Assembly: GCA_012845835.1 (NCBI GenBank)
Contig: JABAKD010000023.1
Span: 23,871,108 to 23,935,107 of the forward strand
Direction of reading: 5' to 3'
Length of the DNA: 64,000 bases
DNA from: Undaria pinnatifida
Taxonomy: Eukaryota > Sar > Phaeophyceae > Laminariales > Alariaceae
Each line of letters begins with the position of its first letter. Position 1 is the first letter of the stretch. Positions 1-64,000 of the stretch are shown piece after piece. Below the pieces are notes generated by a model that ran no database searches, had not been told where the DNA came from, and worked only from the letters and a program-made list of their open reading frames with translations. A program made the position numbers and the translations under genes.

Positions 1-131
1 TTTTGCTTTTTCAGCAACTTCTTTTTTGTACTTTTATTTGAAGTTGGCCAATTGCTGGCTGTTGAGAGGGAATTGCCGTTGACGGCTGCAAAAAATTTGA
101 ATTTGAAATTTGCCGGATCGGCAATAACAAT

Positions 132-522
132 TTGAAGTTGAAATTTGCGAAGCGGACCAAGGCTAGTGCGGGAGGAGGCTCCGCCAACAGTGGGGGTGGT
201 GGAGGTTCAGGATCAGGCGTATGGAAGCTGGTCGGGCAAGAACGGGACTCAGCTTCTTCTGGCAATCCTGATTGGCCGTGCCCGAGCAAGGGTTGTGACG
301 GCTTCCTCATCGCACGAAATAGGAGAAACAGGAGTTCCCAGTACGCTGTCTGCGACATCTGCAGGAGTGACGAGCCTTCCACGTGCCAAGCTTTTCATAA
401 CCTAAACAAGAAGCACTGGGGAAGCGGCGACAACCCTCGTGTGTGTGACTGGTGTGACGCGGACAACTGTGATTCACCTTCGATCGGCGTCCCTAACGAA
501 GGAGCTGAGAGCTTGACGAAAC
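132..522 (+). CDS. Cys-rich domain exon of unknown gene, copy A
   Basis: I do not recognise the family. The reading frame is open from about 66 and has no ATG, so it is probably an internal exon or its start lies elsewhere. It encodes a basic start (KLKFAKRTK), a Gly/Ser-rich stretch, then a cysteine-rich block with CPSKGC, AVCDICRS, STCQ and VCDWCDADNC spaced like a small zinc-binding or disulfide domain. A consensus donor, AAAC followed by GTGAGT, ends it at 522. The same exon recurs at about 22030-21639 (-) and 36451-36060 (-). Only this copy keeps all cysteines in one frame, because a GT run near 440 is 2 nt longer here. Joining 522 directly to the next exon at 2164 is out of phase, so an exon is missing from this model or the copy is broken. 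Zinc binding is inference from cysteine spacing. Confidence 0.45.
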
Positions 523-1107
523 GTGAGTTACATTTCTGTTGTTGTGCTGTGATTTCTTTTTCATGCGTACAAACACACTTTTGCATGTACGAGTATGATA
601 CGTGTACGGAGCAGTCCCGTCATCGCGGTGTAAGCGGGAATTGTACAAGCACTCAGGTCTACGAGTAGACCTATGCAGTGACGCTGTGTGATGCGATTTC
701 TTTTTCATACGTACAGCCAAACACACCTACTTCATGTATGTACGACTACGAGTACGGGGCAGTCCCGTCATCGGGGTAAGCGGGGGTTGAACAAGTGGTC
801 CATGCAGTGACGCTTTGTGCTGTGATATAAACACACGTTTTGGATGTACGACTACGACTACGTGGTATCTATACATGTAAGACGCAATGAAAACGGGCAA
901 GTCTCATCACGGGGGTCAGCCAGGGTTGTAAAAATGATCCATGCAGTGATAAATAACACAGCAGCATGATACCTCAGCACCAGTCGCAGTACACACTGGA
1001 GGTTGATATATAGCAGTAAACAGAAGCTGAAGTTAACCTGCGTGATGCTGGAGAGCAGTCCCGTGATTGGGGTTAGCGAGTTGTTCATGTAGTGACGCGG
1101 TGTACTA
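523..1107 (+). repeat. Intronic tandem repeat, copy A
   Basis: Non-coding stretch after the donor, made of about four diverged units of roughly 130-160 bp. Each unit has a CAGTCCCGTCATCG core, a GTACGACTACGAGTAC-like segment, and ATGCAGTGACGC near its end. The array also lies in the introns of copy B (about 20730-21250) and copy C (about 35020-35650), so it predates the gene duplications. Confidence 0.7.
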
Positions 1108-1253
1108 TCCTCTCCCCCCCTGAAACGGCGGGATAGCAGGTCGGCCGGATATACGGGCGGACCTGTCAATATATCCAAGCCGTTTCATTTCCTGGGTATA
1201 ACGGGGAGAGTATTTTTCAAGTTCGCCATGGGAAAATCTGAAAAAGTTTATTA

Positions 1254-1283
1254 TGGTAGATGTGGGGATCGAACCCACGACCC
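1254..1283 (+). other. Second, opposite-facing tRNA-3'-end-like sequence
   Basis: TGGTAGATGTGGGGATCGAA is the complement of a tRNA 3' end (T-arm GTGGG-TTCGATC-CCCAC, acceptor ATCTACC, then A). It faces the opposite way to the tRNA-Ser-like site 115 bp away. A full cloverleaf could not be folded because no 5' acceptor strand matches. It may be a fossil primer-binding site or part of a tRNA-derived repeat. Confidence 0.45.
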
Positions 1284-1398
1284 AAAAACCCATGGTCTGT
1301 CGACGACGCCATTTGTTAAGAAATTAGTGGGGTATTAGTCCGTTTGACCACTTGCAAAAGGTTAACCAATAGCTTACCCAAACTAAGCCTTATAACAC

Positions 1399-1428
1399 GC
1401 GCAGGTTCGTGTCCTGCCGTCGACGCCA
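1399..1428 (-). other. Primer-binding site matching a tRNA-Ser 3' end
   Basis: The plus strand reads as a tRNA 3' end: T-arm GCAGG-TTCGTGT-CCTGC, acceptor strand CGTCGAC, then GCCA. T-arms of this kind (GCAGGTTCGAGTCCTGC) are typical of eukaryotic tRNA-Ser. The complement starts TGG two bases inside the LTR, where a minus-strand primer-binding site belongs. The match runs through the T-arm, longer than a normal 10-18 nt site, so it may be copied tRNA sequence. Confidence 0.6.
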
Positions 1429-1430
1429 CA

Positions 1431-1699
1431 TGTGAAATTAAAGGTGGGGGACACAGAGTGCCCCCTGCAGGTCTGCCAATTGAGCAGGTCTTCGGAGAGT
1501 ACTCACTTTCGTTCCTTCGTAGATATGTAGCTTTATTCGTTTCCACCAGAGCCCGGGATAGCTTCTGAGATCGGAGGCGCGTGCCTCCGATCTAATTCCT
1601 AACTTCCCCGAATATAAACCGCCAACCTTATCATACGAAACCCATTCAAATGATCTCAAATTCGGATACCTACAGGCCTTTCGAGGCCGTATCTTAACA
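1431..1699 (-). repeat. LTR, copy 1
   Basis: About 269 bp, beginning TGTTAAGATACGG and ending TTTCACA on the minus strand (TG..CA ends). An AATAAA signal (in GAATAAAGCTAC) lies near the middle and a short inverted repeat (GGAGGC..GCCTCC) lies next to it. Near-identical copies are at 4102-4371, 19586-19849 and 39754-40022. The first two flank element 1. Confidence 0.8.
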
Positions 1700-2163
1700 A
1701 CTACTACTGTTCCTCATTTTTCATACAACCACATGAACTCTTTGTATTAACGAGTACAAGTAGGGTGCGCAACCTCTTCAGGAATCGCAGTACACGTCGG
1801 TCGTAATAGTGTTGATAGCAGCAGTAATAGAGTAGTACCGAACAATATATACAGCAGGTACTGTCTCTTACCCTTCGTTGTCGGTATTCCGCCGGTAGGC
1901 CTTATATAGCAGTATACCGGGGCTTACGCTTACCAGTTGCGACTGTGAATCCCGTTCGTTCCTGTCCCAGTGGTGGTTTCATAGGTGTTAGCAACGTTGT
2001 GGTGCCAGGCAGGGCTTTGCCCATAAACGACCGCTTTCATTACAACAGTGTTAAATTGTACGACTTCCTTTCCAACTTTGGAAATCGACGACAGCTACGT
2101 GGCCTTACTATTTTGAACATTCACTGAACGCAAGGTATTCCCATCCGTTGTTGTCGTTTGCAG

Positions 2164-2331
2164 AAGCCCTGCGAAGCAGCCGCCGAGGGCCGCCAAGTCG
2201 GCGAGGACATAAACACGAAGTGCACCGGCGACATCAAGGTCGGTGACCTCCTAAAGAAGGCAGGCGACCACTTGCTCGATATACATCCCGCATTCCATTC
2301 CCACGGTGCCACGAGGGCGTTCGACATCGAG
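2164..2331 (+). CDS. Internal exon of unknown gene, copy A
   Basis: A 168-bp exon in phase 0 with strong borders: pyrimidine-rich TTGTCGTTTGCAG before it and GAG/GTACGT after it. It encodes 56 residues beginning KPCEAAAEGRQ and ending ATRAFDIE, with no domain I recognise. The same exon is conserved in copies B (20326-20159, -), C (34553-34386, -) and, 5'-truncated, D (from 52838, +). Conservation of both splice sites in all full copies supports a real exon. Function is unknown. Confidence 0.6.
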
Positions 2332-2655
2332 GTACGTTCTACTCTTTTCTTGCGTCCTGTGTGTCACGAGTCGAGACATCCATGTCTCTTGCTCAAGACT
2401 AGGGGATGGCGTGCGGATATAGTCTATGAAGTGCGGCTCTTTTTCCAAGTACCAAGAGCAAGTACAACAATACCACAACAATTACTAACAGCGAAAGGAG
2501 CTCCAATAATTTGGATGGTTACGACGTCTGCTGGAGAGAAGTACGAATACTTTTTTACCCATACTTATGTTATAAGGCTTAGTTTGGGTAAGCTATTGGT
2601 TAACCTGTGCAAGTGGTCAAACGGACTAATACCCCACTAATTCCTTGACACTTAT
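2332..2655 (+). other. Intron/3' coding border of copy A with 81-bp insertion
   Basis: The stretch between the donor at 2332 and the terminal coding segment. The acceptor is not certain; ACGTCTGCTGGAG near 2525-2537 is a candidate in all copies. In copy D the whole stretch is open and fuses the two exons in frame, so retention is also possible. In copy A it is interrupted at 2569-2649. Confidence 0.35.
2569..2649 (+). mobile_element. 81-bp insertion with 6-bp target duplication
   Basis: The insert begins GTTATAAGG and ends CCTTGAC (imperfect terminal inverted repeat) and is flanked by ACTTAT at 2563-2568 and 2650-2655. Copies B, C and D of the same gene have one ACTTAT and no insert. The same sequence recurs inverted at 1315-1396 and 39661-39743, each time beside an LTR. 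It contains a segment resembling a Pol III A box (GCAAGTGGTCAAACGG). Whether it is a MITE or a tRNA-related SINE fragment is open. Confidence 0.7.
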
Positions 2656-2797
2656 CGACGTTCCCCCGCCCTGCTTCAACGTTTGTGGACAGATCCACAA
2701 GACCATCGACAAAAAACAAGAGTGCAAGGTGCTGGGTACCTCCGCTGAGGAGGAAGAGTCCAAGCAAGCCTGCATGCTCCTTCGGAAGCAATGTTGA
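2656..2797 (+). CDS. C-terminal coding segment of unknown gene, copy A
   Basis: Encodes a cysteine-containing tail (CFNVCGQIHK, EEEESKQAC, LLRKQC) ending at a TGA conserved in copies A, C and D. Right after the stop is an almost perfect palindrome (ACGTTCTTTATAGAACGT) at about 2802-2820. The upstream junction is broken by the 81-bp insertion. The paired cysteines (CFNVC, QAC, KQC) suggest a small metal-binding or disulfide-stabilised end. Function is not recognised. Confidence 0.5.
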
Positions 2798-3361
2798 CAG
2801 CACGTTCTTTATAGAACGTTAAGTTGTGGTTTATTGTACCAGCATCGTTTTTTGAGAACTATGCCTAAATGCGTGCTCTTCGTCTTTCAGGAATACAAAT
2901 GTACTTCACATGTTTGCGGTGTGTGCGTTCAAGTTCCTGCTTCCAGCATGTTTTTTTTGGCACTGCGCTCCTTTACATCTTAAGTTGTAGTTTTTCTGTC
3001 TCTATCCTTGACAAGCGCGTGCCTGGTGTTTATGCACTGCGATAATTATTGATGATCGACTTAGAGAGAGAGAGCTATTAATAAGTGTACAGGACCTAGG
3101 TGCTACCTGAGAGGTGGAAGGATATGCCAAGCAAGTCCTCCGACGTGCCCATCATGGATTGGGCGAATGGATGATAATAACAAACTCATAATCATAATCG
3201 TCTCTATCCTGTACCGTTGTACTATATATGGACCTCTTGGCATTTTCAAGTCGCCAGTTGCGCCATTTGTGCTTCTTTTCCGCCTTTCTACTGAATGTCT
3301 ATTCCTCCTTCCGCAAGCGTAGCGGGCGGCGCCCAGCCGCCCGCGGGCGAAGCCCTTGTAT
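2798..3361 (+). repeat. Conserved 3' flank of gene copy A ending in GC hairpin
   Basis: No gene seen. The stretch is shared with copy C (34006-33434, -) and copy D (53325-53843, +), and all three stop matching at the GC-rich hairpin followed by CCCTTGTA. This marks the edge of the duplicated segment. Confidence 0.7.
3308..3361 (+). repeat. GC-rich hairpin repeat
   Basis: GCGGGCGGC and GCCGCCCGC pair around a short loop, followed by GAAGCCCTTGTA. Relatives are at about 29876-29925, 33429-33485, 55225-55268 and, weaker, 26210-26257. Copy D at 53824-53843 lacks about 31 bp of the hairpin core but is otherwise the same. Confidence 0.7.
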
Positions 3362-4101
3362 AATTATAGGATCTGTGCCCGAAGTACACCTCCTGCCCGC
3401 ACACTCTGCTCGCAGAGCTAACACACGTAGCAGCACGTATCAGCACGTAGCGGCGGACCCGCAGTGGTTAACCCCAAGGCATCTACGGAGCTGAGAACCA
3501 CCAGCAGGATGGAGGCTGCTGCAAGTGCTGCTGCCAGTCTTGCGAGCTCGGCTTTTCCTTGCCGCCTTGCGAGACGGACGAAAAGAAAGCGGTGCACCGG
3601 TGACCTCCTCGCTAGGAACGGCGTGGAGTGCAGTCTCGGATGAAAGACATGCACCCACGACCTCGCTAGGCTTGACGTGGAATAACGAGGAGCCTATGGT
3701 GGTAGATGACCAGGCAGCTCCTTACAACGACAACTCAGCAGCAAGACGGTTGCAGATTCCCCGGCGCCGCTTATCAGAGGGCCGGCGGCACGATACTCTC
3801 AAAAGTAGTACAGGACGTAAAAATGGCAAGCTGATACTTCTAGAAAGACAAGAAATCCGGGAGCTAAAGGCAGTGCAGGTGACACCCTCTCCCATATTAT
3901 CGTTGTTGTTGTTCTCACATTAGCTCGCATAATCAAGTCCGTGGTCACAGGACAGGCTCCAGTCGCTCTGGAGCTGAGGAATACCCCAGGAAAAAACACA
4001 CACAACCTAACCAAGGTGGTACACGCATATATCACATCCGACGCAATTCATGCCTCCACCAGACACATAAAAAAAGTGAAATCGGGAGTCAGTCTACGAT
4101 G
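3362..4101 (+). other. Non-coding spacer with repeat shared at 24.8-25.0 kb
   Basis: No supported gene. Positions about 3910-4100 match 24990-24800 in reverse orientation (TCCGTGGTCACAGGAC, GTGAAATCGGGAGTCA and more), so this is a dispersed repeat broken by LTR copy 2. The open frame at 3525-3923 has no recognisable domain and no copy elsewhere. Confidence 0.5.
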
Positions 4102-4371
4102 TGTGAAATTAAAGGGTGGGGAACACAGAGTGCCCCCTGCAGGTCTGCCAATTGAGCAGGTCTTCGGAGAGTACTCACTTTCGTTCCTTCGTAGAGATGT
4201 AGCTTTATTCGTTTCCACCAGAGCCCGGGATAGCTTCCGAGATCAGAGGCGCGTGCCTCCGATCTAATTCCTAACTTCCCCGAATATAAACCGCCAACCT
4301 TATCATACGAAACCCATTCAAATGATCTCAAATTCGGATACCTACAGGCCTTTCGAGGCCGTATCTTAACA
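4102..4371 (-). repeat. 3' LTR of element 1
   Basis: About 270 bp with TG..CA ends, near-identical to the 19586-19849 and 1431-1699 copies. Upstream on the minus strand is a modest purine stretch (CAGGGTGGGC) that may be the polypurine tract. Confidence 0.8.
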
Positions 4372-5227
4372 CTAGCCCACCCTGATGAGTCGCATATGCA
4401 GAAATATGGGAGATTCGGGGAAACTCCGGTTCTACGAACTAGACCATGAGTCGAAGATGCGGCTCCTCAAACCCCACTCCCACACCTCTAACCGTCTGGC
4501 TATGGAGCCAGGAACACGCGAAGAAAAGCAGTAGAAAGAAAAGCATGCCCTACAGCAAGGCAATAGTCACCCATCAAAAACCTACCGCATGCCGCCGGGG
4601 TGGCGGGGGGGGCAGAAAAGGCTCTAGAACCTGCCGCATGCCGCCGGTGTGGCGGGGGGGGCAGGAAAGGCTCTGCGGTAAACCAACCACAGAAAAAGTA
4701 CTATGGCGAGGCGAGCCCTCGTCGATATGGAGGGGAACGCAGGCGCTAACACAAGGGAGAAGTCATGCGAAAAACCTCCCGCGGGCCATTGGCAAGGCGG
4801 GGGGTTAGACGAGGAAACGACGAATACCCGGGATGGAAGTTGTCAACACATACTGCCCCGCTAGGGGAGGAAGTATTTAGACAACAAAAAAAAACAAAGC
4901 AGAACGAATACAACACACAAAACATAAAAGAAGACACACAGACCCGTACACTGGTCGCCCCCCGGCTCTGGGCTGAGGAGGGCGTCGGCAGGGCGAATTT
5001 GAACTATGACAAAAAGACGGCAACCCTGCGCCTCAGAGAGCGGCGTTTTCCCCGAACCCTGACCCGGCACTGAGCAGGGGGTTCGGCAGGACAGAAAAAA
5101 AATGGAAAGAACCGCCCCAAAACTCGATGAGGACCCTCAGGACACTATGAACGACCCAAAGACAAAGACGCAAAACTCATACCTCAAAAAAATGAAGAAC
5201 TATCGAGAAGCGGTGGTGGCTTGGAAG
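4372..5227 (-). other. 3' non-coding region of element 1
   Basis: Lies between the end of the polyprotein and the 3' LTR, almost identical to 40023-40875 in element 2. It contains two copies of a roughly 49-bp unit (4581-4629 and 4630-4678) built on CCGCATGCCGCCGG and a G run. The first part (CTAGCCCACCCTGA, AGTCGAAGATGCGGCT) recurs diverged at 57288-57400. No gene seen. Confidence 0.65.
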
Positions 5228-6583
5228 TCAACTGGCCACGGCCGCGCCTCGAGATTCGTCTACGTTACGTTGGATTCCCCGAGGAAACGCACTGGCGATG
5301 TGAACTTGCAAGCACCAAGAGCCTCGTACGGCTCCCGTTGAAGTCGTGTAGCGCGCCGGGGGAAGAGGGAGTTTAATCGGTCCCGGGTCGTCCAGAAAGC
5401 GGACCAGGTATACCTTGTCCTCGGTAGTGCTCGCGCTGATTTTTCCTAGCCACCATAAACCATCGTCTCCCTTGTACCAAAAGTGGGCTCCCTTAGGAAG
5501 TATGGTGTCGTGGTAGCGACGGAGCCAATCGGTGCGGGAAACACAGGCGTAGCCCGGCGCTAGGAAACGTTCCCCGTTGTTGCGGGAGAGCTCACGCTGT
5601 GCCGCCCCGATCCGCATTCGGCGGTAAAGGCGGTTGGTTTGGCGGTGCTGGTCCGGGGTTCCGGCCCAATAACGCAAGATGTGGGAGCGGGAGAGGTGAA
5701 GGTCCATTTCCCGCTCCCAGGACGGTTCGGAGAGTCCCGCCCAATGCGTCTTGTATAGCACCGCGATGACGCCACCTCGCCCCCGTACCGACTGATGACC
5801 AGTGATCTGCTCCACCTCCAGCCGTTGGAGGGGAGTCGAAACGTCGTCTTGAGTGACGTGGTACGGCGGGGACTTCTTGGAAAATTTGTTGAGCACATAC
5901 TGTGTCAGCCCCGCCGGTAGGTATTTGGGCATGTCCCCGCTGTCGTGGGGGTTGGCACAGGGTTTGCAGCGCTCGATAGCCACACGCCGACGAGCGTCCG
6001 AACCAGGCAGGTCGGAAGGGAGATCCAAATAAAGGAGGTTGCGCCCGAGCGGCGAGCCGTCCGGGGTCTCGGCGGCGGAGCAGGGACCGACGGCCAGGAC
6101 CTTGTATGGGCCCGTCCAGTCAAGCGCGAGTTTGGCCTTGAGTACCTTGGCGTCGGTATTCGCTTTCACACCCTGGCGGATGGTAGAGGCAGAATTGTAT
6201 ACCCATGCCCAACCACCCACAGTGAAGTTAGGTGCTGGACGCAGCGCGTCGGCGAGGGCGGAGTTTCTGCGGTTAACACGGGAAACGGTGAGGGCGTGGT
6301 GTGCGCGGACAATGTCGTTCGCGCGCTTTTGCCGGTCGGTGGCCAAATCGCAATAGGCCAGGTGGTCACGGGCCAGACTCTGGTGTCCCACGACACCTTT
6401 GCGGTCGAAAATCGTCAGGGGGAGCCGTGGGAGTCTGCCCATGTGGACCTCGTTGGGCGCCAAACCCGTCGCCGCGCTGACAGAGTTGTTGTAAGCGAAT
6501 TCGACGTGGGGCAGATGCAAGTCCCCCCTCAACGCCCCCGTTACAGTTGGGATGGTAGGAGCTTGTAGCAAGCTTGTGTACAC
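5228..6583 (-). pseudogene. Integrase C-terminal region: GPY/F module, chromodomain, Tudor-like tail
   Basis: Continuation of integrase after a frame-breaking deletion near 6523; the nominal start is not a real start. In this frame, about residues 21-45 are the end of the integrase core (LHLPHVEF, YNNSVSAATGLAPNEV). Residues 120-165 form the GPY/F module (VGGWAWVY, WTGPYKV). Residues 254-308 are a chromodomain (LEVEQI, LYKTHWAGLSEPSWE, HILRYWAG). Residues about 371-418 read like a Tudor/SH3-like barrel (HFWYKGDDGLWWLGKI, VYLVRFLDD). In known chromoviruses the chromodomain guides integration to marked chromatin. The second barrel-like module is my inference. Element 2 has the same region about 97% identical (41631-40876). 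Confidence 0.8.
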
Positions 6584-8702
6584 CTAACAGCTGATATACA
6601 GCTTGTGAAAGCTTGGAGCAGAACTGCAGTCCGTTGTCCGAGAGTATGGTGCGCGGGCACCCCCACAAGGGGATGTATTGGTTCACCAGGATATTGGCTG
6701 TACCTTCCGCGGTGAACTCAGCGGCAGTGACGGGGAACATGTCGGCCCGACGACTGAAGCGATCGGTGAACAGCAGGATGTAGGTGTTGCCTCGCGGTGT
6801 GACCGGAAGGGGGCCGAAGTAGTCAACACTGACGGCGATACCTGGACCTTCCGGCAGAGGCATTGTGATGATGGGCCAGCGGACAGTCAGCCGTGGGGTT
6901 TTTCGCGCTTGGCACTTCAAGCAGTGGCGAAGCCACCACCGGGTACACACACTCATGCCAATCCACCAATAAAAACGCTCCAGCATGCGCAACGTGCGCG
7001 TGGTGCCAAGGTGGCAGGAGGCCGTCGAGTGGCAAGCTTGCATGATCCCAGGGCGCATGAGCAGGGGAACGTAGATGCGAACTGGCTCGTTGTTTAGCAA
7101 GCAAGCAGCTCGCCCCACAGAGTTCGGTTTGTCAGAGCTTGTTTGCGGGAGTGTCGGTTTACGGACGAGCAGGACAAAGTCGTCGTCGGTTGTATGTAGT
7201 CGACCCTTATCCGCCAGTTCCTGGATGTCTGAGAGAGAGGGACGCTTGGGCGAGGGGTAGCATGCCAAGAAGTCCGGTGGCAGGGCCGACGGCCGGCCGA
7301 TAGAGATGTAACGTATCGTGGCGTGGCACGTCGGCTCTGCGTGTTGTTCGCGCTTCCAATCAGCATGTGAATAACGCGCGACGGAATCCGCGAATCGCAA
7401 CTCAGCAGCGTCGCCGAGGGCATCCGACCTTGTAAGTGTAGCCGGCGTTTCACCAGGAGAAGGCGTAAGCCGTAGGAGCGGAGTTCCCATAGGCTCTGCG
7501 TGGTCGTGGTCGGACGGAAGTGGTACCGTGCGGGCCGGCGGGTCGGCAAGAGTAGGGGTCGCGGCGACTGACGGAGCCGGCCGCGGCCGTCGGGCTCGCG
7601 GCGGAGTTGTAGCTCGTCTGGGCGATGACTGGGGAACCCCGCCGGGCCCAAAGCCATAGTCGACAGCAGGGGGTGCCTTACCAGCTGCTGTTGCTGAACG
7701 CCGGCGCGTCCGAGTGGAGATGCGGTCCGAAAAGGGCGTCATCGTCTGGGGCGCCGGAGATCCAGGCGAGGTTGGGACGGGCGCGGTCGGGCCCCTGGGC
7801 TCGACGGGGTTTGTCCCTTGTACCGAGCTCCGGGAAGGAGTCGGTTGGGCCACTGATGTCGTGGCAGCCGGGGCTTCGGCGGAGTCCTCGTTGGTCACGA
7901 TGGGTACAGCAAAAACCGAAGCGAAATTGTAGTCGGCTGTACGCGAGCCCCCGCCTCGGCCGGGCGAGCTATCGACGGTGGCGGTGGATGCAGAAACACG
8001 AGCGACGAATCTCCTGGAAGGAGCAGGAAGGTCGTCAAGCCTCATACGTGGACCGTGTGTGCGAAAATCGCAAAAGTCGGCAAGAGTGAGAGGAAGCCCA
8101 CCCAAGGCATTACTTTCGGTGCGGGGCATTAGCCCACCCAAGCCGACACCCGGTATCGGAGAAGAAGGAGTGTACAGCCCGCAAGTCCGTATGAGGTATA
8201 TACCACCATCCTCAACAGGGGTAAGGCTCGTCGAACCATTGCGGTCGTGTTCCGTGGCAGGCTCCGGCAAGCGAGACAGGAAGTCGGCGTTGCCATTTGC
8301 GCTTCCTTTTCGGTATTCGAGGGTGTAATCGAATGCGGTGAGGAACTCGAGCCATCTCTGGACTCGGCCGTTGTGATTCCCCACTTTGCCTATGTTTTCC
8401 AGAGCCTTGTGGTCTGAGAATATTCGGAACTTGGTGCCCCAAAGGTAGCCGCGGAGGCGCTTGAGAGCCCAGACGATGCTGCCAGCCTCTAAATCGAGAG
8501 GAGTCCAATGCCTTTCCGAGTCGAGCGTAGCTCGGCTGATGTATGCGATGGGTTTTATGGAGCCGTCCGTCTGCTCCTGTTCGAGAACGGCTCCGAACCC
8601 GTCGATCCAGGCATCGCAGTACACATGGAACGGGCGAGTGCCGTCGGCGACGGCGTCCCAATCAGGGAAAACGAGGACCGGCGGGGTCGTGAGCTCCGCC
8701 AA
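6366..8702 (-). pseudogene. RNase H, disordered linker and integrase core (pol part 2)
   Basis: The frame joins RT by a 1-nt shift near 8708. RNase H spans about residues 26-145 with acidic residues D30 (YCDAWIDG), E72 (LEAGSIVW), D97 (FSDHKAL) and D140 (GNADFLSR). Residues 150-490 are a Pro/Ser/Thr-rich linker with LGGL motifs. Integrase follows: HHCC zinc finger (H558, H564, C594, C597), then catalytic D627 (VDYFGPL), D689 (LSDNGLQF) and E725 (NGGVE), a DD35E spacing. Right after E725 the frame is lost: against element 2 about 59 bp net is missing (near 6523), and the tail downstream of E725 here is out-of-frame sequence. The catalytic triad itself is intact. Confidence 0.85.
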
Positions 8703-11449
8703 GATTTTCTCTCCAACTTCTCCATAGCAGGCGTGAAAGCAAACTTTACCCCCTTCCGAAGGAGTGCGTTAATAGGACGAAGTCTCTTCGATAAGTCGGG
8801 CAAACATTTGCGGTAATAGTTGATACCACCCATGAGTGCGCGCACCTGCTTAACGTCAGTGGGCATCGGCATATTGGTCAATGCCGACACTTTTTCCGAA
8901 TTTGGGCGTAGGTCTGCTGGAGAAATGGAGTGGCCTAGAAAGTTCGCATCGGTAGCGCCCAAACGCGCCTTCGAGGGGGAAAGCTTGAGATTGTGCTTTC
9001 GAAGGCGTTCGAAGAGAGAGCGAATCGTCCGAACATGCGTTACCGGGTCGGAGTCGAACACGATGACATCGTCGAGGTAAGCTGCCACCTGTGTCAAACC
9101 CTTGATCACCTCATTGATAACCTTGACGAACCACCCAGGCGAGGCGCCGCTGCCCTGGGGCATAACGAGCCACTCATAAAGGCCCGTGGGTGTGCAGAAC
9201 GCTGTAAGGGGAACTGTGTCCTTGTGTGCCGTTATCTGGTGGAACGAGGAAACCAAGTCGAACAGGGAAAACACCCGACCTGAGCCCAAGGAGTCCAGGA
9301 CCTGGTCCACGCGCGGAATCGGCAGTTGACTGAGCTTGCTAATTTGGTTGAGCTTCTTGTAGTTCACCGTGATCCTCACACCGCCAGATTTCTTCGGGAT
9401 GACCACCAGCGGGCTCGAGTACGGTGAGGTCGAGTGCTGAATCAGCCCAGCCGCGAGGTACTGGTTAAGGGTCGCGTCCACTTCTCTGGCCAGTATAGGG
9501 TTTATGCGATGGGGCCGTGAAGTGACCGGAGCGCTGCCCTCCGGAACCGAGATTTCAAAGGGCATTAGGGAGCATGACCCAAAGTCCGTCTTCGAGGTGG
9601 AGAACACGTCAGAAAAGTCGCAGAGCACATCCCCCAGTTGCTCAATGGTCGGGGGGTCCCAACCAGGGTCGTGTAAGTCGAACGCAATCTCCCGCAGGTG
9701 CGGTGGGAGTCGGGCCCAGACGCGTAGAAATGCAGAACGTTGGACCGGGTTCAAACGTTCCACAAGCGTCGGCGAGGGCGACGGTACGGCGGGAACTATC
9801 TCCTCCGCGCCGGTCGGGCTCGCGACCGCAGAGACCTGGCTGTCCGAAGTCTGGCCAGGGTGGGGACCCGCAGCCTCGATAGGGTGTTGCAAGGCACCCA
9901 GCGGGATGCGCAAAAGTGGGGCGTCGGCGACCCCGATAAGGTCGCCTGGCTCGAGGTCCGCGACACCTATGACGGGAAGCACCTGTCGTCCTGAAGAAAC
10001 AAAGTGTTTCTGTCCCGAAATAACATCCGGCTGCGGCAGTATGTCGACAAGATAGTGTCCTGTGAGCGCAGGAAAGCCATTACTGCGCACCAAGTTGACC
10101 TCGAGCAGTTGGGGCTCGTCCGACAAAGTGACGCCTGTAGAGCCATCATAGCGAAGATGGAAAGCACCGTTCGATGCTGCGGGGTCGACGGCATAAGCCG
10201 CTACGCCTGCTGTGGCGTGGTGGGACAACGTCAGTTCGCCCAAAACCCGATTATCGAGAGGACGAGGGGGCAGGGCGCGGTACGAACGGGTGTTGAAGCG
10301 CATCCAACTGTCGCGGCCCAGCAAGACAGCGTGCTGCATGACCGAAGGAGGGACCACGCATGCCCACACCGCGAGAGAGCATGTTAGTTCTTTTTTTAGG
10401 AAGAATTGAACGCTCAGACGGATGTGGGTCGCGGTCCGTGAAGGGGCGGATTCGCCAAAGCCACCCCAGGAGCGAGGGCTGCTAGGCCGCTCGCACGTCG
10501 ATGAGGCGGCGCCTACCGATAGCATACGATCCAACACGTCACGACGGATGAAGGTTTGGGGGGAGCCAGTGTCAAGCAGCGCTGTACATATGTAGGGCGC
10601 AATACCGTCCCCTCCGCTATGTATTGCAATATCGGTAGTGAAAGAATCGTCGTCCAGCGTCACGGTACCCCCAACGAGGCAGGGGCCATGTTCTGGCAGT
10701 GCGCGGTCTGAGGCGCCGCGAGAAGCTACCGCCAAACCCTCCGGGCTTTGATCGGCGGGTGTACCCGAAAAATAGGCCGAAGGAGGGCCTTGGGCAGCGC
10801 CGACCGCGGTCCCCAAGCGCGACTGCTGAGCGGACGAAATTTCATGGATTCCAGCATTCCCAGTGGGCCTGCGGAATCGACGAGGGGAGGCCGGGTGTGG
10901 CGATCCGTCCTCGTAGTCGCGAATTGCTTCGCGAACGGCAGAGAGTGCCTCACCGAGCAAATTTTTTCCTCTCCACTTGTGTGGATCCTTGGCGTGGGGG
11001 TCGTCCGCCCGGAGACCAATACCCCACACAATGTCTAGAGGACTGGCCTCTGCCAGAAATTTGTTGCCAGTGCTCAAAAGGTGATTTTTCATGGCTGGGT
11101 TCTGCGTAAATTTGGCATAGTTGCCAGATAACACGGCATTTTGCTTCTCCCTGTCCCAAACGGCGGCGTCAAAATTGCGCACACCTCGACCGACGCGTTT
11201 GTGTGTGCTGGGGTCAGACGATGACATGATGAACTCCACTGCGCGATGGTCTTTAAAAAGCCGAGCCTTTTCAGCCATCATAAACTGCTCCGCGCAAGAA
11301 TATGAGACGTCGTCGACGACAAACGACGAAGGAGACCACTGCGAGAAAAAAGACGGCGGTTGCCAGAACAACACTACTTTGTCTGTAGAGTATTCGAGGG
11401 AAGGGTCGAAAGTCGACGGTGCCAACCCGTCGGAGGCCGTGTTAGGCAT
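8555..11449 (-). CDS. NADAR domain, aspartic protease and reverse transcriptase (pol part 1)
   Basis: 964 codons. Residues about 27-178 are a NADAR (YbiA/DUF1768-like) domain: FFSQWSP (34-40), YSCAEQFMMAEKARLF (50-65), VGRGVRNFD with W98, ASPLDIVWGIGL (135-146), W159 and GKNLLGEALSAVR (161-173). Residues 293-296 are protease DTGS (LLDTGSPQTF). RT covers about 640-850 with SSPLVVIPKKSGG, FDLVSSFHQ, VMPQG and catalytic YLDD at 791-794. After about residue 123 of the tail the frame is wrong: one G appears to be missing in TTGGAGAGAAAATC at about 8708-8722, and the RNase H frame follows. NADAR proteins act on ADP-ribose/NAD-related bonds; its role here is unknown. The frame is continuous with the linker and gag except for single stops. 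Confidence 0.85.
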   Translation of the reverse strand: MPNTASDGLAPSTFDPSLEYSTDKVVLFWQPPSFFSQWSPSSFVVDDVSYSCAEQFMMAEKARLFKDHRAVEFIMSSSDPSTHKRVGRGVRNFDAAVWDREKQNAVLSGNYAKFTQNPAMKNHLLSTGNKFLAEASPLDIVWGIGLRADDPHAKDPHKWRGKNLLGEALSAVREAIRDYEDGSPHPASPRRFRRPTGNAGIHEISSAQQSRLGTAVGAAQGPPSAYFSGTPADQSPEGLAVASRGASDRALPEHGPCLVGGTVTLDDDSFTTDIAIHSGGDGIAPYICTALLDTGSPQTFIRRDVLDRMLSVGAASSTCERPSSPRSWGGFGESAPSRTATHIRLSVQFFLKKELTCSLAVWACVVPPSVMQHAVLLGRDSWMRFNTRSYRALPPRPLDNRVLGELTLSHHATAGVAAYAVDPAASNGAFHLRYDGSTGVTLSDEPQLLEVNLVRSNGFPALTGHYLVDILPQPDVISGQKHFVSSGRQVLPVIGVADLEPGDLIGVADAPLLRIPLGALQHPIEAAGPHPGQTSDSQVSAVASPTGAEEIVPAVPSPSPTLVERLNPVQRSAFLRVWARLPPHLREIAFDLHDPGWDPPTIEQLGDVLCDFSDVFSTSKTDFGSCSLMPFEISVPEGSAPVTSRPHRINPILAREVDATLNQYLAAGLIQHSTSPYSSPLVVIPKKSGGVRITVNYKKLNQISKLSQLPIPRVDQVLDSLGSGRVFSLFDLVSSFHQITAHKDTVPLTAFCTPTGLYEWLVMPQGSGASPGWFVKVINEVIKGLTQVAAYLDDVIVFDSDPVTHVRTIRSLFERLRKHNLKLSPSKARLGATDANFLGHSISPADLRPNSEKVSALTNMPMPTDVKQVRALMGGINYYRKCLPDLSKRLRPINALLRKGVKFAFTPAMEKLERKSWRSSRPRRSSFSLIGTPSPTALARSMCTAMPGSTGSEPFSNRSRRTAP

Positions 11450-11485
11450 ATGAGCTTGTAATGTCCCCGTCTGGGGACACCAGTC

Positions 11486-12589
11486 TCAGGCACTTTGGGC
11501 CTGCAGCGTCCCCGTCCGAGAACGCCCGGCCTCGGGAGCACGGCGCGAGCCCGAACCCACGGGTGGTCGCGTCGTGGCCTTGTCGCTCTTTGGCGTAAAA
11601 TCGCAAGGAACTGCTCTCACTGCACCCGAAGGGACAGGGGGCTCGGAGCTGTTACTGCTTGACGAGAGGCGCGATTCTTCCGTATCTTCACGGGAATAGC
11701 GTCCAGCTGATCGGGCTGGAGGCCGTGGCGTCACCACTGGCCCGTTGCGCAGTGTCGGATCTATATCCTGTGCCACTGGGGCAGACGTAGCCTGATGCAC
11801 GTGGGTTAGCGTGCTTAAAGACGGAGCAGGGCCCGTAGACCCTGTGGGCGTCTTCGAGAGCGGGGCTCGGGCAAGTGGAAATAAGTTCTTCGCCCGAGGG
11901 GGCTCCTTCCCGTTAGCGCTCTTGGAGGAGAGAGACGAGGTAGCTAAGCTTGTCGGCTCCTCCTTGATGAGAAAAAGGATAGAGCGCCCGCTACTATCGC
12001 GAGGAGACACCGGATCAAATCTTGGAAAGGATCTCGGTGCATATGGGTTGGCTTTCCCACACCTCAAACCAACGGCCGCTCTACGGTCAGGAAGAGGTGG
12101 AGGCGATCCCGCTCCCGTATGGGGGCGACGCGTCGTCGCCGCAGTCTTCTTGTTGCGCGACGCGTGCCTGGGGGGAGCGTGCAAGGTGCAGGCTCCCGAG
12201 TCATGGTTGAGGGGGGCAGCGTTAGGGGCGCGTGCCTCCGTTGTCGAGCTTAAGCCTCGGCAGGGGTTAACGGCGTCGGAAGCGCTGGTCCCCATTGCCG
12301 AACTCGGACCATGATCGAGGGGGGCGTCGCTGTGGGCGCACACCCCCTTCGTAGAAAATGTAACCTGGCTCGGGGGGGGCATGCTGGGAGCCCTGGTCCC
12401 CACCGCCGGCGCTGCGGCGTGAAAGTCATCAGGCGACGTAGGAGCCCGTGGGCTCTTGACAAAAACAAATTGTGCCGCGCCACGTGTAAGGCGAACGACA
12501 GGCACTCGAGCATCTTGTGAAAGCAAAGGAAGTGTTCCCGACAGTGCCGTCGGCGTACGGGTCGGGTGTGCCGTACCGGCGTCGCCCTG
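11486..12589 (-). CDS. Disordered Pro/Ser-rich linker between gag and pol
   Basis: About 367 codons open in the same frame as gag and pol, with no ATG at its head. It is bounded by one TAA (12592-12590) after gag and one TGA (11488-11486) before the NADAR frame. Composition is Pro/Ser/Ala/Arg with no folded domain that I recognise. In element 2 both boundary stops are sense codons (CGA and GAG), so linker and neighbours were probably one polyprotein, or made by readthrough. It is not a separate gene. Confidence 0.6.
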   Translation of the reverse strand, partial: QGDAGTAHPTRTPTALSGTLPLLSQDARVPVVRLTRGAAQFVFVKSPRAPTSPDDFHAAAPAVGTRAPSMPPPSQVTFSTKGVCAHSDAPLDHGPSSAMGTSASDAVNPCRGLSSTTEARAPNAAPLNHDSGACTLHAPPRHASRNKKTAATTRRPHTGAGSPPPLPDRRAAVGLRCGKANPYAPRSFPRFDPVSPRDSSGRSILFLIKEEPTSLATSSLSSKSANGKEPPRAKNLFPLARAPLSKTPTGSTGPAPSLSTLTHVHQATSAPVAQDIDPTLRNGPVVTPRPPARSAGRYSREDTEESRLSSSSNSSEPPVPSGAVRAVPCDFTPKSDKATTRPPVGSGSRRAPEAGRSRTGTLQAQSA

Positions 12590-15541
12590 TTAGTTGCCAG
12601 TGCGAAAGGTACCTGGTTGGCGCGCGTTGGGGTTTCCGCTCGAATTGTGGGTTGCCCCGAAACGCTTCCCCGGAGCAGACACGGAAGCCGAGGAGGCTGG
12701 CGAGGGCGGGACAGCACCATGTTGGCCAGGCGTGTATGTGCTGTTGTTGTTACCGCTGTGGCTGTTTGTCTGTCCCTGGTCCCGTGGGTACCCTCGTGAT
12801 TGGTTTGAACGATTTCGGCGACTTTTGTTGTACGTTTGCGAGCGAGAAGACCGCCCGTCGCGGCGGTAGCTAACCATACGTGCTTGCCACCGTCGGAAAA
12901 CGTCATCATCGCCAAGTTGGCCAAGTTCAGGGTTTAGACAGCCGCTGGCGTTGATAAAGGGATGCCTACAGTTGCGTAAGGAATGAGTGTCTTCGTGACA
13001 GTTGAGGCAATGACCCCTGTTTTCTCGGAGAGCCGCGGCGCGGGCAGAGGGCGTGAGGAGGCCGCTCCAGAGGGGAGGGTCGTCGGTCTTAAACGAGGCA
13101 CTAACAGCGAAAACTTCTGCATAGTGTTGTTCTTCTAGGGGCCAGCAGTTGGACATTTTGTCGAGCGAGGGGTCGGTGGAAGCAACAATCGGCATGCCAA
13201 TCGGATTATTGCTCGAACCCGTCTGCCAAGAAGGCGACTGGGACAGCACTCGGCCCTGGCCGCGCCCATGAACGGCGGGCCAGGGCCCCGACGGGGCGGA
13301 TGACCGCGATCCCGTCGAAGAAACAGGTAGAGAAAAATGTTTTTCGCCGTTGACGGCAGGTGTCTTATTGTGCGCCAAGTCACTGAACGCTTTCCACATG
13401 GCATCTAACGAGGCGTATGGCCGTGGGTCCGTAGCCTTCGAGCCAGGGTATAACGTAGGCATGAGCGTCGGAAACTGCTCGTTGACCGCCATCCTAACTA
13501 CCTCCAGCACGACATCCGTCCCCGGGGACAAAACACGCTCACTCCCCGTGACTGCCGATACTAGCACACGGAACTCCCGACTGAAATCAGAAAAAGGCGT
13601 GCCGTTACACACTCCAAAAGTGTGCAACTTAGTGTAGCCTTCGCCCGTGTCGACCCGGTCAAAGTGCGTCACGAGCAGGCGTAGCAGGAGGGTGAAAGCC
13701 TCGGGCCCAGATGCTCCTCCGTCCAACGCTCTTGACACCTGTCCAAAACAATCGTCGATCAAGGTGGTCATGCGAGCGGTCGTGGGCCTGTCAGGTGTTA
13801 TGGCACGGTTGAATGCCAGGCGGAGGGGGCGGATCCAACCGGGAACCCACGTGGGGGCACGTACACCCTCTTGGCAACGGTCGTCACAGCGCATGAGTAT
13901 GTCAGTCATGGCAGACCGAACCGAACGTGTGAGTTGCTGTGTGCCGTCAGACTTGTTCAAAGAGGCGGGGAACGGTAGCACAGAAATGCGTGATACGTCC
14001 TTGTGGGAGAGCTTAACATAGGCGCGCCTAACCGAGTCATCGAGCGTGGATTTAGCTAGAGCCGCGGCGGTAGCAAGTTCGGCGGTACGCTCGCGAGCCA
14101 AATCCGAAGAAACAGGCTTGGTGTGGTCACCCGACACAGTTAGTTCGCTCAGCCGGTCGGCGGACGAGGCAATATCCACCAGGGAAGGAGTTACTTGCCT
14201 CCTGCCAGCTACCACGGTCACCTCGCCGTGGTCCGTGTTCGAGCTCGAAGACGAGCGGGAGGACGTTGACGACTCGTCCCACGCTGAGGGCCCTCGTGTG
14301 CTGTTTCGCCGTCCTCCGGTGCCTCCTCCCGAGCTGCGACCGCCGCCCCGGTTGGTTCGGGCCTGGTTGCTCCCTTGGCGGCGCTGTGGGCCACCACCCG
14401 TACCCGACGCTCCTCCCGCGCTTCCGCCACCGTTGCCACCACCGCGGCGGTTGTGGTGGCCACCACTCCCACCGTTTTCCCCGTTTCCCCCACTCTGGCC
14501 GCCACCACCCCCGGAGTTGCCACCTCCACGGTTGCGGTCCCCCCGATCACGGCTGCCACCGCGCCGCTGTTTGGTGGAGCGCCTTCCTTCCAGCGCTTCC
14601 TTTGGAGTCAGCCACAGCACTGGGTCAGGGGCGTCGTCGTGGGCCAATCTTAAGGCTTTGACCAAAGCGAGGGTAGGTGCTCGCCTCATCTTCCCGAAGG
14701 CGGACGAGTTGTCCCGGCGAGCCCAGCCTGCTCCGACCGAAAGGTCTTCCGCCTTGAACGACGACCGTCGCTCTGAAGATAGAAGGGCCTTGGCCGCTGC
14801 TATCACCGCCTCCGCCAGATGCGCCGAGAACTCGACCCTCGGCGTGGTAGCCATGTACTGGACGCTGCCAGACATGAAAACGTCGTCCCCGGGTCGTGTA
14901 TCTTGGGAGGCAACACTCAGCGGGCGCGCCGAGAAAGGGGCAGCTCTCGCCGGAGTCGATGTAGCTGAGAGGGCAACGGCTTGGCGTGCCCTCTCGAACG
15001 CGCGGGATGCCTCACGAGCAGCGGCCCTCGCCTGGTCGATGGCGTGATCCTCACGGCGTCGACGTTCGTCATCTAGCCGTTTGCGTTCCTCTCGTCGAAG
15101 CAGGGTCGCGTTGGCTTCGTCGAGAGCTCTTTGGGCCCGAGAAATTTCAGACTCTGAGTCTGAGGGGCCAGCATGGGAGCGCTGGTCTCCGTAGCTCTGG
15201 GGAAGGCGCTCTGTCGAGCGCGGAGAGGTCAGATGTCGACGGTGGTGCTCTGAGGACAGCTGGAGATGCTCCCTCGAGGCTGGGGATATTTGTCGTCGTG
15301 ATGTCTCCGCGCCCGGTAGGAGTTTTTCCGCCTCGTCGACCGGCGAGTCGGGGTGGTCAGACGGTGTGCCGTGTTGTTGACTCGTGTTGGAGTCACTATC
15401 GTCGTCCAGGTTTTCGGCGCGTCCTCCTCGTCTCGATTCGCGGGACCTCGAGCGTTCCCGTCCTTCTCCCTGGGCCTCCTGGATGGGGCGCGTGGAGGAC
15501 CGCAGCCTGCCCGAGTAGCCCCCATCGTCACTGGTGGACAT
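12590..15541 (-). CDS. gag: Gag polyprotein of element 1
   Basis: 983 codons from the ATG at 15541 (MSTSDD). This start is chosen because element 2 begins at the matching ATG (MSTSEE, 49139). N-terminal Ser/Arg-rich segment (RSRSRESRRGG), then a charged helical, coiled-coil-like stretch (DNA about 15150-14960, ERKRLDDERRRRE), a Gly-rich RNA-binding-like region (about 14560-14210), a capsid-like middle, and a CCHC zinc knuckle (CLNCHEDTHSLRNC, C-X2-C-X4-H-X4-C, 13009-12968). The C-terminus is Ser/Asn/Gly-rich. It packages element RNA by analogy with known Ty3/gypsy Gag. It ends in TAA followed by CAG, with the same frame open beyond. Codons look GC-rich against the AT-richer flanks. Confidence 0.85.
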   Translation of the reverse strand: MSTSDDGGYSGRLRSSTRPIQEAQGEGRERSRSRESRRGGRAENLDDDSDSNTSQQHGTPSDHPDSPVDEAEKLLPGAETSRRQISPASREHLQLSSEHHRRHLTSPRSTERLPQSYGDQRSHAGPSDSESEISRAQRALDEANATLLRREERKRLDDERRRREDHAIDQARAAAREASRAFERARQAVALSATSTPARAAPFSARPLSVASQDTRPGDDVFMSGSVQYMATTPRVEFSAHLAEAVIAAAKALLSSERRSSFKAEDLSVGAGWARRDNSSAFGKMRRAPTLALVKALRLAHDDAPDPVLWLTPKEALEGRRSTKQRRGGSRDRGDRNRGGGNSGGGGGQSGGNGENGGSGGHHNRRGGGNGGGSAGGASGTGGGPQRRQGSNQARTNRGGGRSSGGGTGGRRNSTRGPSAWDESSTSSRSSSSSNTDHGEVTVVAGRRQVTPSLVDIASSADRLSELTVSGDHTKPVSSDLARERTAELATAAALAKSTLDDSVRRAYVKLSHKDVSRISVLPFPASLNKSDGTQQLTRSVRSAMTDILMRCDDRCQEGVRAPTWVPGWIRPLRLAFNRAITPDRPTTARMTTLIDDCFGQVSRALDGGASGPEAFTLLLRLLVTHFDRVDTGEGYTKLHTFGVCNGTPFSDFSREFRVLVSAVTGSERVLSPGTDVVLEVVRMAVNEQFPTLMPTLYPGSKATDPRPYASLDAMWKAFSDLAHNKTPAVNGEKHFSLPVSSTGSRSSAPSGPWPAVHGRGQGRVLSQSPSWQTGSSNNPIGMPIVASTDPSLDKMSNCWPLEEQHYAEVFAVSASFKTDDPPLWSGLLTPSARAAALRENRGHCLNCHEDTHSLRNCRHPFINASGCLNPELGQLGDDDVFRRWQARMVSYRRDGRSSRSQTYNKSRRNRSNQSRGYPRDQGQTNSHSGNNNSTYTPGQHGAVPPSPASSASVSAPGKRFGATHNSSGNPNARQPGTFRTGN

Positions 15542-15949
15542 GGTGCCTAGGTGTAGTGAAGGGGGGGGGATAGGAACGACGCGTGAAGAAGCTATGGAGA
15601 CAGATAAATTGTTGTGGTGTTCCTGCTCCAAGGAGCGGTATATCTGTGTTTCAGCAAACAGCAACAATATGGGCCTTAACGCCGTCCAGCCTCAGTGATG
15701 GTAGCAGCCACGTCAACTAGCCGTATAAGAGGAGTACAGCAGTAACAAGGTACCAATCATCATAACCGACACATAAGAGCAGCGCCCAGTCTGACCGTAC
15801 GGTATATGGGTAACGCCCGCACGAACCGCAGTACAAGGAGCCAAAACTGGGCAGCACTGACCCTAACCGCAGTGCAGGGGGTGCAACACAGTAAGGGTAC
15901 GTCTGCAGCCATCGCACTTAAACAGGCAGCATTCAACCTAGGCGGGGGG

Positions 15950-17560
15950 AGGTAGCACAGGAAAGCGCCCAAAACGCCCACGCTCATCGGACCAAAACAG
16001 GCAGCATTTACCCTAGGTCTAGTGTAGGGGTTATCACAGTAAAGGTTCGCCCAACACGCCGACGCTCATCGCACCAAAACGGGCAGCATTTACCCTGGGT
16101 GTAGTGTAGGGGGGGAGCACAGTGAAGGGTCGCCCAACACGCTGACACTCATTGCACCAAAACGGGCAGCATTTAACCTAGGTCTAGTGTGAGGGTGGAA
16201 GCACAGTGTAAGATCGCCCAACACGCTGACACTCATCGCACCAAAACGGGCAGCATTTGCCCTAGGTGTAGTGCAGGGGGGGAGCACAGTGAAAGGTCAC
16301 CCAACACGCTGACACTCATTGCACCAAAACGGGCAGCATTTACCCTAGGTGTAGTGTGAGGGTGGAAGCACAGTGTAAGATCGCCCAACACGCTGACACT
16401 CATCGCACCAAAACAGGCAGCATTTTCCCTAGTTGTAGTGTAGGGGGGGAGCACAGTGAAAAGTCACCCACACGCTGACACTCATTGCACCAAAACAGGC
16501 AGCATTTACCCTAAGTGTAGTGTAGGGGGGGAGCACAGTGAAAGGTCACCCAACACACTGACACTCGTCGCACCAAAACAGGCAGCATTTAACCTAGGTG
16601 TAATGTAGGGGTGGAAGCACAGTGTAAGATCGCCCAACACGCTGACACTCATCGCACCAAAACGGGCAGCTTTTGCCCTAGGTGTAGTGTGGGGGGAAGC
16701 ACAGTGAAAGGTCACCCAACACGCTGACACTCATTGCACCAAAACAGGCAGCATTTACACTAGGTGTAGTGTAGAGGGGGAGCACAATGTAAGATCGCCC
16801 AACACGCTGACACTCATCGCACCAAAACGGGCAGCATTTACCCTACGTGTAGTGTAGGGGGAGAGCACAGTGAAGGGTCAACCAACACGCTGACACTCGT
16901 CGCACCAAAACAGGCAGCATTTAACCTAGGTGTAGTGTAGGGGTGGAAGCACAGTGTAAGATCGCCCAACACGCTGACACTCATCGCACCAAAACGGGCA
17001 GCATTTACCCTGGGTGTAGTGTAGGGGGGGAGCACAGTGAAAGGTCACCCAACACGCTGACACTCGTCGCACCAAAACAGGCAGCATTTACCCTAGGTGT
17101 AGTGTAGGGGTGGAAGCACAGTGTAAGATCGCCCAACACGCTGACACTCATCGCACCCAAACGGGCAGCATTTACCCTGGGTGTAGTGCAGGGGGGGAGC
17201 ACAGTGAAAGGTCACCCAACACGCTGACACTCGTCGCACCAAAATAGGCAGCATTTACCCTAGGTGTAGTGTAGGGGTGGAAGCACAGTGTAAGATCGCC
17301 CAACACGCTGACACTCATCGCACCAAATCGGGCAGCTTTTGCCTTAGGTGTAGTGCAGGGGGGGAGCACAGTGAAAGGTCACCCACACGCTGACACTCAT
17401 TGCACCAAAACAGGCAGCATTTACCCTAGGTGTAGTGTAGGGGGGGAGCACAGTGAAAGGTCACCCAACACGCTGACACTCGTCGCACCAAAACGGGCAG
17501 CATTTACCCTAGGTGCAGTGTAGGGGGGGAGCACAGTGAAGGATCGCGCAGCCAACCGTA
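15950..17560 (-). repeat. 83-bp satellite array in leader of element 1
   Basis: About 19 tandem units of 83-84 bp containing AACACGCTGACACTCATCGC, CCAAAACGGGCAGCATTTAC and CTAGGTGTAGTGTAGGGG. Two variants alternate (GTGTAAGATCGCCC against GTGAAAGGTCACCC), giving a 167-bp dimer period, most regular at 16838-17370. Degenerate units extend the edges to about 15780 and 17740. The equivalent array in element 2 is at 49560-50760. Confidence 0.9.
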
Positions 17561-18261
17561 TAAAAATGGGCAGCATCTGCCCCCACAGCAGTAGTGTGGT
17601 GGGGGGTAGGACAGTATACGTTCGCGTATCAACCGTATATAAAAAACGGGCAGTATAACCCCCCCAAACAAAGTAGTTTCCCCCGACCGCACTGAAGGGG
17701 GACGGTCGCGCCTGCAGTAGTGCTGATTGCTGCAGTATCACTGCTGTGTTCACAGGTAACGGTAATTTCAACCGCACCAAGATGGGTAGTGTAGTGCCAA
17801 CACCAGCTGTAGAAAAATGTGCACGCCCACAGTCGAATAGAAAGGCTGTTTGCCCCCAAAGGTACCGCATCAAACGGGCTGTTCTCCACTGCACTAGTAA
17901 AAACTGTGAAGCGCAGTATCTCCGCGAACTGTGTAGTAAGCGCTCTGTAACGGGCAGTAGCTGTCCGAACATGTGCAGAGAAGAAGAAAAATATTTTCCA
18001 GCGTAGACCCTAGCAATATCGTGAAGGGCAGCACATGTACGGGCAGGAAGACGGCCTAACGCCCGGACAGCTGAAAAAAAAATCCGTACCCACTCCCACC
18101 GATAAAGGGACAGTTACGTTGACAGCAGTGCGGAGTGCCGCACGGTCACAGCTGTGCATACACAGAAAGTGGTATTATAGTCCCCGCGTACCCATGAATG
18201 GGAGAATATAGGGCATCGCACACACCAACAGCCTTGCCCAAAAAGCCAGCACAGAGTTTCA

Positions 18262-18320
18262 GCGTTCACTAGGTTCAAGTTCTAGTCACGGAGGGGCCAG
18301 GACGAAAAAAAAAAAACTCT
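18262..18320 (+). other. tRNA-T-arm-like sequence with A tract
   Basis: CTAGG-TTCAAGT-TCTAG can form a T-arm and matches a Pol III B box, followed by GGGGCCAGGACG and an A run. It is conserved in element 2 near 51565-51615. No A box or cloverleaf was found. It could be a SINE tail trapped in the leader. Confidence 0.25.
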
Positions 18321-19585
18321 CGAATCGAACTTGCAAGGAGCACTCGCACAGCAGTGGGGGGTGTCAGAGCTGCGGTGCTGTAACTGTGGACGCTGGGGCA
18401 GTGAAGGGTCGAGCTATGTGGTGTATGAGCAGGAGCAAAGTAGGCGGCTTGGCTGCTGTACAGTGACTTCTACAGCAGAGAATCCGGCGGTATATGGCAG
18501 GCATTGACAGCGAGCCCATTGTGCTGCACTGTAGTTGGCACCTCTGCAAAAATGATGGTGGTTGAAGCTACGCGACGGACAGCAGTAGTGGAACGCTGTT
18601 GATCGAGAAAGATCGGAGAGGGGTCCGAGGTGCCAAATTCGTAGCTTGTACTAATTTCGGCAGAAAGGGGGCACAAGGGCAGCTGCTTGTTCGACGCACA
18701 AGAATGATCGACGTATGTACTGAAACCCATACGATAACGCGTGTACTGAAAAATTCGCCAAACGAAAAAGCCCAAACATTCCACGAGCACCGCCTGTTTC
18801 TTCCCAGGTAGATCACAAGGAAGGAGCGCCGACATGAGCTCCTAGAGCACGGTGCCCGTAGTCCAAGGGGGTCCCGCGAAGGACGGTCTGGCACCGACAG
18901 CAAGGATGTGCTGGGCGATGGGATCTCTCAGCGAGCGAAGTCCCCTTCGAATGTCATTCGAAGGGTTGATTCCAGTATGCTTGTCCGTGGCATGCGTGCA
19001 TATGCCTCCGAGCCCCAAAGCGCGAAAAAAAAGTACGAGTCGATGGCCGATCTTGGGGCTTGTGCTGGCAACTCGCGGATATGTGCTGTGCAACATGCTG
19101 GCAGAGCGCGGAGCAAACAAGTCTGATGGGTGGGGCTCGGGCAGTTCCACTGCGGAGTGGTCTATGACCAGCTGGCGGTGAACTGATGCGGCCAAAGGCC
19201 GGGACGAGGGGTGTGCTCCGAAGAGCAGTGTCGTCCGCCCGTACTCGGAAAGTGTCCTCTGTGTGGTGCGTGCCCAGCAACCAACAGGAGGGACCAAAAT
19301 TCGAGACGAGGAGTGTGCTCCGCAGAGCAGAGTCGTCCGCACGTACGTGGAAGGTGTCGTCCGTGTGGTACGTGCGCGGCGACCAACAGGAGGGGCCCCT
19401 GCCATCTCACTGCTGTTGTGGTCGCCGTTGTAGGAGGAAGGGCGCTCCCTCCATTGAGAAGCCACCCGAGAAGGAACAGGGGTTGTGGGCTCGATGGAAA
19501 GCAAAAGCAAAATCGCTACGAAAAAATAATCGGAGAAACCAAAAGAACGCTGCCACAATAGCACATCAAGCTCGACGACGCCACA

Positions 19586-19849
19586 TGTGAAATTAAAGGT
19601 GGGGGACACAGAGTGCCCCCTGCAGGTCTGACAATTGAGCAGGTCCTCGGAGAGTACTCACTTTCGTTCCTTCGATGTAGCTTTATTCGTTTCCACCAGA
19701 GCCCGGGATAGCTTCTGAGATCGGAGGTGCGTGCCTCCGATCTAATTCCTAACTTCCCCGAATATAAACCGCCAACCTTATCATACGAAACCCATTCAAA
19801 TGATCTCAAATTCGGATACCTACAGGCCTTTCAAGGCCGTATCTTAACA
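19586..19849 (-). repeat. 5' LTR of element 1
   Basis: 264 bp with TG..CA ends. On the minus strand the PBS-like TGGCGTCGTCGA follows after TG. On the other side it abuts the terminal coding segment of gene copy B without a target duplication. Confidence 0.8.
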
Positions 19850-22392
19850 TTGCACTCTTGTTTTTTGTCGATGATCTTGTGGATCTGTCCACAAACGTTG
19901 AAGCATAGCGGGAGGACGTCGATAAGTATGTGTAAAAAAGTATTCGTACTTCTCTCCAGCAGACGTCGTAACCATCCAAACTATTGGAGCTCCTTTCGTT
20001 GTTAGTAATTGTTGTGGTATTGTTGTACTTGCTCTTGGTACTTGGAAGAAGAGCCGCACTTCATAGACTATATCCGCACGCAATCCCCTAGTCTTGAGCA
20101 AGAGACATGGATGTCTCGACTCGTGACACACAGGACGCAAGATAAGAGTAGAACGTACCTCGATGTCGAACGCCCTCGTGGCACCGTGGGAATGGGATGC
20201 GGGATGTATATCGAGCAAGTGGTCGCCTGCCTTCTTCAGGAGGTCACCGACCTTGACGTCGCCGGTGCACTTCGTGTTTATGTCCTCGCCGACTTGGCGG
20301 CCCTCGGCGGCTGCTTCGCAGGGCTTCTGCAAACGACAACAACGGATGGGAATACCTTGCGTTCAGAGAATGTTCAAAATAGTAAGGCCACGTAGCTGTC
20401 GTCGATTTCCAAAGTTTGAAAGGAAGTCGTACAATTTAACACTGTTGTAATGAAAGCGGTCGTTTATGGGCAAAGCCCTGCCTGGTACCACAACGTTGCT
20501 AACACCTATGAAACCACCACTGGGGCAGGAACGAACGGGATTCACAGTCGCAACTGGTAAGCGTAAGCCCCGGTATTCTGCTTTATAAGGCCTACCGGCG
20601 GAATACCGACAACGAAGGGTAAGAGACAGTACCTGCTGTATATATTGTTCGGTACTACTCTATTACTGCTGCTATCAACACTATTACGACCGACGTGTAC
20701 TGCGATTCCTGAAGAGGTTGCGCACCCTGGTGCTGATGGTATCATGCTGCTGTGTTATTTATCACTGCATGGACCATTTTTACGACCCTGGCTGACCCCC
20801 GTGATGAGACCTGCCCGTTTACATTGCGTCTTACATGTATAGATACCACGTAGTCGTAGTCGTACATCCAGAACGTGTGTTTATATCACAGCATAAAGCG
20901 TCACTGCATGGACCACTTGTTCAACCCCCGCTTACCCCGATGACGGGACTGCCCCGTACTCGTAGTCGTACATACATGAAGTGTGTTTGGCTGTACGTAT
21001 GAAAAAGAAATCGCATCACACAGCGTTACTGCATACGTCTAGACCTGAGTACTTGTACAATTCCCGCTTATACCCCGATGACGGGACTGCCCCGTACACG
21101 TACTCGTACATGCAAAAAGTGTGTTTGTACGCATGAAAAAGAAATCACAGCACACAGCAGTGTCACTGCGTAGACAACTAGTACAACATGCTTACCCCGA
21201 CGACGGGACTGCCCTCCGTGACCGCCAAGGCGAACTTGAGTTTGTTCAGGCTACGCGTCCCCAAGCGCAGCGTCCACACCGTGTGGTAGTTCGACCACGC
21301 TGGTGTAGCACACACATGCTACAGCAAACGTTGCAGACAGGCACACAAGGTCAAACAATGTAAATTTCAATGTGCATCATTATTGGAAACAGGATTCGCT
21401 TGAGTTCACCAACACCCAAAACCACATACTCTGGTAGTCTACGATTGTGCACAACTTGCAGCACACTCAGCCAACACTCAACGCAGCACTACTGAAAATA
21501 CAGGGTTTTGACATCTGGTGTCTTACCTATGTCGCACGGCGCTGAACACACTGACAACGGGAACAAACTCTCAACATCAGTAGTATAGTAGCTGACAGCA
21601 AACATCAAATTCCAACAACACAAAGAAATGAAACTCACGTTTCGTCAAGCTCTCAGCTCCTTCGTTAGGGACGCCGATCGAAGGTGGATCACAGGCGTCC
21701 GCGTCACGTCAGTCACACACGAGGGTTGTCGCCGCTTCCCCAGTGCTTCTTGTTAAGATTATGAAAAGCTTGGCACGTGGAAGGATCGTCACTCCTGCAG
21801 GTGTCGCAGACAGCGTACTGGGAACTCCTGTTTTCCCTCTTTCGTGCGATGAGGAAGCCGTCAAAACCCTTGCTCGGGCACGGCCAATCAGGGTTGCCAG
21901 AAGAAGCTGAGTCCCGTTCTTGCCCGACCAGCGTCCACACGCCTGATCCTGAACCTCCACCACCCCCACTGCTGTTGGCGGAGCCTCCTCCCGTACTAGC
22001 CTTGGTCCGCTTCGCAAATTTCAACTTCAAATTGTTATTGCCGATCCGGCAAATTTCAAATTCAAATTGTTTGCAGCCGTCAACGGCAATTCCCTCTCAA
22101 CAGCCAGCAATTGGCCAACTTCAAATGTAAAAGTACAAAAAAGAAGTTGCTGATGAAAAAGCAAAATAAAAATATCAGACAGCAAGCAGTAAAAAACAAA
22201 TCAGAGAATGAGAGCTAAGAATATGAGAGAATGAGACTAGGGAAAGCAAGGAAGGCAAGGGACTTCGGGACGGTTCTTTTCCCCAGCAACTAATTTTCTT
22301 TTCGGCAATTACGGGCTGAGAAGGGCTGAGAGGGGGGAGGATATGCCGAGCGAGACCTCCGAGGGGGTCGAGGTCTAGGTGTTTAAGTTTAT
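19850..22392 (-). pseudogene. Unknown Cys-rich gene, copy B
   Basis: Minus-strand paralogue of copy A. The Cys-rich exon (22030-21639) breaks after NPRV because the GT run is 2 nt shorter, giving TGA; a second TGA replaces the Trp of the CDWC motif. Intronic tandem repeats lie at about 20870-21250. The internal exon is at 20326-20159 with intact AG and GTACGT borders. The terminal segment is cut at 19850 by the 5' LTR of element 1. Sequence up to 22392 matches copy C (to 36952), so the duplicated unit includes upstream DNA. The gene is broken by frameshift, nonsense and LTR truncation. Confidence 0.65.
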
Positions 22393-23430
22393 ATACGCCG
22401 AAAACGTTTATTTACAAAATTGACTTCGTAGATGTGTTGCACATACGAGTGTAGACTATACGTATCCATACGAACAGTACCATACTTCTGTGGCCACAGA
22501 GGAGCTTGTATCTCTATAACTAGGATGAAAGCTACAGGTAAGAAATGTTAGAGTCGGCGCGGACACCGGGTGTGCAGGAGTTTGATGGGAAAAAATATGT
22601 ATACGGATTTTATGAATATGTATATCATTGGACACGTACACAAACCCTCGCCTATTCGGGAGGTGGGACGAACGCCCACGGCAAAAAAAACTTTGAGAAA
22701 TACACGTACATAAAACATGCCGACATGTGGCAATCAGAAAACTAACTTGCTAAACTGGACTCCACCAGGCCGGCTCGGTTGCTCGTGCAGAGGGCAGTCA
22801 CGATGTATTTCAACTGCAACGTATGTATACACGTATGTACATAAATATATATAAAATGATTTATTGAATATCGAGTCATTCCTTGGTGTCATGGACTTTG
22901 GTCAGGAGTTTTTTGTCTCGGCCGAAGTATGTGATTCGCGGAACTGGAATTCTCGGTCGAATATAGCTTGGTTCGAGCGCCGCCTTCGGGGGGCGGCTCC
23001 AACGCCCCTCGCCCTGCCGTGTCCGTTCCGCACATCGACGTGAACGCGGACGGGTGCCAAGCGAGACGAGCGAGTGTCGAGGAGGAATTTTGGAAAAATT
23101 GTTGAATCTTAATGGCTGCAACGCCTGAATGATTTACAAAATTGGCATCATTTCCAAACGGTACGTGATAATGTTTGGAATTTTGCGGTGGCATACTCTC
23201 GAGCGTTATTTTCTTTGCCGTACTTTTTTACTAGTTCGTTTGGTTTCTTGCTCGGCTTTTTATTGCTTTTTTTTCTGCTCGTTTTGCCAGCTGGGAATTC
23301 AATTTTTCAGTGTGGGTTCACCTAAAACGTGACACAACTTACCGACGATACCCAACAACTTCGTGACACAAATTACCGACGGCAAGACGTTTCGTGACAA
23401 AAAAACTCCCAAATCATGATACTTTCACGT
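22393..23430. other. Intergenic, no gene recognised
   Basis: AT-rich sequence with short open frames that lack domains or recurrence. A GC-rich patch is at 22975-23060. Nothing supportable was found. Confidence 0.5.
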
Positions 23431-24356
23431 AACAGAATTTCGAGACAAAACAAAGCAGGTAGAGCCGTCTCTTCGGCCTTTGGCCCTGGCTTTAGCACGG
23501 CCGCTGACACTCCAGCCAGCCTCTGCTGTAGGCATGAACGAATGCGGTTGATTCGCAGCGAACTATCCCGCTGTGCTCGCTTCCATGTGGCCATTGTCCA
23601 TGCCATTTCATGTCACCTCCCTTCTGTTTTGAGCTCGTCGTCGTACGGTTGAGGTACGAGGAAAACCGTACGTACTCGGTGAGAACAGCACTGCTGCAGT
23701 ATGTACGACGAGCATGAACGCCAATTGACGACATTGGCAAGCACAAAACAGCAGGTGTAGCAGCAGTAGCCGAAGGGTGAAACGTCTAGCACATAATGCA
23801 GCAACAAGTAACAACCAGAACTACAGCAGATAGCTCAAAGTGCGGTGCGAGTGCCGTTGGCAAGTTTAGTCGTACACGCATCACTCTGTCCAATATATAT
23901 AACAGAATCTCGAGACAACACCAAGCAGACAGAAGAGCCGTCTCTTCGGCTTTTGGCCCTGGCTTTAGCACGGCCGCTGACACTCCAGCCAGCCTCTGCT
24001 GTAGGAATGAACGAGTGCGGTTGATTCGCAGCGAACTATCCCGCTGTGCTCGCTTCTATGTGGCCATTGTCCATGCCATTTCATGTCACCTCCATTCTGT
24101 TTTGAGCTCGTCGTCGTACGGTTGAGGTACGAGGAAACCCACACGTACTCGGTGAGAACAGCAGTATGTACGACGAGCATGAACGCTAACTGACGACATT
24201 GGCAAACACACAACAGCAGGTGTACAGCATTAGCCGAAGGGCGAAACGTCTAGCACATAATGCAGCAACAAGTAGCAACCAGAACTACAGCAGATGGCTC
24301 AAAGTGCAGTGCGAGTGCCGTTCGTTGGCAAGTTTAGTCGTACACGCATCACTCTC
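23431..24356. repeat. 470-bp tandem duplication
   Basis: Two direct copies (23431-23900 and 23901-24356) sharing AACAGAAT.TCGAGAC, GGCCCTGGCTTTAGCACGG and CGTACACGCATCACTCT. They differ by small indels. A third, partial terminal match (GTTGGCAAGTTTAGTCG) ends the second copy. No coding content was recognised. Confidence 0.85.
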
Positions 24357-25110
24357 AAGAGCCAACAAGAGGCAGGGCAGGGGCCCCCAACACAGAGACA
24401 CGTGACAACCACGGCCAGCTGTCGATCGCGTAGTTGGCCGGTAATCCGTGCTTCGGTGCGTGTATCGGAAGTCGTTCGTAGTACTACTGCTGTAGACCGT
24501 CGAAAGACCACGTGACATGTGACATCCCGTTCTGGTGGCAGCCTCGCCAGTAGACCCCCCAAAATTTATTTTTCTTTTCTTTTTCTTGGCCCCATGCACC
24601 CATTTCCTTTCCTTTCTCTTCTTTGTTCTTTGTTTCTTCTTTCCAATTGACTTGCGTCTGCTGTGCGTATGCGTAGTGATAGATACTATTTAATACGTGT
24701 GATATATACGTGGCAGTCTTTCTTGGGTGGCAAGCGGTATAGTCGGTTTTCCCAGGCGCGAGTAATGAGACGTATGCACCGGTATGGACCTGGCACATCG
24801 TAGGGTGACTCCCGATTTCACTTTTATATGGTTCTGGTGGAGGCATGAATTGCGTCAGCTGTGATTTATGCGTGTACCACCTTGGGTTGTTTGTGTTTTT
24901 CCCTAGCGTATTCCTCTGCTCCAGAGTGACTGGAACCAGTCCTGTGACCACGGACTGGATTGTGCGAGTTAATGTGAGAACAACAACAACTGAAATTATG
25001 CCTGTTTCTTGACCTTTCAGCTGCTTCCTGCAAATTTGGTTTTTCTGCCAACACGATTTTGAACCCTATGCAAAGATCCTGTTTTGTTTTAATCAATTGT
25101 CAGCCGGCCG
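24357..25110. repeat. Dispersed repeat shared with 3.9-4.1 kb
   Basis: 24800-24990 matches 4100-3910 in the opposite orientation. The rest is AT-rich with poly-T and T/C tracts. No gene was recognised. Confidence 0.5.
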
Positions 25111-25182
25111 CCCCGGTGGTCTAGTGGTTTTACCCTCGAATACCTCCAACGTTTGGTTGTCCTTGAGTTCGACACCCTCCAC
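25111..25182 (+). other. tRNA-like remnant
   Basis: CCCCGGTGGTCTAGTGGTTT is a good D-arm/A-box match and TTGAGTTCGACACC resembles a B box about 50 nt later. Stems do not pair well enough for a working tRNA, so this is a tRNA pseudogene or the head of a tRNA-derived SINE. Confidence 0.4.
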
Positions 25183-26411
25183 GATGAATATGACCTAATT
25201 TGCAAAAATGCAATCAAAAAAAGAGATCAACTGCTGAGAGCGCCTGCTAGGTACAATTCGACGCGAGTCGACGAGGGAAGAAAATGCTCGATTCTCGTCG
25301 CGGTAAAAATGAAGGCACGTGCCGAAGTGGGGAGGGAGGAGGAGGGCCCGCTATGTGACCCCGGATCTGAGTTACTACTGGGAGGGAGCGCGAGAATGGT
25401 GCGGGGATGATAAATGGGATTAAGAAAAAAAAGGTTGCAAAGAAAGGTATATGATTATTTCTACCAGTAAATAATATGTCAGTCTCTGGGAAATACGCAC
25501 GGCACCATCAGCAGTCGTCATGGTAGAGACACTCCGGATATTATGTATTGAGGGGACGCGTTCGATTTCGACAACGTGAAAGCACCCACGAAGCAAAGAC
25601 AGCAGACACACATATCCCGCCTTCTCGAGAAAAAACAGGGAAGAAGCGCTACGCCAACCTCCCGTACGAGCAAAGCCACCCCCGCACCTATCTTAGACAA
25701 CGCCGACGCAACGAGAGATCGCCCTCCTCTTCTTCGTTTTTCTCCTCGCCCGCAACCGCGCAGACCAATCAATGCGACAGCCTTCACGTAACAAACAAAG
25801 CAATCTTCTTCCAAGACCTCGCCGGCTGACATGGCCCCATGTCGACGTTTGATGCAAACCGACTTTACATCCTGTCGACTTCGAACCTCCATTGCCACGG
25901 GGACAGCAGTGCAGTCTCTTCATTAATGCCAAGGCCTCTTTCTTTTCGCCTAGAGGCGACGCAGGTTCTCAATAATACTATTTTCGGTATTTTTGTTTGA
26001 TAGACAACTTTTACTCGACGGCGCATTTAACATAGTGTGTTTCGCCTATCCTTGCCTTCTTTGTTGTATAATATTACGTTTTTTTCCCGTCAAATCATGA
26101 CTTTCATAATCCCATGTTCGTATTAAACTCTTGGCATTACTTTAAAGTTCAATGCATGCCAAATCGGACAGCTGCACCTCAAGTTGTCGAAGTGCTGCCC
26201 TGCCCTACCCGAAGCATGGGCGCTGGCGAATGCCGGCGCGCATGCGGAGCCCTTGTATCTAACTATTAATATGATTCAAAACGACAACAGAAACCTACCT
26301 GGTTTCAAAGAGACAACAGAAAGAGGATATAATTGACCCCAAAAATGTGAACGATACGTAGGATACAACCACAAAACCAAAAGTGCCGCCACTACACCAT
26401 GAACCACTGAC
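25183..26411. other. Intergenic, no gene recognised
   Basis: Short open frames on both strands lack recognisable motifs. A weak relative of the GC hairpin/CCCTTGTA repeat is at 26210-26257. Confidence 0.4.
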
Positions 26412-27811
26412 CTGCTTCGTAGCGACGTACATCTCCACAAGGAGGTGCTTGATGCGTCGAGAAGAAAGCGGCGGAAAGTGTGTCATGTTGGATGTGAGCA
26501 GCCCCACCAGCTCCTGCCACGTCGAACCAGACGAGAAGAAGCCGAACGGCATAAACTTCTCGATCACCATCTTGGCAGCAATAAGCTCGCGAACTCTGAA
26601 AAAAATCCCCAAAACACGGAGCAAAAGCGATTGGAAGGTAGGTGTTGGGGGCAGGTAATATAACCAACGAGCGCGTGAGACCAGATACCCGTTCCCTCTC
26701 TTCCCTTCACTGCCCAGATCAGGGCAGCCGGACAAAAAGGCAAAACGACATCGCAGTCCTACAAGTCCACAAAACATACCGGTGGGCTGAGATTTCTCGA
26801 CGAATTTGCAACACGCGATATTTTTCAACTTTTTTTTCACTTGGTTTTGGTATACCTCTCTTATCTGTGTTTCAAAAATGGATGGCGAGCTGTCGATATT
26901 ATATGACAAAAAATGAAAATACACTCCAGCTGTGACTATGTTATACGTTATAGAATGCCCTTACCCGGACCTGTCTGATGTGTTCGAGAACAAGTTTGAG
27001 TTCGCAATTTAACATACACACACCTGTTCATTTCAGCCCAGGAATTCTTGCTCGCCGCGAAGCTCCGCTGGATGTTTCCTTTCGCTTGTTTGTGCTATCC
27101 ACCCTTCCCAGCTCCAGCCACTTCGCGCAGCCTGTGTTTGCTCTTGTGGTGGGTGTTCACATTGCTGCGGTCGCCCCTTTTTCAGGGAACCGTTGTCTTG
27201 TTTTGGCGGCACGAGGGGTCCGCCATGCAGAAGTACTTATGTTTGTGGTCCTCCGCTAACGGGACGACGTAGACTCCTGGCGAGTACATGAACGACCGCT
27301 CGCGGCAACCCTCCCTCCTGTAGCCGTCCGGCACCTTCAAGTCATGGACGGCTTTGACGATGTCCGCGGGCAATACATACACCTCTCCTTTCATGTCGTA
27401 CACGAGCGCCGGTGTAATTGCAAGAACGGCTTTATAGCCATCTACCTCGATTACCTCGGGCTGGCTCCCGGCTGCTGGTGGAGTAGACGCACTACCCCAT
27501 TCTGACAAAGGGGCGGAAGATGAACTACCTCCATCCCTGTCAGGCGGGGATCCTTGCGGATCCGCTGCGTCCGTATTCCCTCTCCGCGGGTGCACAGATG
27601 CATTTGACGGATGTGGGTGTTTGTTCTTTGGTTTTGTGTCTGGGCTGCGGGTGGTTGTGAACGAGTGGGTGTGTTTGTGTTTGTGGGGGGGGGTTGGTTT
27701 TGTGTAATTTCGTGTTGGAGGAGGTGTGGCGTCAGCGTGACGGAAGAGACTTGACGTCAGAATGCATAACACGAGACATGAGGTCAGAAAGCGCTCGACC
27801 CTCATTTGCAA
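26412..27811 (-). pseudogene. BED zinc finger/hAT-type transposase remnant
   Basis: A first frame (27811-27182) has a hydrophobic start, a Pro/His-rich stretch and a C-terminal domain leading into a BED-like finger (YFCMADPSCRQ). An in-frame TGA interrupts it at 27184-27182, after which the same frame continues (KRGDRSNVNTHHKSKH), completing the C..C..H..H pattern. A second exon at 26595-26412 has a TTTTTTTCAG acceptor and an AAGCAG/GTCAGT donor. It encodes a segment like the region after the BED finger in hAT transposases (LIAAKMVIEKFMPFGFF, WQELVGLL, SSRRIKHLLVEMY). No DDE catalytic part follows, so the element is dead or truncated. The hAT family assignment rests on pattern similarity only. 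Confidence 0.55.
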
Positions 27812-27829
27812 AATTTACAATTTGTACCG

Positions 27830-28215
27830 GCCACTCCCGGTATTGTTACAAGCGTATACCGGTACCCGGGGTATTGTGCCACAGGCTTACAGAACTCACA
27901 GAGCTTCCGGGTAAGGGTACGGGGTTCTCACAGAACTTCCAGAAGTTCCCGGTATTGTAGCACCGGCGTACAGAACTCACAGAAGTTCCGAGCGGGTATA
28001 AAAACGCTGTACCCGTACCCCGGGTATTGTGGGCACAGGCGTACAGAACTTCCAGAAGTTTCGGGTACGGGTATGAATGTCGTACAGATTTCCAGAAGTT
28101 CCGGGTACGGGTATAAATGTCCCACAGAACTTACAGAAGTTCTTTGTAGGGTAATACCCGGGGTAAATACCCCGGGTACGGTTTGTGAGTACCCTACAGA
28201 ACACGACCTTGTAAT
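27830..28215. repeat. Degenerate minisatellite, about 55 bp
   Basis: About seven diverged units alternating CAGAACT(T/C)(C/A)CAGAAGTTCC and CGGGTACGGGTAT. Both halves are partly self-complementary (GAACTTCCAGAAGTTC, GTACCCGGGGTA), so single strands could fold into repeated hairpins. Confidence 0.75.
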
Positions 28216-28585
28216 ATTTACATTTCTTTGTACGTCGTAGCTGGCATTGTAGTACAGACAGCAGTAGTAGTAGCAATTTGCTGCACGAAAATAGCACGTA
28301 CATACTCGTACCAGGTACAAGATTATCACGTGCGTTACACAGCTTCAGAGCAGTTACAGACATGAGGCTTGGGATACCATGCAAGGCACAAACATTGTTC
28401 CAACTTATTTCGAAAAGCGACAGCCAGCCGCCAACGTACAGAGTAGTACACTCTACAACAGACGACGCATATTTTTAAAGCTGATCGAGTGCTGGGTGTA
28501 TCTGGATATATCGGCATTTTTCGATACCATAGCAATTAAGCCGAAGAGCATCTCCTTGTCTTCAACGATGTTTCGCCGTATTCAT

Positions 28586-28650
28586 AGTAGCAGCAGCATC
28601 ATCAGCAGCAGGAGCAGCAGCAGCAGCGGAGTAGCAGCAGTAGAACACGA
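28586..28650. repeat. CAG/AGC trinucleotide tract
   Basis: Imperfect AGC/CAG repeats (AGCAGCAGCATCATCAGCAG and similar), not inside a supported gene. Confidence 0.8.
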
Positions 28651-29189
28651 GTCCAACGTAGACGTGCACCGTTATTGGTGTACTGTAGGCTCACGAATAG
28701 TGCTCGTACGCGTAGGAGCAACGTGAGCTCGAGTGAGCGTTTTTTTTTGTACGTAGCTGACCTCACAAAAATAACACAACACATGCGCGTGTCATCGTAC
28801 ATAGATATAATTACATTTGTCCTCGAAAATTTTTTAAACCTTATTCACTTGGTTAATGGGACCTGCTCCGCTCTCAGCGCTCCCACTTGGAACACGCCTG
28901 CCTAAACCCCCCTCTCGGAGAACCTTCCCGGCATTCTTCGCGTTCCTTACTTTCTTCGCTTTCTTCGTTTACTTTTTCCCGTTTCTTTTTTTATTTTCTT
29001 CATTCCGTAACTTCATCCAACGTATGATCTACGACTCTACGACGCATCTACGGCGCAAAGTCGTGAGATGTTGAATTTGACTGCCGGCTTTTTAGTGTTC
29101 TACGAGTAGGCACCGTCTTTCAGCTCCCTACGCTGGCCACCTGTCGCCGTAGCGCTTCCCCACCACTTTACAACTCGGAGGGCGAGATA

Positions 29190-29484
29190 GTACATACCGG
29201 TACTACTACACCAGGTTTGTACGTACCATCAGATACTACGCTGTTGGATTACATGCACGCCCAGCTCAGATCAATCCGGCTATATATGGCCCAGCAGCGC
29301 AGCGTAGCGCCGTGCGGAGCCGTTCGATATACGAAACGCCAATAGTACATACATACCTGTACTACTACACCAGGTTTGTACGTACCATCAGATACTACGC
29401 TGTTGGATCACATGCACGCCCAGCTCAGATCAATCCGGCTATATATGGCCCAGCAGCGCAGCGTAGCGCCGTGCGGAGCCGTGC
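29190..29484. repeat. 159-bp direct duplication
   Basis: Two near-identical copies (starting about 29191 and 29350) sharing ACCAGGTTTGTACGTACCAT and GGCCCAGCAGCGCAGCG, followed by a short GTGCGGAGCC tandem run. No gene seen. Confidence 0.85.
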
Positions 29485-29875
29485 GGAGCCATGCGGTGCG
29501 GTGCCGTGCCCTTCGCTGCGGTGCTGTGTCGCTGCGCTGTGTGCTTTCTTTCGAACATAGAGCAGTACCGGGTATAATGCGTGTGTTGTTGTGTACGGAG
29601 TACTACTTTTCCTCTTTTTTCTTTTTCTATAGACTATGTATTTGATCTTTCACGGCCCCCTGTTTTTTCCCCCACGCAAATCACCCCCGTACTGCCGATC
29701 AGAACGTAACACCGGTAACAAAAGCAAACAGCACAGGTGAGCACAACTGGGCAATTTGCTCTGCACAAGCAGCTCTTGGCATTATCAAATCGCTGTTCGC
29801 ACCAAATCGTGGGCCTCTTCTTTCTGCCCCCTTTACATAGTCTATGTTTTTAGTTGCATTCTTCCCTGCCTTGCG

Positions 29876-29925
29876 CGAGCGTAGCGGGCGGCGTCAGCCG
29901 CCCGCGGAGCGGAGCCCTTGTACCT
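29876..29925 (+). repeat. GC-rich hairpin repeat
   Basis: GCGGGCGGC-GTCA-GCCGCCCGC followed by GGAGCCCTTGTA, as at 3308-3361. Confidence 0.7.
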
Positions 29926-30623
29926 GGTACAAGAATACCAGGTATCACGTGCGTGTAGCAGCGTATACAGAGCTTTAGATAGAAAACCTGCAGCAGCGAA
30001 AACGGGTACGTTTGCCAAAACAGTAACAAACACGCGCGACGTTACTGCGACCGATTAACTCCCCCTCCACTGACTCCCTCAAAAGCACGGGCGGGTGGGT
30101 GGGAACTTAAACTAGTCTGTATCACACCTTGGACCTGTAAGCTCTGACTCTGCTCCCCTACGCGCTCCGCGTGCAGGTCGCCGCCTACACGGCCGGGCCA
30201 GGTGTGCCCAATGCTATCGCTCATACGACTATGAATTACCGCATTGATCTGATTGGTCAAACTTCTTACGTACGTACAAAACCCATATTTTCTCATACTT
30301 CGATAATATTCTGCTTTGCACTTTGCTTTCGAAGTTGTATTATATTAATGCGCAACCCCCCGCCCGGAGAGGGGGGTTGGAGATGGGAATACCCCGGGGC
30401 TGCCCCGCCGGCAACCCCACGCTAACATCCGTATACACGAGTCAACTCCCAACCCAACTGGCGACATCGAACTCTCGACGCCAGCCTCCAACACAAACTG
30501 GTAGTTGACCCGTATTACGAATGTAGTCCCACCCCCCCCCGCCACCCCCTACCCTCGAGTCGCAGAGTGCACACGGGATAACACACTTCTTTGTAATTCC
30601 GCGTTTGCCCAACTAGTCAGAGC

Positions 30624-31208
30624 TCATCGGCCCTCACGCTGCAACACCGCCGGTGTTGCACCCCCTGCCGACAAGTGCGTTGCGCCTCCAATCCTCAGGG
30701 AGTGCAAGGCGTACTCCTCCGCACGCACACCCGCCAACGCAACCACTTTCCGCAAAGCTACCGTCGCTTGATGTTGTGTCCACATGGACCATCTGCCATT
30801 ACCAACGACACACGCAACCAAGGGGGCCGAAGAGGGAAGAAACAAGTAACAAGACATCAATTCGATCATTAGATCGACGGCGCCGCCACCTTCCCCCACG
30901 CGCATCGACGGACCCTTTCGCACATGCGTGACAACCGCCCCTTTCCGCGGTTGGTCACCCTGCGGCCCGCGGAATCGAACCTTGACATGATCCGCGGTTG
31001 ACCACTGCGCAACAGTAAGCTGAATATTTCCGCAAAAGAATGCAACATCAGCACGCCGCAAACAATAAGTCTCGTGAACTCGTAACCGGGTTTCCGCGAA
31101 CATTTCTGACGCGCGAGTCAAGAGACAGAACGAAGCGCACAGGGCCGGCCACAAAACACGACCCCCGGCACGCCACGTGGGGATCAGCTTCTCGCCCGCG
31201 AGCAGCAT
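30624..31208 (-). pseudogene. Tyrosine recombinase of DIRS-like element
   Basis: About 195 codons. The first catalytic Arg region is LLTRASEMF and the HxxR box is LHSLRIGGATHLSAGGA. The frame ends in TGA right after LQREGR, where DIRS-type recombinases usually continue with Trp, and no active-site Tyr is seen after it. The protein is therefore truncated before the nucleophile. DIRS recombinases insert circular cDNA. Confidence in the family is good because the RNase H lies just upstream. Confidence 0.65.
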
Positions 31209-31792
31209 ATCCCACGGACCGCACGCATATGAACGAGGACGGAAGCGCGATCCCAGTGTGAGATACCGTCCGCGGCAACGTTAAAAATACCCCCTACGTG
31301 TTTCGCGTCGAAGTGCCAACCAGAGGACAATTTGAGCACACCAAGGAGGCGCATCAACGCGCCCGATCTCGGCTCCTTCCCGCCTCGACAACGCCGCACC
31401 CACTCTACGGCTGCTTCGTTGTCGCCACGCCACAACACACAGTCCCACGCGGCCGGGCGCTCGGCGCACGGAGATACGACGACCCAAGGGGAGACGACCA
31501 TACCTAGCAGTTCGAGGACGTTAATCTATATATCGGTCTCGCCTGCAACTGACTTGCTCGACCCGCAAAATCGAGATCGTTCCCCGGCGTCAATATCGTA
31601 TCTCCAGTACACCCCAGTTTCAAGGCAGAAACCCCCGACACCGGTTTTGGATGCACCCGAAAACGGAGTACGTTGGGAGGGGCGCTCAAGCAAATGATAC
31701 ATCGGAGCCGACAAGGTTCTTCCGCGCGCGTCCAATCCCTCCTCAATAAACCATCGCCAAAACTCGAGGTTCCCTTGAAACTCGGGTCCCAA
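31184..31792 (-). pseudogene. RNase H domain of DIRS-like element
   Basis: Split over two frames. The first (31792-31526) has EFQGNLEFWRWFIEEGL and SKTGVGGFCLETG, with Gly where the first catalytic Asp is expected. The second (31501-31184) has LWRGDNEAAVEWV, HFDAKHVGGIFNVAADG and IS. The pattern DN..., H....N..AD is typical of DIRS/BEL-like RNase H. A frameshift near 31510 and the Asp change indicate decay. Confidence 0.6.
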
Positions 31793-32336
31793 GACGAGGC
31801 GCTGCCCGAGGTTGGCCGTACGACAACCAAATCAGATCCGGCAGATATGCGCGGCATACCCACCGAAGCCAACAAACGGTTCACGAAAAACCGCCCCGGA
31901 CGCACAGCAAAGGAGATATGTATAAGGAAGCCAACGAGCTGCGACACCTGCTTCGCTGAAGCAGTTGTACGAGGCGAGGGCCACTCCGCAAGGATATTTG
32001 CAGCTTGAGGCGCTTATGGGACGGCAACGTAACCGTAAGCGCCTCCGCGCCAATGATCCAACCCAACGCCTCCAGTTGCGTGTCCCAGGCAGTGATTTTT
32101 CTGTGGACAGTAGCAGCAGCCGAAGCGGCTGCGGCACGGCGATCTTCGGACTCAGCTTGCACAGCAGCCAGAGCTTCGGCACGGCGTTTGTCGACCCCAG
32201 CTTGCACAGCGTCGACAGCAGCATGAGCCTCGACTCGAGCAGCAGCCGAGGCGGCCTGATTAGGACCGCGTACAGCAGCAGCCACGAGAGCTTCAGCCTC
32301 CGGTGACTTGCACTTCTCCATCGTCGGGGAGTGCAC
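31504..32336 (-). pseudogene. RT C-terminal (thumb/connection) fragment of DIRS-like element
   Basis: The start is an Ala/Glu-rich stretch (32336-32090), then TQLEALGWII and TVTLPSHKRLKLQ, as in DIRS RTs where the palm passes into the thumb. After a 1-nt shift near 32005 the text continues EWPSPRTTASAKQVSQLVGF, then HISFAVRPGRFFVNRLL. The catalytic palm (YxDD) is absent and seems to have been replaced by the Ala-rich segment. The open frames overlap, and no single frame spans the domain. Confidence 0.55.
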
Positions 32337-32718
32337 GAACTTAAACTAGCCTTAAACTAGAACTTAAACTAGTCTGTATCACACCTTGGACCTGTAAGCT
32401 CTGACTCTGCTCCCCTACGCGCTCCGCGTGCAGGTCGTCGCCTACACGGCTGGGCCAGGTGTGCCCAATGCTATCGCTCATACGACTATGAATTACCGCA
32501 TTGATCTGATTGGTCAAACTTCTTACGTACGTACAAAACCCATATTTTCTCATACTTCGATAATATTCTGCATGAGAAGATTCAGACATGAGACTTGGTA
32601 CGTAAACGACGGCAAACGTTTGTTCAAGCTGGATAGCGCACTTGCTACAGCTGTTCGTTGCTCTCCTCCTCACGCACTAATAATATCCTACCATAGGATC
32701 TAAGGCTCGGTCGCGGAA

Positions 32719-32967
32719 CTCCGATGACAATATACAAATCGTGTGTGAGTATGGGCATTTTTCAATACCATAAAAAACAATCCGAGAAGGCAGCAGTACG
32801 CCGCCAAGTGCATCTTCTGATTCTCGCGTGCGTGAACAGACTCCGATGACAATACGATCGTATACAAATCGTGTGTGAGTATGGGCATTTTTCAATACCA
32901 TAAAAAACAATCCGAGAAAGCAGCAGTACGCCGCCAAGTGCATCTTCTGATTCTCGCGGCGTGAACA
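32719..32967. repeat. 122-bp tandem duplication
   Basis: Two direct copies (from 32719 and 32841) sharing CTCCGATGACAATA, GTGTGTGAGTATGGGCATTT and CAGTACGCCGCCAAGTGC. The second has a small insertion (CGATCG). No gene recognised. Confidence 0.9.
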
Positions 32968-33428
32968 GGGCGTAGATAGAATCAAGGGGCTGTGGGTGAG
33001 ATAATCCCGGAGGCTTGGGATAGCAAGCGAGGCAAGGAGTGCATATACCTGAGTACCGCGGTATCTTATCTGTTGCAGCCGCTGCTGTCTCCGCCTTCAG
33101 CACTACCAATGCCAACCATCCAGTAAGAAGGATACAGGCTCGGTCACAGCTCCCAATAATCGGCTCATCGCTAGAGTTGGCGAGCCACGCACGCATTTCA
33201 AACCCGGCCTTTGCGTGTGTGTTTTGCCCGTAGGCTTCGCTGATCCTTCCCATAGCCGTCTGCGACCAGGCTGACTGGGGACTTGGGTTTAGTCAACTGG
33301 ATGTGTCGTCGTGTGAATACCAAGCACGAAGAAATATAACTGAAGGTCGAAAGCTTCAACTTAGTTTTACGTGCAAACGCGTTTGGTCCGAAATGTTTTT
33401 GGAGCGCAGAGATCCTTGAAACATTGAT

Positions 33429-36400
33429 ATGTATGTACAAGGGCTTCGCTCGCGGGCGGCTGGACGCCGCCCGCTACGCTCGCGGAAGGAGGAATGGACA
33501 TTCAGTAGAAAGGCGGAAAAGAAGCACAGATGGCGCAACTGGCGACTTGAAAATGCCAAGAGGTCCATATATCGTACAACGGTACAGGATGGAGACGATT
33601 ATGATTATGAGTTTGTTATTATCATCCATTCGCCCAGTCCATGATGGGCACGTCGGAGGACTTGCTTGGCATATCCTTCCACCTCTCAGGTAGCACCTGT
33701 ACACTTATTAATAGCTCTCTCTAAGTCGATCATCAATAATAAATTACCGCAGTACATAAACACCAGGCACGCGCTTGTCAAGGATAGAGACAGGAAAAAT
33801 ACAACTGTTACTTAAGATGTACAGGAGCGCAGTGCCAAAAAAAACACGATGGGAGCAGGAACTTGAACTCACACACCGCAAACATGTGAAGTACATTTAT
33901 TTATTTGTATTCCTGAAGGACGAAGAGCACGCATTTAGGCATAGTTCTCAGAAAACGATGCTGGTATATATAAACCACAACTTAACGTTCTATAAAGAAC
34001 GTGCTGTCAACATTGCTTCCGAAGGAGCATGCAGGCTTGCTTGGACTCTTCCTCCTCAGCGGAGGTACCCAGCACCTTGCACTCTTGTTTTTTGTCGATG
34101 ATCTTGTGGATCTGTCCACAAACGTTGAAGCATAGCGGGAGGACGTCGATAAGTATGTGTAAAAAAGTATTCGTACTTCTCTCCAGCAGACGTCGTAACC
34201 ATCCAAACTATTGGAGCTCCTTTCGTTGTTAGTAATTGTTGTAGTATTGTTGTACTTGCTCTTGGTACTTGGAAAAAGAGCCGCACTTCATAGACTATAT
34301 CCGTACGCAATCCCCTAGTCTTGAGCAAGAGACATGGATGTCTCGACTCGTGACACACAGGACGCAAGATAAGAGTAGAACGTACCTCGATGTCGAACGC
34401 CCTCGTGGCACCGTGGGAATGGGATGCGGGATGTATATCGAGCAAGTGGTCGCCTTCCTTCTTCAGGAGGTCACCGACCTTGATGTCGCCGGTGCACTTC
34501 GTGTTTATGTCCTCGCCGACTTGGCGGCCCTCGGCGGCTGCTTCGCGGGGCTTCTGCAAACGACAACAACGGATGGGAATCCCTAGCGTTCAGTGAATGT
34601 TCAAAATAGTAAGGCCACGTACATGTCGATTTCCAAAGTTTGAAAGGAAGTCGTACAATTTGACACTGCTGTTGTAATGAAAGCGGTCGTTTATGGGCAA
34701 AGCCCTGTCTGGTGCCACAACGTTGCTAACACCTATGAAACCACCACTGGGACAGGAACGAACGGGATTCACAGTCGCAACACTGGTAAGCGTAAGCCCC
34801 GGTATACTGCTATATAAGGCCTACCGGCGGAATACCGACAACGAAGGGTAAGAGACAGTACCTGCTGTATATATTGTTCGGTACTACTCTATTACTGCTG
34901 CTATCAACACTATTACGACCGACGTGTACTGCGATTCCTGAAGAGGTTGCGCACCCTACTTATACTCGTTAATACGTAAAGAGTTTATGTGGTTGCATGA
35001 AAAATGAGTAACAGCAGTAGTAGTACACCGCGTCACTACATGAACAACTCGCTAACCCTATTCACGGGACTGCTCTCCAGCATCACCCAGGTTAACTTCA
35101 GCTTCTGTTTACTGCTATATATCAACCTCCAATGTGTACTGCGACTGGTGCTGATGGTATCATGCTGCTGTGTTATTTATCACTGCATGGACCATTTTTA
35201 CAACCCTCCTGGCTGACCCCCGTGATGAGACTTGCCCGTTTTCATTGCGTCTTACATGTACAGATACCACGTAGTCGTAGTCGTACATCCAAAACGTGTG
35301 TTTATATCACAGCACAACGCGTCACTGCATGGACCACTTGTTCAACCCCCGCTTACCCCGATGACGGGACTGCCCCGTACTCGTAGTTGTACATACATGA
35401 CGTGTGTTTGGCTGTACGTATGAAAAAGAAATCGCATCACACAGCGTCACTGCATAGGTCTAGACCTAAGTACTTGTACAATTCCCGCTTTTACCCCGAT
35501 GACGGGACTGCCCCGTACACGTACTCGTACATGCAAAAAGTGTGTTTGTACGCATGAAAAGGAAATCACAGCACACAGCAGTGTCACTGCGTAGACAACT
35601 AGTACAACATGCTTACCCCGACGACGGGACTGCCCTCCGTGACCACCAAGGCGAACTTGAGTTTGTTCAGGCTACGCGTCCCCAAGCGCAGCGTCCACAC
35701 CGTGTGGTAGTTCGACCACGCTGGTGTAGCACACATATGCTACAGCAAACGTTGCAGACAGGCACACAAGGTCAAACAATGTAAATTTCAATGTGCATCA
35801 TTATTGGAAACAGGATTCGCTTGAGTTCACCAACACCCAAAACCACATACTCTAGTAGTCTACGATTGTGCACAACTTGCAGCACACTCAGCCGACACTC
35901 AACGCAGCACTACTGAAAATACAGGGTTTTGACATCTGGTGTCTTACCTATGTCGCACGGCGCTGAACACACTGACAACGGGAACAAACTCTCAACATCA
36001 GTAGTATAGTAGCTGACAGCAAACATCAAATTCCAACAACACGAAGAAATGAAACTCACGTTTCGTCAAGCTCTCAGCTCCTTCGTTAGGGACGCCGATC
36101 GAAGGTGAATCACAGGTGTCCGCGTCACACCAGTCACACACGAGGGTTGTCGCCGCTTCCCCAGTGCTTCTTGTTAAGATTATGAAAAGCTTGGCACGTG
36201 GAAGGGTCGTCACTCCTGCATGTGTCGCAGACAGCGTACTGGGAACTCCTGTTCTTCCTATTTCGTGCGATGAGGAAGCCGTCACAACCCTTGCTCGGGC
36301 ACGGCCAATCAGGGTTGCCAGAAGAAGCTGAGTCCCGTTCTTGCCCGACCAGCGTCCACACGCCTGATCCTGAACCTCCACCACCCCCACTGCTGTTGGC

Positions 36401-36952
36401 GGAGCCTCCTCCCGTTTTAGCCTTGGTCCGCTTCGCAAATTTCAACTTCAAATTGTTATTGCCGATCCGGCAAATTTCAAATTCAAATTGTTTGCAGCCG
36501 TCAACGGCAATTCCCTCTCAACAGCCAGCAATTGGCCAACTTCAAATGTAAAAGTACAAAAAAGAAGTTGCTGATGAAAAAGCAAAATAAAAATATCAGA
36601 CAGCAAGCAGTAAAAATAAGATCAGAGAATGAGAGCTAAAGTTAGGATGGGATTTTTTTTTTTTGGTCGAGAAATCGTTTAAAACATTTTCGACCGAGGG
36701 TTCCCGACCGAACATATTTTGCCCACTCTCTACTAGTCATCGTTGCCAAGCTTAAAATGCTATTGTGCCTCTGCGTGCATTAAGTAAGAATGAGACTAGG
36801 GAAAGCAAGGAAGGCAAGGAACTTCGGGACGGTTCTTTTCCCCAGCAACTAATTTTCTTTTCGGCAATTACGGGCTGAGAAGGGCTGAGAGGGGGGAGGA
36901 TATGCCGAGCGAGACCTCCGAGGGGGTCGAGTTCTAGGTATTTAAGTTTATG
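33429..36952 (-). pseudogene. Unknown Cys-rich gene, copy C
   Basis: The most complete paralogue without large insertions. The Cys-rich exon (36451-about 36060, donor GTGAGT) is interrupted by the short GT run, so NPRV runs into a stop and CDWCDADTCD lies in a second frame that is itself open from 36438. The internal exon is at 34553-34386. The terminal segment ends at TGA 34009-34007. The 3' flank runs to the GC hairpin at 33485-33429. Near-identical to copy B from 36952 downward, apart from an indel of about 145 bp at 36640-36790. This copy serves as the empty-site reference for the two insertions in copy A. Confidence 0.65.
34590..34772 (-). other. Small conserved open frame upstream of internal exon
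   Basis: A 60-codon frame (MNPVRSCPSGG start, LTILNI end) conserved at 1945-2127 (copy A) and 20545-20363 (copy B). It lies between a TATA-like TATATAAGGCCTACC stretch and the internal exon. It could be part of a first exon of an alternative transcript (ATG-initiated) or mere conserved intron. Confidence 0.3.
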
Positions 36953-39660
36953 TGGATGCGTACTGCGGTGTACATATTATAAAGAAAGCATTCTTGATTT
37001 CGAACTGGTATAAACATTTCTATTTTCGAACAATAAAATTCTCGTATCCTGTGTCCGATTTCTTTTTCATGTATATTTTTGAACTGCTGCGACCCTCGAA
37101 TGTTTTTGAAAAATGCAAACGGAGCCCATCAAGTGCCCGTGACATTTCTGCCCACACGCGTTTGCGTCGAAATGTATTGCAGTAGCCACACACCCCGTTT
37201 ACATTGTTTGCAACAGAGTCTTTGTTGTACCTTTTCCGTAGGTTTCTGATGGCATGTATTGTGTGTATTACGCCGGGTACGTTGGGTGTTGCTCCTCCTT
37301 CGTAAGAAGGACCGCCCAAGAGGAGACCATATAACATGAACGAGAGAGACGGCAGTGCTGCTTCGCTCATGGCTGCACCATGTTCGCCAAGGAAGCAGCG
37401 ATCCCTGTGCCTGACCATGGATAGTTCATACCGATACCTGGAATCGTCGGGCATCGAGCTTTCTATAGTAATAAAAAGTGTACGAATAGACAAGCCGTGT
37501 TAAAAACAAGTTTAAATTTCAAAATATAACGTAAAATAAAAATGCGCCGCGTAGGTCGCGTCGGCGAGGAAGACAAGACAACTCACAACTAGCTACTCAC
37601 ACCCCACCACACTGAGCATCGCCAAGCCGAGAAGCATCGCTTCGCGGGCTTGTCAGCAGAGGTAGACTGCAAACGGTTTTGTGGAACCGTACCATGCCAA
37701 GCCCTACATAGCTAGCACGAGCGACCTGTTTGTCTTCAGGAGTTCTTAAGGGCAATCATCCGAATATCGAAAGGGGTCGTTGAGACCAAAATGATATCAG
37801 GCACCCAGGCGTTGAGCAAGATTGGCAAGGACGCCCCACCGAACATGTGCTTCGAAAACTCATGAGCACCAGTGATCCGTGTGCCTGTGCCCGTCTATGC
37901 TTGTTGAAGGATACATTACATGACACTTACTGCTGTAGTCAGCAACAAGAAATAGGGAAGCAGATGATATTAACAGGAACAAAAAACTTCGACAGTGTTT
38001 ATACTGATGTTTGTGTAAAAACACCCTCTCCCTTATATGAGACCCAGTGTGGGTAAGTATTTCTGTTTCTTGTGAGTGTCCATTGTCCGGCACCGTACGC
38101 GCGTAGGCGTGATTGATGTGCGTCTGACCCCGTGCCACCGTTGTTGTAATTCTGTTTGCTGGTGCTGGGGTCAGGTGACAGGGTGCAAGCTCTCTTCGTT
38201 CTACCACTGTTTCGGAAGGTTGCGGAAAGCGGGCTCCGAAATCTTACTATTGGCGAATAGACATGACGGAGAGCATGTCGATATACATCTAATATCAGCC
38301 GCTTGGTGGGCAGATGGTTGCGGTCGGATAGCTAACTCTCTTCGTGAGGACAAATAAAAGGCAAGTTTTACTGTGTTCGTTCGTAATCGTACAAGCAGTG
38401 TGTGCGTGGTTCCCACTTTTGTTTTGTCTCATGGGCAGTTAGTTTGTTGTGTGGGGCATGGAGCTCCTCAACAGAAGAACCTCATAAAATGCAGATGTTA
38501 CCACCTTATGTACCGTACAGGAGTACAGTGTACGCTAGTGTCACTCAAAGCCTTGTCATATGTCGCTTGTCGCTTGTCGCTTGTCGCCTTTCGATTGTCC
38601 ACACATGTACGTGTGATTCTCACAGCTGTTCGCTCCGATTTGGAAAATCGTGTGTTCATGAGAACATGTCGGATCGTGAGTTTTGTCGGACGGCGAAAAA
38701 CAAAACAAACAAACGCTGTTTTGCCGATTTTCCCTGCATGCTTCTCCCTCCGCAAGTAATGGGAGCTTTTGAAAGTATTTTAGTACTGCGAATACTTGAT
38801 GCACTATCAACATTAACGGCCGAATTGCTGACAGTTCTGGCAGTATAAGCAATATACAACCCCGAATGCTGCAAGTACGGGTAGTATCCACAGTAGTGAA
38901 CCCCGACATACTTGAGAAGAACGCAGTATGAGCGGTTATACTGCGAGTACTCGCATTGTGAGCAGTGTCGAACATTGATACCCTGCACGCTCTTTTTTTG
39001 CGGGGGCCAATGCACGCTCTGTTTTTTTCTTTTTTTCCTTTTGCATGTTTTTTTTAGATGACACGACGTTAGCCCCAGTAGAGCTCCCATATTAATTGTT
39101 GGCATCTTGTCCCCAAACGACGATTGTAGTTGTAAAAGGGTTAGACTTCCGTCCATACTGCTGTACAGAGGAACGAGGAGCTACTAACTTGTGAAAATCA
39201 CGTACCTGGTGGTATACCATGTTCATCGTTCGGAGCTTAACCACCTTTAAAACTCCTACCAAATGGTTTAGTATGCACAAGACAAGAAGGCCAACTGGAA
39301 CACCACAACAATATAGATAATACTTACCGGCTACTTTTTAAACTGGTCTAGTATATACTAGGCACAGCGAGCACTAGAAACACCGGTATGAGTACTACAT
39401 ACAGCACATTGCTCGTGTATTTGTTGTATCGTTTATACTTGAACAGCTCTCCTCTTCTTCGCCTGCCACCCCTATAATTCATACTTTAAGATGTACGCTG
39501 TGAGAGATTTTGTTTCGTTTTTTAATCTCATCCTTTTACTTCCCAGCTTCTGGACAAGCAACGGGCACAGGTGACGCCCCCCCCCCCCCCCCCCTCGCCC
39601 CCCCTCCCGGTACGTGCCCTCATTTATTATCGCCGCAGAGGGTTTCCTGCAAGATATTAC
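36953..39660. other. Mostly non-coding; doubtful exons
   Basis: Two plus-strand segments look exon-like. 37740-37864 follows CTGTTTGTCTTCAG and ends in a stop. 38176-38357 follows GGTGCTGGGGTCAG and encodes a Cys/His-containing peptide ending in LREDK. Their phases do not join cleanly and I recognise no domain. A minus frame at 37493-37020 (157 codons) is also unassigned. Confidence 0.25.
39577..39594. repeat. Poly-C run
   Basis: 18 consecutive C followed by TCG and C-rich sequence. The length is a likely sequencing uncertainty. Confidence 0.9.
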
Positions 39661-39743
39661 TGGTAAGGAAATAGTGGGGTATTAGTCCGTTTGACCACTT
39701 GCACAAGGTTAACCAATAGCTTACCCAAACTAAGCCTTAAAAC
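39661..39743 (-). repeat. Inverted copy of the 81-bp element
   Basis: Same sequence as 2569-2649, reversed, 10 bp from LTR copy 4. Its place beside an LTR repeats the situation at 1315-1396. Confidence 0.75.
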
Positions 39744-39753
39744 ACTCTCCCCC

Positions 39754-40022
39754 TGTTGAATTAAAGGTGGGGTACACAGAGTGCCCCCTGCAGGTCTGCC
39801 AATTGAGCAGGTCCTCGGAGAGTACTCACTTTCGTTCCTTCGTAGAGATGTAGCTTTATTCGTTTCCACCAAAGCCCGGGATAGCTTCTGAGATCGGAGG
39901 CGCGTGCCTCCGATCTAATTCCTAACTTCCCCGAATATAAACCGCCAACCTTATCATACGAAACCCATCCAAATGATCTTAAATTCGGATACCTACAGGA
40001 CTTTCGAGGCCGTATCTTAACA
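39754..40022 (-). repeat. 3' LTR of element 2
   Basis: About 269 bp, near-identical to the other LTRs. Its distal end is slightly altered (TGTTGAATT instead of TGTGAAATT). Confidence 0.8.
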
Positions 40023-40875
40023 CTAGCCCACCCTGATGAGTCGTATATGCAGAAAAATGGAAGATTCGGGGAAACTCCGGTTCTACGAAGTAGACCATGA
40101 GTCGAAGATGCGGCTCCTCGAACCCCACTCCCACACCTCTAACGGTCTGGCTATGGAGCCAGGAATACGCGAAGAAAAGCAGTAGAAAGAAAAGCAGACC
40201 CTACAGCAAGGCAATAGCCACCCATCAAAAACCTGCCGCATGCCGCCGGTGTGGCGGGGGGGGCAGAAAAGGCTCTAGAACCTGCCGCATGCCGCCGGTG
40301 TGGCGGGGGGGGCAGGAAAGGCTCTACGGTAAACCAACCACAGAAAAGGTACTATGGCGAGGCGATCCCTCGTCGATATGGAGGGGACCACAGGCGCTAA
40401 CACAAGGGAGAAGTCATGCGAAAAACTCCCGCGGGCCATCGGCAAGGCGGGGGGTTAGACGAGGAAACGACGAATACCCGGGATGGAAGGTGTCAACACC
40501 TACAGCCCCGCTAGGGAAGGAAGTGTTTAGACAAAAAAAAACAAAGCAGAACAAATACAACACACAAAACATAAAAGATGACACACAGACCCGTACACTG
40601 GTCGCCCCCCGGCTTTGGGCTGAGGAGGGCGTCGGCAGGGCGAAATTGAACAATGACAAAAAAGCGACAGCCCTGCGCCTCAGATAGCGGCGTTTTACCC
40701 GAATCCTGACCCGGCACTGAGCAAGGGGTTCGGCAGGACAGAAAAAAAAATGGAAAGAACCGCCCCAAAACTCGATGAAGACCCTCAGGACACTACGAAC
40801 GACCCAAAGACGAAGACGCGAAACTCATAACTCAAAAAAATGAAGAACTATCGAGGAGCGGTGGTGGCTTGAAAG

Positions 40876-41631
40876 TCAACTGGCCACGACCGCGCCTCGA
40901 GATTCGTGTACGTTACGTTGGATTCCCCGAGGAAACGCACTGGCGATGTGAACTTGCAAGCACCAAGAGCCTCGTACGGCTCCCGTTGAAGTCGTGTAGC
41001 GCGCCGGGGGAAGAGGGAGTTTAATCGGTCCCGGGTCGTCCAGAAAGCGGACCAGGTATACCTTGTCCTCAGTAGTGCTCGCGCTGATTTTTCCTAGCCA
41101 CCATAAACCATCGTCTCCCTTGTACCAAAAGTGGGCTCCCTTAGGGATTACTGTGTCGTGGTAGCGACGGAGCCAAACGGTGCGGGGAACACAGGCGTAG
41201 CCCGGCGCTAGGAAACGTTCCCCGTTGTTGCGGGAGAGCTCACGCTGCGCCGCCCCGATCCGCATTCGGCGGTAAAGGCGGTTGGTTTGGCGGTGCTGGT
41301 CCGGGGTTCCGGCCCAATAACGCAAGATGTGGGAGCGGGAGAGGTGAGGGTCCATTTCCCGCTTACAGGACGTTTCGGAGAGTCCCGCCCAATGCGTCTT
41401 GTATAGCACCGCGATGACGCCACCTCGCCCCCGTACCGACTGATGACCAGTGATCTGCTCCACCTCCAGCCGTTGGAGGGGAGTCGAAACGTCGTCTTGA
41501 GTGACGTGGTACGGCGGGGACTTCTTGGAAAATTTGTTGAGCACATACTGTGTCAGCCCCGCCGGTAGGTATTTGGGCATGTCCCCGCTGTCGTGGGGGT
41601 TGGCACAGGGTTTGCAGCGCTCGATGGCCAC
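40876..41631 (-). pseudogene. Chromodomain and Tudor-like tail of element 2 integrase
   Basis: 251 codons, about 97% identical to element 1 over the same stretch: LEVEQI, LYKTHWAGLSE, HILRYWAG and HFWYKGDDGLWWLGKI. It is out of frame with the upstream integrase because 14 bp (AGCGTCCGAACCAG on the plus strand of element 1) are missing at about 41640. Confidence 0.8.
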
Positions 41632-42910
41632 ACGCCGACGGCAGGTCGGAAGGGAGATCCAAATATAGGAGGTTGCTCCCGAGCGGCGAGCCGTCCGGGG
41701 TCTCGGCGGCGGAGCAGGGACCGACGGCCAGGACCTTGTATGGGCCCGTCCAGTAAAGCGCGAGTTTGGCCTTGAGTACCTTGGCGTCGGTATTCGCCTT
41801 CACACCCTGGCGGATGGTAGAGGCAGAATTGTTTACCCATGCCCAACCACCCACAGTGAAGTTAGGTGCTGGACGCAGCGCGTCGGCGAGGGCGGAGTTT
41901 CTGCGGTTAACACGGGAAACGGTGAGGGCGTGGTGTGCGCGGACAATGTCGTTCGCGCGCGTTTGCCGGTCGGTGGCCAAATCGCAATAGGCCAGGTGGT
42001 CACGGGCCAGACGCTGGTGTCCCACGACACCTTTGCGGTCGAAACGCGTCAGGGGGAGCCGTAGGAGTCTGCCCATGTGGACCTCGTTGGGCGCCAAACC
42101 CGTCGCCGCGCTGACAGAGTTGTTGTAATCGAATTCTACGTGGGGCAGATGCAAGTCCCAGTCGTGTTGTCGCTCGTTGACGACCATAGCCAGCATTTGT
42201 GCCATAGTGTGATTTACCCGCTCAACGCCCCCGTTACAGTTGGGATGGCAGGAGCCTGTAGCAAGCTTGTGTACACCCAACAGCTGATATACAGCTTGTG
42301 AAAGCTTGGAGCAGAACTGCAGTCCATTGTCCGAGAGTATGGTGCGCGGGCACCCCCATAAGGGGATGTATTGGTTCACCAGGATATTGGCTGTACCTTC
42401 CGCGGTGAACTCAGCGGCAGTGACGGGGAACATGTCGGCCCGACGCCTGAAGCGATCGGTGAACAGCAGGATGTAGGTGTTGCCTCGTGGTGTGGCCGGA
42501 CGGGGGCCGAAGTAGTCAACACTGACGGCGATACCTGGACCTTCCGGCAGAGGCATTGTGATGATGGGCCAGCGGACAGTCAGCCGTGGGGTTTTCCGCG
42601 CTTGGCACTTCAAGCAGTGGCGAAGCCACCACCGGGTGCACACACTCATGCCAATCCACCAATAAAAACGCTCCAGCATGCGCAACGTGCGCGTGGTGCC
42701 AAGGTGGCAGGAGGCCGTCGAGTGGCAAGCTTGCATGATCCAAGGGCACATAAGCAGGGGAACGTAGATGCGAACTGGCTCATCGTTTAGCAAGCAAGCA
42801 GCTCGCCCCACAGAGTTCGGTTTGTCAGAGCTTGTTGGCGGGAGTGTCGGGTCACGGACGAGGAGGAAAATGTCGTCGTCGGTTGTATGTAGTCGACCCT
42901 TATCCGCCAA
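41363..42910 (-). pseudogene. Integrase of element 2
   Basis: 515 codons with the HHCC finger (CHSTASCHLG, HCLKCQ), VDYFGP, LSDNGLQF and NGGVERVNHTMAQML, so the complete DD35E core that element 1 lost after its Glu is present here. It is followed by YNNSVSAATGLAPNEV and WTGPYKV. After LPSDLP the frame breaks through the 14-bp deletion and the remainder of this open frame is out of register. The nominal start is mid-protein; the true frame comes from RNase H/linker upstream. Confidence 0.8.
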
Positions 42911-43352
42911 TTCCTTGGTCTGAGAGGGAGGGACGCTTGTGCGAGAGGTAGCACGCCAAAAAGTCGAGCGGCAGGACCGATGGCCGGCCGATAGAAACGT
43001 AACGCATCATGGTGTGGCACGTCGTCTCAGCGTGCTGCTTTCGCTTCCAATCGTCATGTGAATAACGCGCGACGGAATCAGCGAAACGCAATTCAGCAGC
43101 GTTGCGAAGGGCGTCCGACCTTGTATATGCGGTCGGCGTGCCACCAGAAGAAGGCGTGAGCCGTGAGAGAGGAGTTCCCATATAGGCTCTGCGTGGTCGC
43201 GGTCGGACGGTAGTGGTACCGTGCGGGCCGGCGAGTCGACAAGAGCAGAGGTCGCGGCGGCGACGGGGTCGGCTGCGGCCGTGGAACTCGCGACGGGGTT
43301 GTACTTCGTCAGGAAGATAGCGGACGGGCCCCGCCGAGCCCGAATCCAAAAT

Positions 43353-44192
43353 CTACAGCGGGGGTGCATTACCTGTTGTTGTCGCTGTTAGTCGGCGCGT
43401 CGTCGACGACGGAGGGGCTGGAGTGCCAAGCATGGCGGAGACGGACACAGTCGAACCGGTGGTCGCGGCGGGGGCCGTCTCCTGTAAAGAACTCCGGGAT
43501 AGATAAGTCGGCTGTGCGATGGGCGTCGCTGCAGCCAGGGCTTCTGCGGAGCCCGTGCCGCCCTCGATGGGTATGGCAAAAACCGAAGCGAAAATAGTGT
43601 CGGCGGCAGGTGAAATCGACCCGCGGCCGGTACAGCCTTCGGTAGTGGCGACGGAGGCAGAAACACGAGCGACGAATCTCCCCGGGGAAACTGGAAGGCC
43701 GTCAATCCTTATACGTGGCTCGTGTGTGCGAAAATCGTGAAACGCGGTAGAGGTGAGAGAGAGCCCACCCAAGGTATCATGTTCAGTGCGGGGCACGAGC
43801 CCACCCAAGACAGTGCTTTCGGCGAGGGGTTCGAGTCCACCCAAAGCAGTGATTTCGGTGTGGGGTACGAGCCCACCGAAGACAGTGCTTTTGGCGAGGG
43901 GCGCGAGTCGACCCGAACCGACTCCTGGGATCGGCGAGGAGGGAGCGCGCAGCCCGCGGGTCCGTAGGAGGTAGACACCGCTATCTCCAACGGGGTTGGG
44001 GCTTGTCAACCCCACGAGGTTGAAGTTTTTCAAGCCACTGCGGTTGTACTCCGTAGCGGGCTCTGGAAAACGGGCCGGAAAAATCGGCGATGCCCTTGTC
44101 GCTGCCTTTGCGGTACTCGAGTGTGCAATCGAACGCGGTGACGAGCTCAAGCTACCGCTGGACTCGTGCATTGAGGGTCCCCACTTTGCCAA
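43353..44192 (-). pseudogene. RNase H-integrase linker of element 2 with 36-bp repeats
   Basis: Disordered linker. It contains four to five tandem 12-residue units built on LGGL(V/E)P (about 43755-43910), against two in element 1 (about 8095-8155). It is broken from integrase by a shift near 43000-43350. The linker presumably keeps the enzymes flexible; no domain is seen. Confidence 0.6.
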
Positions 44193-44249
44193 TGCTCTCC
44201 TATGTCTTGTGGCCGGAGGATATGCGGAACTTTGTTCCCCTCAGTATCC

Positions 44250-45196
44250 TCAGAGGCGTTTGGGAACCCAAGCAATGCTGCCGGTCCCCAAATCTAGAGG
44301 AGTCCAGTGCCTCTCCGAGTCGAGCGTTGCTCGACTGATATACGCGATTTTCATAGTGAACAAAACGCCGTCCAGCGTCACAGTACCCTCGACGAAGCAG
44401 GGGCAGTGTTCTGACATCGCAAGGTCAGGGCCGACGCTAGAAGCTATCTCCACAACTTCACGGCTTTTCATTGGCCAACGCGCCCGAGAAATAGGTCGGA
44501 AACGCCGAAGGGGAAGCTTTGCGAGCGCTGGCCGCTGTTAACGGTCCGGTTGCGGCGCGGACGAGATTTCTTGGTTCTTGCACTCGCAGTGCAGGTGCGG
44601 AACCGACTAGGGGAGGCCGGGTGCGCCGGCCCGGTCTCATTGTCGCAAATAGCTGCGCGAACGGCAGAAAGTGCCTCACCGAGCAAGTTTTTCCTCTCCC
44701 CTGGCATAGGTTGTTGGCCCTGGGACCATCCGCCCGGAGACCAATGCCCCACACTGGGTTCAGGGGGTCGGATTCAGCCAGAAGCTTGTTGTCAGAGCTC
44801 AAAAGGTGATTTTTTTATGGCTGGATTCTGCGTGAATTTGGCGTAGGTGCCAGGTGACACGGCGTTTTGTTTCTCCCTGTCCCCAACAGCGGAGTCAAAG
44901 TTGCGCACGCCTCGACCGATGCGTTTGCGTGTGCTTGGACGAGGCGACGACATGATGAGCCCCACTGCTCGATGGTTTTGCAAAAATTTGGTCTTTTCGG
45001 CCATCATGTACTGCTCCGCGCAAGAATATGGTACGTCGTCCACGGCAAACGACGAAGGGGACCACGGTGGAAAATAGGATGGGGGCTGCCAGAATAACAC
45101 CACTTTGGCTGTGGAGTATTCGAGAGAGGGGTCAAAAGCCGTGTTGAAATTTGGGCTGCAATGTCCCCGTCCGGGAACACCAGGCCTCGGGAGCAC
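44250..45196 (-). pseudogene. NADAR remnant and PR/RT deletion junction of element 2
   Basis: 45130-44792 encodes the first half of NADAR (VLFWQPPSYF, YSCAEQYMMAEK, VGDREKQNAV, FTQNP). The second half (LLAESDPLNPVWGIGLRADG, GKNLLGEALSAVRAAI) lies in two other frames at 44802-44630, so small indels have broken it. Then VEGTVTLDG jumps directly to AYISRATLDSERHW of RNase H near 44360, removing about 2.1 kb (protease, RT, start of RNase H). Confidence 0.75.
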
Positions 45197-45720
45197 GACG
45201 CGAATCCGAACCCGTGGTATCTCGCCTCGGGTCTTTCTTCGCTCGTTGGCGGAAAAGCGCGAGAATCCGCTCTAACTGCGCCCGAAAAATGGCAAAAACC
45301 GACGGTGCAAACCCGTCGGTAGCCTCGTTGGACATTTGTGGGTCTGCAATGTCCCCTTCTGGGAACACCAGTCCTCGGCTATTTCGGCCTGTAATGTCCC
45401 CTTGCGGGAGCACCAGGCCTCGGGAGCAACATGCGAGTCCAAACCTGGGGTTTCTCGCCTCGGGTCCTCCTCACTCGCTGGCGGAAACTCGTAAGAAGCC
45501 GCCCTCATTACACCAGAAAAAGAGTCCAACACCGACGGTGCCAACCCGTCGGTAGCCTCGTTGGGCATTTGGGTCTGTAATGTCCCCGTCTGGGAACACC
45601 AGTCCTCGGCTCTTTGGGCCTGTAGTGTCCCTCTCAGGAACACCAGGCCTCGGGAGCACGACCCAAGTCCGAACTCACGGTTTCTCGCGTCGTGGCCTCT
45701 TCGCTTTTTGGCGTATAATC
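45160..45720 (-). repeat. Triplicated ~195-bp unit in the gag-pol linker of element 2
   Basis: About three imperfect tandem copies containing TGTCCCCGTC(T/C)GGGAACACCA, CACCAGGCCTCGGGAGCA and CCGTCGGTAGCCTCGTTGG. Element 1 has a single copy. The unit straddles the start of the NADAR frame, so the repeats encode alternative upstream leaders (EAWCSR, EDWCSQ). The place where element 1 has TGA is GAG here. Confidence 0.8.
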
Positions 45721-46427
45721 GCAAGAAAGCTGCTCTAACTGCGCCCGAAGGGGCAGGGGCTCTGAGCTGTTTCTGCTTGACGAGAGGCGCGATTCTTCCG
45801 TAAATTTACGGGAAAAGCGTCCAGCTGATCAGGCTGCAGGCCGTGGAGTCACCACTGGCCCGTCGCGCAGTGTCGGATCTTCTTCCTGTGCCACTGGGGC
45901 AGACGTAGCCTGAAACACGTGGGTTAGCGTGTTAAAAGAAGAAGCAGGGTCCGTAAACCCTGTGGGCGTCTTCTGGAGCGGGGCTCGGGCAAGGCAATAA
46001 TATTTTTACCCGAGGAGGCTCTCTTCCGTTATGTCTCTTGGAGAAGGGAGACGAGGTAGCTAATCTTGTCGACTCCTCCTTGATGGAAAAAACGACAGAG
46101 CGCCCGCTCTTATCTCGAGCAAACACCGGATCGAGCCTCGCAAAAGATCTCGGTGTTTCAGTGTTGGCCTTCCCACACCTCAAATCGACCGCCACCTCGT
46201 GGTCAGAAAAAGTGTTTCGAGGGTCGACCGTCCCACACCTGAAACCGACCGTCACCGCCTGGTCAGGGAGAGGGGGGGATGCACACATACGCGTAAAAAG
46301 GCGACGCGCCGTCGCTGAAGCTATATTGTTGCGCGGCGCGTACCTAGAGGGGGAGCGCGCAAAGCGTAGGCTCCCGTGCCATGGTTGATGGGGGCGGCGT
46401 TTGGAGCGCGTACCCCCATTGCTGAGT

Positions 46428-49139
46428 TTATGCCGCGGCTGAGGGAAACGGCGCTGGAAGCGCGGTTCTCCTTGCCGAACTCAGACCATGACCGAGGGAA
46501 ACGTCGCTGAAAGCGCGCGTTCTCGCTGTCGAAAAAGAAAGAAAGAAAAGAAAAAAAATTACCTGGCTGGAGGAAACCACGCTTGAAGCGCTAGTTCCCG
46601 CCGCCGGTACTACGCCGTGAGAATCGTCCGCAGACGGCGTAGGAGCCCGTGGGCTCTTGACAGAGGCAATCTGTGCTGCGTTACTGGACAGGCTAGCAAC
46701 AGAACACGAGCATCTTCTGAAACCAAAATAGGTACCCCCCGACAGTGTTGTCAACGGTGCCGTACCGCCGTCGAGCTGTCGATTGCCGTTACGGAATGTG
46801 CCAGGTTGGCGCTTGAATTTATTTTCGCCCGGATTGTGGGCGGCTCCAAAGCGCATTCGAGGAGCGGGAGCGGGGGCAGAAGAGGCGGGCGAGCGCAGGA
46901 TACCACCATGGTGATCCGACGTGAATGTGGTATCGTTGCGACAGTTTACCTGGCCCTGATCCTGAAGATGGCGACAATTGACCAGAAAGATGGCGACGAT
47001 TTTTCTTGTGGTTGTTCGGGCGAGAAGATTTGTCGTCTCGGCGGTAGCAGACCATGCGTGTTTGTCAACGTCGATGTGCGTCATCGTCGCCAAGTTGGCC
47101 AAGTTCAGGGTTCAAGCAGCCACTCGCAGTAATGAAAGGATGCCTACAATGCTTGAAGGAATGGTTGTCTTCGTGGCAGTTGAGGCAAAGCCCCCGGTTT
47201 TCTCGGAGGGCATCAGCGCGAGGTGAAAGGAGGCCGCTCCAAAGGGGAGGGTCGTCTGTCTTAAACGAGGCCTTAACGGCGAAACCTTCTGCATAGTGAT
47301 GCTCTTCTAGTGGCCAGCAGTTCGATGTGTGGTCAAGCCAAGGGTCAGATGAATCATCGATGGGCATGACAGTTGAATGATGGCTCGATCCCGTCTGCCA
47401 CGAAAGCGACTGGGACGGCACTCGGCCCTGGCCGCGCCCATGATCGGCGGGCCGGGGCCCCGACAGGGCGCATGACCGCGCTCCCGTCGAAGAAACAGGA
47501 AGAGAAAAACAAATGTTTCGCCGTTGACGGCAGGTGTCTTATCAGTCACTAAAAGACCGCCACATAGCATCCAACGAGGCGTATGGCCGCGGGTTTGTTG
47601 CCTTCGAACCAGGGTACAACGCAGGCAGGAGAGCCGGAAATTGCTCATTCGCCGCCACCCGAATCACCTCCAACACAACATCCGTCCCCGGAAACAAAAC
47701 ACGCTCACTCTCCGTTAGCGGTCGGCATAAGTACGCGAAACTCCCCACTGAAATCAGAAGAAGGCATGCCGTTACACATTCCAAAAGTATGCAACTTAGT
47801 GTAGCCCTCCTCCGTGTCAACCCCGTCGAAGCGCGTGATCAACAGACGCGACAGGAGGGTGAAAGCCTCAGGCCCAGATGCTCCTCCTGCCATGGCTCTT
47901 GACACTTTTTGCCTGCTACCACGACCACCTCGCTGTGGTCCGTGCTCGAGGACGAAGACGAGCGGGAGGAGGTTGACGAGCCGTCCCACGCTGAACGTCC
48001 TCTCGCGCCATTTCTCCGCCGTCCGTTGCCTCCTCGGCGGCGCCCTCAGGCACACCAGCACCCGATGCGCTGTCACCCCCGCGGCGGTGGTGGTGGTCAC
48101 CACCCCCACCATTTTTGCCGCCACCCCCAAGGTTGCGGTCCCCGCGGTCGCGACTGTCGCGACATTTTCCCCGGTTTCGTTCTGCCAACTCTTCCTCCGG
48201 GGTTCGGCCAAAAGACAGGGTCGGGGTCCTCGTCGTGGGCTATCAGCAGGGCCTTGACGAGGGCAAGGGTCGGGGCGGCTCTCGTCTGTCTAGCATAGGG
48301 CGTACAATCCACGCGAGCCCAGGCCGCTTCCACTGAGGACGTCCGCTTGCCGCGACGCCGGCCTCTCTGACGGGAGGAGGGCGCAGGCCGTTTCCACCAC
48401 CGCGGGTCGCCAACGCTGAGGAGAAGTCTACCCTCGGTGCAGGCGCCATGCACGCGACGATGCCCTTGAAGAAGGCGTCGTTCCCGGGTCGTGGTCGCTG
48501 GGATGCGACACCCTGCGGGCGCGACGAAGGCAAGGGAGCCGCGGTAGCTCCCGCCGCAGCCGACGCAACTGATTGGGCGAGGGCTTGTTGCGCCCTCTTC
48601 GCTACCAGGGACGCCTCCCGCGCAGTGGTCTTCGCCTGCTCGATATCTTCGTCAAACCGACGTCGGCGTGCTATCGTCTGGTTGGCGACGTCGAGCGCCC
48701 ACTGGGCCCGCGCCGCCGCGTATGCCAAGTCCAAGGGGGCGGCATGGGCGCCTCGGTCCCGGGAGCTCTGGGGGTGGCGCTCTGTCGAGCGCGGAGAGCC
48801 CAGGTGGCGGCGGTGGTGCCCTGCCGAGCGCGGGGGGGGCAGCTGGTGGCGCTTCCCCGGGGCTGGCGAGAGCTGGCGTCGAGACGCCCCCGAGTCCGGT
48901 GGGGGTTGGTCCGTCTTCTTCTCAGCGAAACCGGCGAATCGACCCGCTTGGTTGGTGGGAACGGGTGGAGGTATGGTGCTCCGTCTTCTGTCTCGTCGCC
49001 GGAACCCGCCTCTGGTGGTTCCCCCCGTCTCGAGTCGCGGGATCTCGAGCGAGCTCTCCCTGTCTCGTGGGCATCCAGGTTGGGGTTCGTGGAAGACCTC
49101 AGCCTGCCCCGAGTAGCCCGCTTCCTCACTGGTAGACAT
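46428..49139 (-). pseudogene. gag: Gag of element 2, frameshifted
   Basis: Starts at MSTSEE (49139) but is split into several frames: N-terminal 298 codons (49139-48243), Gly-poor middle and capsid-like parts (48211-47705, 47820-47542), zinc knuckle (CLNCHEDNHSFKHC, within 47421-47065) and C-terminal end (47102-46428). Much of the Gly-rich region is shorter than in element 1. At the end, GN is followed by a sense CGA where element 1 has TAA, so the frame runs on into the linker. Identity to element 1 Gag is only moderate, in contrast with the near-identical flanks. Confidence 0.75.
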
Positions 49140-49559
49140 GTTGCTTGTTGTCTGTATGGAGGGCAGCCGAAGGAGGGGGTGTGAGGAAAGGTGGCGGGAT
49201 GGGAACGACGCGTAAAGAAGCTATGGAGGCAGATATATTGTTGTGATGTCCCTGCTGTAAGTAGCGATATATCTGTGTTTCAGCAAACAGCAAGACATGG
49301 GCCTCGACTCCGTCCAGCATCAGTCATGGTAGCAGCCACGCCAACTAACCGTATAAAAGGAGTACAGCAGTAAGAAGGGTACCATCCACCAAAACCGCAA
49401 CATAAGAGCAGCGCCCAGTCTGACCGTAGGGTATACGGGTAACGCCCGCACGAACCGCAGTAAAAGCAGCTAAAACTGGGCAGCACTGACCCTAACCGCA
49501 GTGCAGGGGGTGCAACACCGTAGAGGTACGTCTGCAGCCTTCGCACTTAAACAGGCATC

Positions 49560-50760
49560 ATTCAACCTAAGCGTTGGGGGTAGCACAGGAAAGCGTCGCC
49601 CAAAACGCCGACGCTCATCGCACCAAAACAGGCACCATTTACTCTAGGTGCAGTGCAGGGGTTATCACAATGAAGGATCGCCCAACACGCCGACGCTCGT
49701 CGCACCAAAACAGGCAGCATTTACCCTAGGTGTAGTGTAGGGGTGGAAGCATAGTGAAGGGTCGCCCATCACGCTGACACTCATCGCACCAAAACAGGCA
49801 GCATTTAACCTAGGTGTAGTGTGGGGGGTAGCACAGTGAAGGGTCGCCCAACACGCTGACACTCGTCGCACCAAAACAGGCAGCATTTACCCTAGGTGTA
49901 GTGTAGGGGTGGAAGCACAGTGAAGGATCGCCCAACACGCTGACACTCATCGCACCAGCACAGGCAGCATTTAACCTAGGTGTAGTGTAGGGGGGGAACA
50001 CAGTGAAAGGTCACCCAACACGCTGACACTCATCGCATCAAAACGGGCAGCATTTAACCTAGGTGTAGTGTAGGGGTGGAAGCACAATGAAGAGTCGCTC
50101 AACACGCTGACTCTCATCGCACCAAAACAGGCAGCATTTACCCTAGGTGTAGTGTAGGGGTGGAAGCGCAGTGAAGGGTCGCCCAACACGCTGACACTCA
50201 TCGCACCAAAACAGGCAGCATTTAACCTAGGTGTAGCGTAGGGGGTAGCAGAGTGAAGGGTCGCCCAACACGCCGACACTCATCGCACCAAAACAGGCAG
50301 CATTTACCCTAGGTGTAGTGTAGGGGTGGAAGCACAGTGAAGGGTCGCCCAACACGCCGACACTCATGGCACTAAAACAGGCAGCATTTACCCTAGGTGT
50401 AGCGTAGGGGTGGAAGCACAGTGAAGGATCGCCCAACACGCTGACACTCATCGCACCAAAAGAGGCAGCATTTAACCTAGGTGTAGTGTAGGGGGGGAAC
50501 ACAGTGAAAGGTCACCCAACACGCTGACACTCATCGCACCAAAACGGGCAGTATTTAACCTAGGTGTGGTGTAGGGGTGGAAGCATAATGAAGAGTCGCT
50601 CAACACGCTGACGCTCATCGCACCAAAAGAGGCAGCATTTACCCTAGGTGTAGTGTAGGGGTGGAAGCGCAGTGAAGGGTCGCCCAACACGCTGACACTC
50701 ATCGCACGAAAACAGGCAGCATTTAACCTAGGTGTAGTGTAAGGGGGCAGCACAGTAGAG
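49560..50760 (-). repeat. 83-bp satellite array in leader of element 2
   Basis: About 14 units of the same 83-84 bp monomer as in element 1, with fewer of the GTGTAAGATC variants and a different copy number. Degenerate units lie at both edges. Confidence 0.9.
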
Positions 50761-52833
50761 GATCGCGCACCAACCGTATAAAAAAAAAACGGGCAGCATC
50801 CGCCCCAACAGTAGTGTAGGGGGGGGGGGGTAGCACATTGAAGGATCGCGCAGCCAACCGTATAAAAACGGGCAGCATCTGCCCCCACAGTAGTGTAGGG
50901 GGCGGGGGTAGGACAGTATACGTTCGCGCACCACCCGTATAAAAAACGGGCAATATAACCCCCCCAAACAAGGTAGTTTCCCCCGACCGCACTCGAGGGG
51001 GACGGTCGCGCCTACAGTAGTGCTGATTGCTGCAGTATCACTGCTGTGTTCACAGGTAACGGCAATTTCAACCGCACCAAGATGGGTAGTGTAGTACCAA
51101 CACCAGCTGTAGAAAAATGTGCACGCCCACAGTCGAATAGAAAGGCTGTTTGCCCCCAAAGGTACCGCATCAAACGGGCTGTTCTCCACTGCACTAGTAA
51201 AAGCTGTGAAGCGCAGTATCTCCGCGAACTGTGTAGTAAGCGCTCTGTAACGGGCAGTAGCTGTCCGAACATGTGCAGAGAAGAAGAAAAAAAAATCCAG
51301 CGTAGACCCTAGCAATATCGTGAAGGGCAGCACATGTACCGGCAGGAAGACGGCCTAACGCCCGGACAGCTGAAAGAAAAAATCCGTACCCACTCCCACC
51401 GATAAAGGGAGAGTACGTTGACAGCAGTGCGGAGTGCCGCACGGTCACAGCTGTGCATACACAGAAAGTGGTATTATAGTCCCCGCGTACCCATGAATGG
51501 GAGAATATAGGGCATCGCACACACCAACAGCCTTGCCCAAAAAAGCCAGCACAGAGTTTCAGCGTTCACTAGGTTCAAGTTCTAGTCACGGAGGGGCCAG
51601 GACGAAAAAAAAAAACTCTCGAATCGAACTTGCAAGGAGCACTCGCACAGCAGTGGGGGGTGTCAGAGCTGCGGTGCTGTAACTGTGGACGCTGGGGCAG
51701 TGAAGGGTCGAGCTATGTGGTGGATGGGCAGGAGCAAAGTAGGCGGCTTGGCTGCTGTACAGTGACTTCTACAGAAGAGAATCCGGCGGTATTTGGCAGG
51801 CATTGACAGCGAGCCCATTGTGCTGCACTGTAGTTGGCACCTCTGCAAAAATGATGGTGGTTGAAGCTACGCGACGCACAGCAGTAGTGGAACGCTGTTG
51901 ATCGAAAAAGATCGGAGAGGGGTCCGAGGTGCGTCAAATTAGTAGCTGGTACTAATTTCGGCAGAAAGGGGGCAGCTGCTTGTTCGACGCACAAGAATGA
52001 TCGACGTATGTACTGAAACCCATACGATAACGCGTGTACTGGAAAATTCGCCAAACGAAAAAGCCCAAACATTCCACGAGCACCGCCTGTTCCTTCCCAG
52101 GTAGGATCACAACGAAGGAGCCCCGACATGAGCTCCTAGAGCACGGTGCCCGTAGTCCAAGGGGGTCCCGCGAAGGGCGGTCTGGCTCCGACAGCAAAGG
52201 TGTATGCTGGTCGATGGGCTCTCTCAGCAAGCGAAGTCCCCGTCGAAGGTCATTCGAAAGGTTGATTCCAGTATGCTTGTTCGTGGCGTGTCGTGCATAA
52301 TATGCCTTCGAGCCCCAAAACGCAAAAAAAAAGTAAGTCGATGGCCGATCTTGGGGCTTGTGCTGGCAACTCGCGGAAATGTGCTGTGCAACATCCTGGC
52401 AGAGCGCGGAGCAAACAAGTCTGATGGGTGGGGCTCGGGCAGTTCCACTGCGGAGTGGTCTATGACCAGCTGGCGGTGAACTGATGCGACCAAAGGTCGG
52501 GACGAGGAGTGTGCTCCAAAGAGCAGTGTCGTCCGCACGTACTCGGAAGGTGTCCTCTGTGTGGTGCGTGCCCAGCAACCAACAGGAGGGACCAAAATTC
52601 GAGACGAGGAGTGTGCTTCGCAGAGCAGTGTCGTCAGCACGTACTTGGAAGGTGTCGTCCATGTGGTACGTGCCCGGCGACCAACAGGAGGGGCCCCTGC
52701 CATCTTACTGCTGTTGTGGTCGCCGTTGTAGGAGGAAGGGCGCTCCCTCCATTGAGAAGCCACCCGAGAAGGAACAGGGGTTGTGGGCTCGATGGAAAGC
52801 AAAAGCAAAATCGCTCGTACGAAAAAAAATATG
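50761..52833 (-). other. Distal 5' leader of element 2
   Basis: About 2 kb nearly identical to 17570-19530 of element 1, including the tRNA-T-arm-like piece, the A run and the two-copy 100-bp unit (about 52490-52690). It ends at GCTCGTACG and an A run, then joins gene copy D. No PBS or LTR. Confidence 0.7.
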
Positions 52834-52837
52834 CATG

Positions 52838-53324
52838 CACCGGCGACATCAAGGTCGGTGACCTCCTGAAGAAGGCAGGCGACCACTTGCTCGATATACA
52901 TCCCGCATTCCATTCCCACGGTGCCACGAGGGCGTTCGACATCGAGGTACGTTCTACTCTTATCTTGCGTCCTGTGTGTCACGATTCGAGACATCCATGT
53001 CTCTTGCTCAAGACTAGGGGATTGCGTGCGGATATAGTCTATGAAGTGCGGCTCTTTTTCCGAGTACCAAGAGCAAGTACAACAATACCACAACAATTAC
53101 TAACAACGAAAGGGGCTCCAAAAATTTGGATTGTTACGACGTCTGCTGGAGAGAAGTACGAATACTTTTTACACATACTTATCAACGTCCTCCCGCCATG
53201 CTTCAACGTTTGTGGACAGATCCACAAGATCATCGACAAAAAACAAGAGTGCAAGGTGCTGGGTACCCCCGCTGAGGAGGAAGAGTCCAAGCAAGCCTGC
53301 ATGCTCCTTCGGAAGCAATGTTGA
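52838..53324 (+). pseudogene. Unknown Cys-rich gene, copy D (3' part)
   Basis: Begins inside the internal exon (CTGDIKVGDLLKK) directly after element 2. Unlike other copies, the exon, the putative intron and the terminal segment form one open frame to TGA at 53324, because one T is missing in a T run near 53170. It keeps the GAG/GTACGT donor. The Cys-rich exon and all upstream sequence are missing, so it cannot make the full protein. Near-identical to copies B and C. Confidence 0.6.
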
Positions 53325-53843
53325 CAGCACGTTCTTTATAGAACGTTAAGTTGTGGTTTATTATACCAGCATCGTTTTTTGAGAACTATGCCTAAATGCG
53401 TGCTCTTCGTCTTTCAGGAATACAAATAAATGTACTTCACATGTTTGCGGTGTATGCGTTCAAGTTCCTGCTTCCAGCATGTTTTTTTTGGCACTGCGCT
53501 CCTTTACATCTTAAGTTGTAGTTTTCCTGTCTCTATCCTTGACAAGCGCGTGCCTGGTAATAATTTATTATTGATGATCGACTTAGAGAGAGCTATTAAT
53601 AAGTGTACAGGTGCTACCTGAGAGGTGGAAGGATATGCCAAGCAAGTCCTCCGACGTGCCCATCATGGACTGGGCGAATGGATGATAATAACAAACTTAT
53701 AATCATAATCGTCTCTATCCTGTACCGTTGTACGATATATGGACCTCTTGGCATTTTCAAGTCGCCAGTTGCGCCATTTGTGCTTCTTTTCCGCCTTCCT
53801 ACTGAATGTCCATTCCTCCTTCCGCGAGCGAAGCCCTTGTACA
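53325..53843 (+). repeat. 3' flank of copy D, hairpin-less
   Basis: Same as the flank of copies A and C, but the GC hairpin core is missing (CCGCGAGCGAAGCCCTTGTA remains). Confidence 0.7.
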
Positions 53844-54600
53844 CCATATTATTAATAGTAAAGGACAGAGGTGTGCAACAGTGGGGACGGTGGTACTCGC
53901 AAGCACCAGTGGAAGGCCGACATTTTATAAACAAAAGAAAAGGCTCATCTCCCACAGAACGAAAAAAGACGGCCCACCCACCCACCACGGACGACGCAGT
54001 GCACCCTCCACCCACCCACCGACCAAACCTTTACTACATACAGCAGTACAGCAGTGCAGCAGTACGTACAGCAGTGCACCTGCACCCAAAAAAAAAACAA
54101 ATTGGTGCTCTATCATCCTCAGAGCTCTCTATGTAAATCTATATATCTTAGTTCGCTTATCACATATATGCACATCCTTACGTCTGCGGATATCTCCCAC
54201 CTCTGACCGCCTTTCCGCGCGGTTTCTTCGCTGAGGTGTGCCCCCGCCTCGACTGCAACCACCGGCTCAGCTGATCCGCCCGCTCGGCGCCGTAGCGCGC
54301 GCGCGAGGCCTCGACGTCGAAATCTACGACGAGATCTCCGAAAAATCGTGCCCTGTGAGACGTTTTTTGGTGCGTAGTCTGCACACAGGGCTAATGTCTT
54401 CGCGTTATTTCTTCGGTACGTGTTCTCTGACCTCCGACACACGGGGGGGGGTCGATTACCTGGCCGGCGTCGCCATTGTAAAGGCCACTAAGCGAGGTTT
54501 GTGCTAGGATCTGGGGAAGAAAAGTTCGTAATCCCCGAGGACACATGCCACCCAGGCGTAGTGGAGAACTGCTAAGTCTACAGCAGCACGTATACATGTA
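53844..54600. other. No gene recognised
   Basis: GC-rich patch at 54180-54330 with overlapping open frames on both strands (for example minus 54384-54178, DLVVDFDVEASRARYG). No family recognised. C/A-rich microsatellite-like sequence is at 53970-54030. Confidence 0.35.
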
Positions 54601-54633
54601 CATGATGTACAGCAGTAGCTGAAGCTATGATGA

Positions 54634-54990
54634 GCCTGCAGCATCACGAAGCTACAAATGGTATATGCACAGCAGCATCACGAAGCTACAAATGGTATAT
54701 GCACAGCAGCATCACGAAGCTACAAATGGTATATGCACAGCAGAATCACGAAGCTACAAATGGTATATGCACAGCAGCAGCTAGGCCTCGTGGAGAACTG
54801 CGAACTCTCAATATTTTTGAACCCCCGGTAGTCTACAGCAGCACGTATAAATCAGCAGCACGTACATGTACATGATGTACAGCAGTAGCTGAAGCTATAA
54901 TGAGCCTGCAGCATGACGAAGCTACAAATGGTATATGCACAGCAGCATCACGAAGCTACAAATGGTATATGCACAGCAGGTATATGCACA
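54634..54990. repeat. 34-bp minisatellite within a larger duplication
   Basis: Unit CAGCATCACGAAGCTACAAA plus TGGTATATGCACAG, four copies at about 54640-54778 and two at about 54910-54978. The segment around it (ACATGATGTACAGCAGTAGC) is duplicated at about 54590 and 54865. Confidence 0.9.
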
Positions 54991-55224
54991 GCAGCAGCTG
55001 TGGCCGCGCCTTTCTGCGTAGCAACGCAGAGCGTCACCCAGCTGGGGTGAACCGCCATGCTCTCCCATAATTTCCAGGCTGCCTTCTCGCATTGTTCCGC
55101 CGCACACGGGAAATCGGGAAAAAAATGTCGGCATTTTCCCTTTCCAGTATCTCCCATATATGAATTAACAAACTTCGTCTAACTCTTGGCATTACTTCTT
55201 ACCCTCTTAATATTTACTATCCTG

Positions 55225-55268
55225 CGCTGCGACCGGCGGCCGTCCAGGCCGCCGGCGTAGCCCCTTGT
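55225..55268 (+). repeat. GC-rich hairpin repeat, diverged
   Basis: CGGCGGCC-GTCCA-GGCCGCCG followed by GCGTAGCCCCTTGTA. The stem sequence differs from the others but loop and tail are the same. Confidence 0.6.
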
Positions 55269-55617
55269 AAGTACTAAGAAAACAAAATATTAACAGGCCA
55301 CCCACCCACCACGGAAGACGCAGTCAGTGCATCCTCCACCCACCCACCGACCAAGCCTTTACTACATACAGCAGCACAGCAGTGCAGCAGTACGTACAGC
55401 AGCACACCTGGTACGCGGGGAGCAGTTAGTTGATTGGTTTTTGAGCACCTTGTATGAATCAGGAAACAAAAAGTGCAGCAGCACGTACAGCAGTACACCT
55501 GGTACGCGGAGAGCAGTTAGTTGGTTGGTTCTTGAGGGCCTTGTACCAGGTATGAAACAGGAAACAAACGGGGGGAGTTTCGTTTTTTGACGATACTCGG
55601 CCATCGGGGAGCGACCG

Positions 55618-55700
55618 AGCCGCCATCCACCACCCACCCACCACCCACCCACCACCCACCATCCACCACCCACCACCCACCACCCACCACCCACCATCCA
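55618..55700. repeat. CCACCCA-type microsatellite
   Basis: Uninterrupted CCACCCACC/CCATCCACC repeats of about 80 bp. Confidence 0.9.
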
Positions 55701-55789
55701 CCCACGGACCTACCCAGTACTGCAGTACAGCAATGCAGCAGTACGTAGAGCAATACACCTGACAGGCGAGCAGCAGCCGATTCGTTGGT

Positions 55790-56078
55790 TACAATGCTCT
55801 CGGGCTGGGCGGGATTTGCAATTGCTTACTATTCCTCGCCACGCCGGGGGCCAAGCGAGCCGTCCCCGGGAGCCCCCCTCGCCGAGGTGGGGCACCGACG
55901 CCCGTTCTTTCGCCGGCATGTCGTTGATTACAATGCTCTCGGGCTGGGCGGGATTTGCAATTGTTTACTATTCCTCGCCACGCCGGGGGCCAAGCGAGCC
56001 GTCCCCGGGAGGGCGATTTCCACGCTCCCCCCTCGCCAAGATGGGGCACCGACGCCCGTTCTTTTGCCGGCATGTCGT
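55790..56078. repeat. 139-bp tandem duplication
   Basis: Two copies from 55791 and 55930 sharing ACAATGCTCTCGGGCTGGGC and CCAAGCGAGCCGTCCCCGGG. The frames inside are not conserved between the copies, so coding is unlikely. Confidence 0.9.
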
Positions 56079-56240
56079 AGTGCTGCTGTGCGGATGGGAC
56101 GTGGCGGCACCGCGAGGCCGCCTGAGGCCGAGTGGAGCTCGGGAGTCACCGCTTTTGTGGGGAAGGTGTTCAGACCAAGATATTTCAAAGATCCAAAAAA
56201 ACGTCAAGACCACCTAAGCGTATTATATAATAAGGATATG

Positions 56241-56465
56241 CTTGCAAACTTACGGATTACCATCTCAAGGTAATTCATCGGTGGGGCATCATTAAACAAA
56301 TCTGGGTTGAGCTAGCCCTCTCTCTACCGATACCAATTTTCCACATTTCTTAGCCTCCATTCCCACCCATATACTTGCAAATTTACTGATTACCATCTCA
56401 AAGTAATTCATCGGTGGGGCATCATCAAACTAGTCTGGGTTGAGCTAGCCCTCTACCGATACTAG
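56241..56465. repeat. 133-bp tandem pair
   Basis: Two copies from 56241 and 56374 with GATTACCATCTCAA, AATTCATCGGTGGGGCATCA and GGGTTGAGCTAGCCCTCT. No gene recognised. Confidence 0.85.
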
Positions 56466-56625
56466 AATGATCCCAAAACAATGCAAAATCTTCGGTTGGG
56501 TTTCACTACGGGGCTGGTTTTGAGAAAAGTTTAAACCAATGACCGATTTGATTGCAGAAATGGATCCTTAATTACCACAATTTCCGCCCAGAATCCTGGA
56601 ATCCTCCTGATTTACTCTAGTCAGC

Positions 56626-57078
56626 ATGTATGAACTTCTTACAACTCTTCGCAGTGATATGCACATGCCAACACCAGGTTCCTATCTCCTCACTGAAAGT
56701 ATTCAACTTGTCCTTGTGAAGGTGGACATTATTATATCTCTTTCCCATGTCCAGCAATTTGATTGTGTGAAGATGTCGTGGTACTGGAAGGTGGGAGGGA
56801 AGGGACGCAGGGGTATCAGCTTCGCTTGGAGACAGCACCGGTTCTTCTTTATAGATTTCTCATTATTGGCGTTGAGCTATGACAAGCTCGAGGAGACAGG
56901 AAGAGGAAGAGGAGGAGAAGGAGGAGAAGGAGGAGGAGGAGTGAGAGCACGGGGGTGGCGTGAAGCTCACAGAGTTCGCTTCACCCCAGCTTTGCTGCTG
57001 TGCTCTCTTCCGGACCTTTACCTATGGAACGTACAAGGAACGTTCTCCTGGATGTCCTATGTTCCCATGAGCGCTTAA
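56626..57078 (+). other. 150-codon open frame, doubtful
   Basis: Interrupted in sense by a purine microsatellite (GGAGGAGAAGGAGGAG, about 56895-56945) that encodes a Gly/Arg run. No domain or splice support. I would not call it a gene. Confidence 0.15.
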
Positions 57079-57519
57079 CGCGCTTACTTCTATCTATCTT
57101 GTCCAGAGGAGGAGCGTTCCATTTCCGAGAACGCTCTTGTGGTACAAACTAGCTATATTCTACGGGTTATCCGCTTCACTCAGAATATTCCGTTTAAGAG
57201 AACCTTCTTGTGGCCAATAGACTATAACTCTGCGACTATCCTACCGAATCTATTGCCAGCTATACTGACACTCTATAACACTAGCCCACCCTGAATAGTC
57301 GTAGATGCAGATCACCTGCCCATTAAATGATGTCAACAAAACATCAAAAATTGGGAGGGGGATCGAAGATGCGGCTATTCGAAACAAACGAAAATGAGGC
57401 TATCGATTCCCCCACACCTCGTAATAATGAAGATTAAACGCCTCATTGCAAGATATACAACCCTATGATGGAGCTCACAACCGCGAGAGCTCGAGAAAGG
57501 GTATGTACCTACGGTATAC

Positions 57520-58080
57520 CAGTAGCAATCGGCCTACGATAACACGAAGGGCGCGGCCACTGAGCGCAAGGATGCGAAGGGGGCCAAAGAAGAAGGTATA
57601 GACGCGGAAACCAAGTCAGAAGAGAATAAGGGAACACGTGTCACGCTGTGAAGGCCAAACGAGTTTACGGCCAGAAGCGTAGTGCCGAAGGGGCGGGCGG
57701 TCGGTCCATTTGCCGGAAGGCCTAGAGAAATCAAGAAGCACTGCCTAAAGAACGTCAGAGTCCGCTACGTTGGACACTGACAGCTGACGTGGGGCCATCG
57801 GTTGGACGGTGAAAGAGCAAAAACTAAGACGCGAAGAAGTACGCAAGCGTCGGGCCATTGGTCAAAAGGCAGAAGAGAAAGAGCCTGAAACAAGAAAAAA
57901 ACAAAGAAAAGTGCCTAAAATAATGTCAGGGTCCGCAACGTTGGACCTGGAAGGCTGACGTGGGACCATTGGTCGAAAGGCAAGACTATAAAGAACCAGT
58001 ACGCTGAGGTTTAACGGAAGCACAGGGGCCGTAATATGCGACCTAGGAGGCTAGCATAAGGCCCTTGGTCGAACTGTAGA
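57520..58080. repeat. Decayed tandem repeat, about 180 bp
   Basis: Units with GTCAG(A/G)GTCCGC.ACGTTGGAC, GCTGACGTGGG.CCAT.GGT and then an A/G-rich tail, about three copies, fading beyond 58080. The plus strand is rich in A and G over 57.5-61.5 kb. Confidence 0.6.
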
Positions 58081-60774
58081 ACGGAAAACCGAGGCTATCA
58101 AAACAAATCGCGAAAACGCAGTGAAAGACAACACCTAAAACAGTGGCACAGACAACACCAAAATGGTGGTACTGGAGGCGTGTGTGATACGCCGGAAAGC
58201 TTAACCGGGGGGCAACAGTGGAGTACCCTAAGAAGCTATCTGGGTACAGTACCAGGAAAACGGGAAGAGATAACTGGTGAGGTCTCCTAGCCAAAGCTAT
58301 ACGCAAACAAGGACGAAACTGAAACGTAGACACCAGAAAGACGGAAGGCACTATCGGAAGCCGGAAAGAGAGTCGACATATGACACCTTGAGAGGCTAGC
58401 TAATAACGGGAACAATGCCAGCAAACGTAGCGAGGCTATTCAACCATAACAAAGCAAGCCAAGAATGGGGTACACAAGAAGATACTCGTTCAGCTCGAAG
58501 CAGCGCTGGAAGTGTCTAGCTTCAGAGAGAACGCAGGGAACAGAGAAGACAATATGAAGAAAGCCGCAGCTGGGTACTATACGTCGGGAACGCGGGGTCG
58601 CTAACGTGGAGCAACCCCAAAAAGGTAACCGAGAAAAATGCAGGGAAAAACGGGAAGTAGGCAAATCGTGCCATAGCAACGTACTGCAGCCTGACAAAAA
58701 GAAGGGTCCATAGCAAAGGACCTTGAAAGGCTACTTTCAGCAAACGAGCAACACTAGGTACGTAGCGAAGGCATACCTCCGAAAGCGATTTCGCCGAAAA
58801 AAAACAACACGAAAGGGGGTCAACAGGGAACGACCTATATGGGCTGCGAAGCCAAACTGGAGTCAAAACGTGGGCCCGATGCGACAAGTACGCGAACAAG
58901 CCAAGAGCAAAACGGGGGCCAAGAGGGGAGGGCCTGTGGACTGCACGGTCAGGACGGGCTGTAAACCCATGATCAAGGCCGGTGTAGTTGAACCCTATTG
59001 GCAGGTATGCCGAAAAGAAACAAGAAAAAGTGGTCGAGAGAAACAAGACCTGTTGGCTGCAAAGCCAGGATGGGGGTCAGTGTCGTTGGGCCGTAGGGGC
59101 AGCGGTGCCGAGAGAAAAAGGTAAGAAATAGTGGTCCAGGGGAATGAATCCGCTGGCTACGAAGCAAGAACGGAGCCCGACAGCAAGGGGCTCTTGGCGG
59201 CAGGTACGACCAAACAAAAAGGCAGAGGCCAAAGAGAACCGACAGATGGGCTGAAGAGTCAGCACGGGACCGCTAACATGGAACCTAAGGGGGGCTCTCA
59301 ATGTGAAGCCAGTGGTCGACAACATGGGACCATAGACAGTAGCAATAGCTGAAATGCCGTAATACCACGTGGCTGAGGCTAAAGTGCAGCGACGTCAGTC
59401 GTGGGAAGAAGTACGGCAAGAACAAAGAAAGGTCCAACAACGAAAGGGACGTATGCCAAGGGGCAAGGAGAAGTCCAACAGCAACAACAAAAAAAGGAGG
59501 TAATGCCTCGCGAAAAACGAAGAGAAATAACGCGGAAAGCATCCATGTTGTCACCAATCGCATAAGGCGAGGTGAGAACGACACGATAGAAAACCTCGAC
59601 ATGGTTCGGAAACGCCATGGTTCGTCGTTGTGCACGAAACATGGGCGGGCTACATCGGCGGTAGAAGGCGGAAGCAAAACTACAAAGGCAAACACTCGTC
59701 GCACTGTAGAAAAGTGGAACAACTTGGGCGCGAGTTCAGGATCAAGGCGCCCATGAAGGTCACTGAAAAACTAACAAATGCCATAGTTTGAATGCGGCAA
59801 ATAAGACAGAAGGCACACTACTACGTTCAAACGTTGTTGGGGCCTCAATGATACTCAGACTGTAAGGGAGTACTTTGGGGAGCCACGAGGCAATATTACT
59901 GACGATATCGGTACCTACCAGGTAAAATGTTTCTGAGACAGTAAGGTCCAAAGCTTATACGCGCACGAATTCTCCCAGAAGAAAGGAGAGAGGGCTACTA
60001 CGGTCGGTCGGTAGCTGCGCACAGCGATAACCACTAAGGAGCAAGCGTGCCCAGAAATAACGAAAGAAACACAAATAATACCCGCGTTGCATGGACGCGA
60101 AAGCGGAAGGTATCGGTTCCGAAAATTCACGAACGCCAGAATCGGGAGGAAATACGTTCCGAAAACGCACACACTGCAGAGAGGAGGGGGTGTACATTCC
60201 CATCCGGCACATAGTGCAGGGGGAGGGGAAACCAAGATAGAAAAGCCAAGCTAACACGATGTTATTTTCAAACTCATACCGTGAGAGCGGTGAAAACGGG
60301 GTCTTAACGCAACGGAGGGCTAATAAACTCTGTGAACGAGCACGCACATGGTGCAGACGATATCTCGGCTGAGAAGGAATCAGACGGAACTATTACGATA
60401 TCGCGGGCTGATACCGTAAGCCGGACAGAGGGAGGGGGCAAACCACGTACAACTCTAAAAATGCTAGCGGGGCGCATGCACAGCGTGCAAGCGAAGTTCA
60501 GGCTAATAAGGACCTAGCGAAACTACCATGGTTTCGGGGGTTGATGCTATAAAGAAGCCTAGAGGGGGGGGTCGTGAACAAACGACGGACCCGAAAATAC
60601 TAGCAAAACGTTGATGTCGTGAAACTCTGAAAATGTGGCCTCCTATAGAGCCATTCCTACCGGAAGCTAAGTGACAAAAAAAACGGGGAAAACATACGCG
60701 AAAGCACTTGGATGTCCAACCGAGAAGATGGAACTTGTGCAGGGCAATATGACGCAAACAAGGGGGGCAACACG
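58081..60774. other. Purine-skewed non-coding sequence
   Basis: Scattered short recurrences (GGGGCCAAG, AAAGCCAG(A/G), AGCAAGGGGC) suggest further decayed repeats. Open frames on the minus strand (for example 59046-58522) are Leu/Phe/Pro-rich without domains, as expected from skewed composition. No gene seen. Confidence 0.5.
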
Positions 60775-61110
60775 CCTCAATAAGCACCTACGGCGTGCGT
60801 AGTACAGAAAATAGAGGAAGGGCCAGAGTACATACCACGTATACCACAGTGGTAACAGAACAAATACGACGCCTCAAGGATGATGTACGTAGTGCAAAAG
60901 GGTTGGGGAAGGGCTAAGACATATATGCCATAGCGGTAAGAATCCAAATATGACGCCTCAATAAGTACCAATGACGTACGTAGTGCAAAAGGCAGAAGAA
61001 GAGCCAAGATGGGCATACCACAGCAGGTTTGGAGACATATACGATGCCCAAATATGCACCTATTTCGTACGTAGTGCAGAAAGCAAGAAAAAGGCCAACA
61101 AAAATAAATA
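60775..61110. repeat. Tandem repeat, about 105 bp, four units
   Basis: Units contain GACGCCTCAA(T/G), TACGTAGTGCA(A/G)AA, GGCCA(A/G)GA and ATACCACAG(C/T)GGT. Divergence is moderate. No coding potential. Confidence 0.75.
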
Positions 61111-61459
61111 CCACAGCGGTTTCGGGCGCTGCGAAACAAGGGTACGCTAAACCGACGAGGGAAAACGAAGTCACGGCAGGTTTGAGCCAAGTTACGAAAA
61201 CGGGGCAGGTTAAACCGGCACACACAGGAAGACGGAACCATCTTAACTTTTCGGCCTGGTTACGAAAATGGAGCCAGCTAAATCAGTGGCTGGAAGGCCA
61301 GGGTAGCACACCGACGCAAGCACGCAAACATACGTGCCAGTCAAAAGTGGAACAGCCCGAAAGATCAGGGTACCACACCGACACAAGCACGCGAACATAT
61401 GTGCTGTTCAAAAGTGTGACTACCCGAAGAGTCAAGGCCAAGAAGAGGCACCTTGAAAC

Positions 61460-62480
61460 GAACTGAGCAACAAAATCAAACCCAAAAGAGAAAATCAAGA
61501 AGCCAATGCGCACAAAACAAATCCCATGAAAAAAAAACTCAAGAAGGAATTCAAGAAACATGGTTAGGGGGAGGGACAACAAGACAAAAGGGTAAGTGCG
61601 ACTCAACGCGATAATACCCTGGGTGCAGATATCCCTGTCGCGTGGCGTTGTAGACACGCCGATCCGTAGATGGTGCTCCGCGAAGATGTACAGTAGACAC
61701 GCCGTAGGTTAATCTTGGAACCGGGTGGTGTAGGGTCTGACGAAAAATCCGATGAAACGCGGCTGGTGGTCATTCTAGGCTGTGCTGCAGCGCTCCGATC
61801 GCGAGACAGTGACGTCGTGGTGTTCGCGGAAGACGTGGTAGGAGCGCTGGAGACGGATGATGATCCAGTAGAACGCGTTGAAGAGCTCCAAGCACGAACC
61901 GGTGAGGACGGGTTGTTTGCGGACGATGCGGTTGGAGCTCTTTGACGGAAGAAGACGAGGCTGCAGTAGTTACATACAGGTTGAAGAAGGTGACGGATCG
62001 CGTATGCGGCGGTGAAATGTGCGTATTCCACAGCGTACATGTAGACGCAAGCGTTGACGTTGTAGTAGTTCTCTAAAGTGGGTCGGTGGAGATGCCCGCA
62101 GTGCTCGTGGTGTTGGAGTTAGCATTTTACGCAGCGAGGATGACGGCGTGGTTGCTGGAATAGGCTGTAGAGAAGGCGCGAGGATGCCGACGATGACGAT
62201 GACGCCGGGGCGGTTAGTAGCGGACTGAAGGGGCAGACCTACCGGCGCGGTGGCTGCAGGAGTCGGCGAAATATGTCCCAGCTGGTCGTCGCTGACGATG
62301 CGATGACGCCGGACTCGGTGGTAGTGGCCAGGGAAAGGGCGCCTCGCCGCTGGTAGCGGTTTTAAGCGGCAGGCCCATCGGTGCATGGGAGCAGAAGTCG
62401 GTGAAATAATTCCCAGATTGTCGAAGAAGATGGTGGCGACGACGCCGGGGCCGGCGGTAGTGGCCAAAAAAGAAAAGGTT
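61460..62480. other. No gene recognised
   Basis: GC-richer sequence. The minus open frames are Ser/Thr/Pro/Arg-rich and resemble disordered polyprotein linker, but no motif fixes this. Confidence 0.3.
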
Positions 62481-62519
62481 GCCTTGACGTTGGTAGTGGC
62501 TTGAAGGAGAAATACATCG

Positions 62520-63020
62520 AATGAAGAAGTCGCGGAAGACGAAGATGGAGCTCAGGTGAAAGGTGGAGCTCTGACGAAGGTGGAGCTCTGGTCGCGAAGC
62601 TCAGATGACGACAGGTGACGACGGATCTCCGTGCAGGAGGAGCTGCGGTCGCGAAGTACAGGTGACGACGAAGCTCTATCAAAAATGGAGCTCTGAAAAA
62701 GGTGGATTTCTGGGCTTGAAGCTCGGGTGACGACGAAGCTCTGGTGAAAGGTGGAACTCCGGTAGCGTGGAGCTCTGGTCTCGAAGCTCAGGTGACGGCG
62801 AAGCTCAGGTGACGTCGAAGCTCTGGTGAAAGGTGGAACTCCGGTGAACGTGGAGGTCTGGTCGCGAAGCTCAGGTGACGGCGAAGCTCGGGTGACGATG
62901 GAGCTCTGGTGGCAAAGCTCAGGCGACGACGAAACTCACGTGACGATGGAGCTCTGGCGGCAAAGCTCAGGTGACGACGGAGCTCAGGTGACGATGGAGC
63001 TCTGGTCGCGGTGTTCGCGC
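62520..63020. repeat. 48-bp minisatellite with 16/17-bp subunits
   Basis: Variants of GAGCTCTGGTGGCAAAGCTC and AGGTGACGACGAAGCTC. On the minus strand it keeps a 16-residue periodic frame (APSSPELRRHLSFATR) at about 63040-62790. Confidence 0.85.
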
Positions 63021-64000
63021 GGCAGTGGGGGGGGTTCGATGATCTTAGAAGTTTAGCCACAGGTACTGGCGAGAAAAACCGTAGTCGGAAGGGCAGTCCA
63101 CAGTTTTCAGCGGCGGCTGTGGAGCGGTGACGGCTCCGGGAAAATAATGGTCCGACGAAGGATGAGGATGGCCAAAAAGGGATGCACCAATGGTGGGCGC
63201 TGGGGAGAACGAAGGACGGCCTGAAAGCCGATCCAGGCGGAGCGCCAGCGTCCTCGGCGCCTTTCTCGGAGCTGGCTAGCGAACCGGAGGCGATGTCATG
63301 GGCCGAAATAGACCCGACGGAGGTTGTGGCGCGGAGAAGGGGTCGACGGATTGTTTTGGCATGGTCCGCAAAGGTGAGTTGCCGAAAGTATTATCAGCGA
63401 ATCGTGGTGCATGGGGTAGGAGGGAGGGGGTTTGAGCCCACCCAAGTCAATGCCTAACAGGAAGGGTGCGCGGTTTGCGCGTCGCCGGTGGATGGGGGCG
63501 GATAGTGATGGTGGGTCGAAAGGGAGGGGGAACTAGCCCACCCAAAACGATACCCGGGACGGAATGCTCGCATCGGTCGACGTGGGCAGCGGAGAGGCCG
63601 TGGAAGGGCCCGATTTCTGGCTAAAAAGGTCCCATACGTACCAGGCTCGGGAGGTTCATGAGCCCGAGGCTAAAAAAATAACAAACTCGGAAAAAGAGGG
63701 CGGTGGAATGGTAGAGGTGGGTCGTAGAGGAGAGGTAGCGAGCCCACCCAAACCGATAGTGGGTTCGAAACGCTCATACCCGGAAAAAAAATTTAGCTCC
63801 AACTCAGAAGATGGGAGCGGCGGGATGTGGTGGTGGGTTGGGAGGGACGGGGGAACGAGCCCACCCAAGCCGATGCTCGGCTCGGAGAGGTCATAACCGA
63901 AAAGGAACAAAACCACAGGTTCAGATGGTAAACCTGTAGGAATGTTATGGTAGGGGGGGGTGGCGACAGTGGCGTCACAGAGATGCCTTCAGGGACGGGT
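63021..64000. repeat. Linker-like repeats (AGCCCACCCAA)
   Basis: Four spaced AGCCCACCCAA motifs at about 63436, 63536, 63741 and 63860, each followed by a CGAT-like piece. They match the LGGL-encoding units of the pol linkers at 8095-8155 and 43755-43910. The window ends inside this region. Confidence 0.5.

Follow-up and report, generated by a model that had tools for sequence, protein, structure and literature searches.

A Ty3/gypsy-lineage LTR retrotransposon of Undaria pinnatifida carries a NADAR (YbiA-type) domain inside its pol frame, and this domain has diverged under purifying selection at a strength like that on the C-terminal part of gag, as judged from one pair of copies of which one is decayed. 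The two copies lie in a single stretch of 64,000 nucleotides, the whole of which was analysed and is called the window here; positions are those of the window, and its features are collected in Table 1.

Architecture of the element

The better preserved element, copy 1, spans 4102-19849 (15.7 kb) on the minus strand and encloses the NADAR-bearing pol, the order along that strand being 5′ LTR, repeat leader, gag, linker ORF, NADAR, DTG motif, reverse transcriptase (RT), RNase H, integrase and a sub-threshold chromodomain. The pol ORF occupies 8555-11449 on the minus strand and encodes 964 amino acids from an ATG at 11449. The LTR pair of copy 1 is 95% identical, and inspection by eye of the sequence bordering the pair on its outer sides found no matching short repeat that would represent a target-site duplication. 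Old or recombinant copies of LTR elements can be without such a duplication. With LTRs, a CCHC knuckle, the order protease-RT-RNase H-integrase and an RT whose best PDB match is Ty3 (E = 4.9e-49), the features of Ty3/gypsy elements (Metaviridae) are present, the protease by motif only, and the element is a Ty3/gypsy-lineage LTR retrotransposon, in agreement with the earlier note, which had set the NADAR domain within a pol of this type.

Table 1. Features of the two element copies in the window
Feature	Position	Strand	Basis
3′ LTR, 270 bp (copy 1)	4102..4371	-	257/270 aligned positions identical to 5′ LTR
Possible chromodomain 3′ of integrase	5687..5818	-	Pfam Chromo, sub-threshold
Integrase, zinc-binding and core domains	6549..7070	-	Integrase_H2C2 E = 8.9e-13, rve E = 8e-8
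RNase H domain, other frame than RT	8331..8639	-	RT_RNaseH E = 3.1e-30
pol frame, stop to stop (NADAR, protease motif, RT)	8558..11485	-	ORF list
RT core RVT_1, residues 684-842, YLDD at residue 791	8924..9400	-	Pfam E = 2e-26
DTG motif, aspartic protease, residues 293-295	10565..10573	-	Motif; Pfam weak
NADAR (YbiA-type) domain, pol ORF residues 28-177	10919..11368	-	Pfam PF08719, AlphaFold model, PDB folds 8bau and 2b3w
Linker ORF, 367 codons, frame common to gag and pol, one stop on each side	11489..12589	-	ORF frames
gag ORF, CCHC zinc knuckle at residues 887-900, first ATG 15541	12593..15667	-	ORF list, motif
83-bp tandem repeat, ~19 copies, leader between 5′ LTR and gag	15910..17547	.	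Repeat count
5′ LTR, 264 bp (copy 1)	19586..19849	-	LTR pair alignment
NADAR remains in copy 2, with stops and a frameshift	44579..45142	-	Copy comparison

Two details of the earlier description go further than the sequence shows. The domain had been said to lie directly before the protease; the order holds, as the DTG motif is present, but the adjacency is loose, since DTG at residue 293 follows the NADAR domain by ~115 residues, and the best Pfam match to an aspartic protease was weak (Peptidase_A2B, E = 0.29, 11.1 bits versus a cut-off of 21.2). The label chromovirus is not supported: the Chromo match 3′ of the integrase stayed below threshold (E = 0.033, 14.6 bits versus a cut-off of 25.1) and was absent with a longer frame as query, and the chromodomain lineages of Ectocarpus, including one of like architecture, are described as unrelated to chromoviruses (PMC12477816). 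A single-sequence structure model of the integrase C-terminus was of low confidence (mean pLDDT 31.1), and the same region gave only a chance match to PDB sequences (E = 1.2).

In copy 1 the gag, linker and NADAR-RT frames share one reading frame and are divided by two stop codons. Because both of these stops are absent at the matching places in copy 2, itself broken elsewhere, the NADAR domain may sit inside one single Gag-Pol frame; the two stops of copy 1 may be marks of decay or may be regulated. Frame offsets in copy 1 place a change of frame between RT and RNase H and another within the integrase region, so that copy 1 as it stands is without an unbroken pol.

Copy 2, at about 39754-52830, is diverged and decayed, and it lacks a stretch matching about 8550-10635 of copy 1, with the result that the RT core and the DTG motif are gone. 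The ends of the two copies are 90-98% identical and the centre only 74-85%; because the ends are so much more alike than the centre, the two copies are closely related in some segments and distantly in others, a mosaic pattern that points to subfamilies having recombined or to template switching between them. The leader of copy 2 also holds an array of 83-84-bp repeats (~14 copies, about 49576-50766). Elsewhere in the window, a dispersed repeat adjoins the LTRs (1697-2568, 19847-20728, 34074-35024 and 52836-53834; ~94-98% identity among copies) and looks like nested insertions. A segment at 30627-32356 on the minus strand looks by eye like a fragment of a DIRS/Ngaro-like tyrosine-recombinase retroelement; its Pfam match to Phage_integrase was below the cut-off (E = 0.097), and a second piece tested gave no match.

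Identity, fold and active site of the NADAR domain

The earlier note had given the domain as residues 27-178 of the pol frame, whose ORF starts at 11449, with 10916-11371 (minus strand) as its position; these coordinates are exact, and all four sequence blocks that it quoted as hallmarks are present. Over the pol ORF residues given in Table 1, the Pfam NADAR model PF08719 matched at E = 9.2e-50 (169.5 bits versus a cut-off of 35.1), and TIGR02464, the NCBIfam model for riboflavin biosynthesis intermediates N-glycosidase, matched at E = 6.9e-43 (146.5 bits versus 73.7). Between 10890 and 11449 on the minus strand the NADAR frame contains 0 stops, whereas the two remaining frames contain 5 and 6. 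A chance match is excluded.

When the first 186 pol residues were searched against PDB sequences, two sequences in total were returned at E ≤0.01, namely 8bau, the NADAR of Phytophthora nicotianae (E = 7.2e-15), and 2b3w, E. coli YbiA (E = 1.1e-4). An AlphaFold model of the domain was built on an alignment of 32 rows (A1: the window and 31 loci chosen from the 87 then fetched) and reached a pLDDT of 92.4. Foldseek comparison of this model with the PDB returned the same two structures (8bau, E = 3.3e-13; 2b3w, E = 2.6e-8) and no other match below E = 2, and a search of BFVD gave 57 matches at E ≤0.001 to phage, giant-virus and nidovirus proteins.

We then compared the domain with the 12 residues of P. 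nicotianae NADAR that are named in PMC11543638 as ADP-ribose contacts or as lying near the active site, assuming a shift of 2 between the numbering of the paper and that of the PDB chain, a shift that fits all 12 residue letters. Ten of the 12 are identical in the window domain, and the two that differ are D86 and R93 of P. nicotianae, replaced by A95 and K102. The residues E54, K61 and E134 of the window domain correspond to E43, K50 and E125 of the P. nicotianae protein and to E88, K95 and D171 of E. coli C7 NADAR, which are reported as required for guanine de-ADP-ribosylation or for DarT1 rescue (PMC11543638); the catalytic residues of a YbiA-family enzyme are thus kept, as the earlier note would have had it. 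According to PMC11543638 and PMC11125620, a glutamate on the last strand is typical of the YbiA subfamily and an aspartate of the BC4488 subfamily, and E134, which aligns with the P. nicotianae residue E125, is this last-strand glutamate and assigns the domain to the YbiA type. Together with E54 and K61, E134 belongs to a set of positions invariant in A1 that also includes K84, G87, W98, D139 and W142. We consider it likely that the domain is enzymatically active, either now or formerly in intact copies.

Selection between the two copies

Substitutions between copy 1 and copy 2 were counted by the Nei-Gojobori codon method with our own script, and ranges were obtained by bootstrap. The NADAR core (172 codons, 2 skipped) gave dS 0.60, dN 0.15 and dN/dS 0.25 (0.14-0.43), while the same stretch read in the other two frames as a control gave 0.89 and 1.90, and two untranslated controls gave 0.58-0.94 over their frames. 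The C-terminal part of gag (361 codons, 20 skipped, 1 stop omitted) was close to the NADAR core at 0.26 (0.19-0.34), followed by RNase H together with the linker after it (456 codons, of which 23 were skipped; 4 stops) at 0.40 (0.29-0.51), an N-terminal part of gag (304 codons, 42 skipped, 1 stop) at 0.49 (0.36-0.67) and the stretch 3′ of NADAR (82 codons) at 0.61 (0.33-1.10). The integrase parts are very alike, with dS of 0.06 and 0.03 and dN/dS of 0.29 (0.11-0.75) and 0.78 (0.38-2.33), respectively. Within the linker ORF, the half that adjoins NADAR (184 codons, 8 skipped, 1 stop) gave 0.97 (0.59-1.69) and looks neutral. Since the decay of copy 2 should raise dN/dS, the constraint on NADAR is if anything understated by this one pair of copies.

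These values bear on two readings in which the chemistry of the domain would be of no consequence. The fold might serve the polyprotein only for binding or as a spacer, its chemistry being irrelevant by now, a structural role with which the two differing residues among the 12 named ones would agree; we find it highly doubtful in view of the intact catalytic residues and the strong purifying selection. A recent one-off capture without a role would be compatible with the observation that both window copies are broken somewhere, but a dN/dS of 0.25 accumulated over a dS of ~0.6, the presence of a second, diverged copy in the window and a NADAR-bearing lineage reported in Ectocarpus (PMC12477816) make such a capture extremely improbable.

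Relatives and origin of the domain

Prokaryotic relatives were taken as the best 80 of 105 loci in bacterial and archaeal genomes. Among the matches listed, the closest belong to Myxococcota, above all Nannocystis, with 54-60% identity in 6 loci, and Planctomycetota contribute a few loci, with 46-57% identity in 3; the closest viral relative is 53% identical (best 80 of 470 loci; 7 loci in a first scan). A tree of 88 rows, comprising the window and 87 bacterial, archaeal and viral loci with eukaryotic NADARs left out, groups the window domain with 14 Myxococcota/Planctomycetota rows (L008-L020 and L022) at a support of 98/82. A quick tree of 55 viral and 32 bacterial rows, in which duplicates and the remaining loci were left out, returned the same placement (SH-aLRT 86, unstarred). 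The window branch is long, and AU tests did not reject three other partners for the window: 6 viral rows (p 0.41), the 8 Nannocystis-like rows by themselves (p 0.35) and 62 rows on the Bacillota/Bacteroidota side (p 0.15). The domain was probably captured from a bacterium, with no donor fixed by trees that leave eukaryotic NADARs outside.

The window NADAR is up to 60% identical to the YbiA proteins of Myxococcota and Planctomycetota, which are bacterial genes outside any element, whereas the window domain lies inside a retrotransposon pol. The likeness extends to the N-terminus, where FDGSQV.ET..VLFWQPP of several loci (e.g. L008, L010, L011, L014 and L017) resembles FDPSLEYSTDKVVLFWQPP of the window; in other A1 rows that extend this far, the part following FFW is either shorter or carries a longer insert, and several rows end before it. 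A tblastn search (E up to 1e-3) found no RT match in 163 NADAR loci with flanks of ≤3-4 kb, and the window RT as query found no relative in the viral contig collection; because the contig collections are viral and prokaryotic, the search for an RT fusion has no bearing on eukaryotes. Pfam annotation of four neighbouring ORFs at L008 and L009 only, 2 of the 13 rows labelled Myxococcota and hence no survey, found no ADP-ribosyltransferase; the neighbours at L008 are a short-chain dehydrogenase and a transposase, and those at L009 an acetyltransferase and a further NADAR gene. In the latter locus, from Nannocystis bainbridge, the two NADAR genes are adjacent (2218-2781 and 2827-3540), and one of them is close to the window domain.

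Comparison with published NADAR elements and enzymes

In September 2025 a Gypsy lineage with a NADAR domain, Gypsy-12_Ec32, was described from Ectocarpus (PMC12477816), and the fusion of NADAR with a Gypsy element is therefore already known as a kind. By its published description, with which we noted no difference, Gypsy-12_Ec32 shares with the window element a Ty3/gypsy RT and a Pol that begins with a NADAR of the YbiA family; it has a putative chromodomain 3′ of the integrase, where the window element has its sub-threshold Chromo match, and the best matches of both NADARs are mostly bacterial. The same paper describes NADAR matches outside Ectocarpus as almost exclusively bacterial and reports a further NADAR in ORF1 of Tx1 LINEs of the Pacific oyster Crassostrea gigas. 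Among the papers listed by a literature search, judged by their titles and the beginnings of their abstracts, no further one dealt with a fusion of NADAR with a retrotransposon. The Ectocarpus gene Esi0017_0056 encodes a NADAR at residues 132-291 with mostly prokaryotic best matches (PMC7922944), the main text of that paper holding no words that start with 'transpos' or 'retrotransposon', and this NADAR may be akin to that of the elements considered here.

The enzymes of known structure, YbiA (2b3w) and Phytophthora NADAR (8bau), have their fold and catalytic residues in common with the window domain and stand outside retrotransposons, in contrast to the window domain with its place in a retrotransposon pol frame. 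In that respect the window element resembles nidoviruses and Tx1 LINEs, RNA-copying parasites in which one protein likewise includes a NADAR, the replicase polyprotein in the former and ORF1 in the latter. NADAR is embedded in the polyproteins of some positive-strand RNA viruses of animals, and a counter to host ADP-ribosylation has been proposed for them (PMC9503650); among the BFVD matches listed, large polyproteins of eukaryotic viruses are 16-23% identical to the window NADAR.

Possible function of the domain

Several kinds of NADAR remove ADP-ribose from guanine in DNA (PMC11543638, PMC11125620) and in RNA (PMC11833690). On this basis we hypothesized that the YbiA-family NADAR, encoded after the gag region and ahead of the protease, would be an active glycosyl hydrolase with the chemistry of known NADARs, that it would be made as part of Gag-Pol and would therefore enter the particle, a step suggested by its position, and that inside the particle it would remove ADP-ribose from guanine of the element RNA or cDNA, or act on a related ribosyl lesion, so clearing the template for reverse transcription. 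For a de-ADP-ribosylase speak the NADAR match, the active-site residues, E134, the model and its fold matches, dN/dS, the known chemistry of NADARs and the NADARs of viral polyproteins; against it stand a substrate that sequence does not fix, the two differing residues among the 12, the two stops between gag, linker and pol, the frame-broken pol of copy 1, and a dN/dS value taken from a single pair of copies. As to the substrate, the activity usually ascribed to NADARs of bacteria and plants is the clearing of reactive riboflavin intermediates (PMC11543638). We tentatively favour this account, in which an element of the Ty3/gypsy lineage with the architecture of the Ectocarpus NADAR-Gypsy has an active NADAR, made with Gag-Pol, that takes ADP-ribose off guanine in element RNA or cDNA, and give it a little less than an even chance.

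Two other substrates were weighed. The domain might instead do house-cleaning, hydrolysing not modified nucleic acid but damaged nucleotides and other ribosyl compounds that are damaged or reactive, such as riboflavin intermediates and derivatives of ADP-ribose. The dUTPases carried by some retroelements offer a comparison for such a role. It would fit the TIGR02464 match above cut-off and the YbiA-type glutamate, but a general metabolic activity would give a selfish element little reason to keep the domain, which is an argument and not data, and E. coli YbiA itself acts on ADP-ribosylated guanine too (PMC11125620, PMC11833690), so that we hold house-cleaning to be unlikely. The domain might also take part in RNA processing, with the transposition intermediate as its target at the ends or the cap, in keeping with the hypothesis of the Ectocarpus authors, who propose that NADAR processes the RNA intermediate of transposition (PMC12477816); the NADARs tested in PMC11833690 were inactive on RNA ADP-ribosylated at its phosphate ends, which renders this role decidedly improbable.

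The favoured de-ADP-ribosylation of guanine could be carried further, to a host that marks the RNA or cDNA of retroelements by ADP-ribosylation of guanine and a captured bacterial NADAR, packaged by the element, that removes the mark as a counter-defence, a possibility raised in the earlier note. In algae, no defence against retroelements by ADP-ribosylation of guanine is known to us, and none stood among the papers listed by our literature search, which also counts against the favoured account; such a counter-defence appears distinctly unlikely.

The NADAR fusion itself being published, what is added here is the purifying selection on NADAR, which resembles that on the C-terminal part of gag. 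Such selection, together with an intact active site, makes a direct enzyme test worthwhile, and it would be cheap. To our knowledge no nucleic-acid ADP-ribosylation system has been described in the host lineage, and activity of the domain on ADP-ribosylated nucleic acid would point to one. If the counter-defence were true, a eukaryote and the LTR retrotransposons that it harbours would be engaged in an arms race over ADP-ribosylation for which we know of no precedent.
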